Assembly: GCF_036669915.1 (NCBI RefSeq)
Contig: NC_089322.1
Coordinates: forward strand, 1,932,501 to 1,996,500
DNA from: Pocillopora verrucosa
Lineage: Eukaryota; Cnidaria; Anthozoa; Scleractinia; Pocilloporidae
Reading direction: 5' to 3'
DNA length: 64,000 nucleotides
Shown here: positions 1 to 64,000 of the stretch, piece by piece
Numbering within the stretch: the stretch's first letter is position 1
Layout: every line of letters begins with the position of its first letter
Made by a program: the position numbers and the translations under genes
The notes under the pieces: generated by a model
Told to the model about the DNA's origin: nothing
Databases searched by the model: none
What the model saw: only the letters and a program-made list of their open reading frames with translations

Positions 1-63
1 AAGAAATCTCATCACAGGGCCCAGATGAAAGAACAGATCAAAGACTTTTTGTTGCATGATTGA
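1..63 (+). CDS. possible 3' terminal exon of an upstream gene
   Basis: The first 60 bases read as 20 open codons rich in charged residues (ending in KDFLLHD) and close with TGA at 61-63. The composition looks coding, unlike the AT-rich DNA that follows. The gene would start left of the window. I do not recognise the family, and a chance open frame of this length is common, so this is only a suggestion. Confidence 0.22.
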   Translation, partial: KKSHHRAQMKEQIKDFLLHD

Positions 64-398
64 ATATACTTTACCTATCAGTGACAATCAGTTACTTCAC
101 AGGTATATTTTTTGTGCCAATATATAACAATTTTGGGGAGACCTCTGCTCGACGAATTATTTTTTAAGTCTACTATCTCTGAGTGTGAGACAAGCATAAA
201 AGTTTGTGTTTAGACTACAAGCAGTCCTCCCTTTCAGCAAAGTCTGACATAAGTAAGAAAAAATCAGCCCAAAAAAACAGGTTGATGTTAGCACCCCACG
301 CGGGATTCGTGGGGTAAGGCCCACATAAGGTGTAGTTCCTTGCTGCATGCCAACATCAATTTTTTTTTTCACTGATTTTTTTTTTTTTTCATTTTTAA

Positions 399-612
399 CT
401 CTTTAACTCCCATGAGTGACCAACACAGAATTTCTCCTTACAATATCAATACAATATCAACTAGATAAGTGATGAGAATAAAGACAAATATAAATTTGGG
501 GATAAGTAGTTAATCCAATACTAAATTCTCTGAACTAATATTATAAGAATTGTATGGTTGACAGTAAGAAGAATTATAAATTTGACCTGGGAGGGAAAGG
601 GTTAACTCATGG
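399..612. repeat. MITE-like repeat, family M1 (copy 1)
   Basis: About 210 bp beginning ctctttaactcccatgag and ending in a grossly complementary gggaaagggttaac. The interior carries gatgagaataaag and caaatttgg-type words that recur, often inverted, at 2833, 5862, 6903, 8812, 9331, 11646 and 19770. Short ends, inverted copies and intronic spread fit a non-autonomous DNA transposon. No coding capacity is seen. Confidence 0.6.
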
Positions 613-692
613 GATTAAATTTTCTCAATAGGAGGGACTGCCAATTGTCCAGTCTGTGTACAATTTGAATGTTGTTTTGATGGGTTTTATTG

Positions 693-1412
693 AAGTATCC
701 CATGGCATCCCATGCAATGATCTGCTTTACAGATATCCCAAAGTAAAAACGCATTTATCGTTTTTGATTGAAGCAGGGTGATTGTAGGGAGATCTTTGAA
801 TGTTCAAGTCATTGAATTATGAAAAAGAAAAATCATTATCTCCAGACTCTTGTTTGTTGATCTTCATCTTCCTAAAAAAAAATGGAGATAACACTTGGCA
901 TGAGCAAAGGGATAAGCAAAGTATAACCACCAAAATCACTGGAATGTGCTTGAAGTATTGAGCAGATATCTGATGGACACAAGCCAATCACAGCTGAGCA
1001 TGTTGTATTCCACTGTTTGACCCTGATCTTTGAGATACATTTAGTGGATTTTGCAATTTGAAACGACCATGGGGAAAAAAAATATATATATACATATATA
1101 AATATAAAATAAAAATAGGTACGCAATGCGTACATCTGTCTACAGATAACACCAGGCACTATCAACGGATGGGCAAACGATAACCACCAAACACACACAC
1201 GCGAATTAATCACAGCTGAGCATGTTATACTCAATTGTTTGACCATACTTTTTGAGATCCAGTTGGTGGATTTTGCAATTTGTGACCCTCTCTGAAAAAC
1301 CAACTACAAGGGTCACAGGCATCCCATGCAATGATGTGCTTTACAGATATCCTAAAGTAAAAACGCATTTATCGTTTTTGATTGAAGCAGGGTGATTGTA
1401 GGTAGATCTTTG
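693..1412. repeat. tandem duplication of a ~600-bp non-coding segment
   Basis: A 92-bp piece starting catcccatgcaatgat near 707 returns almost unchanged at 1320-1412. Between them the block around 900-1070 (ending ggattttgcaatttg) is matched, more diverged, at 1140-1290. This is a direct duplication in the upstream flank of DPM3. Nothing in it looks coding, and the long reverse-strand frame across it simply follows the repeat. Confidence 0.7.
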
Positions 1413-1719
1413 ATATAATTTTTACACAAATCACATTTTAAGGTTTGTAATCATTCTTCAGTGTTGCTCCGCAAAGTAAGGAATTAAACACTTCTCTTTT
1501 GGAAAGAAATGAAAGGATTTTGCAGAATAACACATGCATCTCTAAAACCAAAACAATTACCAGTCAGTCAATCAATTTTCTTTTTTGACGAAAAGTGACA
1601 GACTTATTGAGAAAGAAGGAGAAAACTGGAAGCTTACACAACATTTATGTAGTCCATGGCTAAGACCACTGACCACTACTTACTGTCTGCTTGAAGAGTA
1701 ACTTGTGGCATCCGAAAAC

Positions 1720-2722
1720 ATGACTAAATTGACAGAATGGATCATCATTGCTGGAGTAGCCCTTTCGCTCTGGATTACCCCATTAACAGATATCCTACCG
1801 CTTAAAGTATCCTACAAAGCCAAGGAAGTAATATGGCCGGTAATCACGAGAATATTTTACGAAAGAGTATCGGGTTTTCACTCGATGAAGCAAGACCTTT
1901 GAATTGTGGCAAACAGCGAACATATTTTTCTCATATTTGCTTTTGTTTATCCTTTGCAGATGCCAATTTATGCTCTAATTGTATTTGGGGTGAGTTAATA
2001 TGTTATGTGCTTCTTATCGAGTTTATATTTGTACGTAGTTTATGTTAGAATTATATATATTTTTTCCTGTTACAGTTTTATGGTATCATTTCCGCACAGC
2101 CCCATACTATTGTAAAACAAATCTGTTTTCCCAAGGGCAATCTATTGTTTTTGTCATTGTTTTCTCAATCCAAGAACTGAATGCATAATGTAGTATGGGG
2201 CTGTGCGGAAATTTTACCCAGTTTTATTGATTTGAGTTCTTGTTTTTCCCTTCAGTGTTATTCTTTGGCAACTATTGGATATCGAGTAGCAACTTTCAAT
2301 GATTGTGTAGAAGCCTCTGAATCTTTAAAACAGGTAAGGAGCTCGAATTGTACTATTTTCCAAGTTTCTGCCCTATTTGCAAGGTTCTGGTTTTGAATTT
2401 TTACCAAGTTGCTTTTGTAACCAAGGAGACCTGTTCCTTCAATATTGTATGGTGGGAAGTGCATTGTTGACCTTCTACAAAGTCGATATGGCTGGACATT
2501 CGCCATTTAGACATTAGAAGCCTTTTTTTTAACAAAGGATATATCTTTATATGTTGGAGAAAAGGATTTATTCCAAAAATTTGTCAAATGTAATCTCGAG
2601 TTTGGTTGTGGGTTTTTTCTTACTGACTTCAAACTTGGTTACAATCCCATTGCTTTAACTTTTTACAGGAGATAAATGATGCAAGACAGGACTTGTCAAA
2701 AAAAGGATTCAAGTTTGACTGA
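1720..2722 (+). CDS. DPM3: dolichol-phosphate mannosyltransferase subunit 3
   Basis: Four exons, 1720-1839, 1960-1989, 2256-2333 and 2669-2722 (TGA), all phase 0 with GT..AG introns, give 93 aa, close to the ~92 aa of animal DPM3. The protein is a small ER membrane subunit that tethers the catalytic DPM1 to DPM2 for making dolichol-phosphate-mannose, the donor for N-glycans, GPI anchors and O-mannosylation. Two hydrophobic segments are visible: residues 6-29 (EWIIIAGVALSLW...) and 40-58 (PMPIYALIVFGCYSLATIG). They are followed by the family hallmark GYRVATFNDC and a C-terminal amphipathic helix ending in KKGFKFD. The ATG at 1720 is chosen because it aligns with the known MTKL start; an upstream in-frame GTG at 1705 is not needed. 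Exon 2 is only 30 nt. Assignment rests on motif recall but is very clear. Confidence 0.95.
2088..2212. repeat. short foldback element in DPM3 intron 2
   Basis: Two arms, 2088-2110 (atttccgcacagccccatac) and 2191-2212, are perfect reverse complements over 22 bp and enclose about 80 bp of AT-rich DNA. This is MITE-like. It ends only ~45 bp before the exon 3 acceptor, so the hairpin lies where branch point and polypyrimidine tract should be. Confidence 0.65.
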
Positions 2723-4161
2723 AGATATCAGCGGAAAGAAATAAAAAATTCCTACATTTAGCTAGAAATTTATTAGGATTTTAACTTCTGGAAACTTTAA
2801 CTATATGAAACATGTTAAATAACTTTCCCTTGTTGACCCTTTATATTCTTGCATCAATATGTATTTACTCCATACTACCTCCTACACATTTCCTATGTTA
2901 CTGAAAAGGAGAATTTGTGCAACAATCAACAGCTTCTTTTGTTGGTGATCATTTCTGTTATTCTCATGACTGTAATGCTTGATTCAGGTGTGATATTGTG
3001 AGGAGAAATTAGATGCTAGTCTCTCTGTGGGGCCAAAGAGCTACTGTGCTCATATTCATTTGGTAACTGTGCCTCAGTCCAGTTAGAAAGAAAAATCAGT
3101 CTAAAAACTGTCTATCTTGTAAATTATATCATTGATGACTATAGGAATGTGGAAAATAAATTCTTAATATTTTGGATATGTCATGATCTCTCTCTGTATA
3201 ATTATGGCTGTGTCCTTGCTTTAGCTATGCTGTTATCCCTCAACTATTGTAGTCAAGACAGAGGAAAAAAGCTATTCACTGGTTCCTTACTGCCATCTGG
3301 TTAATTCAGGTTGTAGGGTGCCAGATTGCTGTGCTAGAGATCGAGGGTTTGTGTCCTTGACCAGATCAACACTCGGAGTCTTAAAATAACTGAGGACAGT
3401 GTGCTGCATCTGTTATGATCATGGCAAATAGTTAGACATTCTAGTCTTCTTGGATAAGGACCATAACCTGTAAGCCCTGACTCCTGCATTTTCTATGTAC
3501 TGGTCAGTAGGGAATGTCAAAGAATCCATGCGCATCCTGCATAGAGCAGGGAGTGTAGTTCTTGGTGTTGTAATCTGGCCTTGTTCTCAAGATTCCAAAA
3601 CTTGGGGGCACTTGCAAAATTTCATTTAAAAAAAATTGTTAACTGACCAAAGTTCCCTACAAAGTGATGTAAAGTACATTTGAGGATATTAATATTGAGA
3701 ATACCTTATATAAATGCTTCACTAACATTATTGTCATTCCTTCATCCTGTGGAAGTTTTCTTACTGTGAAACTTGGAAAACCTCGAAACAATTTCAATTG
3801 TTTTTAGGACATTATAACAAATCTTAAAACTACAGTTTGTTTGCTAATGGCTGGTTTACTTCTTTCATTACGATCGGTAATTTTAACTTTTAATGAAAAA
3901 TTATTGTCAATCACTTTTGAGCTACCCAATCAGAGCGTGCGAGAAGCATTATTCATTTGTGTGGTGTCTGCTAAGTCGCAATAATAACTCACCTACCCCA
4001 CCCATGAGAACTTTTTGTCCCATTCGCTCACGCAATTATATGGGTAACGTGACTTTTCGGAATATTTCAAAATGGCTGCCCTCTGCGCTATAATTTCTGC
4101 GTTACATTTCATAAGAAAATGAATTTTCGTTTTTAAATTACGCTATTTATAAGATTATGTC
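2723..4161. other. DPM3-NCKIPSD intergenic region
   Basis: About 1.4 kb without a supported gene. It contains an M1-family MITE-like copy at 2833-3037 (gtgatcatttctgttattctcatg in its middle) and AT-rich DNA. At the right end is the presumed NCKIPSD promoter, with a CCAAT-type ccaatcagagcg near 3928. No TATA box is convincing. Confidence 0.5.
2740..2745 (+). terminator. DPM3 polyadenylation signal
   Basis: AATAAA 18 bp after the DPM3 stop codon. A second candidate lies near 3152 (ggaaaataaattc). Confidence 0.5.
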
Positions 4162-7100
4162 ATGTACAGGTCTATATATCATTTGGCAAGCAAAGATAAG
4201 GGGGTTCTCCCCGTCCATGCTGGGGATATATTTGAATTTATTAAACAACATGATGAGAACTGGTGGCGGATGCGCGCACGAGATAGTTCAGTCGGACTCG
4301 TTCCTGCCTGTTACCTGGAACCTGTCGATAATGAAACGGTGAGGGAAATAGTCAGAGTTTATTTAAGAAGTCGCATGAATTTAAAGGGTGCTTATTAGGT
4401 ATCGTAGCTTGTTGAATTTTCCGGCCTCTTTGCAGAATTGATTTACCGGCGAAATGTTGATGGGCTGCAGAGCTAATTTTTGTCTAGGCGAAGTAAATAT
4501 TTTTCTCGTACTTTACAATACTCTCCTACCACATAAGTTGTTAATGAAAGCCCTGCAATCAGTAAAGTACGCTAACCCACAGTGTCTATGTTTGACTCGG
4601 CATCCAAAGAGAGCATTGGCTCGCAAATTTGCATTGGTCATGAGAGAAGTCCTGAAAAACACTGTTATCAGTGATTGATGTTATTTTTAGACAACCAAAG
4701 CGTTGATGACAATAGTGGCTTGCACACAGGTTTATGAAAGGCCAGTTATCTCAATGGGATACAGTTCTTTTCAGGACTTCTCACAACTGGACAATCAGAC
4801 CAAGGTCATAGCAAAGAAAGGGGCTTAATATTTTTTCTAAGTGGAGTGAAACTTTATGCTTTTATAGAAAGGCATAGTAATGTGAGATTTGGAGTTTTAA
4901 ATTTTCGATGCTTGAAATACTGTTTAAAGTACACATGATACATGAATCTCTCTTAAATTCATGCATGAAACAAGATCAGGATCCCTATTTGGTACCCTCT
5001 AAATATGCTGGGGGAAAGCTGTAGAGAGTAAGGGGCTCCAGAGAAGAAACTCTGTTGGTTGTGTCATTACCTCTGTAATCAAAATCATCTTGATATGGCC
5101 TTGAAGACTACACAATTAGCACACTTACTTTGTCTGCTGTCTTAAGGCTGACCCAGGTGAAATACAAGCAGTGCTAGAGTCAGTAGACAGAGCTATAGAA
5201 GCCATCCATGCACAAGTGGCAGCTTCTGGTGGTTTTTATACTCATGAGCAAAGAGCTAATTTAAGGTGAGAATTGATAATACTATTAGGGATTTTGAGAT
5301 GTCATTGGTGACTCAGTAATACAACAGTTAATGTACTGGACTCTTTGTGGAGAGGTCCACGTTCAAGACCTGTTGGGTTGTTGCATTATGTTCTCAGCCA
5401 AGAGATACTTTACTGTTGCTTTCCTCTCACCACCCATGGCCCAGTTGTTGGAAGGCTAATTAGTGTTAACCCAGGGTTGAATTTTAATCCAGGTTTCTCT
5501 ATTTCTCTGTTCAAGAGCTTATTTGAATTGATTTTCCCTATTTTTTGTAGAGTATCCAGTAATCATATCATGGACAAAAAGAATCAAACCGAATTTTTCA
5601 GTTTAAAGCTTTCCAATCTAATAAAAGCATTTGTCATGTAGTTTTCAGACCATGAAAAAGTTGTGTTGATTTTTAAATATTGTCTTTCCTAGGATGGCTA
5701 GGAATTATGCAGAATTTTAAAATGCACATGTTTATTCTGCTGCTGATTACATTTTTTTTTTCTTCACCACATTCTCATTGCTGTCACTGTTTTGGTTTTA
5801 TTAAATACCTGAGTAATATGACTAAGAAGGTTATTCTTACAGTACCTCTGTCCACCAAGTTGTTAACCCTGTAACTCCCAGATCAAATTTGTAATTCTCC
5901 GTACTGTCAACCATACAATTCTTATAATGTTAGTTCCAAGAATTTAATATTAGATCATCTAATTATCCCCAAATTGATATTTTTCTTTATTCTCATTACT
6001 TATTTGGTTGATATCGAATTGTTATTGTAAGGAGAAATTCTGTCTTGGTCACTCATGGGAGTCAAAGGGTTAAGGAATTATAACCCATCCATCAAATATA
6101 CTGCAATTTTATCAGCCAATTTATGTCACATAGTACAAAATCACAGGATGCTTCAATACTTGCTCCCTGTTTATTTCCATCAAAAAGAAACAAAGCCAGT
6201 AAGAAAAATAAGCTCAAGACTTTCACTTTTTGTCTTTGATATTTTAGGTGAAAGAAAAACAAGCTTATTTAAATCTGTAGAGTCCAGCAATTGGGATATT
6301 GATCAGATGGGTGTTTTAGAAAGTACAAAAATTCAGCAAAATAATTTGTGCAACATGCATAAGAAATGGTGGGCTATGAAATGAATAAACCCCTTTCTGG
6401 ATTGCTGAATTACATCTCCTGATAATGACCATGGCTGAGAAACTGTTCCCAGAATTTTACATTTGCTTTTGAAGGTTAAATATTCATTTTTCCAACAATC
6501 CCTCAGTGGCAGACACTATCAACTGACATACTAACCACCTGAAGGGGTTTATTTACTATATAAAATGAATCTTATAGGTACATTGGCTGCACAAGATTTT
6601 GTGGGAAAAAAGTATAAACTAATTGAAACAATGTACTCCTTTTTAAGAAAATTACTTGAGCACCGAAATCGAATTAATTCAAGAGACAAGGCTGATCTAC
6701 CAGCACAGCCACGACGCCCTGCTCCAGCACCTCCATCTGGCAAGGATAAGAATAAAAAGAAGAAGGAAACAACAAAGAGAAGGCCAGCTCCTGCAGCTCC
6801 AACCACTTCTGCTTCAACATGGGATACTGCAGTGAAAGGTTTGGAGGTCTATGATCAAACTATGACTTCTGTCTGTTTGTTATACATTTTTGCACAATAA
6901 CCTTGGAGACTTTACCAGCTCATCAACTTGGTAAAAACACTTATCACTTACACCCTGAGATCACTATTCATGTTCTCTTTAGTGCCCTCTATACATTTGC
7001 TACATGTTGTTTAACAATCAAGAGTTTCTTTAGTTAGTAATCATTTCTGTTATTCTTGTGGCTTCAATGTTTGTTGTAAGGAGAATTTCAATGCTAGTGA

Positions 7101-10100
7101 CCTTTAGGGGTCAAAAGGTTAATGGGAGTATTCCTATTGCACGTTGGAGATAACGAATATGTTATGCACATGCTTATGATTAAAAATTTACTTAGATTTT
7201 GTGTTCAAATTTTTTTGTGTGTCATGTTTTTTTAGACCAAGTGCCTTCTAAAGCAAGGGAATCTACTCCACCTCCAGCTATCCCTGAAAGACCTGATCTT
7301 GAGTCTGTCACAATACGACCTGGAATTGCTGCAGAGCTGTTAGAACTTCTTAGAATGAAGTAAGAAAATAAATGAAGGTTTAACTTCTGTTTCAAGGGTC
7401 AATAACACAAAACTGATCAATCCAATTAGAGAAAACAAGAAGTAAATAGTTTCTGAAGTCTTTGTTATCTCTGCTTGCTTGAGTCCTAAGCAGTGGTTGA
7501 TACTATTGGGTGTGGTTGGTAAGATTGCTGCTTTCCCATGGTGTGATTAGTCGATAAAATGTTTAATGGGATTGAATTTATCTAATCACTGTTTGCAGCA
7601 CTGGGTTGAGTTATGACAAGTCTTCTGTGGCTGTCCATACAGTCTTATCACACATTCATTACTCTGTACCATCAACTTCCAATGTTATGGCACAACTGAT
7701 TCAAGATCTTGAACATCAGAAGGTGAGTAAAGTGAAACTTTGTGGGCCTGGCTGGCTACAAAGTTATGCTTAGTTGAGACACGAAATGGTACTTATGTGA
7801 AGAAGCACCATAATGGCATTATTCACTGCGATGTGAACGTGAATTCCAAGGATGATCCTAGAAATGTGTGCATGACTGCAAAAGAAACTGTGGTGTTTCA
7901 TCGATAGTAGAGTATAACAGGGTAATTTAGTATGATCAACTGAGTTGATAATGTCAATATTATTAGCCGCTGTAAAGAGTATCAAAGCTGACGGTTTGAG
8001 CTTAGGCCCAATGCTCGAAATGTCAGCTTTGAAACTCTTTACAGTGGACAATTTACGTTATCAACTCAGTTGATAATACTTAATTATCCTAATAGATATT
8101 TGAGCCTATGCAGCAAGATTAGTTTAGAAACATATAGTGAGCCCATCCCTTGTTTCTTTAGGAAAGCAGAGTTTACTCCTTATTTGCAGGCTGTGCTGGA
8201 TTTTCCTCAGAATACAATAAACAAAAACCTTGTCTGAATTGCTCCCGCATTTTGGGATATATGTTCTCTTGTAAAGACTTAATGATTTTGACTTTCACAA
8301 TTAAGTGACCTTCTAAAACTATCTCTTGTTATTTGTCCATTTTACCCTTTAACTCCCATGAGTTAAGGGGTGAAATGGAAAAATTAAATTATTTCCTTTC
8401 ATCTTATTGGCTTGACCACCTAATGGCTTATTTATTTACCCTTTTATGTTTAACAGTTAACCCCAATGAGACCCTCTTCTTTGTGTTCATGAAATTTCTT
8501 ATATTCAACTAAAGGAAGACTTATAAAATAACAGCATCTGCTTGAACTAAATTATAAATCCTTTTGCCTTATTGGCTTGACCAGGAGTCTCGCACTGAAG
8601 ATGAGGAGGCTCTTCTTCAGTCCAATGATGGCCAGCAACTTATCACAATTCTTGATGAGCTGACAGAACACAAGGAAGACTCGCAGCAAAGAAGCTGGGC
8701 TGTTCATGATGATGAAGGGATACTTCATAAACTGCTGAAAAATCTTCACAGTATTCTGGTTGGTCAAGTTTCATTGTGTGACATAAAGTGTTATCAATCC
8801 TTCAACTCTTGAACCCTTAAACCTTTAATTCCCAGAAGTGATTAACATGAAACTTCTCCCTGTGATATCTATACATTATTCAGCAAACAGGTATTGAGAA
8901 TATTCAATCTTAACAGATAGAAGCTGCTATCTTGATCTAGCACTAAGTTCTCATAACTAATTTACATGGAAATATATAGCAGCTGGAGGGGAGAATTACC
9001 AATCAGATCTTGGGAGTTATAAGGTTAACAGTGACTAGCATCTTATTTTTCCTCACAATATCACCCCTGAATCATTACTTAATAACACAGCTAGTGTTTG
9101 AAGCATTTTTTGTTAAATTAAAAACCCAAAGAATATCTGAAACAATCTAAAAGACTGCTCAAAATGGTTCAAATTCTTTGATGAATGGTGTCTCCCACAC
9201 TTTTTTGTTGCTATCCAGGACTAAAAAAATTTCTCAGATGATGTGATCTCTTATCAACATGTAAGGTTACCACAACAACACTACAGCTATGTGCGATTTA
9301 ACTAAAAAATGGGTTTGGTAGCCCCTTTGTTTAACCCATTAAATCCCAAGAGTGGCTGCCACCAAATTTCTCCTTACAGCATCATCCCTGAATTAAATAT
9401 TAAATTCATGAGAATAAAGGAAATGATCACCATCTAAAGAAGCTCTTGATTGTTAGACAAATTCTCCCAGTCAGCACATTAGGAAATGTTTAGAGAACAG
9501 TATGGAGAATATACATACTGATGTTAAGGTGTAGAGGGTTAATTTTTTAAATTATTATAATTATTAACAGCATACAAAATTTATTTGTCTAAAAATATGT
9601 ACATGCCATTCAGAGCTCTCTTAACTGGTTGACATTTTCATGCCCCATTTACATGGATATAATAGTTTGATAATTATGAAGTAACATTACAGGTGTATTC
9701 ACTTCCTACAGTAGGTACAATCGACAGAGATTTGACACCATGTTTTTCATCAGCTGGTGCTCAGTTAGGTTAGTTTAAACTCACTTGACTAAACGTCAGC
9801 TCATGAAATCATGAGTAAAATGCCAAGGAGAATTTTGAAAAACAAACCAAAAACAAACATGAGAACATGGAATCATCTCTTAACTTCACTTTTCCTAAAC
9901 AGGACCTGGAAAAAATGAAAAAGTCTTGTGAATCTGTGTTGTTTTTGTAGCTCGATGCTGATCCAGCAGTGTGTCGAACTGTTTTCAAGCTTGATGATTA
10001 TGACTATGTCAACATGCTTGTTGTTTACTTTCAAATGGTGAGTATATATTGCTGCAATGTGAAGCACATTATACAGTCTTCAATAGTTAGAAAGCCCTCA

Positions 10101-12569
10101 ACTGCCCAAGTAGACTACAAGCAGTACCTCTTTTTCAGTATAGTCCATATGATTTAGAGATCTTCGCAGTAATGAACACCACTTTGACAATTCAAATATA
10201 TTACTTTCATATACTCACAGTCATTTATTCGCTACTTCATGGGTTTATTTGGAACCAGTTTGACCAGTTCCCAATTGGCTTGTTAGCTTGGGTGGTAGAG
10301 CACTGCACTGGTATCGCAGAGGACATAGGTTCAAATCCCGTACAGGCCTGAATTTTTTTCAGGCCTTATTTTCACTACTGCTCAAGTAGTGTTCATTACT
10401 GGGAGGATTACTTTCATATTCACATCTTTATCCACAGTTCAAATATATGACTTTCATGTATTCACAGTCGTTTATCGTCCATTGTGTGAGGAAAAAAAAG
10501 TCAGTGAAAAAAGTTGATTTCAGTGCACTGCATGAAGATTTGGGGGAGCTAGAATAGAAGCAATCACCTCACTCAATTTGTTTTTACTTATGCACTGGAC
10601 TTTTCCCAAAAGGAGGGATTGCAAATAGTCTACTGTCAAAGCCAGGTTTTTCATTTTTCGTTTTTGGGTTTGAGACCTGTTTGGCTCATTAGGTTGTGTT
10701 CTTCGGTAAGACACTTTACTCTCACAAGGTATCTCTTCTCCCAGGAGTAGGAATGGGTACCAGTGAACTGTTATGGTAGCCTGAAAAAAGGCTGGGAGGT
10801 GCTTTAGCACACTATAGAGTCCTCTTCACCTTAGTCATAGAACAGAGGTTGGAATCTAAAGATCTGAGGTTGGATACCTCGTGGAGATTTTTTTCATGCC
10901 TATGACAAAGACAGAATGTCTCCTTCTGATAATGATACAATATTAAGCAATCAAGTAATGTTTCATGTTATGACAAGACAAAAAAAATATCTTTCTTAAT
11001 TGATTATTGTTGACCTAGAGATTAGTAATTAACTATTGCCCTGGGGTGGGGTTGGGGGATTTTGGTCGTGTCAAAATAAAATCTACCTTATTCCCCACCC
11101 CCCCCCCAGGCTCTTTAGTATTCTAATGCTCCCTTATCATTGGCAGTCAATTTCTATAGCAGTCCCCCCCCCCACCCACCCCTTATCAACTCTATTAGCA
11201 ACAATTGGTTCCCCCTCCCTTACCTCTGAAAATCATGTAATTCCCTTTAAATCCTCGGACAATCCCTTTTCCTCTCAAGTGTAAAATAATGACCAGTACC
11301 TGCTCACCAAATTCTTGGCACTAGCATTATAGGAAATGTACATCTGATATTTAGGAGAATTGATTATTAGATTTTGAGTTTAAAGAGGTTGAATGTAACA
11401 TGTACTTAAAAGTTCAAAGCTCATTTGTTCTCTTTTACTTCAAGGAAGAGAGACAATCACTGCGCCAACTTTTAGTTGAAATTTTTGGTTGTTTGTGTGG
11501 CTTGAAGAAGGAAATTCTCTCCCAGCTCCTGTGTTCTGTCTTGCCTTCAGAACTGGCAATGGAGATTATGAAGAGGAAAGAAGGTAAAAAAAATTCAGGG
11601 CATCACAACTTTGATTGATATCTCAAGAAAGTTCTGCACTTTTAAACTTTTTGACCCTGAGAGTGGCAAGCATCTAATTTCTCAGTACAATATCACCTCC
11701 TAATCAAACAATAAGGTCATGAGAATAAAGGAAATGATCACATACTAGAGAAGCTCTCTATTGTTTTAAGAAATTCTCCTTGTCAGCACCTGAAATGCAG
11801 AAAGAACAGTATGGAGAATGTGCATACTGATGTTAGGGTGCGATCACGACGATCGCTCTGACGAAGGGCTAACGCTCGAAACGTCAGCTTTTTTACCCTT
11901 TACGGTGGCTAATTTACGTTTTCAACTCAGTTGTTAACACTAAATTACCTGTCTGTCTGTCTGTATGCCTGTCTCTCTGCCTGTTTGTCTGTCTGTATGT
12001 CTGCCTGCCTGTAATTTAGTGTTAACAACTGGGTTGAAAACGTAAATTAGCCACCGTAAAGGGTAAAAAAACTGACGTTTCGAGCGTTAGCCCTTCGTCA
12101 GAGCGATTAGAGGAATTGTGGGTTGTGTGTGGATTTATATGTAGAAAGTGGAGCTACGCCATTGGTGGGAATATGGTGACGAGAAAACAGGAATAAATTA
12201 GTTGAATGAAAAGCGCTCGTTGATTCCGTGGGGATTAAGGGTGCCGATTTGGAATATAAATTTTTGTTCTTGTGTTTTACGGCTTTCCGAACTGCCTAGA
12301 TGTAAGGAAAGGCCGCAAACTGCCATATGCTGTTTAGAATGATAAGGAAGATTAAAGTGTCTAGCGACTGGCTTGGATGCGTCCTTGTCATTTCTTTCCA
12401 CATCGCGAAGGTGTTCTCGGAATCGGTCACCCAGTCGTCTTCCTGTCTCGCCGATGTATAACTTATTGCAATAAGTGCAAGTTATGCAGTAAATAACATT
12501 GGCGGAGGTACACGTAAAGTGATCAATGATCTTAATGGATCTTTTGGGTCCCGATATTTACCTGCTATA

Positions 12570-12614
<45 letters not shown>

Positions 12615-15600
12615 TTTATTCATTTGTCGGTCTGCCTGTTTGTCTGTCTGCTTGCCTGCCTGCTGTCCGTCAGACTGACTTTCTGATCGTCTGTTTGGCT
12701 ATCTGCTTACTATATATGTGCATATCTATGTATTTGCCCAAGTTTCTAAAGAAACTGTGATTCTGTGATAGTGGGGGAGTATAACAAGATAATTTTGTTT
12801 TATTAACTGAGTTGATAATGTAAATTATCATTGTAGTGTTTTAAAGTTGACGTTTCGAGCGTTAGCCCTTCGTCCGAGCAAAAGACTAATAGACCCCCCA
12901 TTAGGCATGCGCAAGGGAAAGACCAATAGACGGACCAACTTACCGACTTACCATAAGGCAGGGAAGTAGTCAAACAAAGGATCAAACACGCGGTTCTAAT
13001 ACTTTGCTTCATGATATTTGAGTGGTGAGAGGAGATAAATCAAAGAATATAGAATCTAGAGTTAGACATGCCATCAACAAGCCCGCCTCACCGGTTTGCT
13101 TAAAAGAAGTCGGTAACCAACTCATTTTTGATGTGGATCTTGCAGGTGCTTCAATGCAGCGTCACTGTGCAATATTAATGACAATGATTTTTTCAACTGG
13201 AGAATCTGTTCCATATACCGTTTATGGTGAGTCCTGTCCTCGCTTCCCTTATTTCATTGGTCGTGTAGTCATATCATACTGCTGAATGTAACACTGCGGT
13301 CAAACGTCGGGCATGCGCGAGGGGGTCAGCTTTGGTCGGCCGATTCGGCACGCCAATTTTCCACGCAAATTTTTAAAGGGAACATAAGGTATAACCGCTG
13401 TTACGAAAATATGCAAAACAATTAGGAAACTTCATAGATATTTGAAAAGGACAGAAAATCAGTTAAATGGAAAACTCGAGCATTTTCGGAAATAAATCAA
13501 ATTCAATTACAGGTGTCCTGTTAATTTACCATTCTTTTCTCAGCTTTATTAGTCCCACAGCCCAGTTATTAGGGTGGCTTGTGAGTCGATGTTCAGCCAT
13601 GTGGTAGTTTTTTTTTATTATACTTCATCCGGGGCCGTTTATTTTCATTCATCCTTTTTACATTTTACTCGTTTGTCAGACTTTCTCTCTATTTGAGTTA
13701 TGTTTAAAACATTTTTTTTCCTGTGATCATCAGACCAAGTAAATGATTCGTTTGTGGAGTTTTTGATTGATGCCATTGAAACATCTGAACATGAGGAAGA
13801 ATTTATGGAGGCTTTTACACCTCTTATCCTGGCATTTAACCACCACTTTGTAGGTAAGGAAAGGCTGACCAATGTCAGTGTATATGCAACTGCGCACCTA
13901 CTTCTCCCCTTACCCAACATTAACTCTAACTTGTCATCAGTTGACTGTTGTTGGGTTACGGGAGGGGTAGGTGTGTTGTTGCTCAGATACTGACATTGGT
14001 CCGGAAAGTCCATTTTACTACAGGCACTTGTTAGTGTGCAAAGGACGTGTGGATGCAGTGTTGAACCTGAGAATTTAAAATGAGGAAACAAGAACTTATT
14101 GTAAGATCACAAGCTCGTTTACACGGTTTTCATCAAGAAATGTAGCAGTGAGAGAATGGTGTCAAATCTTCACGTGGAAATGGTAATTGCACAAGCTTCG
14201 TTAGGGACTAGTCATATATATCGCCTGGTGGGGAGGGATGAGTGGGAGGATGTTTGGTGGGTCACATGGTTTTTAAGGGGAATAGAGGCGGAATCATTCG
14301 TCGCTGACCGCGTAAAAAGGGGGGGATATGAAAAATTAACTGCCATTGAGGGTTGAGGGGCAATCGTTAGAATACTACATAGCCTTGAGGGGGGGGGGGA
14401 GGGGGGCAGGGGGGATTTATGGTGGGTCACACGGTTTTTTAAGGGGAACAGAGGGGGAATCATTCGTCGCTGGCAGAGTATAAAGAGGAGGGATATGAAA
14501 AATTGAGTGGTAATGAGGGGCATCGTTAGAATACTACATAGTCTAGGGGGGTGGGAAGGGGAGAAAATAAGGTATATTTTATTATAAACACAACTAAATT
14601 TCTTCGATGAGTAATGACCAGGGCCTAGTTGTTCGGAGGCTGAGTAGCGCTAACGCAGGGTTAAAATTTAATCCAGGTTTCTTAATCCTTTTGTTTTAAA
14701 GTCTTTCTTGGATAATTTTCTCTCTTCTTTGAAGAGCAACCAGTCATCAAATTGTAGACAAAAATAATTATACTGAATTTTCTTTTAAAGCCTTCAGATC
14801 TTAAACTACATTTCATACTAACCCTGAGTTATCTTAGCACTGCTTTGAACAACGAGGCCCAGAAGACCCCACGGTGAAAACACGCGTGTAAAACAAACAA
14901 ACAAACAAAAAATCAAAACGAAACAAAACAAACTTTAAAACTGCTATGAACATTCAAATGATTTTCTACCGACTGAAAACGAACAATAGCCGACTAAGAA
15001 TAACTCCTACTCTTTCAGTCAAAGTATTTTCTTTTAGTGCGAGCTATTTGCTTTTTTCTCACCTGTAGATGTTCAGAGTAACATTGTAATGAGGGTACTA
15101 GCATCCCGCAGCGCTGCCAAGACACTGAGCGAGAAGATCGTGTTACTTCTCAACAGAGAAGGTTGGTCAGAAGTAGCAACAGAATGTATTATTAGTCTTC
15201 CTGATCTTCGGATGCATTTTTCACAGGTTGTCGAGCGGTTTGGAACGTGGGGGGAGGGGGTTGGGGGCATATTGTACACCAAGCTCTGTGTTCGAAAAGT
15301 TTCGAGTTCCCTTTCCCCTACTTTTGTTTCCTTGAACAGGTTTTCATAAATGTTTTAATTTCTTCCCGCATATTTTCCGTAATAGCAATTATTTCCTATG
15401 TTTTCCTTTGAAATTTTGCGAGAAAAATATGTCATACAGGCACGGCCGAGTAAAATTGATTCCCTTGTGCATGTCCGACGTTTGGCCGCTATGTTGCATA
15501 TACCCTACTCATATTTTCCAAAATGTTTTTTGCGTAGTTCGTTGGCACAAGGAAACGTCTTTACAATCTGAATTGTGTCCAGTGTCCGCAATCGATATGT

Positions 15601-18466
15601 AACCATGCATACGTGAGGTAGAAGTTCGGAAAAAAAGTCGTTCAAAATGTTCTTTCTCCTAGTGCGATCATGGCGAAAGGATAAGTGAAAACATTTCGAG
15701 AATTATGTTACCCCGAGCAAACTTTTTGCGGCGTTAGTCATACCTTCTGCATCGAATATACCTACGCTAGATAGTCTTTTAGTACCTGTTCATACTTCAC
15801 TTCGCTCTGACGAAGGGCCAACGCTCGAAACGTCAGCTTTGAAAATCTTAACGGTAACCAATTTACCTTATCAACTCAGCTGATAAGACCAAATTACATT
15901 GTTTATCTCCAGGGGGTTTGTCTACTGAGAAAGCGATGAAAAGAAGCGCTAAATCCATTCTATGGCTGCTCAATTTCAGTCACTAAATGCACACCTGTTA
16001 CCACAATACTTTTTTCGTTAAGTGATACATGTGACGATGGAGTTCGACCGACACTTTCCTGAAAACAGCAATCTTATCCGTATTGGTTTGGGCTTATCCC
16101 CGTAAAATGAAAACAAGCGGTAGGAATGATGATTTTAGATATATGAAAATTCATATATTTGCACTGCGGTGGAGAGATGAAATTAAGAGATTCTCGCAGC
16201 TAAGAACACTACTGAAACGAGTAGTTGTAAATAGGACCTGTTAGTTAGTTAGGATGTTTTTTTGGACCCAATTCATTGACCAGCTCCCAGTTGGCTTGTT
16301 AGCTCAATTGGTAGAGCGCTGCACCGGTATCGCAGAGGTCATGGGATTCAAATCCCGTACGGGCCTGAATTTTTTTCAGGTCCTATTTACAACTACTCGT
16401 TTCAGTAGTGTTCTTAGCTGCGAAGCGATAGGAATTTTAAAAATGTCCCATTTTGTTTCGACAGTGTTACTATGGAAATATTATTGTTCCCATTCCCTTG
16501 CACGCGTAACTTTCTCGTGTGTTACAAGCATGCGTACTCATTTTGCTGCTGTGTCGCGCCAGCGCGTTTTCCCGATGCTGTGTTAAATAAAAGACGCGAA
16601 CTATTTACAGAAGCATTTCACAGCTTATCTGAGCTGTGTTCGTATAAATGGCCCAATTTGCGTTAGGTAGTCTTCGGCTTGCCTAAGGTGCGGATTATTT
16701 TCCTCCTATAAACGGCCCAAATCACACGGTGAAAGCTGAGTGTCTTAAACTGCCAAGACCACCACTCGATGACCCAACCAAGGCTACACTATGGACTACT
16801 TCAATCTACCGAGACCAACGCCTTAATTGCTACTTATTTCATCTCCTACGTAAAAACGACAATGATTCTTGTTATTCTTGTTTTACAGAGGATCCCACTG
16901 CCTTGTTTCAGTATCCTCGTAGTTCTCCTGACGCAGTGCTCAAGTTTGTTACGGACATCTTTTCATCTCGCGACACTTCAGAGTTTTTTTACGCTTTAGA
17001 CATGAAAGTCCTGATAGAGATTGTTCTACGACAGATGGCGGATCTTTCTCCTGGGGCAGGGGTCGGTTTATATCTATCAGCTTTATATCTATCCTTTTAT
17101 ATCTATCCTTTTATATCTTTATATCTATCCTTCTAATAATCCATCAAATAATTTTGCTCGCGCGAGATTGGTCCAAACGTATCACGTGGCTGAATATTCC
17201 TTAGTTAAAACTGGGGAATATTCGGTGATAAACCCCAGTGATTTACTTCCAAAACGGTTAAAGTCTTTGTTTAGAATTTAATTTAAGATGAGAGAGTGTT
17301 CAGCTGTTTTTATAGAAAAGGGAAATGTTTGCTCGTTCAAAACTTCTTGTTAGAGAATACTAAATAGTAAACATCCCACACAGCAAAGGGTAAGCTGCTC
17401 GTAGACATTTCTTCCTGCTTGTTGCAAAATTTTTGAAGGATACTAAACCCAGAAGCCTCTATTTGGCACGAAAATATGCTCGGATGTTTGTCCATGGACA
17501 TTATCTGTTTCTCCTACCTCACAGTTTTTCGCGAGCTTTGCAAACTGAAAAGTGGTCACATATTTATGCCAATTTTCGTGCGAAACGTTGTCTCGTATTT
17601 TCCCTTACTCGAGACAAGTAATAAACTTGTCTCCGAGACTGGCTTGAACTTCAAATTCATCAGTTAAAACACAATGAAAGGAATTACACGCGCGCTTTGC
17701 TTTGCTCCGTGATTGGTCTAGATAGCTCGTGCCATCGTTTCAGCCAATCAGATGAAAAGCCACAACCAATGGCGAATTGGTCACCCGCGTTTTCCCGCGC
17801 TTCAGCAGTTTGTATATTTTTGCTTTGTGCTCTCATTGGCTCCTTGAGATATTTGTCCTCTGGTTGGCCCTTTGATTTCTTTTGTTTTTGGTTTGCATAG
17901 GCATAATCATAAAAATTTCACCTTTTTTATTGTATTTTTGGCAATCCCACCATGTTGAAAGACCTTAAATAGTAGAGAATTTGGTTTTATCAACTGAGTT
18001 AATAACGTGAGGTGGCCATAGTAGTGAGTTTCTTAAGCTGACTTATCAAATGTTAGCCCTTCGTCAGAGCGAAAGACGAAGGGCTGACGCTCGAGACGTC
18101 AGTTTTAGAAACTCTGTACGTTTCCCAATTTACCTTCTCAACACAGTTAATAAAGCCAAGTTGTCTAGTCACACCTTTACCGAAGCACAGTTTCTTTAAA
18201 ACCCCACCCTTTTTATTCATTTGTCTTAGAAAGTAGAGTTGAGTTGAGTAACTGAGACGATTTTATTTTTTTTCGTACAGATGAGAACGGAATACATATC
18301 ATTACTACATCAAATCCTATTGAATTCTAACTACAGTGAATACAAACATCAGGCTAGGGAACTCCTCACTTGTCTGAAGAGAATCAGTGAGGAAGATGAA
18401 AAAGAAAGCGAACAAGACAGACTCATCGCACAAGAAATACTCAAAGACTCGTCAAAATATTTTTAA
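4162..18466 (+). CDS. NCKIPSD: NCK-interacting protein with SH3 domain (SPIN90/DIP/WISH)
   Basis: Thirteen exons: 4162-4338, 5147-5265, 6648-6838, 7236-7359, 7599-7722, 8585-8758, 9951-10037, 11445-11583, 13146-13226, 13734-13853, 15069-15161, 16889-17061, 18281-18466. Their phases chain without a break to 595 aa, shorter than the ~720 aa vertebrate protein. An N-terminal SH3 domain (1-59, ending GLVPACYLEP) comes first. A helical segment follows (60-100, with ESVDRAIEAIHAQ), then a short basic proline-rich linker (about 110-180). The all-helical SPIN90 C-terminal domain fills about 190-585, with NTGLSYD, QQRSWAVHDDEG, DADPAVCRTV, GESVPYTVY, LSEKIVLLLN and MADLSPG. SPIN90 and yeast Dip1/Ldb17 activate Arp2/3 to nucleate linear actin filaments; SH3 and proline partners include Nck and N-WASP. 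The exon 12 donor GGG|GTCGGT is weak, but only it keeps frame. The acidic tail ends DSSKYF. The linker is compact, so some vertebrate docking sites may be absent. Confidence 0.95.
5290..5640 (+). repeat. tRNA-derived SINE-like head joined to a MITE-like tail
   Basis: 5290-5430 resembles a tRNA-type SINE: B-box-like acgttcaagacctg followed by the widespread cnidarian phrase gttctcagccaagagatact. From about 5440 (ggcccagttgttggaaggct) the sequence matches the terminal part of the 14621-14860 MITE. So two families are abutted, or one inserted at the other. It lies in NCKIPSD intron 2. Confidence 0.45.
5862..6073. repeat. MITE-like repeat, family M1 (inverted copy)
   Basis: Reverse complement of the 399-612 copy: begins gttaaccctgtaactccc, ends catgggagtcaaagggttaa, and carries ccatacaattcttataatgt in the middle. 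It lies in NCKIPSD intron 2. Confidence 0.65.
6903..7122. repeat. MITE-like repeat, family M1 (diverged copy)
   Basis: Shares aatcatttctgttattct and the terminal ggggtcaaaaggttaa with the other copies. It lies in NCKIPSD intron 3, just after exon 3. Confidence 0.5.
7913..8095. repeat. Penelope-like terminal repeat, palindromic remnant
   Basis: Two arms (cagggtaatttagtatgatcaactgagttgat and its inverse near 8055-8095) flank a degenerate copy of the gctctgacgaagggctaacg motif found at the ends of the window's Penelope-like fragments. It lies in NCKIPSD intron 5. Confidence 0.55.
8812..9028. repeat. MITE-like repeat, family M1 (diverged copy)
   Basis: Starts cttgaacccttaaacctttaat and ends cttgggagttataaggttaac, with imperfectly complementary ends. 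It lies in NCKIPSD intron 6. Confidence 0.5.
9331..9542. repeat. MITE-like repeat, family M1, subfamily with 11646
   Basis: ttaacccattaaatcccaag at one end and gtagagggttaa at the other. The interior catgagaataaaggaaatga and acagtatggagaat are nearly the same as in the 11646-11840 copy. Both copies are in NCKIPSD introns. Confidence 0.6.
10164..10404 (+). repeat. tRNA-like SINE inside inverted arms (copy 1)
   Basis: 10277-10350 has a tRNA-like shape: ggcttgttagc..ggtggtagagc (A box), a ctggtat anticodon loop (GGT, threonine-type) and ggttcaaatcc (B box). Arms tcgcagtaatgaacaccac (10164-10182) and its 17/19 inverse at 10386-10404 flank it. It lies in NCKIPSD intron 7. See the much better preserved copy at 16194. 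Confidence 0.65.
10640..10900. repeat. SINE-like repeat
   Basis: Contains gttgtgttcttcggtaagac and a following ggaatgggtaccagtgaactg, a phrase common in invertebrate SINEs, and a tRNA-like stretch near 10830-10895 (ctgaggttggatacctcg). Lies in NCKIPSD intron 7. Borders cannot be fixed. Confidence 0.4.
11036..11290 (-). repeat. C-rich copy of the G-rich repeat family
   Basis: Runs of C (ccccaccccccccccaggctc) and the words ctctttagtattctaatg and ggcagtcaatttctata are the reverse complement of words in the G-rich repeat at 14230-14565. The open reading frame across it is a by-product. Confidence 0.5.
11646..11840. repeat. MITE-like repeat, family M1
   Basis: ttgaccctgagagtggc at the left end and gatgttagggtg at the right end. 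Close relative of the 9331 copy. Abuts the Penelope-like terminal repeat that starts at about 11845. Confidence 0.55.
11855..12104. repeat. Penelope-like terminal repeats in inverted pair with hammerhead-like motifs
   Basis: Two opposite copies of a ~95-bp terminal repeat (11855-11949 and 12011-12104) flank a (TCTG/CCTG)n microsatellite at 11948-12013. Each contains GCT CTGACGA, a GGGC-TAAC-GCTC hairpin, GAAAC and GTC (11855-11888 on +, 12071-12104 on -), the ordered core of a type I hammerhead ribozyme. Penelope-like elements are known to carry such ribozymes. Lies in NCKIPSD intron 8. Confidence 0.7.
12198..12555 (-). pseudogene. Penelope-like retroelement, GIY-YIG endonuclease C-terminus
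   Basis: An open - strand frame of about 118 codons reads through VIYCITCTYCNKLYIGE, TGRRLGDRFREHLRDVE, ARHFNLPYHS and FIFQIGTLNPHGINERFSF before TAA. The Cys-Cys knuckle followed by YIGETGRR..DRFREH is the GIY-YIG endonuclease of Penelope-like elements. The reverse transcriptase part is missing, so this is a 5'-truncated copy. Its 3' untranslated part runs to the terminal repeat at 12104. Lies antisense in NCKIPSD intron 8. Confidence 0.85.
12780..12890 (-). repeat. Penelope-like terminal repeat fragment
   Basis: Matches the terminal repeat (tattaactgagttgataatg .. ttgacgtttcgagcgttagc). The hammerhead-like core is degraded: CTGACGA became CGGACGA. Together with the preceding caccacagtttctttagaaac at 12588-12612 it belongs to a second insertion beside the 12198 fragment. 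Confidence 0.55.
14230..14565 (+). repeat. G-rich tandem repeat, two units
   Basis: Two ~165-bp units share ggtgggtcac, acggttttttaaggggaac, gaatcattcgtcgct and atcgttagaatactacatag, separated by long G runs (gaggggggggggaggggggc). A related copy lies at 29455-29640 and inverted copies at 11036 and about 18980-19080. The runs could form G-quadruplexes in the transcribed strand of NCKIPSD intron 10. Confidence 0.6.
14621..14860. repeat. 240-bp MITE with imperfect terminal inverted repeats
   Basis: Begins gggcctagttgttcggaggc and ends with the inverse gctttgaacaacgaggccc. The inner parts cgcagggttaaa and taaccctgagtt also pair. Non-coding. Its terminal sequence recurs at 5440. Confidence 0.7.
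15804..15900 (+). repeat. Penelope-like terminal repeat with hammerhead-like core
   Basis: GCT CTGACGA at 15804-15813, hairpin GGGC-CAAC-GCTC, GAAAC and GTC AGC (to 15837), followed by the tail aatttaccttatcaactcag. The core is complete. Lies in NCKIPSD intron 11. Confidence 0.6.
16194..16423 (+). repeat. tRNA-like SINE enclosed in a perfect 47-bp inverted repeat
   Basis: Arms 16194-16240 (tcgcagctaagaacac .. ggacctg) and 16377-16423 are exact reverse complements. Between them 16293-16366 is a tRNA-like unit with A box tagctcaattgg, loop ccggtat (anticodon GGT) and B box gattcaaatcc. The anticodon stem and acceptor have mismatches, so it is not a working tRNA gene. Lies in NCKIPSD intron 11. 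Confidence 0.75.
17067..17135 (+). repeat. short tandem repeat, ~16-bp unit
   Basis: tatatctatccttt-type units repeated about four times immediately downstream of the NCKIPSD exon 12 splice donor. Confidence 0.7.
17695..17905 (+). repeat. CCAAT-rich interspersed repeat
   Basis: ccaatcagatgaaaagcc, gcgttttcccgcgctt and ctctcattggctcc in a fixed order. Further copies lie at about 18525-18720, 27500-27725 and 62480-62710. The density of CCAAT/ATTGG boxes plus the ttttcccgcgctt block resembles a promoter carried by a mobile element. In the last two copies it sits just upstream of a short frame starting MDDVSGL. Confidence 0.6.
17985..18165. repeat. Penelope-like terminal repeats, head-to-head and degraded
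   Basis: Opposed copies of the terminal motif (tgttagcccttcgtcagagc then gacgaagggctgacgctcgag) with joining tails caactgagttaataacgtga and inverse. The ribozyme-like cores are mutated. Ends about 115 bp before the last NCKIPSD exon. Confidence 0.6.
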
Positions 18467-20536
18467 TTTTCAGTTGAGGGTCGGGAGTAATACGGTATCG
18501 CTCGCATTTTGTTTAATCTTCGCTCTATGATTGGTCCACTCAACTCACGTCACCCTCTCGACCAATCAGATGCAAGAGTGAGGTCAATTTCGTTTTTACT
18601 TCCCACATTTTCCCGCGCAAGCCTTAACTTTGAGTTCTGAGTGGTTCCTTGAAATATCTGTCTTTGCTCTTATTGATCTTTAAGAACATTTTGGTTGTGG
18701 CTTTACGATTACTTACTGAGGTGTCCTTGAAATGAAATTAAACCCTTAAGCTTATTCCAAATAATTTGTGTATATTATGCCGCATTGTTTCAAATTATAA
18801 CTAAAAGCCCGCGAACAGAGGACTCTGTAGAGAGACTTGTTCCTTCTACAAACAGATGTTTTAAACTTATTGAAAATATTTTGAAGAGAGGCTACCACTT
18901 TTAAAAAGAAATACAGCTTTAGAAATAACACATCCGTTTGACTTTGGTTTACGCTTTTTTGAAGGACCGGTTATTGTTTATCACCGGGGAAGGGAGGGGG
19001 GAGTGGTCGGAGTATTTTGGTTGTGTCAATGAAATTAGACCGATCTCCCTTACGGCTCTGTAGCATTATGATCCTCAACCCACCCACCAGTCAGCAGCAC
19101 CAGTCAGCAGCACCAGTCAGCAGCACCAGTCAGCAGCACCAGTCAGCAGCACCAGTCAGCAGCACCAGTCAGCAGCACCAGTCAGCAGCACCAGTCAGCA
19201 GCACCAGTCAGCAGCACCAGTCACCAGGTATGACCTGGTCCAAGAGTTCTTCCTCACTCACAGCTTGTACTAGGGGTATTGTCATGAACTATAGAGTTAC
19301 ACATGAAGAGGCAGCTTCCAACAAAGTGTTATAAAACTTCTCTTGGAATGATTGGGAAAGAGAGCACGGAGGCTTTGAGTCATGAGGTTTCTGATAATCC
19401 TTAGATTTTTTTTCATAATCTGATTTTTGCACTTTAACATCTTCCATTTGAACAGCATTTTCTGTAATTCGTTTCAGTTCCACCCAAAGGCAAGACTATA
19501 CGGTGCAAGTCTCCAGCTCCTTTCTTCCGATAGTTGCTCCCAAATCGAACAGAGCAGCAGCTGTATGTCCACATGCACTATCAGCAGTATTAAAGGAAAC
19601 GAAATGAGAGGGCATTAGTCTCTTTTACTTTAGAGAGTCAGCTCATTCGCAGAGAAACCAAACATAACATATAAATAAATTGGAAACCATAGGTTCGTTC
19701 GCCTGTAAAGAAAAGGAAAAAAACAGCACACACAAGTGACTTACCCGCCCGGCTTTGAGACTAACAAGGAGAATTTGATGAACAATCAAGAGCTGCTTTA
19801 GTTGGTGATCATCTACTCAATTCTCATGACTTTCATGTTTGATTCAGGGGTGATACGATAAGAAGAATTAGATACCAGTCACTCTTTGGGGCTAGCAAAG
19901 CCTCGGTTGAAGTCAGAAAGCTTAGGTTTGTTTTCAGCCATAACTCACATCGCGTTTGGGAATGAATTATCGTCAACTCCAAAACTAATTTCGTCGCTTG
20001 AAAGAACTACATGCTCATTGTTTTTCGAAACGACTATTACCTGGCATGTTTTATTTTCATTTTGAGCTTCAAAAGGTCGATCTCAATCGGGATAGAGCGG
20101 GAAAGAAGTCTTGAAAGTTTTTAAAACTCACTCCTAAATTCAACGGGAACTTTTAGCCGAAGTGAAATTGCACAAGTCATGTGATAGATGCACGGCCGTG
20201 CAATGCCTAAGGATTTTTAACACGGTAGCTCCTTAGGAAATAGGTAGGCCTTGCGCGTGCGCTATGCTATAATAATTTATGCTAACGACGATTATCACAA
20301 ATCTCTAAATTTTTGGCCGCGTCTGGGAGTGAAAGAGAAACACATTTACGAGCGTGCAACTACAACGCATCTGAAGAGACGTGATTTAGATTCATTGACC
20401 CACTTTTATTATTATTTTTATCACGTAAGTGCAAAAGCAAAAACCCACATTTAAAATCCCCATTACTGAAGTTAGAGCATGATCATCGCTTTACGTCGCA
20501 TGCAGCTTTTTCCTTGAACAGAGCAGTTTAGCTTCT
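18467..20536. other. non-coding region after NCKIPSD
   Basis: No supported gene. Contents: a CCAAT-rich repeat copy (18525-18720), a G-rich repeat remnant (18980-19080), the 13-bp minisatellite, and an M1-type MITE piece around 19770-19900. The open frame at 19017 exists because a 13-bp unit without stops is translated in all frames in turn. Confidence 0.6.
19085..19223 (+). repeat. 13-bp minisatellite, ten perfect units
   Basis: The unit caccagtcagcag is repeated ten times without a change from 19085 to 19214, with a partial eleventh unit to 19223. Perfect identity implies recent expansion. Confidence 0.95.
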
Positions 20537-20722
20537 TTATTGAACGAAGATGTATCCGAAAGCCTTGATATTTTTGTCTCCGTTTTCCGCACTCCACGAG
20601 GCTCCGTTTTCGCACGCATTTTCGAATTCTGACCCTCCTCCACCAAATCCGATTCTGGAATCAGGAAAGTTGCAATCTCCTTCTTGATCAGCAATGATTT
20701 CGATTCGAACTCCCGAGGTTAT
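20537..20722 (-). pseudogene. USOMP-5-like gene fragment E (3' part of last exon)
   Basis: The - strand reads as the C-terminal third of the family described at 22547, including DSRIGFGGGGSEFEN and the ending KAFGYIFVQ with TAA at 20537-20539. It breaks off upstream at about 20722, and no further exons follow. It is a third sequence type, different from genes A-D, and is shared with fragment F at 37388. Confidence 0.8.
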
Positions 20723-22244
20723 TTGACTTAGGGAAAAACCTATTGAAAATTTTTCACGGATGTGTTTTTTTTTTCCTTTTTTTCAGGCGCGATCCTATAA
20801 CAGCGTCGAGAAAGTTGATACATGATGTTTTCCCTTTTTTCTGAGCTTCTTGTTTTGCATAAATAATTTTTTCTTGCAAAAAAATTTCTGTGTATTTGCC
20901 ACCCTCTCTCGCAACACACACAAATTTAGCGATTGTTCTTTACAGGAACGTGACCGCTGCCCTGAAGAGACCATGAGAACAACTTGTTGTGACGTTAATC
21001 GTTAGAGGTAGATCCAGCCTTAACATTACGTTTCCTGATTATTGTTTACATGTTGTTTCCTTATCGCTCTGACGAAGGGCTAACGCTCTAAACATCGGCT
21101 TTTAAACTCTATACGATGGGCAATTTACGTTATCAACTTAGTTGACAATACTAAATTACCCTGTTATACTCCGGCTCACGACGCAGCATCACAGTTTCAC
21201 CACCGTTTTGTCCTGTGGCTTACAACAACGGAGGCTATGGAAAATAAATTAAGAGGAAAAATCTGTGAAAATAATTTCGAATGACGTTTCGGTGCATAGC
21301 TTGATGTAAACACGCGAGAGGTTGGGAGAACACGAGATAAGCGTAGGAAAGAGTGTTCTCCCAACCTCCCAAGTGTTTACATCAGGCTATGTAAACACGG
21401 AAACCATTTTACATTTCTTTTATAAAATAACTAATGAAAGAGGAACGAAAACCGTGTTTACATACGCTCATGTAAAATGGTTTTATGGCCAATCAGAGCG
21501 CGCGTACTATTTTAATTATTTTATAATTAATATTGCCTCATGTAACGTTATTACAAAAAAAAAGACATCCCCTACCTAGTGAAGTTACCTTGTTCAGTTT
21601 TGGAAGTGGTCTGCCTCAAAATACGAAAGTCTTAATACTTAATGCATTTTATATTCACTTTAGATCAATTAAAATGCTGTGCGCACACTCGCCTAATATT
21701 CAACGCCTGATACATCACTTTTCCAAGCGTAAGTTAAAACATGACTCATTTGACATGAACAATGGAAAAAGTTGTCATAATGGCCAATTTAAAACTTCAA
21801 ATAAACAGTAATAATCCCCTTTATCATCACTTTGTTTTTGACAGTCGATCATTGAAACAATACCAACAAACTAAGTTTACCTTTTCTCACATCTTTTGTT
21901 TAACAATTGCACGCCTCCCTTTCGTAATCGTAACTCTTCTTAACAAAGCAAACAGAATGTTTAAAATTCATTTCCAAGAAGTTACATAAAAGTTCCCCGC
22001 CCCCCAACAATGTTGAAATACAATTTTGATCATTATGCTAACCCCAGGAATGTTGTCACTCATTGTCATCCCAGAAATGATTGTCACATGACAATCTAAT
22101 GACTAATTTCCTCGGGAAACTCCCTCATATATTACATCATCAACTTCCTGTTTTTGTGTCACCCAATGGAAAAATGCCGTCAGATCATATTGCTATTCTC
22201 CTATGGTATTCCAACGCTTTGTGATTAAAAAAGGACTCCTTAAA

Positions 22245-22325
22245 ATGATGCCATTAAATGATTTTATCAGATAATTTTATCAAATGATTTCATCAAATGA
22301 TCTCATCAAATAATTCCATCATATA
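22245..22325 (+). repeat. short tandem repeat in gene A promoter
   Basis: Five or so imperfect units of (tt)atcaaatgattt/c, spaced about 12-16 bp. The array is conserved at 40905-40977 before gene C, about 220-300 bp upstream of each start codon. It could be an expanded transcription-factor site or a plain satellite. Confidence 0.6.
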
Positions 22326-22453
22326 GAATGTAGTGTAGAGGGTTGGCATTTTGTACAAGATCACTTTTTCAAAGTGCTTTGGTACCTCAAACTACTTTAC
22401 TATATAAACACAAGTAAAGAGAAATTGAAGTAGATGTCAAGGCTATTCATGTG

Positions 22454-22460
22454 TTTATAA
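22454..22460 (+). promoter_or_regulatory. TATA-like box of gene A
   Basis: tttataa, 87 bp before the ATG. The same box stands at 41104-41110 (gene C) and as TATATAAT at 30285-30292 on the - strand (gene B), each inside a conserved catgtgt..ttggcgtttg context. A further tatataaa at 22401 is mutated in gene C, so the nearer box is the better candidate. Confidence 0.55.
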
Positions 22461-22546
22461 GTTGGCGTTTGTTATAACTTCTTCACTTATCGTCGAGTCT
22501 GGCTGAAGTCAAGTGGTATTCAAAACGGTGTGAGAAGACGAAAGCG

Positions 22547-24410
22547 ATGAAATTTTGTGCGCTCATCTTTCTGGTTTATCTCGCAATTGGTGCTGTTGCT
22601 GGCAAGGAAAACAAACTTTGCCGCCGGATATTGGACAAGTTGTCAGATCTTGAGGACCTGATTAAGAAGAAACAGGCCTGCTGTCCGCCAGGTAAGATGT
22701 AGAAGATCTTTTTTGTCGTTTTAACGTTACTTTTACATCACCGCTTTTTTGGTCCGTCGGTTCTGAATTTCGGCTGGATTAAAAGTTATTGTTAACATAG
22801 TTTGGAATTTTGGTAATTACCCAGTTATGATCGATTGCCTGAAAGTTTTTCTCATCTCCTCAGAGCCAACACCCGCAAGTTCCTGCAAAGAAATATATGA
22901 AAAAGACAGGTAAGGAACGTACGATCGTTAAATTTGTGACTGAACGAGGGTGGGTGGCAAACAAACATATCGTGAAAATCCTTCTGCAAAAAATTGCGCA
23001 CTGTAGGAAAAAAAGCTAAAAGCGCAAAAAAAGAAAAAAATATAAAAATAATTTATGCCAGTTGAGAATTCCACATCTCTTCCCCTTTACATGTAAGGAT
23101 CAGTGTGAGTGATTTAAGAGAGTGTAAACTCGGCTGGATTTGTAAGGTTTCTTCTCTAATATCGTGATGGTGCGGATCTGGGCTCCTGTTTGGCTACACA
23201 TCAAGAGTACAGTTTAAACACCTAAATAGCCTTGTAACAAGCCTTCACCCGTTGGAAATTGTGACATGTCTCCGTCCTGTTAACCCTGATTTTGTTTATC
23301 TCAGTATTATTCTCGCTGACCGTAATAGCGCTGAGCCAAGACTTCCCCGCGTATTCTTTGCGATGTCACGCAGTGCTGCTTCTTTTTTGCGTTGCGTGAC
23401 ATTCCAAAGAACTACCACGTAGGATTCAAAGAATATAACACTCTGATGCTCTCTCATTAGTGCCAGCCCGAACAAGGCGTATAACCTCAAGCTTGGGAAC
23501 AAATATCTGTCTGTGTATTGTTCCATGGATGGGGAACTCGGAGACTGCGGTGGTGGGGGATGGACGCTGGTCATGAAGATTGACGGTGCAAAGGTACAGT
23601 GGAACCCCTCTAACTGGAAACCCTTGGGACCGTAGTTTTTCAAGAATGTCGAATGAAAACTTTGACTCCTTTCTTTCACTCCTGTTTGCTTCCCTTTGTC
23701 TCTTTTAAGTCAGTGAATGTTCTATAGATCATATTAAGGGGCCACGCTAAACCAGCATGCAATACGGACGTAGTGGACACTCTCAGTATTTTCTGGCGCG
23801 AGTTTGATGAAGCACTCATAGAGCGAAGTGAAGCAAAACTGGTGTAATCCCGGATTACTTTAGACACTAACTTAAAAATTGCCTCATCTTGCAGCACAAC
23901 TTCAACTACGATTCAAAAGCGTGGTCTTCCAGGTCTTCAGTGTCTCCCGAAAATGGAGACACGGGGTTGGCTCACTTTGAGACCCTGTTACCAACGTACT
24001 GGAGCACGTCCTTTACCAAGATCTGTCTCGGCATGAAGGTCGATGGAGCAACCAGGTTCTTGCGAGTGAATAGGGCAGCAGCCTCACTGTATGCCCTCAT
24101 TGCTGATGGTCAGTACCGTGCAACCTCCCTGGGTCGTGATGCATGGAAGGGACTGGTTGGTCCCAAAGCCTCCCTCCAGGGCAACTGTAATCGAGAAGGG
24201 TTCAATACGCAGGGAACTTTAAGTAATCGTGCTAAGATGCGAATTGGTATCATTGCTAACGAGCAAAATGATTGTAGTTCCCCTGATTCCAGAATCGGGT
24301 TTGGTGGATGGGGACCGGTAGCCGAAGTCCCGTGTGGAAACGTAGCCAGAGACGGCGGGGACAACGGAGACCAAACCATCAGAGCCTTTGGATACATCTT
24401 CGTTCAGTAA
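22547..24410 (+). CDS. gene A: secreted fibrinogen-like protein, USOMP-5-like
   Basis: Exons 22547-22691, 22864-22909, 23461-23593 and 23895-24410 (TAA) join in frame to 279 aa. Residues 1-19 are a signal peptide (MKFCALIFLVYLAIGAVAG). Next come a short basic helix with LSDLEDLIKKKQ, a Cys pair (ACCPP) and SSCKEIYEKD. From about residue 65 a fibrinogen-related fold begins, with VYCSMDGELGDCG, GGGWTLVMKIDG, LPTYW, KICLGMKV, SLYALIADGQYRATSLGRD, DSRIGFGG and the terminal FGYIFVQ. The layout matches, from memory, the coral 'uncharacterized skeletal organic matrix protein 5' family, so the product is probably exported, perhaps to the skeletal or mucus matrix. Its biochemical role is unknown. It is convergent with gene B, within an inverted repeat. 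Confidence 0.85.
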
Positions 24411-24523
24411 AGACACTGAACTGCTCTTCTCAAGGAAAAAGTTGCACGATATAAAGCATGCTCTTATCTCAGTAATGGGGATTTTAAATGTGGGTTTTTG
24501 CTTTTGCTATTAAATGAAGGGAA

Positions 24524-24529
24524 AATAAA
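24524..24529 (+). terminator. polyadenylation signal of gene A
   Basis: AATAAA about 115 bp after the stop. The same position is kept in gene C (43189-43194) and gene B (26653-26658, - strand). Confidence 0.7.
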
Positions 24530-26652
24530 AGTGGGTCAATGAATCAAAATGATGCCTCTAAATTTGTGTGTTGTAGTTACTCGAAGGAGAATCTATCTTG
24601 TAGGTGTATAACTTTTACTCCCTCTAAGAAGTTGCTTTCCTTAAATCCTATCAATACACTGTCTTTATGGGAGCCTTTTTTTCTCTTGACAACATAATTC
24701 GTTCAGCAAGGGCCAAATTCAAAAAGCTAAAATTACACAAAATAAATGGCAGAAAATGACAGACCTCTCGTTATTTATCGCCTGAAGGAGAGGGGCTGGG
24801 GTCCTCAGACCGAAAAATACAAAAACAATGAATATACTTACCATATCTTTGATTCATCCACTATGTCGTCGAATAGACGCCTAACTCGACCGACTTCCGT
24901 AATCGTCCTGCAGTCCCGTATCCTTTTTATGGGCACAATCAGTAAACAAGCGACAAAACAGTTAGGATCTGATTTGTTTTTCCTGCGCTTCTTTAAACTA
25001 GGAATAGTGTTTTCAAAGCCCTTCATGCTGGAGGGCCGGGGAGGAATAGATTAATTTATTTTCTATCTTCTTTGGTGGCATTTATGAAGAATTTCATTTA
25101 AAAAAATTATCACCTGTAATATATTAGAAATTACGACAAATACGCAAATTTGTAGAGTAATGATGGATTTATTGGATGAGATGTCTACTGAAAAGACAAC
25201 GTTGTGAAAGGAAAAGGATGGACAGTTTTATTTTCATCAAATAACAACCAAAAGTAATGTATACTTTGTTACAGTTGAATGCAAGATTAAAGAGCAGAAA
25301 AAATAGCCGCCGAATACAAGCGACATGAGCTTAATAGAAAAAAGGAAAAAAAATAGAGTCCAAAAAATTTTTGTCCAAAAAATTGCCTTCATCGAGATCA
25401 CCCATTTTCAACGGCTTACCTCTAGAGTTTCGCATACGCGCCTGACTATCGTTTTTGACATCGGTCGCCTAGCAGGAATATTTTGTGCTGGTGAAAAAGA
25501 TAAATTGAACTTGACATTCATTGAACACGCAGCTTTGTGAAAGGAAAATGTTAAACATTTTTACTTTTATCAAATAACAACCAAAAGTAACGGAACATCG
25601 AATGCTCGAAATACAGGGTAACAGTGCGTACAAGAATATTCATATTTAGAAACAAATTACAAGAAACTGAAAACTTATTGACGAAATTGATATCTAGCTC
25701 ACGTCCAAGTTCAAGCTCCGTCATAAACATTAATTATCACGTTTTAAACATTCATGATCCGTGTGGAACGAACGGATCTTTTCCTTTCACGACGTTGCGT
25801 TACAAATTTGCGTATTTGTCGTAATTTCTAATAAATTATAGGTGACAATTTTTTTTTAAATGAAATTCTTCATAAATGCCGCCAAAGAAGATAGAAAATA
25901 AATTAATCTATTCATCCCCGGCCCTCCAGCATGAAGGGCTTTGAAAACACCATTCCTAGTTTAAATTTTTTTGTTCAAATTCACTCAGTGCTTTTTTACA
26001 CCTTCTTCTGAGAAAAAACATCCCCTCAAAAGCGACATGCATGATAACTTGCGTGAAGTGTCAATCAAAACTTAATTATGTTGGGGCCCAGTCTCCGACA
26101 AAATAAGGAACTAGTGTGGGGTCAAGGAGGGTGGCAAATACATACTGAGAAATTATGTTACAAGGACATTTTGCAAAAGAAACGATTTTTGCTTCGAAAG
26201 AAGCGCAGAAAAACAAATCAGGTCCTAACTGTTTTGTCGCTTGTTTACTGATCGTACCCATCGAAAGGATACGGGACTGCAGGTCGATTACGGAAGTCGG
26301 TCGAGGTAGGCGCCTATTCGACGACATGGTGGATGAATCAAAGATATGGTAACTATATTCATTGTTTTTGCATCTTTTGATTTGAGGACCCCAGCCCCTC
26401 TCCTTCAGGCGATAAATAACGAGAGGTCTGTCATTTTCTGCCATTTATTTTGTGTAATTTTAGTTTTTAGAATTTAGCCCTTGCTGAACGAATTATGTTG
26501 TTAAGAGAAAAAAAGGCTCCCATAAAGACAGTGTATTGATATGATTTAAGTAAAGCAACTTCGTGGAGGGAGTAAAAATTATACACCACCACCTCCTTCG
26601 AGTAACTACCACACACAAATTAAGAAGCATCATTTTGATTCATTGACCCACT
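24530..26652. other. inner arms and spacer of the A/B inverted repeat
   Basis: No gene. The open frames at 24746 (+) and 26444 (-), both starting MAENDRPLVIYRLKERG, are the two inverted copies of one sequence downstream of the genes. A third copy at 43412 keeps the frame only partly. No homologue is recognised, so coding is unproven. 25160-25800 is an AT-rich spacer that reappears at 59820-60480. Confidence 0.5.
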
Positions 26653-26658
26653 TTTATT
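26653..26658 (-). terminator. polyadenylation signal of gene B
   Basis: AATAAA on the - strand about 115 bp beyond the gene B stop. Confidence 0.65.
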
Positions 26659-27429
26659 TTCCCTTCATTTAATAGCAAAAGCAAAAACCCACATTTAAAA
26701 TCCCCATTACTGAGATAAGAGCATGCTTTATGTCATATGCAGCTTTTTCCTTGAGCAGAGCAGTTCAGTGTCTTTACTGAACGAAGATGTATCCGAAGGC
26801 TCTGATGGTTTGGTCTCCGTTGTCCCCGCCGTGCCTGGCTACGTTTCCACACGGGACTTCGGCTACCGATCCCCATCCACCAAACCCGATTCTGGAATCA
26901 GGGGAATTACATTCATTTTGCTCGTTAGCGATGATACCAATTCGCATCTTAGCATGAGTACTTAAAGTTCCCCGCGTATTGAACCCTTCTCGATTACAGT
27001 TGCGCTGGAGGGAGGCTTTGGGACCAACCAGTCCCTTCCATGCATCTCGACCCAGGGAGGTTGCACGGTACTGACCATCAGCAATGAGGGCATACAGTGA
27101 GGTTGCTGCCTTATCCACTCGCAAGAACCTGTTTACTCCATCGACCTTCATGCCGAGACAGATCTTGGTAAAGGACGTGCGCCAGTACGTTGGTAACAAG
27201 GTCTCCAAGTTATCCAACCCCGTGTCTCCATTTTCGGGAGAGACTGAAGACATTGAAGACCACGCTTTTGAATCGTAACTAAAGGTGTGCTGCGAGAAAA
27301 AGAAAATTTTCAACTTAGTATCCAGTGCATTGGAGAAAAGGCAATTTTTAAGCTAGTGTCTATAGCAATCCGGGATTGCACCAGTATCGCTTCTCTTTGC
27401 TCTAGGATTGCTCCATCAAACTCGCGCCA

Positions 27430-28681
27430 ATCTCTCACCAGGTCAGGTGCCTTAATAGAGGAATTTTCAACTGAATGTCGAAAGTAATCCGAGATTTCAT
27501 TGGTTTGCTTTACCTCGCATTGTGATTGGTCCAGAAATTAAAAATCGCGCCACTCAACCGATCAGATGTAAAACTAACACTATACACATCTTGGTCGCCT
27601 GCGTTTTCCCGCGCTTTAGGCAGTTTGGTTGTTTTTACTTTGAGTTTTCATTGGCTGTCCGGGATATTTTTTTTCTTTTGATTGGCCGTTGTGATTAATT
27701 TGGTTTTGGTTTTACGACACTGAAAACTAAACTAAATCGCTCATAATGGACGACGTTTCCGGTCTGCAGAACAGAACCAAAGACAAAATTGAAGAATTTG
27801 TAAGACGGCCAAACAGCTACGTTAAGCCACGATCAAGACAATATATATTCTCTTGCCACGATACAATCACTATTCACGGAAGAAATATCAGACTCAGAAA
27901 TTATGTACTCGACAAAAGTGTACAAAAGCAAAAGATTTAACAGGGACTCGATCCTTGACGTCGAAACGTATTACAAAGAGATAGAGACCTTCGAATACTT
28001 AAATATTTATTCGTACCAGTGAAACGCCGGTGTCATTCATCAGGCGCAAAGAAAGGATTCATAAAAGAAGTGCTTCGCCTCCTACGAATAAATTCGTCAC
28101 ACTCCACTTTTAATAAAAACAAGAAGCGTTTCAAAATACGCTTAAATATAAAAAGAATAATGAAAGGAAATTTTGGAGAAATGCATCTCTGAATTTTATC
28201 CAACCGGGAGAGAAAGGTTACTCAAAAACTTCCATGGAATTAAACTTGCGATGGATTATAAATGTTTCCCCGTTTGACGGTCTTTCAAGTGCCGAGAGGA
28301 GCCTTCTGTTTGATTATCCTGCGAAATGCTGTCTAGCAGGGCCTCAAAGGACTCGCTGTTTGTTTTCTTGCCTTATTCCAAGGCTTTTAGAATTGATCTA
28401 ACAAACCATATAATATGGTGGCTTTCCATTGTGCAGGACGGCCTCTTTTCGATGGCTTCATTTTCGCAAATACGAAACAAACACGACAAATAGCAAGAGA
28501 AATCATGTTACTGCTTTTAATAATGTACATGAAAAAAAAACATCACAGAGGTCAAGGCAGACGAACTTTCAAAGCGTGCACGCGCTATTTGTAATTTGCA
28601 CTCCTGTTACAGCTTTGCACTCGTGTTAAATGAGAATGCATTTGTTTTCAGCCAATTAGAAGCGCAAGTAGATTATTATAC
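27430..28681 (+). mobile_element. 1.25-kb insertion in intron 3 of gene B
   Basis: Comparison with gene A intron 3 places the insert exactly between ..attttctg and gcgcgagtttgatg. It starts with a CCAAT-rich segment (27500-27725), then a + strand frame of 64 codons from 27746 (MDDVSGLQNRTKDKIEEF). A degenerate stretch follows, with GFIKEVLRLLRINSSHS and, in another frame, NRERKVTQKLP, which resemble the tail of Penelope/LINE-type polyproteins. It is probably a truncated retroelement. The same insert is in gene D at 62410-63663, where the short frame stops after 44 codons. Confidence 0.55.
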
Positions 28682-29454
28682 AGAAAATACTGAGAATGTT
28701 CACTAAGCCTGCATTGCATCCTGGTTGAGCGAAGACCTTCATGTGCTCCATAAAACATTCACTGATTTAAGAGAGACAATGGGAAACAAGCAGGAGTGAG
28801 AGAAACGAATCAAAGTTTTCATTCGTTACATTCGAAAAACAATGAGTTGGTAGGGTTTTGGAACCTTGAACATGTTTGAAATACCTTTGCACCGTCAGTC
28901 TTCATGACCAGCGTCCATCCCCCACCACCGCAGTCTCCAAGCTCCCCGCTCATGGAACAGTACACAGACACATCTTTATCGCCTAGCTTGAGGTCATACG
29001 CCTTGTTTGGGCTGTCACTAATAAGAGAGTATCAGTGTGTTATGTTCTTTGAATCCTACGCGGTAGTTCTTTGGAATGTCACGCAACGCAAAAAAGAAGC
29101 AGCGCAGCGTGACATCGTAAAGAATACGTGCGGAGAAGTTTTTTCTTGGCTATTGCGGTCAATGGGAATACTACTGAGATAAGCAAAATCAGGGTTAATA
29201 GGACGGAGACGTCTTAAAATTTCCAACGGGTGAGGGCTTGTTACATGTGCACCCACACAGGAGCTCAGAGCCGCGCTAGCAGGATATCAGAGAACAAAAC
29301 CGACAAATCCAGTCTACTTTATATTCTCTTGAATCACTCACACAATTCCTGGTATCGATTAGGAAAAATATAATTCACTAGATAAAATCCGGAACTCTCT
29401 GAGACATAATAGTACATAATTTATTCATCTTTCTTTTCTGAGAACAGTCAATAG

Positions 29455-29640
29455 TCAGCGCCAGGTTGGAAGGGGGAAAGAGAAGGTGGGCGGGGGGGGG
29501 GGAATGTCGGAGAGTTAGGGCGGAACACAGGGTTTTTAAAGGGCAACAGAGGGAGGGGGGTGGTCAGTCTACGCTATCAGAGTATAAAAGGGAGGGTCAT
29601 CAGATAACCACAGAGCCTGAGGGGGCTACAACTTGCATAA
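29455..29640 (+). repeat. G-rich repeat copy in gene B intron 2
   Basis: gggcggaacacagggttttt, agagtataaaagggaggg and ccacagagcctgaggg are related to the 14230-14565 repeat. The region is followed by a T-rich tract to 29720. Confidence 0.45.
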
Positions 29641-30284
29641 ATTATTCTGCGTTCAAATTTTGCATGCATGTTTTTTTTTCTTTCTTTCTTTGTTTTTTGT
29701 TTTTTTTTTTTTCTAGGTTTTTATAACTTTTTTTTCTCTCGCGCATTTTCTTGTAGAAGGATTTTCACGATATGTTTGTTTGCTACCCACCCTCGCTCAG
29801 GCACAAATTTAACGATCGTTCGTTCCTTACCTGTCGTGGTCGTATATTTCTTTGCAGGAATTTCCAGACGGGACGGGCTCTACGGGTTTGAGATGAGAAA
29901 GCTATTAGGCTGATGAGTGCAATCAATCATAACTGGATAAATGTGAATATTCCAAACTATGTTAACAATAACTTTTAATCCGACCAAAATTCAGAATCGA
30001 CGGACCAACAAAGCAGTGACGTTAAAAACAACAGAAACGATCTTCTACATCTTACTTGGTTCACAGCAGTCCTGTTTCTTGTTAATCAGGTCCTCAAGAT
30101 CTGACAACTTGTCCAATATTTGGCTGCAAAGTTTTTTTTCTTGCCAGCAACAGCACCAATTGCGAGATAAACCAGAAAGATGAGTGCACAAAGTTTCATC
30201 GCTTTCGTCTTCTTACACTGTCTTGAATACCACTTGATTTCAGCCAGACTCGACGATAAGTGAGGAAGTTATAACAAACGCCAA

Positions 30285-30292
30285 ATTATATA
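30285..30292 (-). promoter_or_regulatory. TATA-like box of gene B
   Basis: TATATAAT on the - strand, 86 bp upstream of the ATG at 30199, in the same context as the boxes of genes A and C. Confidence 0.55.
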
Positions 30293-30494
30293 CACATGAA
30301 TCGCCGCTGACATTTACTACAATTTCACCGTACTCGAGTTTATAGTCAAGCCTTATGCTTTGTTGCGAGAATTTCTACATTCATCAGACTTTAACTTTAA
30401 CCAACTGACCGATAGCAATTCTGATTCATAGTGGTATTCATGCTGTAGACGAAATTCGAATAGCCATGGATACTGACGACTGGAGAGCCAATGT

Positions 30495-30978
30495 AATTTG
30501 TCAAATCTTTCAAGCCAAATGATAATGAAAAACGTGATGCATGTAGGCCAAAATTAATGCGACACGTGAAATTTCCTTTAAGGCGAGTGTTATTCCTACG
30601 TAAAGTTAGGTAAGAAATTTATCAAATCTTTCAAGCCAAATAATGATGGCAAACGTAATGCGTGTTTAAGGCCAAAATTAATGTGACACGTGAAATTTCC
30701 GTTAAGGCGAGCGTTATTCGTACGTAAAGTTATGTAATTCATTAAATATTTCAAGCCAAATGATAATGGAAAACGCGATGCGTGTTTAGGCCAAAATTAA
30801 TGCGACTCGTCAAATTTCTTTTAAGACGAGCGTTATTCGTACGTAAATTTATGTCGTAATTCATCAAATCTTTCAAGCTAAACGATGATGGTAAACGTCA
30901 TGCGTGTTTACGCTAAAATTAATGAGACAGGTGAAATTTCCTTTAAGGCGAGCGTTATTCGTTCGCGAAGTTATGAAT
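30495..30978. repeat. four tandem ~120-bp units
   Basis: tcaaatctttcaagccaaat marks unit starts at 30501, 30622, 30742 and 30862. Each unit contains ccaaaattaatgcgacacgtg and gcgagcgttattcgtacgtaaag. Units differ by several substitutions, so the array is old. No reading frame runs through it. It stands upstream of gene B, outside the inverted repeat. Confidence 0.85.
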
Positions 30979-32285
30979 CAGCGTGAGGCGTGATTTGCTG
31001 CCTGAAATACAAGTGACCTGTGAATTTCTCTTTCATTTCGTGAAAATCTAAATAGCACACGAGTTTTCCTTTTGAATTTGTGACGTGTGAATTTTCTACA
31101 ATTCGTGCGTGAAACGGGGTCAGGATTTTCCAAAATGATTAATGGCTTTCGGTAAACTAAAGAAATGTAACTTTAATATTTTAAGTGTAGCCAAGGTCAT
31201 TATGATTTAAAATTCATATGAAGATCACTCCTTCCGTTGAAAAATCACGAGCCTTGCAATTTTCCTATATGAGTTCATTGCAAACTTTTCTTTTTAATGC
31301 ACTGATTTCGGTTCATTAGCCTCGGATTCTTTTCCCCAAAGCTCTCGAATTCTCAGATCTGCTCTTAAAGCTAAGGTTTTCAGTCAGAAGATAGTTAAGC
31401 ACGGCTTGACGCTCTCTCAGTTTGTGTCTTGCGGAAGTCTCCGCTCCCCTTAGCAATGTGAAAGGAGCTCTTGTATATCTCCGCACACATGGACCGTGTG
31501 CATCGAACCCAAGAAAGAACCGGATATATAGTATTTTACTTCCACTACGAAAAAGCATTTCATTGCTTCAATTTTTTTCAAATTTTTCCATTGCCTTATG
31601 TAATAGCATATGATCGCTGTCGTTTGAAAAATTGGGATATGGAAGCTGATGTATCACAAAAACTAACAGTACGAGTATCTTTTATTTCATTGCAAAACAT
31701 ATTGTTATAAAACGACAACGACATCACCAGTTGAAAGATAAACCAGACCTTTATCAGTGCAAAACTTGCAGTTTCACTGTTTTGACTGACTCTTGCTTTT
31801 AATCAGACTACGCGATAACTAGAGAGGCTGTTGAAAACTTCGGCCAAAAGCCAGGTAATGATTTGCCTCATACAAGGCATCACCCGCCTTCAGGCCAGCT
31901 TAGCGGATGAAAATGCAAGGGGCTTAACGTCGAGGCTAGTGCCCCGCATGCAGCCTTCAGATGCATCTACTTTTCCGACACCACAGAAAAATTCAACAAG
32001 AAATGGCTTGAGGAAATTCTGGTAGTTCAGAGAGTGGCAGAGACATAATGCATAAAAAAATTGAAGCGTTTAATCGCCTCTTTCTAAACTTCCTTTCGAG
32101 ACTTTCTCAACGAATTCGCTTGCTCCCAGTGAGCAGAATAGCATTTTAAAAAATCACTGCGAATTATCCCGAGGTAAGAGAAGAAACAAGGTGATCACAA
32201 GTAAAGTTTAGGGAGACCTCTGGATTAACAATACGGCTCTCCCTCTGGGTTTTCTTTAAACTTCGCCGCAGGACATTGCTAAAAT
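30979..32285. other. unassigned non-coding region
   Basis: AT-rich DNA with a short complementary frame pair at 31320-31710. No motif, splice pattern or repeat copy supports a gene here. Confidence 0.4.
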
Positions 32286-32314
32286 AACAAATGAATAAAG
32301 GGGGTAAGTTTCAG

Positions 32315-32347
<33 letters not shown>

Positions 32348-32670
32348 TATAGCGGGTAATTTAGTGTTAACAACTGAGTTGAAAACGTAGATTGGCTAGA
32401 GTTCTTGCGGAGTTGCGGAGTTCTTGACGTGTGATGGATGTGAAGATGAATACGCAAAAACGCAAAGACATAGTCATTAAAGCGGTCCACAAAGGCAACG
32501 CAAAACCTTAACTAATTTATTCCTGTTCTCTCGTCTCCATATTCCCACCAATAGCGTCGCTCCACTTTCTGCATATAAACCCACACACAATCCGCTCGAA
32601 ACGTCAGCTTTTTTTACCCCTTACGATGGCCAATTTACGCTTTCAACTCAGTTGTTAACACTAAATTACC
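32286..32670. repeat. Penelope-like element remnant with inverted terminal repeats
   Basis: Left end gtaagtttcagtaaagaaactgtgg .. gtaatttagtgttaacaact and right end cgctcgaaacgtcagc .. cagttgttaacactaaatt are opposed. Between them 32500-32590 (ctcgtctccatattcccacc) matches the 3' untranslated part of the 12198 element. The coding part is gone, and the ribozyme-like core lacks its CTGACGA half. Confidence 0.65.
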
Positions 32671-33168
32671 TGCTATTGTTAAAATAAGATGCGTTACATT
32701 GTAAAACCTAGCAGCATGTGCGTCCTCTAAGGACCTGATTCCGCAAGTTCAACTACTTAAATATTCGTTGTCGGTCACCATGTGGATTTGACTGAGTAAA
32801 CGTCTCAGTTTCTTATTCTGGTTGTCTCTCTTCTTATTACAGACATTATAATATTTTCTGCCTTTTCTTTTTTTTCCCATAGCACTCATCATATTTCATT
32901 TTTCTTTTCTGACTGTCTGATTGGTTATTTTAACCCCATATTTTGCATAAAGTGTTTTCCCTGGGGACTTCTCACGCAAATGAAAATCAAATACTTAGGA
33001 TATTGAGATTCTAGTCTAAATATTCTTGTTACTTTATCAAATATCAATCCTGTATGAATAGCCACAACGTTAAACTCGCTCAAAAACCTTTTCAGACCTA
33101 AGGGCATATTTTCGCCAAACCTAAGGATACTGACACTAAAGAACAACGAACCAACACTATATAATTCT

Positions 33169-33264
33169 ATTCTGTGCAATGCCTGTGATCACGAGTTTAT
33201 AGGACAGATCAAACGTCAGTTTGGTACGCGTTTCAAATCTCACTTAGCAACAAAGCAACTCTAA
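33169..33264 (+). pseudogene. GIY-YIG endonuclease fragment (Penelope-like)
   Basis: The + strand reads ILCNACDHEFIGQIKRQF then GTRFKSHL and TAA. Cys-x2-Cys, an IGQ(T/I)KR core and the R..xH helix fit the start of a GIY-YIG domain. The family's catalytic Tyr is Phe here. Confidence 0.45.
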
Positions 33265-35754
33265 GCCAATCAGACCTCATTCGAATGTTCTTCATTATAG
33301 TTACGACGCGTGCGAGCGCTGCTTTTGCTTTTTGAAAGCGAAACAAACATGTGTTTAATTCACTTTTCAACGCATAGTTTTAAAAAATATGGCTACGGAT
33401 CTCAATCATGGCTAATAAATATTCAGGAAAAAATGGGATTAGAGAAAAAGTCTGGATGATCGAGAAATCCGGATAATCGAGGTTCGACGGTAGCATCAAA
33501 CCATGTCTGATTGTCCACCTGGTTGCCTTGTGAACTTTAATATAGACTTTATAACACTGCTCGCCTTCTCATTTTTTCCATTTTGTCACAAAAACATGGT
33601 TTTTTTTCGTAAGATGTCATAATTTCCTTTTTATGAATGTCTGATTGGCTATCTCTACTCCATACTTTGTACAATGTGTTTCACTGGCGACTTCCCATGC
33701 AATTGAGTAATCAAATTGGATCACGATTGTAAGTCAGTTTTGAGATTCTAGTCTAAACATCATTATTACTCAAAATGCTCGATCATATATCAAACCTTTT
33801 TAGAGCCAACATAAATTTTATTGAAAATAAATTTGCCAAGCAAATGGTATTTCTCATGAAAATTTGAATGTTTACTTACTGTCAGCTGTGTTGTTAAAAG
33901 AAAATGCTTGGGGAAGAACTTCCCTTTTTGATCACTTAAGTAAGTTTTAGAAAAAGCATGTTATAAAGTAGCCGTAAGCGTAAAAGTTGATAGATTTTAA
34001 CCATTTGTCGTATAAAAAGTTGACCGTAAGAATTTTTTCTATCAAAAAGAACAGAAGGAAACTAACTGTTAGCCTTGAATTAGCCAAAGTTTTAACCGTT
34101 AGCCGTAAGAGCCTTCACTTTAATGAGACCCTCATACTCCAGATGTACGATAAAGATTTTGCAAGATCTGAGGTATCATTTCATTAAAATTAACTTCTTA
34201 CTAACCGAGCGTAAGGGCCTTGCCGAGGAATTTTGGTTAGATTTCTTGATAGTATAGACCCAGCACAGAGAGGTCTTTACTGTCAGGAAAGAGGGCCAAT
34301 ATTCCCAAGTACGACTCGAGCAAGCGTGGGTGGCGATTTTAGATAGTGGTTTATTTTATTGCACTCAGACCAAACTTGTTTATTTTAAATTTGTTGGCTT
34401 TTGCGACCTAAAAAAACATGGCTTATGACCGGAGACGGTCCGTATGGTAGAGTACGGACCAAGTAAGAAACAATCAGAATTCTCGGATTTACGTCAAGAC
34501 TACCCCGCTATATAATGAATCATAAGCAATTTTACTTATTTCTGCCTCCGGCCCTCTGCTAAGGCCTGGCCCGATTGTTCTCGGCAACGAAAACAAGGCT
34601 CTAGTAACCTCGAGCGATTTTTGCCTTTCTGAGCAATTTTTCAGCTACTGTTAGGTTAAGAGCACATATCAAGCACGACAAAGTCAACGATTTCCTAAAA
34701 AAGTTCGACCTATGCAATTTCGTAAATGTTTCGCCGGCCCATTGTCCAATATTAGAACGGGTAATCGACAAAGATGGTAAGATAGCTGTCTTTAATAATT
34801 AACGTCTATGTGAAAATATCAGGAATTTAGGTGGTCCTTTTGAAATGCGGCCTAGTTCGCCCGGCTTTGAACCGAGAGAAGGGAGTTCGAATCTCCCAAA
34901 AACCTTCACGTTTAAAATATACATATACCTTAGAAATTGCTCCAGAATAATACATGGGCGCGCGTAGATATAGAATTTCTCTTCGAGTGTTTAACTCGAT
35001 AGTTCAAGAGTGAGCGCAGCGAACGAGTGAGATGTCGAGTTGAACACGAGAATAGAAATTCCATATCTACAATCAACCATGTTATCTACCATATCTACAA
35101 GCAACCATTTATCATATAAACACAATAGCCCTTTACTGAGAAGAAAAGTCGACTTCATTAGTGAATAAAAATAAATGAATCCATAATCCTCGAATAACAA
35201 TCGTAGAGTGCGTTGGCGCTTTCTTGCCTAACAAAACATAAAACTGAGAAGGTACGTGAAAAATGTGTTGAATCATGATTACAAAAACAACAAAGGTCAT
35301 AATTTCCAATTTACAAAATTCTCATTTATTGACTTTGTCCTTAACGACAGAAGAAGTCTTTCAGGTAAACGGCTGAAATCGGCCAGTGGCAAATCTTCCA
35401 GTTGTCGATTTTCATTCTCAGCCGAGAGAAATACTAACACGATACGGTACGGATGTTTTAGTTTTTTAGCCGCCATAATCCAAGAAAGCTCCGACAAACA
35501 ACTTGTATTGAGAATCGTGAAGAATGGTGCAGGGGTATGAGGATAATATCATCCCTACACCAATTTAGTTCAAAGATGATTACAAACCATCCCAAAACCA
35601 AGGATAAAGAAGGTGATTGTAGATAAACAACTTTCAACACCAAGAAGAAAAATAGAGCAAACAAATAAAGTTCTAAAAGGATACACCAAATCATTGGAGG
35701 CAATATAAGACACAACAAAACCATGTAAGACATAATTAAGATCCTTCAACACAA
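33265..35754. other. unassigned region with small repeats
   Basis: No gene. 33965-34115 repeats taaccgttagccgtaag-like words, a simple degenerate repeat. 34845-34910 has a tRNA T-arm-like ggagttcgaatctcc but no complete cloverleaf. 34970-35080 is a foldback. The frames at 35256 (+) and 35297 (-) overlap each other, and neither is recognised. Confidence 0.4.
34970..35080. repeat. foldback MITE
   Basis: Arms tatagaatttctcttcgagt and the inverse acacgagaatagaaattcc enclose gagtgagcgcagcgaacgag. The structure is a near-palindrome of about 110 bp. Non-coding. Confidence 0.6.
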
Positions 35755-36873
35755 TTGCAAAACACAGGCAAAGCTACTGAATTTAATCTTAAAAAACAAT
35801 TAGATGAAATGAAAGGCTTTAAATTTGTTGAAATCTTGAGAATGGTATTTAATAAGTTCGATGGGGACGTCACAATCACTAAAACAGCTTATTTCAAAAG
35901 TAAAACCAAGACGGTTATTAATGAAAATGATATTAATCTGGATTTATTAGATTCAAGCCAAGAGATTAAAAACAAGATCCTGGTAGGATACCTGAAGGCT
36001 CCAGTTGGACTATTAATTCAATCGATAATCATTATCTCAACATTATTAAATACAACCCCCCAAAAGGATCGTCATCTTAAAATACCGTCAGAACTTAGAA
36101 ATTTCACAAAAGGATTGATAAACCTCAAAAATGAAGATGATCAATGTTTACAATGTTGCCATATCAGACATTTAAATGCACAAGGATCAGTCACTTTAAA
36201 AACGCCGGCATATGTAGGTATGTGTATTCTTGATCTTTCCTAGACGTTAATGTACGATTCTCGTTATAATTGTATTGTAAAGAAGTTTGGTGACAAAGCA
36301 AAATTATTATTCACAGACACAGTCTCGCTGACATATGAAATTGAAATTGAAGATGTTCATCAAGATTTTTGGAATGATGAGAATAAATTTGACAATAGCG
36401 ACTATCCTGAAAATTCCATATTTTGATAAAACAAACAAAAATGTAATGGGCAAGTTAAAAGACGAGACTTCTAGTATAGCAATTACTCAATTCGTTGGCT
36501 TTAGATCAAAATGTACTCTTATAAAAACGATAATGAGAAAAGTGATAGAACAGCTGAAGGAATAAAAAGTTGTCATAAAGAAGACTATAAAAATGTATTA
36601 ACAAACAAACAAATGCATCATAAAATGAAAACCATTGGGAGCAACAATCATCAACTTACAAGTTATGAACTAAATAAATTGTCACTCAGCTGCTTTGATG
36701 ATAAACGATACATTCATTTAGATAATATAACATCAAGTACGCTTCTGGACGTTACAAAATACAAAACTGAAATAATGAAAACAATAATGTTACCCCAAAG
36801 TTGTGGTATAACATTAAACAACTTCCGCAAGCACCGTTCATTTGATGTGTCTATAGAACCACCACTTCTCTAA
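35755..36873 (+). pseudogene. decayed type-B DNA polymerase of a Polinton/Maverick-like element
   Basis: The + strand has the remains of a protein-primed, viral/organellar-type DNA polymerase B. An N-terminal block lies at 35755-36190, with MKGFKFVEILRM, KTAYFKSK and a shifted-frame piece near 35990-36060 matching SWTINSID. It continues in GLINLKNEDDQC. After a large internal deletion at about 36215-36240 the palm C-terminus follows, with FGDKAKLLF, then FTDTVS where the family has the catalytic DTDS. Then come YEIEIEDVHQDFW and, in another frame, YELNKLSLSCFDDKRYIH. Several frameshifts, the deletion and the Asp-to-Val change show it is dead. It is an old copy of a virus-like DNA transposon; family recall only. 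Confidence 0.65.
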
Positions 36874-37225
36874 TCTTCCCAACTCTTCAGTAATGAAGAG
36901 ATTTGGATGGGTTTCGGCTTATTTAATCTGAAGACAAACTTCACTGACAAACGTTTCTGGTAATCTTTCTTTAAAAATCAGCTTATAATCGGTACCTCAC
37001 GCTGACTCGTAATGAGTGCAGTCCCTTGCATGGTTTCCTTTTCAGACACCACGCCTACCTTTTATTTTAAATTACCTTAACTACATTGGACTTTTTTCTG
37101 TTGTCACACAAAAAAGGATTCGCCACTTTGCTTAGCGTTATTGTAATAACATAGATATTAAGTTTTTTTTCATCTTTTAAAGTAGGTAATATGTTTGGTG
37201 TGAAAGACCCGATCCCTCGTGTGTG
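36874..37225. other. unassigned non-coding region
   Basis: About 350 bp between the polymerase remnant and the next GIY-YIG piece. No gene, repeat copy or signal is recognised. Confidence 0.4.
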
Positions 37226-37366
37226 GTTCAAAAGTTTTTATGTGTGGGCTGTAATGCTTGCTTTGTCGGTGAAACCTCTCGGCATTTATCCACACGTGTG
37301 CGTGCGCACTCGATCAGTGATAGGTCCTCTCACAGTTTCGGACATTTACCAAATTCTCAACAATGA
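37226..37366 (+). pseudogene. GIY-YIG endonuclease fragment, second family
   Basis: From 37247 the + strand reads GCNACFVGETSRHLSTRVRA, then HSISDRSSHSFGHL, to TGA at 37364-37366. The Cys-x2-Cys, VGET and R..H pattern is the GIY-YIG domain of a Penelope-related retroelement common in corals. The upstream part is in another frame, so the copy is broken. Confidence 0.6.
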
Positions 37367-37387
37367 TTAGTGTTTTAGCACCTTAGA

Positions 37388-38455
37388 TCGTATTTATTTC
37401 CGCACTCCACGAGGCTCCGTTTCCGCACGCATTTTCGAATTCTCCACCAAATCCGATTCTGGAATCAGGGAAGTTGCAATCTCCTTCTTGATCAGCGATG
37501 ATTCCGATTCGAACTCCCGAGGTATTTGTCTGAGGGAAAAACCTATTGAAAATTTTACACGGATGTGTCTTTTTTCCTTTTTTTCAGGCGCAATCCTGTA
37601 GCAGCGTCGAGAAAGTTGATACATGATTTTTTTCCTTTGTTTCTGCGCTTCTTGACTTGCATAAATCGTTTTTTTCTTTGATTTATTGTCTTGCAAAAAA
37701 ATTTCTGTGTATTTGCCACCCTCTCTCGGCCCACAAATTTAGCGATTGTTCTTTACAGGAACGTGACCGCTGCCCTGAAGAGATCATGAGAACAACTTAT
37801 TGTGACGTTAATCGCTAGAGGTAGATTCAGCCTTCACATTACGTTTCCTGGTTATTGTTTATATGTGGTTTCCTTATCGCTCTGACGAAGGGCTAACGCT
37901 CGAAACACCAGCTTTTAAACTCTATACGGTGGGCAATTTACGTTATCAACTTAGTTGACAATACTAAATTACCCCATTATACTCCGGCTCACGATGCAGC
38001 ATCACAGTTTCACCACTGTTTTGTCCTGTGGCTTACAATAACGGAGGCTATGGAAAATAAATTAAGAGTAAAAGTCTGTGAAAATAATTTCGAATGACCT
38101 TCCGATGACTCGTTCATCATTTTCAAATTCTAGAATTCCGACTTCTGTGAGTTGTGATATACTAAGAATGCGTGTGAAATGTCGTGGGAAATTTGAATTA
38201 TGAACTTTCGAAATGGCCCAATGATAAATTTTAATGTAACCGAAATTCAAAACCGTGAGACAAATGTAAAGCAGCTAAGGGAATGCTGAAACAAATGAAA
38301 CGATTATTTTAAAACCTTACCCAGTGTTCAGCAGGATGACTTCCTCAAGATATGACTACTTTTCCATCATTTTTATGAAAATTTTCTTTCTCTGGCTTAC
38401 CTGCAGCAGCGCCAATGGCGAGATAAACCACAAAGATGAGTGCGCAAAGATTCAT
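37388..38455 (-). pseudogene. USOMP-5-like gene remnant F (first and last exon pieces)
   Basis: A - strand exon 1 begins at ATG 38455 and encodes only a signal peptide (MNLCALIFVVYLAIGAAAG) before a GTAAGC donor at about 38398. 37388-37525 is the middle of exon 4 (DSRIGFG, then ENACGNGA), with an internal 9-nt loss near 37443 and no stop. Exons 2 and 3 are missing. A Penelope-like end (37875-38010) has filled the gap. The exon 4 piece matches fragment E at 20537. Confidence 0.7.
37875..38010 (+). repeat. Penelope-like terminal repeat
   Basis: cgctctgacgaagggctaac, then gctcgaaacacc (cleavage triplet GTC changed to ACC) and tacgttatcaacttagttgac. It is the block-2 counterpart of 21065-21180. 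Confidence 0.6.
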
Positions 38456-38974
38456 GGCTGTCTTTTTACTGTCTTGAGTACCTCCTGATTTCAGTGAGAC
38501 TCGATAATATCTGAAGAAGGTACGGTATACCACAATTTAACAACCAACAAAACGTTAAATTGACATTCGCTACAACTTCTCCTTACCTAAGCGCATTCTT
38601 TAGCCTTATGCTTTGTTGAGAGAATTTTTACCTTCGTCATACCTATCTTAAAAGGATGTTTGTAGCACTTTTCTGCAACCATCTGACCGATAAAAATTCT
38701 ACTTAATAGTGATATTCGTGCTTAAAACTTATAATAAAACTGTCCTCCTTACAATTCAATTCCCTCCTTGTTCCCGTTTTGAGTCAATACCCTTTCAACC
38801 ACTCTTAGAAGAGAATCTCTAAGTAACAACAGAAAAAAGTTTCAAAGAACAGAAAAATATACAAAGGGGAATTTTTTTTTTCTCAAAACTTTTCCATTGA
38901 TTTATATTTGGCCGAACACTGCGTTGATCAGACGAGCAGGTCACATACAGGGAATTTTTTGGAGCGAAGTAAAG

Positions 38975-39345
38975 TTTATTGATCGTGACCCTTATTAGTA
39001 CACGCACAGAGTCAAAAAGGCAATTCATAGAAGACTTCACCCTAACAACATCAACAGGGATAGCGGAATATAAATTCCAGAAGCGTGGATGCCCACGATT
39101 AAAAAACACAAGAACAGAAAAGCCGTGTGACAGCGGACCGGCGAGGGAGCAAATCACTGAGTGAAACAGCAAGGATCAAAATGCACCAATCAGAGCTGTC
39201 GAAAAACAGCTAATCACAGTAGAGCATCATGCTTTATAACATCACGCATGACCAGTCGACCTCATCGCCTGAAGAAGACTAGCAGTACGCAGTCGAATCG
39301 TCGCGATCTACATCACAAGTGACTTCATCGTGAGACAAACGAAAA
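38975..39345 (+). repeat. second Penelope-like terminal family (remnant)
   Basis: Ends with cgcctgaagaagactagcag and gcagtcgaatcgtcgcgatc, the counterpart of gctcgaaacgtcagc in the first family. The preceding frame at 38979-39164 (with KNTRTEKPCDSGPAREQITE) looks like retroelement coding debris. Borders are uncertain. Confidence 0.4.
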
Positions 39346-39896
39346 AAAAAAAAAGCTTTTATTGTTATTCACTACGATGAATAACCACAGCCTTTTTTAC
39401 GAGGGATTGTTCTGATAGCGACTTTTCAAAAAAGGACTTTTTCTGCAAAAACCCCGTGAAAGTTTCCATAACTCGGGCATTCAACTTTCAACTTGCACGT
39501 AATTTTTTATCGCGCCATCAACATTTCTCCTTTCTAGCTATCTGCTTTGTAACTTCTATCTCAGTAGTTTACATACTAAAGAGCTAAGCCGTAATTTTCC
39601 AAACGCTAGCTCTTAGCTCTAAGAAGTGGAAATCTAGCATCTTATTTTGACTTGCTCAAAGTAACATTTCGGCCACCGAACTTTTAACAATTGGTTCATA
39701 AGTCAGCGTGCGTTCATCGAGTTATGAAGCACGCGGGAAGTTTGGAGAGCACGAAAGATGCGTAAGAGTTTTCTCGAGGGATTTGTTTGCTGAAGTCATG
39801 AGCGTGCACAATAGGAATATGAAGCACGCTCGCTCAATTGAATTTGATTAGACAGATTTACTGGCCATGTTATAATGAAGAAATGTAAACTGGTTT

Positions 39897-40046
39897 CCTT
39901 GTTTACATAGCTTGATGTAAACACGCGAGAGGTTGGGAGAACACGAGATAAGCGTAGGAAACCACGACGCGAAGCGGAGTGGTTTCCAGCTTATCGAGTG
40001 TTCTCCCAACCTCCCAAGTGTTTACATCAGGCTATGTAAACACGGA
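39897..40046. repeat. foldback MITE with intact loop (block 2)
   Basis: gatgtaaacacgcgagaggt .. gagaacacgagataagcg pairs with the inverse ..cttatcgagtgttctcccaa. The 40-bp loop (ccacgacgcgaagcggagtg) is missing from the block-1 copy at 21297-21400. Confidence 0.7.
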
Positions 40047-40904
40047 AACCATTTTACATTTCTTTTCTAAAATAACTAACAAAGGGGAACGAAAACCGTG
40101 TTTACATACGCTCATGTAAAATGGTTTTATGGCCAATCAGAGCGCGCGTACTATTTTAATTATTTTATAATTAATATTGCCTCATGTAACGTTATTACAA
40201 AAAAAAAAGACATCCCCTACCTAGTGAAGTTATCTTGTTCAGTTTTAGAAGTGGTCTGCCTCAAAATACGAAAGTCTTAATACTTAATACATCTTATATA
40301 CACTTTAGATCAAGTAAAATGCTGTGCGCACACTCGCCTAATATTCAACGCCTGATATATCACTTTTCCAAGCGTAAGTTAAAACATGACTCATTTGACA
40401 TGAACAATGGAAAAAGTTGTCATAATGGCCAATTTAAAACTTTAAATAAACAGTAATAATCCCCTTTATCATCACTTTGTTTTTGACAGTCGATCATTGA
40501 AACAATACCAACAAACTAAGTTTACCTTTTCTCACATCTTTTGTTTAACAATTGCACGCCTCCCTTTCGTAATCGTAACTCTTCTTAACAAAGCAGAAAG
40601 AATTTTTTTTTAAAATTCATTTCCAAAAAGTTACATAAAAGTCCCCCGCCCCCCAACAATGTTGAAATACAATTTTGATCATTATGCTAACCCCAGGAAT
40701 GTTGTCACTCATTGTCATCCCAGAAGTGATTATCACATGACAATCTAATGACTAATTTCCTCGGGAAACTCCCTCATATATTACATCATCAACTTCCTGT
40801 TTTTGTGTCACCCAATGGAAAAATGCCGTCAGATCATATTGCTATTCTCCTATGGTATTCCAACGCTTTGTGATAAAAAAATGACTCCTTAAAATGATGC
40901 CATT

Positions 40905-40977
40905 AAATGATTTTATCAGATAATTTTATCAAATGATTTCATCAAATGATCTCATCAAATAATTCCATCATATAGAA
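40905..40977 (+). repeat. short tandem repeat in gene C promoter
   Basis: Same tatcaaatgatttcatcaaa array as at 22245-22325, at the same distance from the start codon. Confidence 0.6.
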
Positions 40978-41103
40978 AGTAGTATAGAGGGTTGGCATTT
41001 TGTACAAGATCACTTTTTCAAAGTGCTTTGGTACCGCAAACTACTATACTACATAAACACAAGTAAAGAGAAATTACGGTAGATGTCAGAGGCTATTCAT
41101 GTG

Positions 41104-41110
41104 TTTATAA
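41104..41110 (+). promoter_or_regulatory. TATA-like box of gene C
   Basis: tttataa 87 bp before the ATG, as in gene A. Confidence 0.55.
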
Positions 41111-41196
41111 GTTGGCGTTTGTTATAACTTCCTCACTTATCATCGAGTCTCACTGAAATCAAGTGGTATTCAAGACAGTGTGAGAAGACGAAAGCG

Positions 41197-43073
41197 ATGA
41201 AATTTTTTGCGCTCATCTTTCTGGTTTGTCTCGCAATTGGCGCTGATGCTCGCAAGAAAAAGAAACTTTTCCGCCGAATATTGAACAAGTTGTCCCATCT
41301 TGAGGACCTGATTAAGAAGAAACAGGCCTGCTATCCGCCAAGTAAGATGTAGAAGATCTTTTTTGTCGTTTTAACGTTACTTTTACATCACCGCTTTTTT
41401 GGTCCGTCGGTTCTGAATTTCGGCTGGATTAAAAGTTATTGTTAACATAGTTTGGAATTTTGCTAGTTACCCAGTTATGATCGATTGCCTGATAGTTTTT
41501 CTCATCTCTTCAGAGCCAACACCCGCAAGTTCCTGCAAAGAAATATATGAAAAAGACAGGTAAGGAACGTACGATCGTTAAATTTGTGCCTGAACGAGGG
41601 TGGGTGGCAAACAAACATATCGCGAAAATCCTTCTACAAAAAATTGCGCACTGGAGGAAAAATAATGTACAAAGCTAAAAGCGCAAAAAAGAAAAATAAA
41701 TAAAAAATAATTTATGCCAGTTGAGAATTCCACATCTCTTCCCCTTTACATGTAAGGATCAGTGTGAGTGATTTAAGAGAGTGTAAACTCGGCTGGATTT
41801 GTAGGGTTTGTTCTTTAATATCGTGATGGTGCAGATCTGGGCTCCTGTTTGGCTACACATCAAGAGCACAGTTTAAATACCTAAATAGCCTTGTAACAAG
41901 TCTTCACCCGTTGGAAATTGTGACATGTCTCCGTCCTGTTAACCCTGATTTTGTTTATCTCAGTATTATTCTCGCTGACCGTAATAGGGCAGAGCCAAGA
42001 CTTCCCCGCGTATTCTTTGCGATGTCACGCAGTGCTGCTTCTTTTTTGCGTCTCGTGACATTCCAAAGAACTACCTCGTAGGATTCAAAGAATATAACAC
42101 TCTGATGCTCTCTCATTAGTGCCAGCCCGAACAAGGCGTATAACCTCAAGCTTGGGAATAAATATCTGTCTGTGTATTGTTCCATGGATGGGGAGCTCGG
42201 AGACTGCGGTTGTGGGGGCTGGACGCTGGTCATGAAGATTGATGGTGCAAAGGTACAGTGGAACCCCTCTAAACTGGTGTACACCCTTGGGACCGTAGTT
42301 TTTCAAGAATGTCGAATGAAAACTTTGACTCGCTTCTTTCACTCCTGTTTGCTTCCCATTGTCTCTTTTAAGTCAGTGAATGTTTTATAGATCATATTAA
42401 AGGGCCACGCTCAACCAGCACGCAATACGGGCGTAGTGGACACTCTCAGTATTTTCTGGCGCGAGTTTGATGAAGCACTCATAGAGCGAAGTGAAGCAAA
42501 ACTGGGGCAATACCGGATTAGTTTAGACACTAACTTGAAAATTACCTCATCTTGCAGCACAACTTTAACTACGATTCAAAAGCGTGGTGTTCCAGGTCTT
42601 CAATCTCTCCCGAAAATGGAGAAACGGGGTTGGATCACTTGGAGACCCTGTTACCAACGTACTGGAGCACGTCCTTTACCAAGATCTGTCTCGGTATGAA
42701 GGTCGATGGAGTAACCAGGTTCTTGCGAGTGGATAGGGCAGCAGCCTCACTGTATACCCTCATTGCTGATGGTCAGTACCGTGCTACCTCGCTGGGCCGT
42801 GATGCATGGAAGAAGCTGATTGGCCCCAAAGCCTCCCTCCAGCGCAACTGTAATCAAGAAGGCTTCAGTTCGCGGGTGAGTAGTAGCGTTCATTCTCGGG
42901 TTCGAATTGGAATCATCTCTAATCAAGAAGGAAATTGTCATTCCCCTGATTCCTTTATCGGATTTGGTGGAGGAGGGTCAGGATTCAATAACGCGTGTGG
43001 AAACGGAGCCTCGTGGGGTCCAGACAACGGAAACAAAAATATCAAGGCATTTGGATACATTTTCGTTCAGTAA
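41197..43073 (+). CDS. gene C: secreted fibrinogen-like protein, USOMP-5-like
   Basis: Exons 41197-41341, 41514-41559, 42120-42252 and 42558-43073 (TAA) join to 279 aa with the same phases as gene A. The signal peptide is MKFFALIFLVCLAIGADA. The mature N-terminus has lost cysteines that gene A has (ACYPP instead of ACCPP, and KLFRR instead of KLCRR). It has gained one in DCGCGGWTLVMK and one in the exon 4 start (KAWCSRSS). The last ~90 residues are of a different type from A and B (NQEGFSSRV, CHSPDSFIGFGGGG, GPDNGNKNIKAFGYIFVQ). Exon 3 acceptor and donor are intact, so it is probably expressed. Function is presumed extracellular matrix, by family resemblance only. Confidence 0.83.
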
Positions 43074-43188
43074 AGACGCTGAACTGCTCTGCTCAAGTAA
43101 AAAGCTACATGCGACATAAAGCATGCTCTTATTTCAGTAATGGGGATTTTAAATGTGGGTTTTTGCTTTTGTTGTTAAATGAAGGGAA

Positions 43189-43194
43189 AATAAA
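43189..43194 (+). terminator. polyadenylation signal of gene C
   Basis: AATAAA 115 bp after the stop, conserved with genes A and B. Confidence 0.7.
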
Positions 43195-43744
43195 AGTGGG
43201 TCAATGAATCAAAATAATGCCTCTTAATTTCTGTGTTGTAGTTACTCGAAGGAGAATATTTCCTGTAGGTGTATAACTTTTACTCCCTCTAAGAAGTTGC
43301 TTTCCTTAAATCATATCAATACACTGTCTTTATGGGAGCCTTTTTTTTTCTTGACATCATAATTCGTTCAGCAAGGGCCAAATTAAAAAAAACTAAAATT
43401 GCACAAAATAAATGGAAGAAAACGACAGACCTCTCGTTATTTATCGCCTGATGGAGAGGGGCTGGGGTCCTCAGACCGAAAGATGCAAAAACAATGAATA
43501 CACTTACCATATCTTTGATTCATCCACTATGTCGTCGAATAGGCGCCTAACTCGACCGACTTCCGTAATCGTGCTGCAGTCCCATATCCTTTTTAAGGGC
43601 GCAATCAGTAAACTAGCGACAAAAAAGTTAGGACCTGATTTGTTTTTTCTGCACTTCTTGCAAAGCAAAAATCATTCCTTTTGCAAAATTTCCTTGTAAA
43701 ATAATTTCTCAGTGTGTATTTGCCACCTTCTTGGCCTCATACTA

Positions 43745-44403
43745 CCGTAGTTATTGAGTTATAAGGCGCACCGTTTTTTTCAAGAAATTCCTAATTTCTA
43801 CTAAAAATTACCAGCAAAGTTTGGGTGCGTCTTATAGGCGAATATTTTCCCGAAAAAAATTTTTTCATCACAGTTACTGGTACGATTTCAAGCAAATAAA
43901 AGGATACACAGTGTTGGTCATTGACTTTTATAAGTATGGTGGTTCTGAAAAGACGAGCGAAGTCAAATTTGCATAGATATGATACGTGCTCGAGAGCACG
44001 TGCTCAGTAATTTGACACGTCACAAAACAAAACGAAAATAAACAAGCGAAGAGATAAATACCTTCATCCATCCAGCCTTCTTTGTGCACTGAGACCTGCA
44101 TTCTCGGCGGTATGTTGATTCTTGTTTAATCAAGGCTTTTGTTTGTGCGCGTGGTCGCGTGTGCGACAATTCTGCTTTTGTTAATTAACAGTAAACTATA
44201 ATCAATACGCGACTTTTTCGCTTTTTTGTAAGTTTATGAGGGAATTTACAATAAACTTGACTGATCTTTACTCCCCAAACAACGGTGTGCCTTATAACCA
44301 AGTATTTTAGCGATATTTTCAGTTTGAAAACATGCAATGATGAAGTTGCCGAATTGGGGGTGCGTCTTATAGCCGAGTGCGCCTTATAACCGAATAACTA
44401 CGG
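43745..44403. mobile_element. 659-bp TA-inserting non-autonomous DNA transposon
   Basis: Terminal inverted repeats ccgtagttattgagttataa (left) and the inverse of ccgtagttattcggttataa (right) extend about 28 bp and are flanked by TA on both sides (43743-43744, 44404-44405). The paralogous site in block 1 (around 26115, - strand) has one TA and no insert. TA targeting suggests the Tc1/mariner-pogo group. No transposase is encoded. Confidence 0.88.
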
Positions 44404-44938
44404 TAGTTTCTTATTTTGTCGGAGACTGGGTCCCAACGTAATTAAGTTTTGATTGACACTTCACGTAAGTTATCATGGTTGTCGCTTTTGAAGGAGTGTT
44501 TTTTCTTAGAAGAAGGTGTAAAAAAGCACTGAGTGAAATGGAACAAAAAAATTTAAACTAGGAATGGTGTTTTCAAAGCCCTTCATGCTGGGGGGCCGGA
44601 GAGGAATAGATCATTTCATTTTAACTCACTGCGTTCGCACACATGAAAATTATTTTCTAAACCGTTAAAGGAACTTGCACAACACGACAACCACAGTCAA
44701 ATGGGTTGGTAACTCACGGAGAGCCAATATAAGCTTTATTACTGTATTCGAGCACTATGTGTATAAATGGTCACATTGCTTTTTGTCCCACAGAAATACG
44801 ATACGCGAAGCTATATCCTCATTAAGCTAGTACATTGCACAATTCATATGATACGGTTAAATTATAGTGAAAGCACTGATTATAATCATACAAACTAGGC
44901 TGTAACTATCATCACGCGTGGAAACTTAATGATAGCAA

Positions 44939-45853
44939 TTAAATACCTAGGCTAGATGAAACTGAAAGCCGTGCAGATATATCTTCTTGAATATACAAGT
45001 CTTTGGCGTAATCGGATTTCCACCGCCCGTGTAATTTTAATAACCTGTCTGATACAGGGCCGCTAGGTGAATTTACGGCAGCGGTTGCCCCACCGGACCT
45101 AAGACTGTGTAACCCAAAAAGTTTGGAGTCGTAACCTAGAGCCTTGAGAGCTTCCAAAAAGATTTCTCGACACCTAGAATACGAAATTCCTTTGTTCCCT
45201 AAAACATAAGTATTATAATTTTTCTGAAATACTAACTGCCTGATTAGGAGACCGTCTGCATTATGGTCCATTCTTGCAGCAGACATATACCTAAGGACCA
45301 TATGAACTGGACAAGTGGCATTGTCCGTTCTAGCAATAATAGCTTTATTACCTTCCCTGTAGACATCTGTTTTACTACTTGGTATAACAATGGACATATG
45401 GTCATCTGCGAAAGTTATATGCGAAGCTTTGATATTTGCTAACTCATTGAATCTGAAGAAACCTGCGAAACCTAAGAGGACTATGACTGAAATTCGCAGA
45501 TCTTTTAGATTAGCGTCTACCTTGCCATGTTTAGCAACTATTCTCTGGACCATATCAATAGAGAGAGGGAGCTTCCTATTCTTCCGTTGTGTGCCATTAC
45601 GTTTCGCAGCTTCAACAACATTTCTACACACTCCGGTTTTCAAAGGATTATTACTACAAGTTACGTCTACTACATCGTGTAGCCAAACTAATGCAGCATA
45701 AGCCATACTAACAGTGCTGGGAGAACCAGTCTTCCTGTGAAGTTGAGACAAATAGGCCGCTACAACAACAGGCTCTTGTGGCAAAACGAATTGAGCCTTA
45801 ACATCATTGCACCAACGCATAAATTTTTGACACTCAAGTAAATATCTATTCAT
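44939..45853 (-). CDS. tyrosine recombinase (DIRS integrase)
   Basis: 304 codons without a break. The catalytic set of the phage-integrase fold is visible: Arg134 in GFFRFNELANIK, Lys161 in SSKTDV, His249-x2-Arg252 in LHSLRSGGAT, Trp278 in HGRWKS, and a candidate nucleophile Tyr287 (KDLYIQ) or Tyr282. DIRS elements use such an enzyme instead of a DDE integrase to insert a circular cDNA without target duplication. The N-terminal ~100 residues form the usual SAM-like core-binding region. The frame is intact although the reverse transcriptase is interrupted. Confidence 0.92.
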   Translation of the reverse strand: MNRYLLECQKFMRWCNDVKAQFVLPQEPVVVAAYLSQLHRKTGSPSTVSMAYAALVWLHDVVDVTCSNNPLKTGVCRNVVEAAKRNGTQRKNRKLPLSIDMVQRIVAKHGKVDANLKDLRISVIVLLGFAGFFRFNELANIKASHITFADDHMSIVIPSSKTDVYREGNKAIIARTDNATCPVHMVLRYMSAARMDHNADGLLIRQLVFQKNYNTYVLGNKGISYSRCREIFLEALKALGYDSKLFGLHSLRSGGATAAVNSPSGPVSDRLLKLHGRWKSDYAKDLYIQEDISARLSVSSSLGI

Positions 45854-46039
45854 CGTCGAAGGTTGTCTGGCCTTAAACTGATCAGTAATGAGGCGCAGCT
45901 TGAAGGGAGCTAAAGATCCATAGAGACTTGCTCAACAGGACTGAGCAGAGATGGCCTGTTGAGGAAAACAAAAGGAAAAAACACATAACAGAGGGGTGTA
46001 GAGGTGGAACAATCTTACTCACTGATTCATGGCTAAAAG

Positions 46040-46330
46040 GGAATAAGTACTACAACCCGGGTGCTATTAGTTCTCAACACCACTACATTCATTAAATGAA
46101 GATCAAAAAAGGGCAATAAATAACACAGCACTATTGGAGTGCTATTCGTTGTCGACAAAACTTCTGCACATTGACACTGGCCGAAAAGAAATAAATACCT
46201 CAACACTGGTAAGGTGCTACTCGTTGTCAGCACATCTACCTGATATAAAATGATCAAAGTGAAATAAATAACGCAACACTGCCAAGGTGCTATTCGTAGT
46301 CAGCACAAATTCCACTCGCTAGATTGTGGC
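46040..46330. repeat. four ~75-bp direct repeats inside the DIRS element
   Basis: ggtgctattagttctcaaca, agtgctattcgttgtcgaca, ggtgctactcgttgtcagca and ggtgctattcgtagtcagca recur at about 46060, 46138, 46212 and 46288, each preceded by an aacact/aacacag word. The array separates the recombinase frame from the upstream polyprotein. Confidence 0.75.
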
Positions 46331-46353
46331 CGAAAGGCCAACCTTTCAGATTC

Positions 46354-47599
46354 TTACCCCGAAGGAACGAAATTCAATCTTAAAGCCACTACATATCCCG
46401 GAGTATTTGGCGAACCCAGAATAGAATTGTGATTTCGCCCGTGCGTCAAAGCTTGAGGCATAGACAAAACTCTTAAATCCTGGATGAAACTGCAATAAAT
46501 ATTGGTTAACAGGGGCCAAAACACGGCTGACTTCCACAGTGGAACAATAAGGGTGCCCTTGGCTCCTTGACTATATATATAGGCAAGCGTTCTGGGAATA
46601 AGATAAACTGGCGGAACTAACCAGCAGTTCTCAACTTCCCACGACTGCATAAATGCGTCAATGCCCGACGTTTCCGGGTTCCAAAATCTAGAAAAATATC
46701 TGGTGATTTTTCTGTTGTAATACGTGGCAAAACAATCCACCGTGTGGGGACCCCAAAGACTATCCAAGTCTTTGAAGACGTCCTCAGTGACCTGCCAATT
46801 GTCAAAATCCACCAGTTTGCAAATAAAATCTGCCCTGGTATTGCCATCTCTAGGAACCCATTCAATATCCAAATGAATGCTGTGTTCGTAACATATCTTG
46901 AATATTCTTAAGGCAATCGTGTGTAACTCGAGATTCATGCTACCGACCTCAACGATTTTGGCAGTGGCCTGGTTATCGGTATACTACTTAATATGTGATG
47001 AACTTAAAATCGGAAGGCAAGACAGAAGTGAGAATTCAATTGCACTTAATTCTCGCCACGTAGAACTTCTACTCCTTTCGTCCTGCGTCCACATTTTGTG
47101 GCAAATATGCTCGCCGTCATTGATATAAGAAACAGCTCCGCAGGCAATATTACTAGCATCTGAAAAAGTTACTTTCTGAGGTTTGCGGAAAACAAAGCAA
47201 TTTTTATAATTGCGTAGATGGATATTGTTCTTCCAGAAAACGATTTCATCCTTACAATACTCGTCTAAAATCATAGGTGTATCCCAATGCTCAGCAATAG
47301 CAATTGTCATCTGACAGTGTCTGGTAGTAATTCTGGGTAAATTTCCAGTAACCGGACATGTAGACATAACTTTCCCGACAAATGATGACAATTGTCTAGC
47401 CGCAATTGTGCATTTTTGAGCTTCAATAAAAGCCACACAATCAACGATACCTTGGACCCTCCTGGGTGTAATACTAATAGTACCAAGAGTGGAGTTCCAG
47501 ACCAATCCTAACCAAGTAATAATTTGCGTTGGTTCCCAAATTGACTTTTCGCTATTTGTTATAAATCCGGCTAAACGTATGTCGGAACGAACCCTACTA
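46354..47599 (-). pseudogene. DIRS polyprotein, C-terminal part (RNase H, methyltransferase-like)
   Basis: The frame continues directly from the reverse transcriptase part across the EnSpm insertion. It holds the RT connection (TWLGLVWNS), RNase H with VTFSDAS, WRELSAIE and TDNQA, and an MT-like segment (LWGPHTVDCFATYYNRKI, WEVENCWLVPPV). One in-frame TAG at 46984-46986 sits just before TDNQA, where relatives have a tryptophan codon, so a single base change ended the frame. Downstream the frame stays open to 46354. Apart from this stop and the insertion the sequence shows little decay. Confidence 0.82.
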
Positions 47600-47935
47600 C
47601 ACTGTAAAATTAAAAGAGCTGATTTGGCCCCAAAAATGGGGCCAAAACGAGTGAGTCCAGTTTGGCACTAGCCTAGGGTCAATTCGGCCCCATTGAAATG
47701 GGGCTGTTTTTGGCACCAATTTTGGGGCTGAATCGACCCCATTGTAGGGGCCAAATTGGACCACGTGAAGGGTGAATTTGAAAACTACAGGGGCCACTTT
47801 GAAATTTATAGGGGCCAAAACAGCCCCCAAAATTTCAGCCCTCTCACAAATGGCCCCTTTAAAAAGAGCCGATTCAGCTCCAATGTGAGTCCAATTCAGA
47901 AGTAGAGGGCTCTTTCCTCTGCACACTGATATCCC
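47600..47935. repeat. EnSpm left subterminal repeat array
   Basis: About a dozen variants of gggGCCAAAt / tttGGCCccc in both orientations (for example 47625, 47640, 47685, 47748, 47812). In CACTA elements such arrays bind transposase. Confidence 0.85.
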
Positions 47936-47989
47936 CCCTCACAATCAAATAATGAAAATACACCTCATATTTTATCTTTCAAACACTAA

Positions 47990-47995
47990 TTTATT
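47990..47995 (-). terminator. polyadenylation signal of the SAM-domain gene
   Basis: AATAAA on the - strand, about 365 bp beyond the stop at 48361. Confidence 0.4.
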
Positions 47996-48360
47996 CAGTT
48001 CTAGGTATTGTTACTGTTAAAACCTTTTACAGACCATGATTTTAAAGTTATGAAGAATCTTAGACAAACATTTGAAAGAATAGGACAATACATTTTTAAC
48101 ATTAATGCAACCAGTTTCTAAAATATATCTCTTCACTAAATCAATATACTTCTCAAAATTGCAAACATTGCTAGAAATTTCACATGAGACACTTGTAACT
48201 AAAGCTTCCCTTTTCAATGACTCAGCAAATGTGATAATGTGAGGCAGCTTATAATCAAGACTGACTGAATTTTTTGAAGTACAGAAAATTATCAAAATAA
48301 CACAACCGCAACAAATTGTCCTGCTCCTGCACAAGAGTATAAATCTTGTTTGATTCTACC

Positions 48361-51300
48361 TCAGGCATTTGCCAAGTCATTGAAAAAGGAGGAAACAGTA
48401 ACAAGAGTCTGCCCACGCCCAATTTCAAGCAATGCTTGCTCTAAAAAAGTCAAAATTGCCTTTGACTGATTGTAGGAGACATTAAAAACATAAAATGAGC
48501 CAAGTAACCCAATGACAGCATCAATAATTTTTTCTTGTGGGAGCTGACAAATAATACTCCCCTCTGTGACTATATACAGGAGATCAATGTCATAAATATC
48601 TCCAACAATAACAATTTGTGGCTGGATGTAATCTATAACTGCTGAATCAACATCAGCTTCTCTCTGCAATAAAAACAAATTTTACAACCATATTAAAAAC
48701 AAGCCAAAGTGCAAAGGAGCATCAAAATTACTGGCTAGTCTGCTGGGTTCAGTTGGTCACTTTACCCTCATTTAATTTTACTCAAATGATATATATGTGG
48801 GATGTTTTTCTAAAACTATAAGCCACAACATTAAAAAAGGAAGTGGAAATTTAGCTCAATGCTTTTAATTTGTCTTCCCTTCAAGCCTTGAAAAATACTA
48901 CACGACTCCCAAAGTATCTGCGCATATCACAAATGTACATGTGGGGTGTTCAACCCCCAGGAAAAAGACATCAACTATTCCATGTGCAGTATTTATCTTA
49001 TGGTTTGACTACAGCAAAATTTTTTTAAAAAAAAATTGCTAAATCACAATAATGGAAAAAAAGAAGGAAAATAAATACAACCCCAAAGTACTTGAAGCTT
49101 AGTATCTGGACTTCATAGCAAATGGGCTCAGTAATTTTAGCTGTTCTGTAGTATTTTTGTACCTAAGTAGCAGTTTTTATAAACTCCTACCTCCAAAATG
49201 GTCACAACTTCTTCTTGAAGTCCCCTTTTCTTTCCACTCCGCTGGCGCAGAACTTTGTTGATGACCAGCAGGGATGTCCTACTTTTAATTTCTGTAATTT
49301 AAATACAGAACAATTTGTTTTTTGTGAAAGTGGGAGACATTAACCCCTATATAACAGCATACTTTCCAATCTAGCAGTCTTGATAAACTCTCCTTAAAGC
49401 CAGGGCTTATACAAGTTGTAAAATCAAAGGTGACTTCTAATCAGGTGTCTGTGACAGCAGCAGAATGTTTTACACAAGTTAAGGTATAATACTTCTTTGT
49501 AAATGATTGAAAACCTCATTTTTACCTTCTCTGTTGCATCCCTCTTCACTAAGGGCAGCTTCCATTCCATCCATTACCTCATTGACCACCTTATCTTTGC
49601 TAGCAGCAGCATATTTTAGGATATGCTGCTGCCACATAAGGTATTTTTCCCGCAATTTGGTTGGGATGTTATCATCATTGAATATTCTACACAGCTCAGC
49701 TTTTAACTGCATTGAAAGGTAAGGCAGAAAACATAACATGTAAGTCGTCTTACTTGTCCGATGAATCTACTCTAGAGGTATTCATAACCACATGTGTACT
49801 GAGAATCCAGAGAGAGAAATGCTGTTCTTAAGGACTGTTCATGCCCTTAATAGGAACACAAATATATTGGTAAGGAACTTGCCTTTCATACACACAAAAT
49901 CCCTCTTCCCCCATTAAGAAAAAAATTAGTACAATTGGGAAGCATATCATTTAAAAGTATTGGACTGCAATCTCTGACAGGTACCCTAGTATCAGCCAAA
50001 AGTTGGCCAAAAAACAAACAAACAAACCTGTAACTGGTTTAGATTTTTGACAGATACAAGCAATTTACAGCTAATACTTACATGGATGAAGTATTTCAGA
50101 GATGGGTACTCCATCAACACAGCCTTCACCAATTTAGGGGCAGTTATGATTTCATGGCGGCGGAGGGGGAATGTTTTATCCATGAAATCCTTATGAGCTT
50201 TGTGCTTTCGGTGGTTTCTCCTGACTTCATTGCGATTTTCCTCAGCAAAGGCTTTTAAAGTTGCCAGAGTCTCACCTGCAGGTAAGTCTGGCTGCTGTGC
50301 CCAAATACTGAAATCTTTTTTTTGCCTTTTGGCCTTAGAGGGACCAGCTTCAGCAGGATTGGCTGGATGTTTAGGTTTTTGGATTTTTTTCATCCTGTTG
50401 AAAATCTTGACCTCCAAATAGCCCTGGAAAAGGGTCAGGACATTGCATAAATTAATGCCTAATTTTTTTGCACATTTGTTAGTAAACTTTACTCAACTAA
50501 TGATATTACTTTCAATGTGTGGAGTTCACATCATCTAAAGTTTTTCAGTTGGCACTTTATTCTGCCCCTTTCCCACTCTGTGCCTCCTGGCTGAACACTA
50601 CACATCTAATTCTATGGTAGATATGTGTTATAATTATTGGTAACAGCCAATCACACTTAAGAACTTAAAAGATCAGAGTGATTACTCTGCACCTTCTAAG
50701 TTTAAGCCAAGAAATTCAGCACAAAAATTTCTATTTTTACCATAAGTAGAAGAAGCAAACTGATAGATTTTTAAAATTTACTAACCCATTCAGTGTCTGA
50801 GTCAACTAGTTTCTTGCCAGCCATACATGGATACTCTTCAACAATTTTTTTAGCTATCCATTGCCTCTCAGAGCGCTTTGGGTGGCTGGTGAAGTGGTTG
50901 ATGCTTGTACAAACATCCCGGACCAATTCACTTTTCTGGTTTGCACTGAGGTATCCCTCCTGGATACCTAACTCTACTGAGGCAGAGAACTGTAAAAAAA
51001 GTAAACAAATGAACAAATTTATTTGTCGTTGGAGAACAGTAATTTTTGTGACTAAAAAGTTTCCATAAATGTAAACAAACTGTGCATAAAAGAGAAAAAA
51101 CATAATCATACCTCGATGATATCAATAATTTACTTTCACCAAACTATGTACTTATCGAGAAAGGAAATCATACTCCTAGGCACTTCAGTTTTCATGAATT
51201 AACAAGGATTGCTTAAAAAAACTAAATAAAAAAAAAACGGAAAAGTTTCTTACTCTCGATGGAAGCTGGAACTTTGATAGCCATCCAAGAGGAAGCTATA

Positions 51301-52407
51301 GGTAGAAATATTTTTTGAATAAATTAGACTGTCTGATAACATGTTATCAATTAAGTAATTTTTAATTTACCGAATTCACACATTAGGTTTACTTTGTTTT
51401 ATGCATAGTGGACGTAAATACATATCTAGTATATTTCAATAAAAATTAGCAGATCTCACCGTTTTTGACGGCTGTTTTCCCCGACATTTCTCTTCTTTAA
51501 CGGACCAACTGGCACCTTGTGTTTTTTCCTTTGGGGTAAAATAGGAAGAAAGGAATTGATAATGTACTCTTCACTATCCAGCCATCTTCACCATCTTACC
51601 CCATAAGAACTTACTTTAGCAATGCCCAGTTCTATCGCCTCGTCCATGATACAAAAATCCTTGGGAGATTTTCCCTTTTCATTGGGTGTCGATGTTAGTT
51701 CTAAATTTTCATCATCGCTGGTGTTTTGTGAATCGTCAGTCGACGTGTAAAACGAATTGCTCGTAGAACTTGATTCTGCACACTGAAGGAGAAAGAGCAA
51801 AAAATTCAGCTTAATTGGAGACAAACTAAGATATGGACATAAAAATAACAATTAATTTTTTTAAGGACAAGTTTAAGAATTCGGAGTGAGGAATCCTAAA
51901 ATCAGAGAGTCTTGAAAGAAGTCAAGTTCATCTTGTGCAAATGCAGTATCCGTTTTGAATTGTAACCGTCTCTATCTCTCGGCGCCAAAATGAGAACACA
52001 TGACTTTAGTTGTGAAACCGCTGAGAGTCAGGGGAATCACGCATGCGTCAAATTCTTTGGCGGGAAAACTAATTATCTTACCGACGAAGAACTCGCACCA
52101 TCTCTAGGTTCAGCGTTCATCAAGATCAATTTCTTGAATTTTAGTCGCTCTTTTACTAAGGGAAAGTAGTGCCTCAGTTCTTCTACATATTGGACAATGC
52201 CGAGGAGATCTTCACCGTCCAAACCGTCCTTTTCTGCAAGATAAGATACGAACAAAGATCAGTGAAGGAGTCAAGTTTGTGTACATAAAATTGCAATAAA
52301 ATGTGTTGTTAAGCAAATTTCTTTCGCTTACCTATCCTCTCTAAAGTCTCTGGAGAAAATCCATGCGACTGGAGCCAAGAAACAACCTCCTCACCACTGT
52401 AGTTCAT
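48361..52407 (-). CDS. EnSpm-encoded SAM-domain protein
   Basis: Ten exons on the - strand: 52407-52332, 52233-52082, 51782-51615, 51528-51460, 51295-51254, 50989-50786, 50423-50082, 49706-49526, 49291-49191, 48663-48361 (TGA). Phases agree throughout and give 545 aa. Residues 1-70 form a sterile alpha motif (VSWLQSHGFSPETLERI, then DGEDLLGIVQYVEELRHYF, LVKERLKFKKLI). A Ser/Asp-rich linker follows. A conserved middle part (about 170-350) has TSHPKRSERQWIAKKIVEEY and MEYPSLKYFIH around a basic Lys/Arg-Pro stretch. The C-terminal ~130 residues are hydrophobic-helical. Annotated animal genomes contain similar 'SAM domain-containing protein 3-like' genes linked to EnSpm, so this is probably an accessory DNA- or partner-binding protein. 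Its exact role is unknown. Exons 4-5 are short and least certain. Confidence 0.8.
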
Positions 52408-52666
52408 TATTGAGTCCGACGCACGAGGTCTAGCTAGGTTCGTTCGACTAATGAGATACGAAGAAGGAGCTGCAGAGAAGCACCAGCAAAAGAAGGACGA
52501 ATTTTGGAGGGAAATCGCTTTTATAACAAAATTTTAATCATTAAAAAGTTCACAGTTTTAAGTTGAGTAAACCAATCGTTAGCTGCGGTTTCGTTCGAGT
52601 TAAAGATCTACCAGTTTACCCCTCAACATTCCCGAATCCCTACGTCCTTGTGGCGTTTAAGTTGTG
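52408..52666. promoter_or_regulatory. bidirectional promoter interval of the EnSpm element
   Basis: 259 bp separate the ATG codons of the two divergent genes, so both must start transcription here. No TATA box is evident on either side; ccaatcg (52571) is the only CCAAT-like element noted. Confidence 0.6.
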
Positions 52667-55600
52667 ATGGGTATTCCGTGTAACATGTGCAATGCTGTCC
52701 TTGACAATTTTGGACTAGTTATCAGCCATTTCAGGCGGGTACATAGAGAAGATCCTAATTTCTTTGTTACATGTGGCATTAATGGATGTGGAAGAACTTA
52801 CAAGAAATTTTATGGGTACAGAAGTCACGTACACAGAGTGCACAGAGGATTTCTACGAGTTGCACGTGACGTTAAACAACCTCAGGATTTAGTGCAAGAT
52901 ATTGAGCCTGAAGAGCAAGCTGGTGATTTGCTTATTGATGAAGCACTTTTTGAAGAAGACAAAGACGATATCCAAAATGAACAGTTAAGAAACACGAGTG
53001 CAGCATATCTTTTGCGAATCAAGGAAACACACAATCTCTCACAAAAAGCTTTGGATGACATTGTACAGAGTACCAGTTCTCTTGTCTCTACTGCTGTTAA
53101 GTCAGTATGTATAAATATTGCCAATAAGCTTTTGAATATGGAGGAAGAGGAAAATCATGTGATACAAAACATAACATGGCAAACTTTATTTGAGGAAAAT
53201 TCTGAGAAGGCAAGCCCATTTCAAAACCTTGAAACAGAAAATAGACAAAAACGAGCATTTAAAGAAATCTTTGGTCTTGTTGTAAGTATAAGAAATTAAG
53301 TATATTGTACAATTTAGGATTTCCTTGTTAATAGTAAGGGAGTAAATCACTATTTTAATGAAAAGAAAAGCACCTTAACATACAGCTGTTAAAGACACCA
53401 AATTCTGCTTACAATGTTCAAACATGCCTAAACAATTTATAGTTGTAATACCAGAGACAGAAATGTGCAGTCTTTTCTCTTGTTTTATACCAGCTAGGGC
53501 TATGCTTGAACCAGCTAGCTAGGCTAACTTAGATGTCTCTGTACCAGTATGATATTTTGTTGGAATGTAATAAATCAACATGCATTATGTAATGTCCCCT
53601 GAACAGGAACCTGTGAAACGTGTGCTTGGAAACTTCCATGGTCATCGACAGAAAGGTCCAAAAAGAAGAAGGGTTCAACTAAATGATGAAGTCATTGAGA
53701 TCCCTCTTCTTGAAAGTTTAGAGCAGTGGTTGAACAACCCCTCAATTTTGAAACAGGTAAACAGAAATTATGGTGAAGTCAATCTACACTTTGCCATACT
53801 TGTTTTATCATAGGGGAACTTAGTTTTATGTGGACCAGTTCTTTAACTTGTGGGAATTTGCCTAGCTGGTAATTTTCCATTACTTTGCCCAGTGGTATTC
53901 TTAAATTTTGATAAAGGTGGAATGTTAAATGTGGTGATTTATTTGTAAATTCTTACGAATTGTTTCTGAACAGGTGGAAAACTCACATCAACGACATGAT
54001 GAGATGATTGCTGATTATTGTGATGGTCAGGTTTACCGCCAGCACCCTCTTTTCTCTAGGGACCCACATGCTTTACAGATTATATTGTATTATGATGATG
54101 TTGAAGTTGTGAATCCACTGGGCAGCAAAACTTCAAAACATAAAGTTGGTAATGAGATATTTTTATTTCACTATACTGTCACAAGTCATGAGACATTCAT
54201 GCATGTACCTCAGAGAGTAAGGAAAGGCATTTAGGTGTAGTTGTTTCACAATTAAGATTCAACCAGTTCAGATACTTATTTGATGTCATAATCAATTAAC
54301 CTTTGTAAGCATACTAAATGTTGCATACTATTTTAGGCGTTTTTTACTATACTCTTGGGAATATTGACCCTAAGCACCGATCCCAGCTAAAGGCAATGCA
54401 GCTTCTGGCAATTGCAAAGAGAACTGTGATCAAGAAGTATGGATGCAATGAAATTCTTCAAACATTCATGACAGAGCTCAATCAGTTAGAGCAGGTGAGA
54501 GTTAAATAATGACCACAGTGTGCAGTACATTCAATATCTGTTGTAGAGTAAACTGAAAGTATAGAAATGCAACAGACTTTAAAAATGTTGTACCAGTCTT
54601 ATTTGTATTGTATATATTGGACAGATCAGGGCTTGACTATCAACATTCTCGTTTTTTTATTTGATCTATATTTATTTCCTAAGGATGGAGGATACCAGTT
54701 TATCATAAATGGGGAAAGAAAGTCTTTGAGAGGAACCATCAGCTTTGTTTCTGGTGATAATTTGGCATCCCAGGAGATTGGAGGCTTTAAAATTGGAAGC
54801 TGTTCTGCACTGAAGTGCAGAGTTTGCATGGGAGATGCAAATGATGTGGCTTCAAAGGTAATATAATAAAATAAAAGATGAACTATTTTTCCACTGACAA
54901 TATAATAAGTTTTGTCAATCTACATGCAGCTGTCTAAATCTCTTCCCATTCACTTTGCACTCTGCTGCCTACTCATAAGTTTTTTTCTAGGCTTTTGCTC
55001 ATTGTGATAACTTTTGGCTTAACTTTCCCAGCAGCCATGTGAGAACCATTCTATGTGGAACCAAAGATACTCCCCTCTATTAATGATTAAACCACCTGAT
55101 CCTGTGACTTACCATGAAAAAACTGTGTTGTAAATCGTGTCTTATAGAGTTTGTAATTGAAGAGTGGTGTTGAAATCCAATAACTTTCTCATTATTCCCC
55201 ACAGTTTGTGGAAGACGATTTCCAATTACGCACCAAAGCAATGTATGATCAGCAGTGCACAGCCATTGAAAATTCAGCCATTGACATTTCTTCACAGTTT
55301 GGAATAAATCTGAGATCAGCCCTGAACCAGTCACGATACTTCCATGTCATAGAAGGTCTTCCGGGTGATGCAATGCATGATGTCCTTGAGGGGCTTCTTC
55401 AATATGAAGTCAAAGAACTCCTCAAATATGCTATATATGAGCAGCAGTTTTTCACTTTGGAAAATTTAAATTGTTGGATTAAAAATTTTGATTATGGTTA
55501 TCCAGATGTTTCCAACAAACCATGTGTTATATCAAGTGCCACCCTAAATTCCAACACTAATTCTCTCAAACAAAAAGGTAAAATTGCATTATTAGTAGCT

Positions 55601-57600
55601 TCATTCGTACAACATGCTTTATCCAGAGATACAGTCTTAGCTTTGAAATCATTGCTTGTAACTCTGACACAAGATACATTCGTCATCATTGCATTGTCAC
55701 CCTAGTGTACACTGTTAGTATTAATTTTGTACACAAAAGGCTGTCTTTTTGTCCATTTTTATTGTTATGGTAATATTTGAACTGCAAGTTACAGTAATTC
55801 AAAATTTTCCAAACATTTGCCATGTGTTTAACATCATGATCCTACCATTCTGGTATATTTTTTTAAAGTAGTGGAATATTTTGGTAAATGATCAATGGCA
55901 CCGATACATATATATATTTTATTTATTTCACTCATGAAATTGATAAAACTGTGTTTTGGTAGCTCTGTTGATCATAATGTGATTTTAGCTTCACAGATGT
56001 GGTGCCTTGGCCGTTTCCTTCCATTGATGATGGGCAGCCATATCCCTCGTGATGATGAGAAGTGGGGTCTCTTCTTAAATCTTTTGGAAATAGTGGACAT
56101 TGTTTTTGCTGATGCAGTCACACTTGATAAAGCAGCTTACTTAAGGGATTTAATCACAGATCACCATACTAGCTTTACCCAGTTGTACCAAAATTCCTCT
56201 GTGATTCCAAAGATGCACTATATTCTTCATTACCCCAGGACAATGGTAAGGTAAGTTGGAAATTAAAAATATTTTAACTTTTCTTTTGATGGGTGATAAT
56301 TTTGTGACATAAATCTTTGTGTTATTGTTTGTGTTTTCCAGTAGTTATCTATAGTACATGTAAGGTTGATCATTGAAAAAGGAAAAAATGTAAATATGTA
56401 GCATTTTGATATTTAAGGCTTGGTCCCATGGTACGGTCCTGGACAATGAGATTTGAGGCAAAGCATGAAAGACTCAAACGGCTGGCCACATCCCTTGGCA
56501 ATTTCACCAATATTCCTTGGACGCTGGCTCTTCGTCATCAGTTGAGGCAGTGCTATGAAATATCAGGCACTAAGCATGGTCATCCATCAATTGAAAAGTC
56601 TTTGGAAGTAGGCCCAGGTATTTAATTACAACCATTTTATTTTCCACTGGTCTGAAAGTATGCTGACATTCATATGTGCATGTGAATTTGCCTGTGACAA
56701 TATAGACATGTGTATTTATCTAATGGGGGTCCTTAGGACCAACAATTCTGCTTTTATTTATTTAGTGTAGAGACCATTCATTGGAAAAAAACTGCCACAA
56801 TTATTTTTTGTCAACTTGTAGCCAATAACCTTTAAGCCTGCTGTCTAATTAGATATGTTATGCCTTTTAAAAAAAACAAAGACACTTATTGTAATATTAT
56901 GAGGTTATTATTGCCATTTCCAGGGACTCAGAAAGAAGCTAACAGGGCAGCATACTTCAACATGCTTCTTGAGAAGCTTGACACCCTGGAAGGTGAAGAC
57001 CTAATTCATGAGTAAGTAATTTCATTTAATGCAAACACCATTCAAGTGCAGATTTTAAACTAGGTGAAGCAGAATTAACAACTTTACATAGAACAAGTCA
57101 TGTAAAAAAAAAAATTCTGTATTAAGAATACAAATATTTACATGTGCTCAGGGTATTCAATGGTAATTTTTTGACAATGGCACTTTTGTTGTAGTTTTTT
57201 GTTCTTGGACAACCCATCTTTTTCATCTTTTTTGACGGTTGTATTTTTCAGGGCAAAATGGTGCATGGTCTTTGGTACCAAATATAAAAAAGGTGCAGCT
57301 GTCCACACAGGAGGAGATGGGCTCTTACCACAGTTCTCACTGATAGACAAAATTGTGACAGTTCCTGGGAAAGATGCTTCACAGGTCTTTTTTGTTTTGA
57401 AAGAAATTGTTACCCATCATTATGAAGTCCACTTGCATGCATATCATGTGAAGGTTTTAAATGATGGAGCAGTCAGTGTCAGGAGCCAAGAAGAACTCAC
57501 AACATTTAGGCCTTTGCATATTTGTAGAAGTATTGGGGACAATCAATCCAGTTTTATCTGCCCTAAAAGTGATGTGGATGTTTACAATGAGCAGATATAG
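52667..57600 (+). CDS. EnSpm/CACTA DDE transposase
   Basis: Ten exons: 52667-53281, 53607-53756, 53974-54148, 54337-54494, 54684-54857, 55205-55577, 55989-56250, 56418-56617, 56924-57011, 57252-57600 (TAG). They join in frame to 847 aa. The start at 52667 gives two C2H2 fingers (Cys5, Cys8, His21, His26; Cys36, Cys41, His54, His59), presumably for binding element ends. The RNase H-like core follows with Asp391 in FVSGDNLASQE, Asp479 in LPGDAMHDVLEG and Glu649 in WTMRFEAKHE, the DDE triad pattern of the EnSpm/TNP2 group. A CxxC (CRVCMGDAND) lies between the first two. No stop or frameshift was found. Intron-rich structure is normal for animal EnSpm elements. Confidence 0.92.
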
Positions 57601-57839
57601 AAAAGGTGTCTGCAAATGATCTTGGAAAGGTGTACTGAGTATATGTCAGCAATCAAATATGATTTTTTGGATTATGTCTGCAACAGGCTGTCATTTTTTG
57701 AAAAGTGCATTGAATATAGATGGGCAAAAAAAACTGTTTGCTTTTAAAGGTATTGTATATAAAACTGCTTGTGAAATGACTTGTAAATAGCATTGAAGCT
57801 TTTGTAAAATAAGTTGTAACCTAGTGATAATCATGGATT

Positions 57840-57845
57840 AATAAA
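57840..57845 (+). terminator. polyadenylation signal of the EnSpm transposase
   Basis: AATAAA 240 bp after the stop, with a T/G-rich stretch following. Confidence 0.55.
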
Positions 57846-58204
57846 GAGCATTTGATATAGCTTAGGAATGGGTATTTTAGTCTCTGTGTTTTCAAAATCC
57901 ATTGTATAATCAAACCTATGAACACAGAATAGTAGCTTGGCTCACTGTTCTGATTTTCAGTGACTTAGTTTGTTCAATCATATGGTTATCTTTAGAAATT
58001 TTGAATAACATCCAAACCAAAGTGATTCTAGATGCCCTCATGAGATCAAGGCCAGATGGCATCAAAGAGCTGAAATGATCCACACCTGTGGGATTTTCTT
58101 AAACCGAAATGGCTGAAAAAATGACAAAAATAATAAGCATCTTCCTATGTCAAAAGCAAAAGTAGAACAAAAACTAACGACCTTACTCACTGTGTTTACT
58201 ATTA

Positions 58205-58468
58205 TTGTACTTTTTTGGGGCCAAATTGGTCAATCCTACTTGGCTCTTGGAGGGGCCAAATTGAGAAAAAGTTCCAAAGTAGAATTCATAGGGGCCAATT
58301 CAGATTTTGGAGGGGCCAATTCAGATTTTGGAGGGGTTGAAATGGTACCTGTTCCGCCCGTTTTGGCTCAAATAGTCCAAAACGAACCTCGATGGGCCAA
58401 ATTGGCCCTCAAGAAATTGGGGCCAATTTGGCTTTTGGGGTCAATTTGGCTCTTTTCATTTTACAGTG
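58205..58468. repeat. EnSpm right subterminal repeat array
   Basis: At least nine ggGGCCAAat words (58219, 58253, 58290, 58312 and others), including a 23-bp direct duplication at 58290-58335. The rest of 57846-58204 holds nothing recognised. Confidence 0.85.
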
Positions 58469-59372
58469 TAGCTATAATATTTGCCGAATTATAGTCGTCA
58501 GCTATGGACCAACCATCATCTAAAAATACCGCGATGTAAATACCGTTAGCCCTCCACCATCCAACCAAAGGGTGGAGTATCTTTGTAAAGATATAAGGAG
58601 TTACAGAAAGGCCAAAAGGAAGAACTGTGAAAACGTAAAACCGCGTCTCCCCTTGAAAATCCCATGAAAAACCTAAGAATGTTTGATGTGGTTGGAAGAT
58701 CTCGACGTGATGATAGCCACTCTTAAGATCAAAAGAAAACATATAACCATTCTTGCGAAACATAAGAGAAGCAATTTTCCAATCATCGTACTTAATCCTC
58801 AGTTTCTTAATGAAATGATTAACATATCTTAAATCAAGAATTAACCTTTTCTTTCCATTAGGCTGAACGGAAACCGACAATGGATTGACGACATGGGGTT
58901 TGTAAGATAATTGCTTTATGCGTTCGGACTCCAGTAGCTCAGTGATAGAATTCTCTACGAAATCAATATTTTTCAGGGCAGAAGCGTTGTTCTTTGAATA
59001 ATATGCAGGCGGCACATCCCAGAAAGGCAAACGATAACCAAATTTAATTACGTTTAATATGAAGGATGAAGCACCTAAAAATACCCAAAATTCTAAATTT
59101 TTCTTTAAATTGCCCTTTACATTGTAATTCCGTCCTAGATCTTCGTCAATTTCAAAACGATTCAGTACCTGAAGTACATCCGTAAACTTGTCGAATTCCT
59201 CATGAATGTCCGATTCCCTTAAGTCCGGTTCCTGAAGCGTTTGTGGTGGTGGAGGCTGGGGCAAAGGCGGTTGGCTTGAACTGGCCGAAAGGGCGGGGAT
59301 AGAAGCTGGAGGCCCTGCAATCTTTGGCCCAGTGACCTGGCCTTCCGCACCTGAAGCAGTCCCCATGTGCAT
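58469..59372 (-). pseudogene. DIRS reverse transcriptase, N-terminal part
   Basis: About 300 codons with the palm motifs in order: KKRLILDLRYVN, FSFDLKSGYHHVEI (first catalytic Asp), FTVLPFGLSVTPYIFTK and the active-site AVFLDDGWS. The frame runs into the EnSpm terminus 14 codons after FLDD. It resumes at 47599. The start overlaps the zinc-knuckle frame by about 170 nt in another phase, as is usual in DIRS elements. Confidence 0.88.
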
Positions 59373-59454
59373 AAGAGCTTGGACGGCCTGCGGGTGTCAA
59401 GATGGGACGAAAATATGAATAGTTAAGTAACGACAAATAACAACCAAAGAACAA
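59200..59454 (-). CDS. DIRS gag-like zinc-knuckle frame (partial)
   Basis: Contains a CCHC zinc knuckle, CFRCGRPGHWAKDC, then a Pro/Ala/Thr-rich tail, and stops at 59200. This is typical of the nucleic-acid-binding C-terminus of gag. The upstream part is only ~20 codons and ends at a possible splice acceptor (cacccgcag at about 59390), so the full gag is missing or its N-terminal exon lies elsewhere. Confidence 0.6.
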   Translation of the reverse strand: MFFGCYLSLLNYSYFRPILTPAGRPSSYAHGDCFRCGRPGHWAKDCRASSFYPRPFGQFKPTAFAPASTTTNASGTGLKGIGHS

Positions 59455-59720
59455 AACTTGGTCATTAACACAAAAGAAAAGGAGGGGCGGGTGGGCGGGA
59501 AAGCAGAATACAGCAAAGCTATATTGGTGACGCGAGAAGTGAAATAAGCATACGGCTACTGGACTATACAGCAGTACATGCTATGACACCTTACTCCCAT
59601 GTGGTACAGAAATCATGCATACTTGACAGGTATTACGTAACAGTAATGCACACGAAGGTGAGATAGAAAAACAAAGTGTGAACACTGACGTTCTGTAATA
59701 AACTCCTATAGAAAATACAT

Positions 59721-61754
59721 ATTTATTTTCTATCTTCTTCGGTGGTATTTATGAAGAATTTCATTTTAAAAAATTGTCACCTATGATTTAGAAGAAATTA
59801 CGACAAATACGCAAATTTGTAGAGTAATGATTGGATGAAATGTCTCCTGAAAACACATCGTTGTGAAAGGAAAAGAATGGACAGTTTTATTTTCATCAAA
59901 TAACGACAATATATGATATATTCTTTGTTACAGTTGAATGCAAGATTAAAGAGCAGAAAAAATAGCCGCCGAATACACACAACATGAGCTTAGGAAAAAA
60001 AAAAAAGGAAAAAAAAAGTAGCCCAAAAATTTTTGTCCTAAAAAATGCCTTCATTGAGATCACCATTTTCAACGGCCCACCCCTAGAGTTTCGCATACGC
60101 GCCTGACTATCGCTTTTGACATCGGTCGCCTGGCAGGAATATTTTGTGCTGGTGAAAAACATAAATTGAACTTAACATTTATTGAACACGCAGCTTTGTG
60201 AAAGGAAAATGTTAAACATTTTTATTTTTATCAAATAAAAACCAAAAATAACGTGAACTCTGTTTCAATCGAATGCAAAAATCGTCGCACGTGACGGAAC
60301 ATCGAATGCTCGAAATACAGTGTAACAGTGCGTACAAGAATATTCATATTTAGAAACAAATTACAAGAAACTGAAAACTTATTGACGAAATTGATGTCTA
60401 GCTCACGTTGAAGTTCAAGTTCCGTCATAAACATTAATTATCACGTTTTAAACATTCATGATCCGTGCGGAACGAACGGATCGTTAAAATGACATGGCCA
60501 AAGCTTTAATAAAATTCACGGATCGTCAACACAGCCTTACGAGTCGTGAATATATTTGACGCACCATGGTACTGGACATGCGTGACCGAGGAGAGAGAAA
60601 ATTGCGCGTCATCAATTTAATTTCTGACCACTTTTTTGTATATTAACAGAAATAAACTAATTTTGTTATTGTTGTGTGGTAAATACTCAAACAGTTATGC
60701 ACCTCAGAGTCGGTGAAAGTCCTTGATATCTATCTCGCAGCTCAGTTAATAATATCCACTTCCATTCACCTCCACTTCGGTGAATAAATAACTCACCTGC
60801 ATTTTTACTGGCACTGTGAATTGATTAATAACGGTAATAGGACTGAGTGGAGTCCAATTTCGTCTGCAATCATACGGGTGATTAACCAAATCGGACTTTG
60901 AATGTAGCCCAAATTGGACGACACGAAGTCCCGTTATCATTATAAATCGGGCTGGTGATAATCAATTACGTTCGAGAATTTATAGTTCTAGCTTTAATTA
61001 ATTGCCTAACAATATCTTCAGGGCCAACTACACCTGCAAGTTCCTCGAAAGAAATATGCGACAAGGACAGGCAAGGAACGAGTGTAGGGTCAGGGCGGGT
61101 GGCAAATACACACTGAGAAATCGTTACATGGAAATTGTGCAAAAGAGATGATTTTTACAAAGCAAGAAGCGTAGAAAAAAACAAGTCAGGCTCTAACTGT
61201 GTTTGTCGCTTGTTTACTGATTGAGCTCGTAAAAAGGAAATGGAACTGCACGACGATTACGGAAGTCGGTCGAGTTAGGTGCTTATTCGACGAGATACTG
61301 GATGGATCAAAGATATGGTAAATATATGCATTGTTTCTGTATTTTTTTGGTCTGGGGACACCCCCTTCCCTCCTATAGGCAATAAATAAAGAAGGGTCTC
61401 ATATTCTCTGCCATTTATTTTGTGTAATTTTAGTTTTTAGAATTTGGCCCTTACTGAACGAATTATGTTGTCAAGAGAGGAAAAGCACTCATAAAGACGG
61501 TATGTTGATATGGTTTAAGGAAAAGTAACTTCTTGGAGGGAGTGAAAGTTATACACCTAAAAGACAGATTATTCTACAAATCAACTCAAAAATACAAGAG
61601 ACAATATTTTAATTCATTAACCCACTTCTATTGTTCGTTTATTTCATAGCAGAAGCGAAACCCGACGTCTTAAATCCTCATTACTGAAATAAGAGCTTGA
61701 TCATTGCTCCACGTCGCATGCAACTTTTTCCTTAAGCAGAGCAGTTCAGTGTCT
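59721..61754. other. block 2 spacer between the DIRS insertion and gene D
   Basis: 59721-60480 repeats the block 1 spacer (25050-25790). 60480-61020 is unique AT-rich DNA. 61071-61500 repeats 26100-26530. No gene, but an orphan exon lies at 61022-61070. Confidence 0.6.
61022..61070 (+). pseudogene. orphan exon 2 of a USOMP-5-like gene
   Basis: 49 nt after an intact cttcag acceptor, reading PTTPASSSKEICDKD, matches exon 2 of genes A-D. It stands alone on the + strand, opposite to gene D. The donor is GC instead of GT (acag|gcaagg) and the conserved Cys is Ser. It is followed by intron-2-like DNA. Confidence 0.7.
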
Positions 61755-64000
61755 TTACTGAACGAAAATGTATCCAAATGCCTTGATATTTTTGTCTCCG
61801 TTGTCCGGTGAATACAAGGCTCCGTTTCCACACGCGTTTTTGAATCCTGACCCTCCTCCACCAAATCCGATAAAGGAATCAGGGGAATGACAATCTCCTT
61901 CTTGATTAGAGATGATTCCAACTCGAACCCGAGAATGAACGCTACTACTCACCCGCGAATTGAAGCCTTCTTGATTACAGTTGCGCTGGAGGGAGGCATT
62001 GGGACCAATCAGCTTCTTCCATGCATCACGACCCAGCGAGGTAGCACGGTATTGACCGTCACCAATGAGGGCATACAACGAGTCTGCTTTCTGATGCAGT
62101 TGCAAGAACCTGGTTACTCTATCGACCTTCATTCCAAGGCAGATCTTGGAAAAGGACGTGCTCCAGTAGGTTGGTAACAGGGTCTCCAGGTGATCCAATC
62201 CGGTATCTCCATTTTCGGGAGAGACTGAAGACATTGAAGACCACACTTTTGAATCGTAATCAAAGGTTTGCTGCGAGAAAAAAGGACATTTTCAACTTAG
62301 TATCCAGTGCATTTGAGAAAAGGCAATTTTCAACCTAATGTCTATAGTACTCCGGGACTGCACCAGTATCCCTTCTCTTTGCTCTATGAGTGCTCATTAA
62401 ACTCGCGCCAATCTCTCACCAGGTCAGGTGCCTCAATAGACGAATTTTCAACTGAATGTCGAAAGTAATCAGAGATTTCATTGGTTTTGCTTTACCTCGA
62501 ATTGTGATTGGTCCAGAAATTAAAACTCGTGCCACTCAACCGATGAGATGTAAAACTAACACTTAACACGACTTGGTCGCCTGCGTTTTCCCGTGCTTTA
62601 GGCAGTTTGGTCGTTTTTACTATGAGTTCTCATTGGCTGTCCGGGATATTTTTCTTTCTTTTGATTGGCCGTTGTGATTACTTTGGTTTCGGTCTTACGG
62701 CACTGAAAAACTAAGCTGAATCGCTCATAATGGACGACGTTTCCGGTCTGTATGACAGAATCAAAGGCAAAATTGAAGAATTTGTAAGACGGCCAAACAG
62801 CTACGTTGAACCACGATCAAGACAATACATATTATCTTGCCACGATGCAATCACTATTCACGGCTGAAATATCAGACTCAGAAGTTATATACTTGACAAA
62901 AGTGTACAAAAGCAAGAGATTTAACAGGGACTCGATCCTTGACGTCGAATTGTATTACAAAGAGACGGAGACCTTCGAATTCTAAAATATATTTATTGGT
63001 GTCGGTGAAATGCCGGTGTCATTCACAAGGCGCAAAAAAAGGATTTGTAAAAGAAGTGCTTCGCCTCCTACGAATAAATTCGTCACACTCCACTTTTAAT
63101 AAAAACATTCAGTGTTTCAAAATACGCTTAAATAATAAAGAATAATGAGAGGAAATTTTGGAGAAATGCATCTCTGAATTTGATCCAACCGGGAGGGAAA
63201 GGTTACTCAAAAACTTCCACGGAATTAGACTTGCGATGGATTATAAATGTTTCCCCGTTTGACGGTCTTTCAAGTGCCGAGAGGAACCTTCTGTTTGATT
63301 TTCCTGCGAAATGCTGTGTAGCAGGGCCTCAAAGGACTCGCTGTTTGTTTTCTTGCCTTATCCCAAGGCGTTTAGAATTGATCTAACAAACCATATAATA
63401 TGGTGGCTTTCCATTGTGCAGGACGGCCTCTTTTCGATGGCTTCATTTTCGAAAATACGAAACAAACACGACAAATAGTAAGAGAAATCATGTTACTGCT
63501 TTTAATAATGTACATGAAAAAAAACATCACAGAAGTCAAGACAGACGAACTTTCAAAGCGTGCACGCGCTATTTGTAATTTGCACTCCTGTTACAGCTTT
63601 GCACTCGTGTTACATGAGAATGCATTTGTTTTCAGCCAATTAGAAGCGCAAGTAGATTATTATACAGAAAATACTGAGAATGTTCACTAAGCCTGCATTG
63701 CATCCTGGTTGAGCGAGCACATGACTTGAGCGAAGACCTTCATGTGCTCCATAAAACATTCACTGATTTAAGAGAGACAATGGGAAACAAACAGGAGTGA
63801 GAGAAACGAATCAAAGTTTTCATTCGTTACATTCGAAAAACAATGAGTTGGTAGGGTTTTGAAACCTTGAACATGTTTGAAATACCTTTGCACCGTCAGT
63901 CTTCATGACCAGCGTCCATCCCCCACCACCGCAGTCTCCAAGCTCCCCGCTCATGGAACAGTACACAGACACATCTTTATCGCCTAGCTTGAGGTCATAC
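61755..64000 (-). CDS. gene D: USOMP-5-like, 5' end outside the window
   Basis: On the - strand the last exon is 62270-61755 (TAA). The preceding exon ends at 63886 with a GT donor and runs off the window at 64000. Exon 3 encodes LKLGDKDVSVYCSMSGE and GGGGWTLVMKTDGAK, the same residues as gene B. Exon 4 begins like B (SKVWSSMSSVSPENGD) but ends like C (NQEGFNSRVSSS, SPDSFIGFGGGGSG, NIKAFGYIFVQ). It differs from all others at FLQLHQKADSLYALIGDG. No defect is seen in the visible part. Exons 1-2, and so the signal peptide, cannot be checked. Confidence 0.78.
62410..63663 (+). mobile_element. 1.25-kb insertion in intron 3 of gene D
   Basis: Orthologous to the 27430-28681 insert, at the same intron position. 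The frame from 62731 (MDDVSGLYDRIKGKIEEF) stops after 44 codons at TGA, where the block 1 copy continues. Retroelement-tail-like GFVKEVLRLLRINSSHSTF is read near 63040-63105. Confidence 0.55.

Follow-up and report, generated by a model that had tools for sequence, protein, structure and literature searches.

A full-length EnSpm/CACTA-type transposon at a duplicated TA in an already broken DIRS-type retroelement of Pocillopora verrucosa

The split retroelement and the transposon inside it

The 64,000-nucleotide stretch of Pocillopora verrucosa DNA analysed here (the window; contig NC_089322.1, positions 1,932,501 to 1,996,500, with features numbered from its first letter) contains a DIRS-type retroelement on the − strand, whose two parts lie on either side of a full-length DNA transposon. 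The 5′ part (58469–59729), with an end common to dispersed copies of the element, carries the start of the reverse transcriptase (RVT_1, E 1e-10). The 3′ part (44612–47599) continues with the remaining reverse transcriptase and RNase H (46987–47597; RT_RNaseH_2, E 0.0036, below cut-off), a candidate methyltransferase-like domain (46357–46983; Dam, E 8.1e-05, below cut-off), a tyrosine recombinase (44942–45931; Phage_integrase, E 0.00028, below cut-off), and a 54-bp terminal repeat (44612–44665). This order of domains is that of DIRS-order retroelements, in which a tyrosine recombinase replaces the integrase, and the defining pair is present here with RVT_1 above its cut-off and Phage_integrase below. 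A methyltransferase-like domain is a trait of the DIRS and PAT groups, and elements of the order are not known to make a target site duplication and have inverted or split direct terminal repeats.

The termini recall the PAT/Ngaro kind: two dispersed copies, on C7 and on C11 at 4.16 Mb, carry a 54-bp direct repeat at each end (L022:2774–2827 and 6963–7016; L025:3145–3198 and 7401–7454), whereas DIRS1 has inverted repeats. The window copy retains only the left repeat, the one at its right end being missing, and a single repeat was found in each of L024, L016, and L019. Near the 4.16-Mb copy lies a separate second piece of the DIRS right end (C11:4159191–4159412, in L025; window 59499–59720).

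Between the methyltransferase-like domain and the RNase H, the frame is interrupted by a stop (46984–46986, − strand), which is the first in-frame stop of the left DIRS half in the window and, identically, in two neighboring tandem copies of the locus that lack the transposon. It predates the insertion, so the transposon arrived in a DIRS copy that was no longer intact; a retroelement intact until that moment is ruled out by the stop common to these empty siblings. In the left half of the dispersed copies, the first in-frame stops lie elsewhere.

The transposon, of EnSpm/CACTA type, occupies 47600–58468 (+ strand; 10,869 bp). At its left junction the flank ends ...CCCTACTA and the element begins CACTGTAAAATTAAAAGAGC from 47600, and at its right junction the element ends ...TTTTACAGTG at 58468 and is followed by TAGCTATAAT. 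The termini are CACTG and CAGTG, with a TA on each side (47598–47599 and 58469–58470) where empty copies have a single TA. Terminal inverted repeats of 36 bp (47600–47635, +; 58433–58468, −) pair at 31 of 36 positions, and their initial CAC is one of the marks of the EnSpm/CACTA (CMC) group. The original prediction had named these ends, the flanking TA, and the length of 10,869 bp; a re-reading of both junctions found all of this exact to the base, its range of 47598–58470 being the element plus both TA copies. The same borders recur in a second full copy, on C3, whose ends are identical and do not lie elsewhere.

Two multi-exon genes of approximate limits lie in the element, beginning near each other and running in opposite directions. 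The predicted transposase gene (52667–57600, +) was delimited from open frames, an ab initio model, motifs, and below-cut-off zinc-finger hits, the last of which hint weakly at N-terminal C2H2-like fingers. Motifs picked by eye from the translations comprise a first D (54088–54123), a second D (54744–54767), C(2)C (54816–54827), H(3)H (56210–56236), and E (56452–56478), all on the + strand, and would form a DDE transposase whose second D and E are separated by C(2)C and H(3–4)H, another mark of the CMC group, with catalysis predicted. The available part of PMC12730594 gives the signature D..D..C(2)C..H..H..E for EnSpm, Mirage, Chapaev, and Transib. Neither the ten transposase-strand frames nor the partial modelled protein of 484 aa gave a hit to a transposase family in Pfam up to E 1. 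The second gene (48017–52533, −), delimited from open frames and an ab initio model, encodes a SAM domain located in the first two exons of the model when these are joined (52332–52407 and 52082–52233, −; SAM_3, 24.3 bits, cut-off 22.6).

Exon borders are those of the ab initio model, which passes over frames that could be exonic. Of 10 + strand frames examined in the C3 copy, 9 remain open; in the tenth (54552–54866) a one-base gap at 54651 shifts the reading, and this gap falls in an intron of the model, where the exon begins at 54684. No gap lies within the second gene of that copy. The claim that both genes are open over all exons stands for the models, in which the C3 transposase exons are open as well, and extends to the modelled exons only.

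Empty sites and the tandem array

When the genome that contains the window (353 Mb, 52 contigs) was searched, the left DIRS flank returned six matches, the window included, and the right flank returned ten, namely the same six places and four weak relatives at 69–72%. Five other DIRS copies were recovered with the two flanks, two in tandem with the window locus and three dispersed, and the insert is absent from all of them. Separate alignments of the two flanks meet in each of the five and overlap by 2 bp, and therefore one TA and no insert is present there; three of them (L009, L010, and L012), read letter by letter, give ...CCCTACTAGCTATAAT... with one TA. The five copies all join at the very TA at which the prediction had placed the insertion. 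It had also held that the DIRS frame continues across the site once the insert is removed. Of the three copies translated across the empty site, L009 and L012 have a − strand frame that crosses it stop-free (616 bases read), and L010 has one stop within the stretch translated, near a deletion, its similarity to the window being lost past 58640 and regained at 59472. As five other copies are empty, the empty state is ancestral, and the predicted order of events, DIRS first and EnSpm later, is borne out by independent empty DIRS copies.

The stretch 34338–63102 of the window is part of a tandemly duplicated unit (approximately 24 kb without the transposon), recognized by its sequence identity to the next units and repeated downstream without EnSpm. 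Two of the empty DIRS copies sit 35 and 59 kb downstream in near-identical units: window 34338–47599 is 99.68% identical to the next unit over 13,264 positions, and the second unit downstream is 99.72% identical to window 40012–47599 and 99.76% identical to 58469–63102 over 4,634 positions. Because the surrounding unit matches too, these copies are duplicates of the locus and not new DIRS insertions. The three dispersed copies (one each on C7 and C13, and one at another place on C11), compared across the flanks at window 40001–47599 and 58469–64000, match in the DIRS part only (approximately 44605–59729; 97.6–99.0%, with one separate 222-base piece at 96.8%) and, to judge from these alignments, lie outside the array.

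The array, with units of approximately 24 kb and inverted and direct repeats inside them, extends over window 20374–64000 and along C11 to approximately 2.05 Mb (L015–L019). Four open frames within it (23871–24407, 26777–27352, 42534–43070, and 61758–62291) belong to segments that repeat one another, and none of the four has a Pfam match.

Compared with the two tandem siblings, the left DIRS half of the window shows 3 and 5 substitutions in 2,986 bases, of which a single one is private to the window among six copies. The right half has no private substitution in 1,252 bases among five copies and one difference from the tandem sibling that retains that half, which brings the private changes of both halves to one in approximately 4.2 kb. 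These counts indicate that the EnSpm insertion postdates the formation of the tandem array or its last homogenization; gene conversion among tandem units could have lowered their divergence, and the age limit is therefore counted from the latter. That the insertion is recent, as originally proposed, is upheld by the tandem units and by the second EnSpm copy, and the argument first offered for it, that the two DIRS halves have hardly decayed, is by itself no proof.

Clean sibling units at the site are also what one would see had the insertion preceded the tandem duplication and the siblings then lost the element by precise excision, and cut-and-paste elements do excise. However, the three dispersed DIRS copies are likewise empty, with one TA and no extra bases, so that separate perfect excisions would be needed, and we regard this course of events as very improbable. 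A later insertion into one unit of the array is the reading that we follow below.

Copies of the element and their target sites

The second full copy, on C3, differs from the window element by 14 substitutions and three one-base gaps, an identity of 99.84% across the 10,869 positions aligned. TG on both of its sides marks it as a separate insertion and brings the full copies established to at least two. It also bears on the idea that the element was misjoined into this unit by the assembly, for which a repetitive array with aligned parts approximately 99.7% alike would offer an opportunity. Such an artefact would have to reproduce the duplicated TA and the perfect ends at both junctions that are expected of an insertion, and the flanks and the duplication of the C3 copy are different ones; this explanation is hardly credible, and a genuine insertion remains the preferred reading.

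The genome holds at least 41 matches to the left end of the element and at least 42 to the right. Twenty further places with both ends 3.3–5.3 kb apart, chosen for that nearness and not by their flanks, were all fetched and are shorter relatives; among the remaining matches are two pairs of ends 12–13 kb apart. Identities were tabulated for 18 of the 20 (L053 and L055 left out), of which 15 are 97–99% alike and three (L041, L044, and L049) lower, at approximately 91–97%, and internal pieces are 78–86% like the window element. None of the 20 has a blastn match longer than 60 bases to element positions 4,795–10,605, the stretch of the transposase gene, and for this reason the shorter relatives look non-autonomous. 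In L036, the one relative read for frames, pieces of the second gene are recognizable and incomplete. The same L036 stands head to head with L045, another 4-kb CACTA relative, approximately 110 bp apart and each with its own TA duplication (C11:18735351–18743979).

Two copies on C12, recognized by their right ends (L056 and L057, at 13.17 and 13.25 Mb), match the window element at 98.5% over 5,810 and 96.9% over 1,822 positions compared; their right flanks are identical over the 20 bases shown, and they were therefore probably duplicated with their locus after insertion. The transposase core frame (55184–55702) has five close places in the genome at 94–100% (on C3, on C11, and three on C12, of which the last is split into two pieces), all of them stop-free, and more distant relatives mostly contain stops.

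Target sites were examined at both ends of 22 copies, 20 of which are readable (two full copies and 18 shorter relatives of 3.3–5.2 kb). Excluded as not readable and without a match are L051, whose left end has been replaced, and L053, whose ends are not at the fetched borders. Equal 2-bp flanks occur in all 20 readable copies (20 of 22 with L051 and L053 counted as misses), which lies within the 2–5 bp of the EnSpm/CACTA (CMC) group. A 2-bp match is expected by chance at approximately 0.07 per site, and the regularity across 20 copies excludes chance for the TA flanking the window element. The right flank of L055 was shifted by hand to a decayed end, its first two bases being TA either way, and L043, in a TA run, is uninformative alone. 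The duplicated dinucleotides are TA in nine copies, TG in six, CA in four, and AA in one, so that pyrimidine–purine (YR) steps account for 19 of 20 sites, compared with 0.23 of window dinucleotides. The sole non-YR site, AA, belongs to L052 (C11:2084090–2088523), a 4-kb relative approximately 88 kb downstream of the window. TA as a fixed target is ruled out by the 11 readable copies with TG, CA, or AA.

Taken as a history, these observations make it highly probable that a DIRS-order retroelement inserted first, that this copy was carried into a tandem (segmental) duplication, and that a DNA transposon of the CACTA/EnSpm group later entered a single unit of the array by cut-and-paste, at a TA within the reverse transcriptase frame, where filling in of a 2-bp staggered cut would have left TA on both sides. 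The element's own DDE-type transposase may have made the insertion, with a presumed preference for pyrimidine–purine dinucleotides, and the SAM-domain protein might assist it in the manner of the second En/Spm protein. Ordinary cut-and-paste by this predicted transposase with a 2-bp stagger is the most likely mechanism. A different view, that the element is full-length but silent, or was moved in trans by a related transposase, and is not an active autonomous one, would fit a genome in which two full copies are established beside 20 shorter relatives; the modelled transposase exons, however, are open in both full copies, and these are nearly identical with different target duplications. We consider this view unlikely, though well worth weighing, and proceed with mobilization by the element's own predicted enzyme.

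Relation to known CACTA elements

Plant En/Spm shares the CAC...GTG ends, the D..D..C(2)C..H..H..E transposase, and a gene for a second protein, and plant EnSpm elements make a 3-bp duplication. Fungal EnSpm/CACTA families likewise resemble the window element in ends and transposase signature and differ in a 3-bp duplication as against exactly 2 bp here; a 3-bp duplication of their kind is ruled out by the absence of equal 3-bp flanks from all 20 readable copies, and the 2 bp found here falls within the range of target site duplications of the wider group (PMC12730594, as far as its available part describes them). The same portion of that source describes 2-bp duplications in the CMCT group as well, with TA for ESTA and 2 or 2–3 bp for Plavaka. 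Both are described there from fungi, and the ends of Plavaka (TGT..ACA or CATCA..TGATG) are unlike the CACTG found here.

Parallels also come from animals. DeMarco and colleagues have already published nested insertions of CACTA elements that show 2-bp duplications and have paralogues lacking the insert (PMC1636069). In the available part of that work, SmTRC1 and related TRC elements likewise show a 2-bp duplication, copies within retrotransposons (Saci-1 and Saci-4), and paralogues without the insertion, whereas their ends start CCC in place of CACTG and a direct 2-bp repeat is present in 7 of 14 SmTRC1 copies as against 20 of 20 readable copies here (PMC1636069). Spongebob/EnSpm-4N1_HM of Hydra is also an animal CACTA element with a 2-bp duplication, with CCC ends and a transposase hidden by stop codons or frameshifts (PMC4298943, available part), and the accessible part of PMC2884549 gives no duplication length. 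The window element is a case of the same kind as those of DeMarco and colleagues, with other ends and more regular duplications.

The locus is a very clean case of one mobile element nested in another, yet an ordinary one, and it changes no wider view. With the empty sites, the second full copy, and the array of the host locus all in one genome, its borders, order of events, and relative age can be read without recourse to other species. We suggest only tentatively that it may represent an animal CACTA lineage that still moves today, in which the ends are CACTG, the transposase cuts with a strict 2-bp stagger at YR steps (TA, TG, and CA), and a SAM-domain protein fills the role of the En/Spm protein TnpA. 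The strict duplication of 2 bp, which falls on YR steps in 19 of the 20 readable copies, is a usable character of the family.
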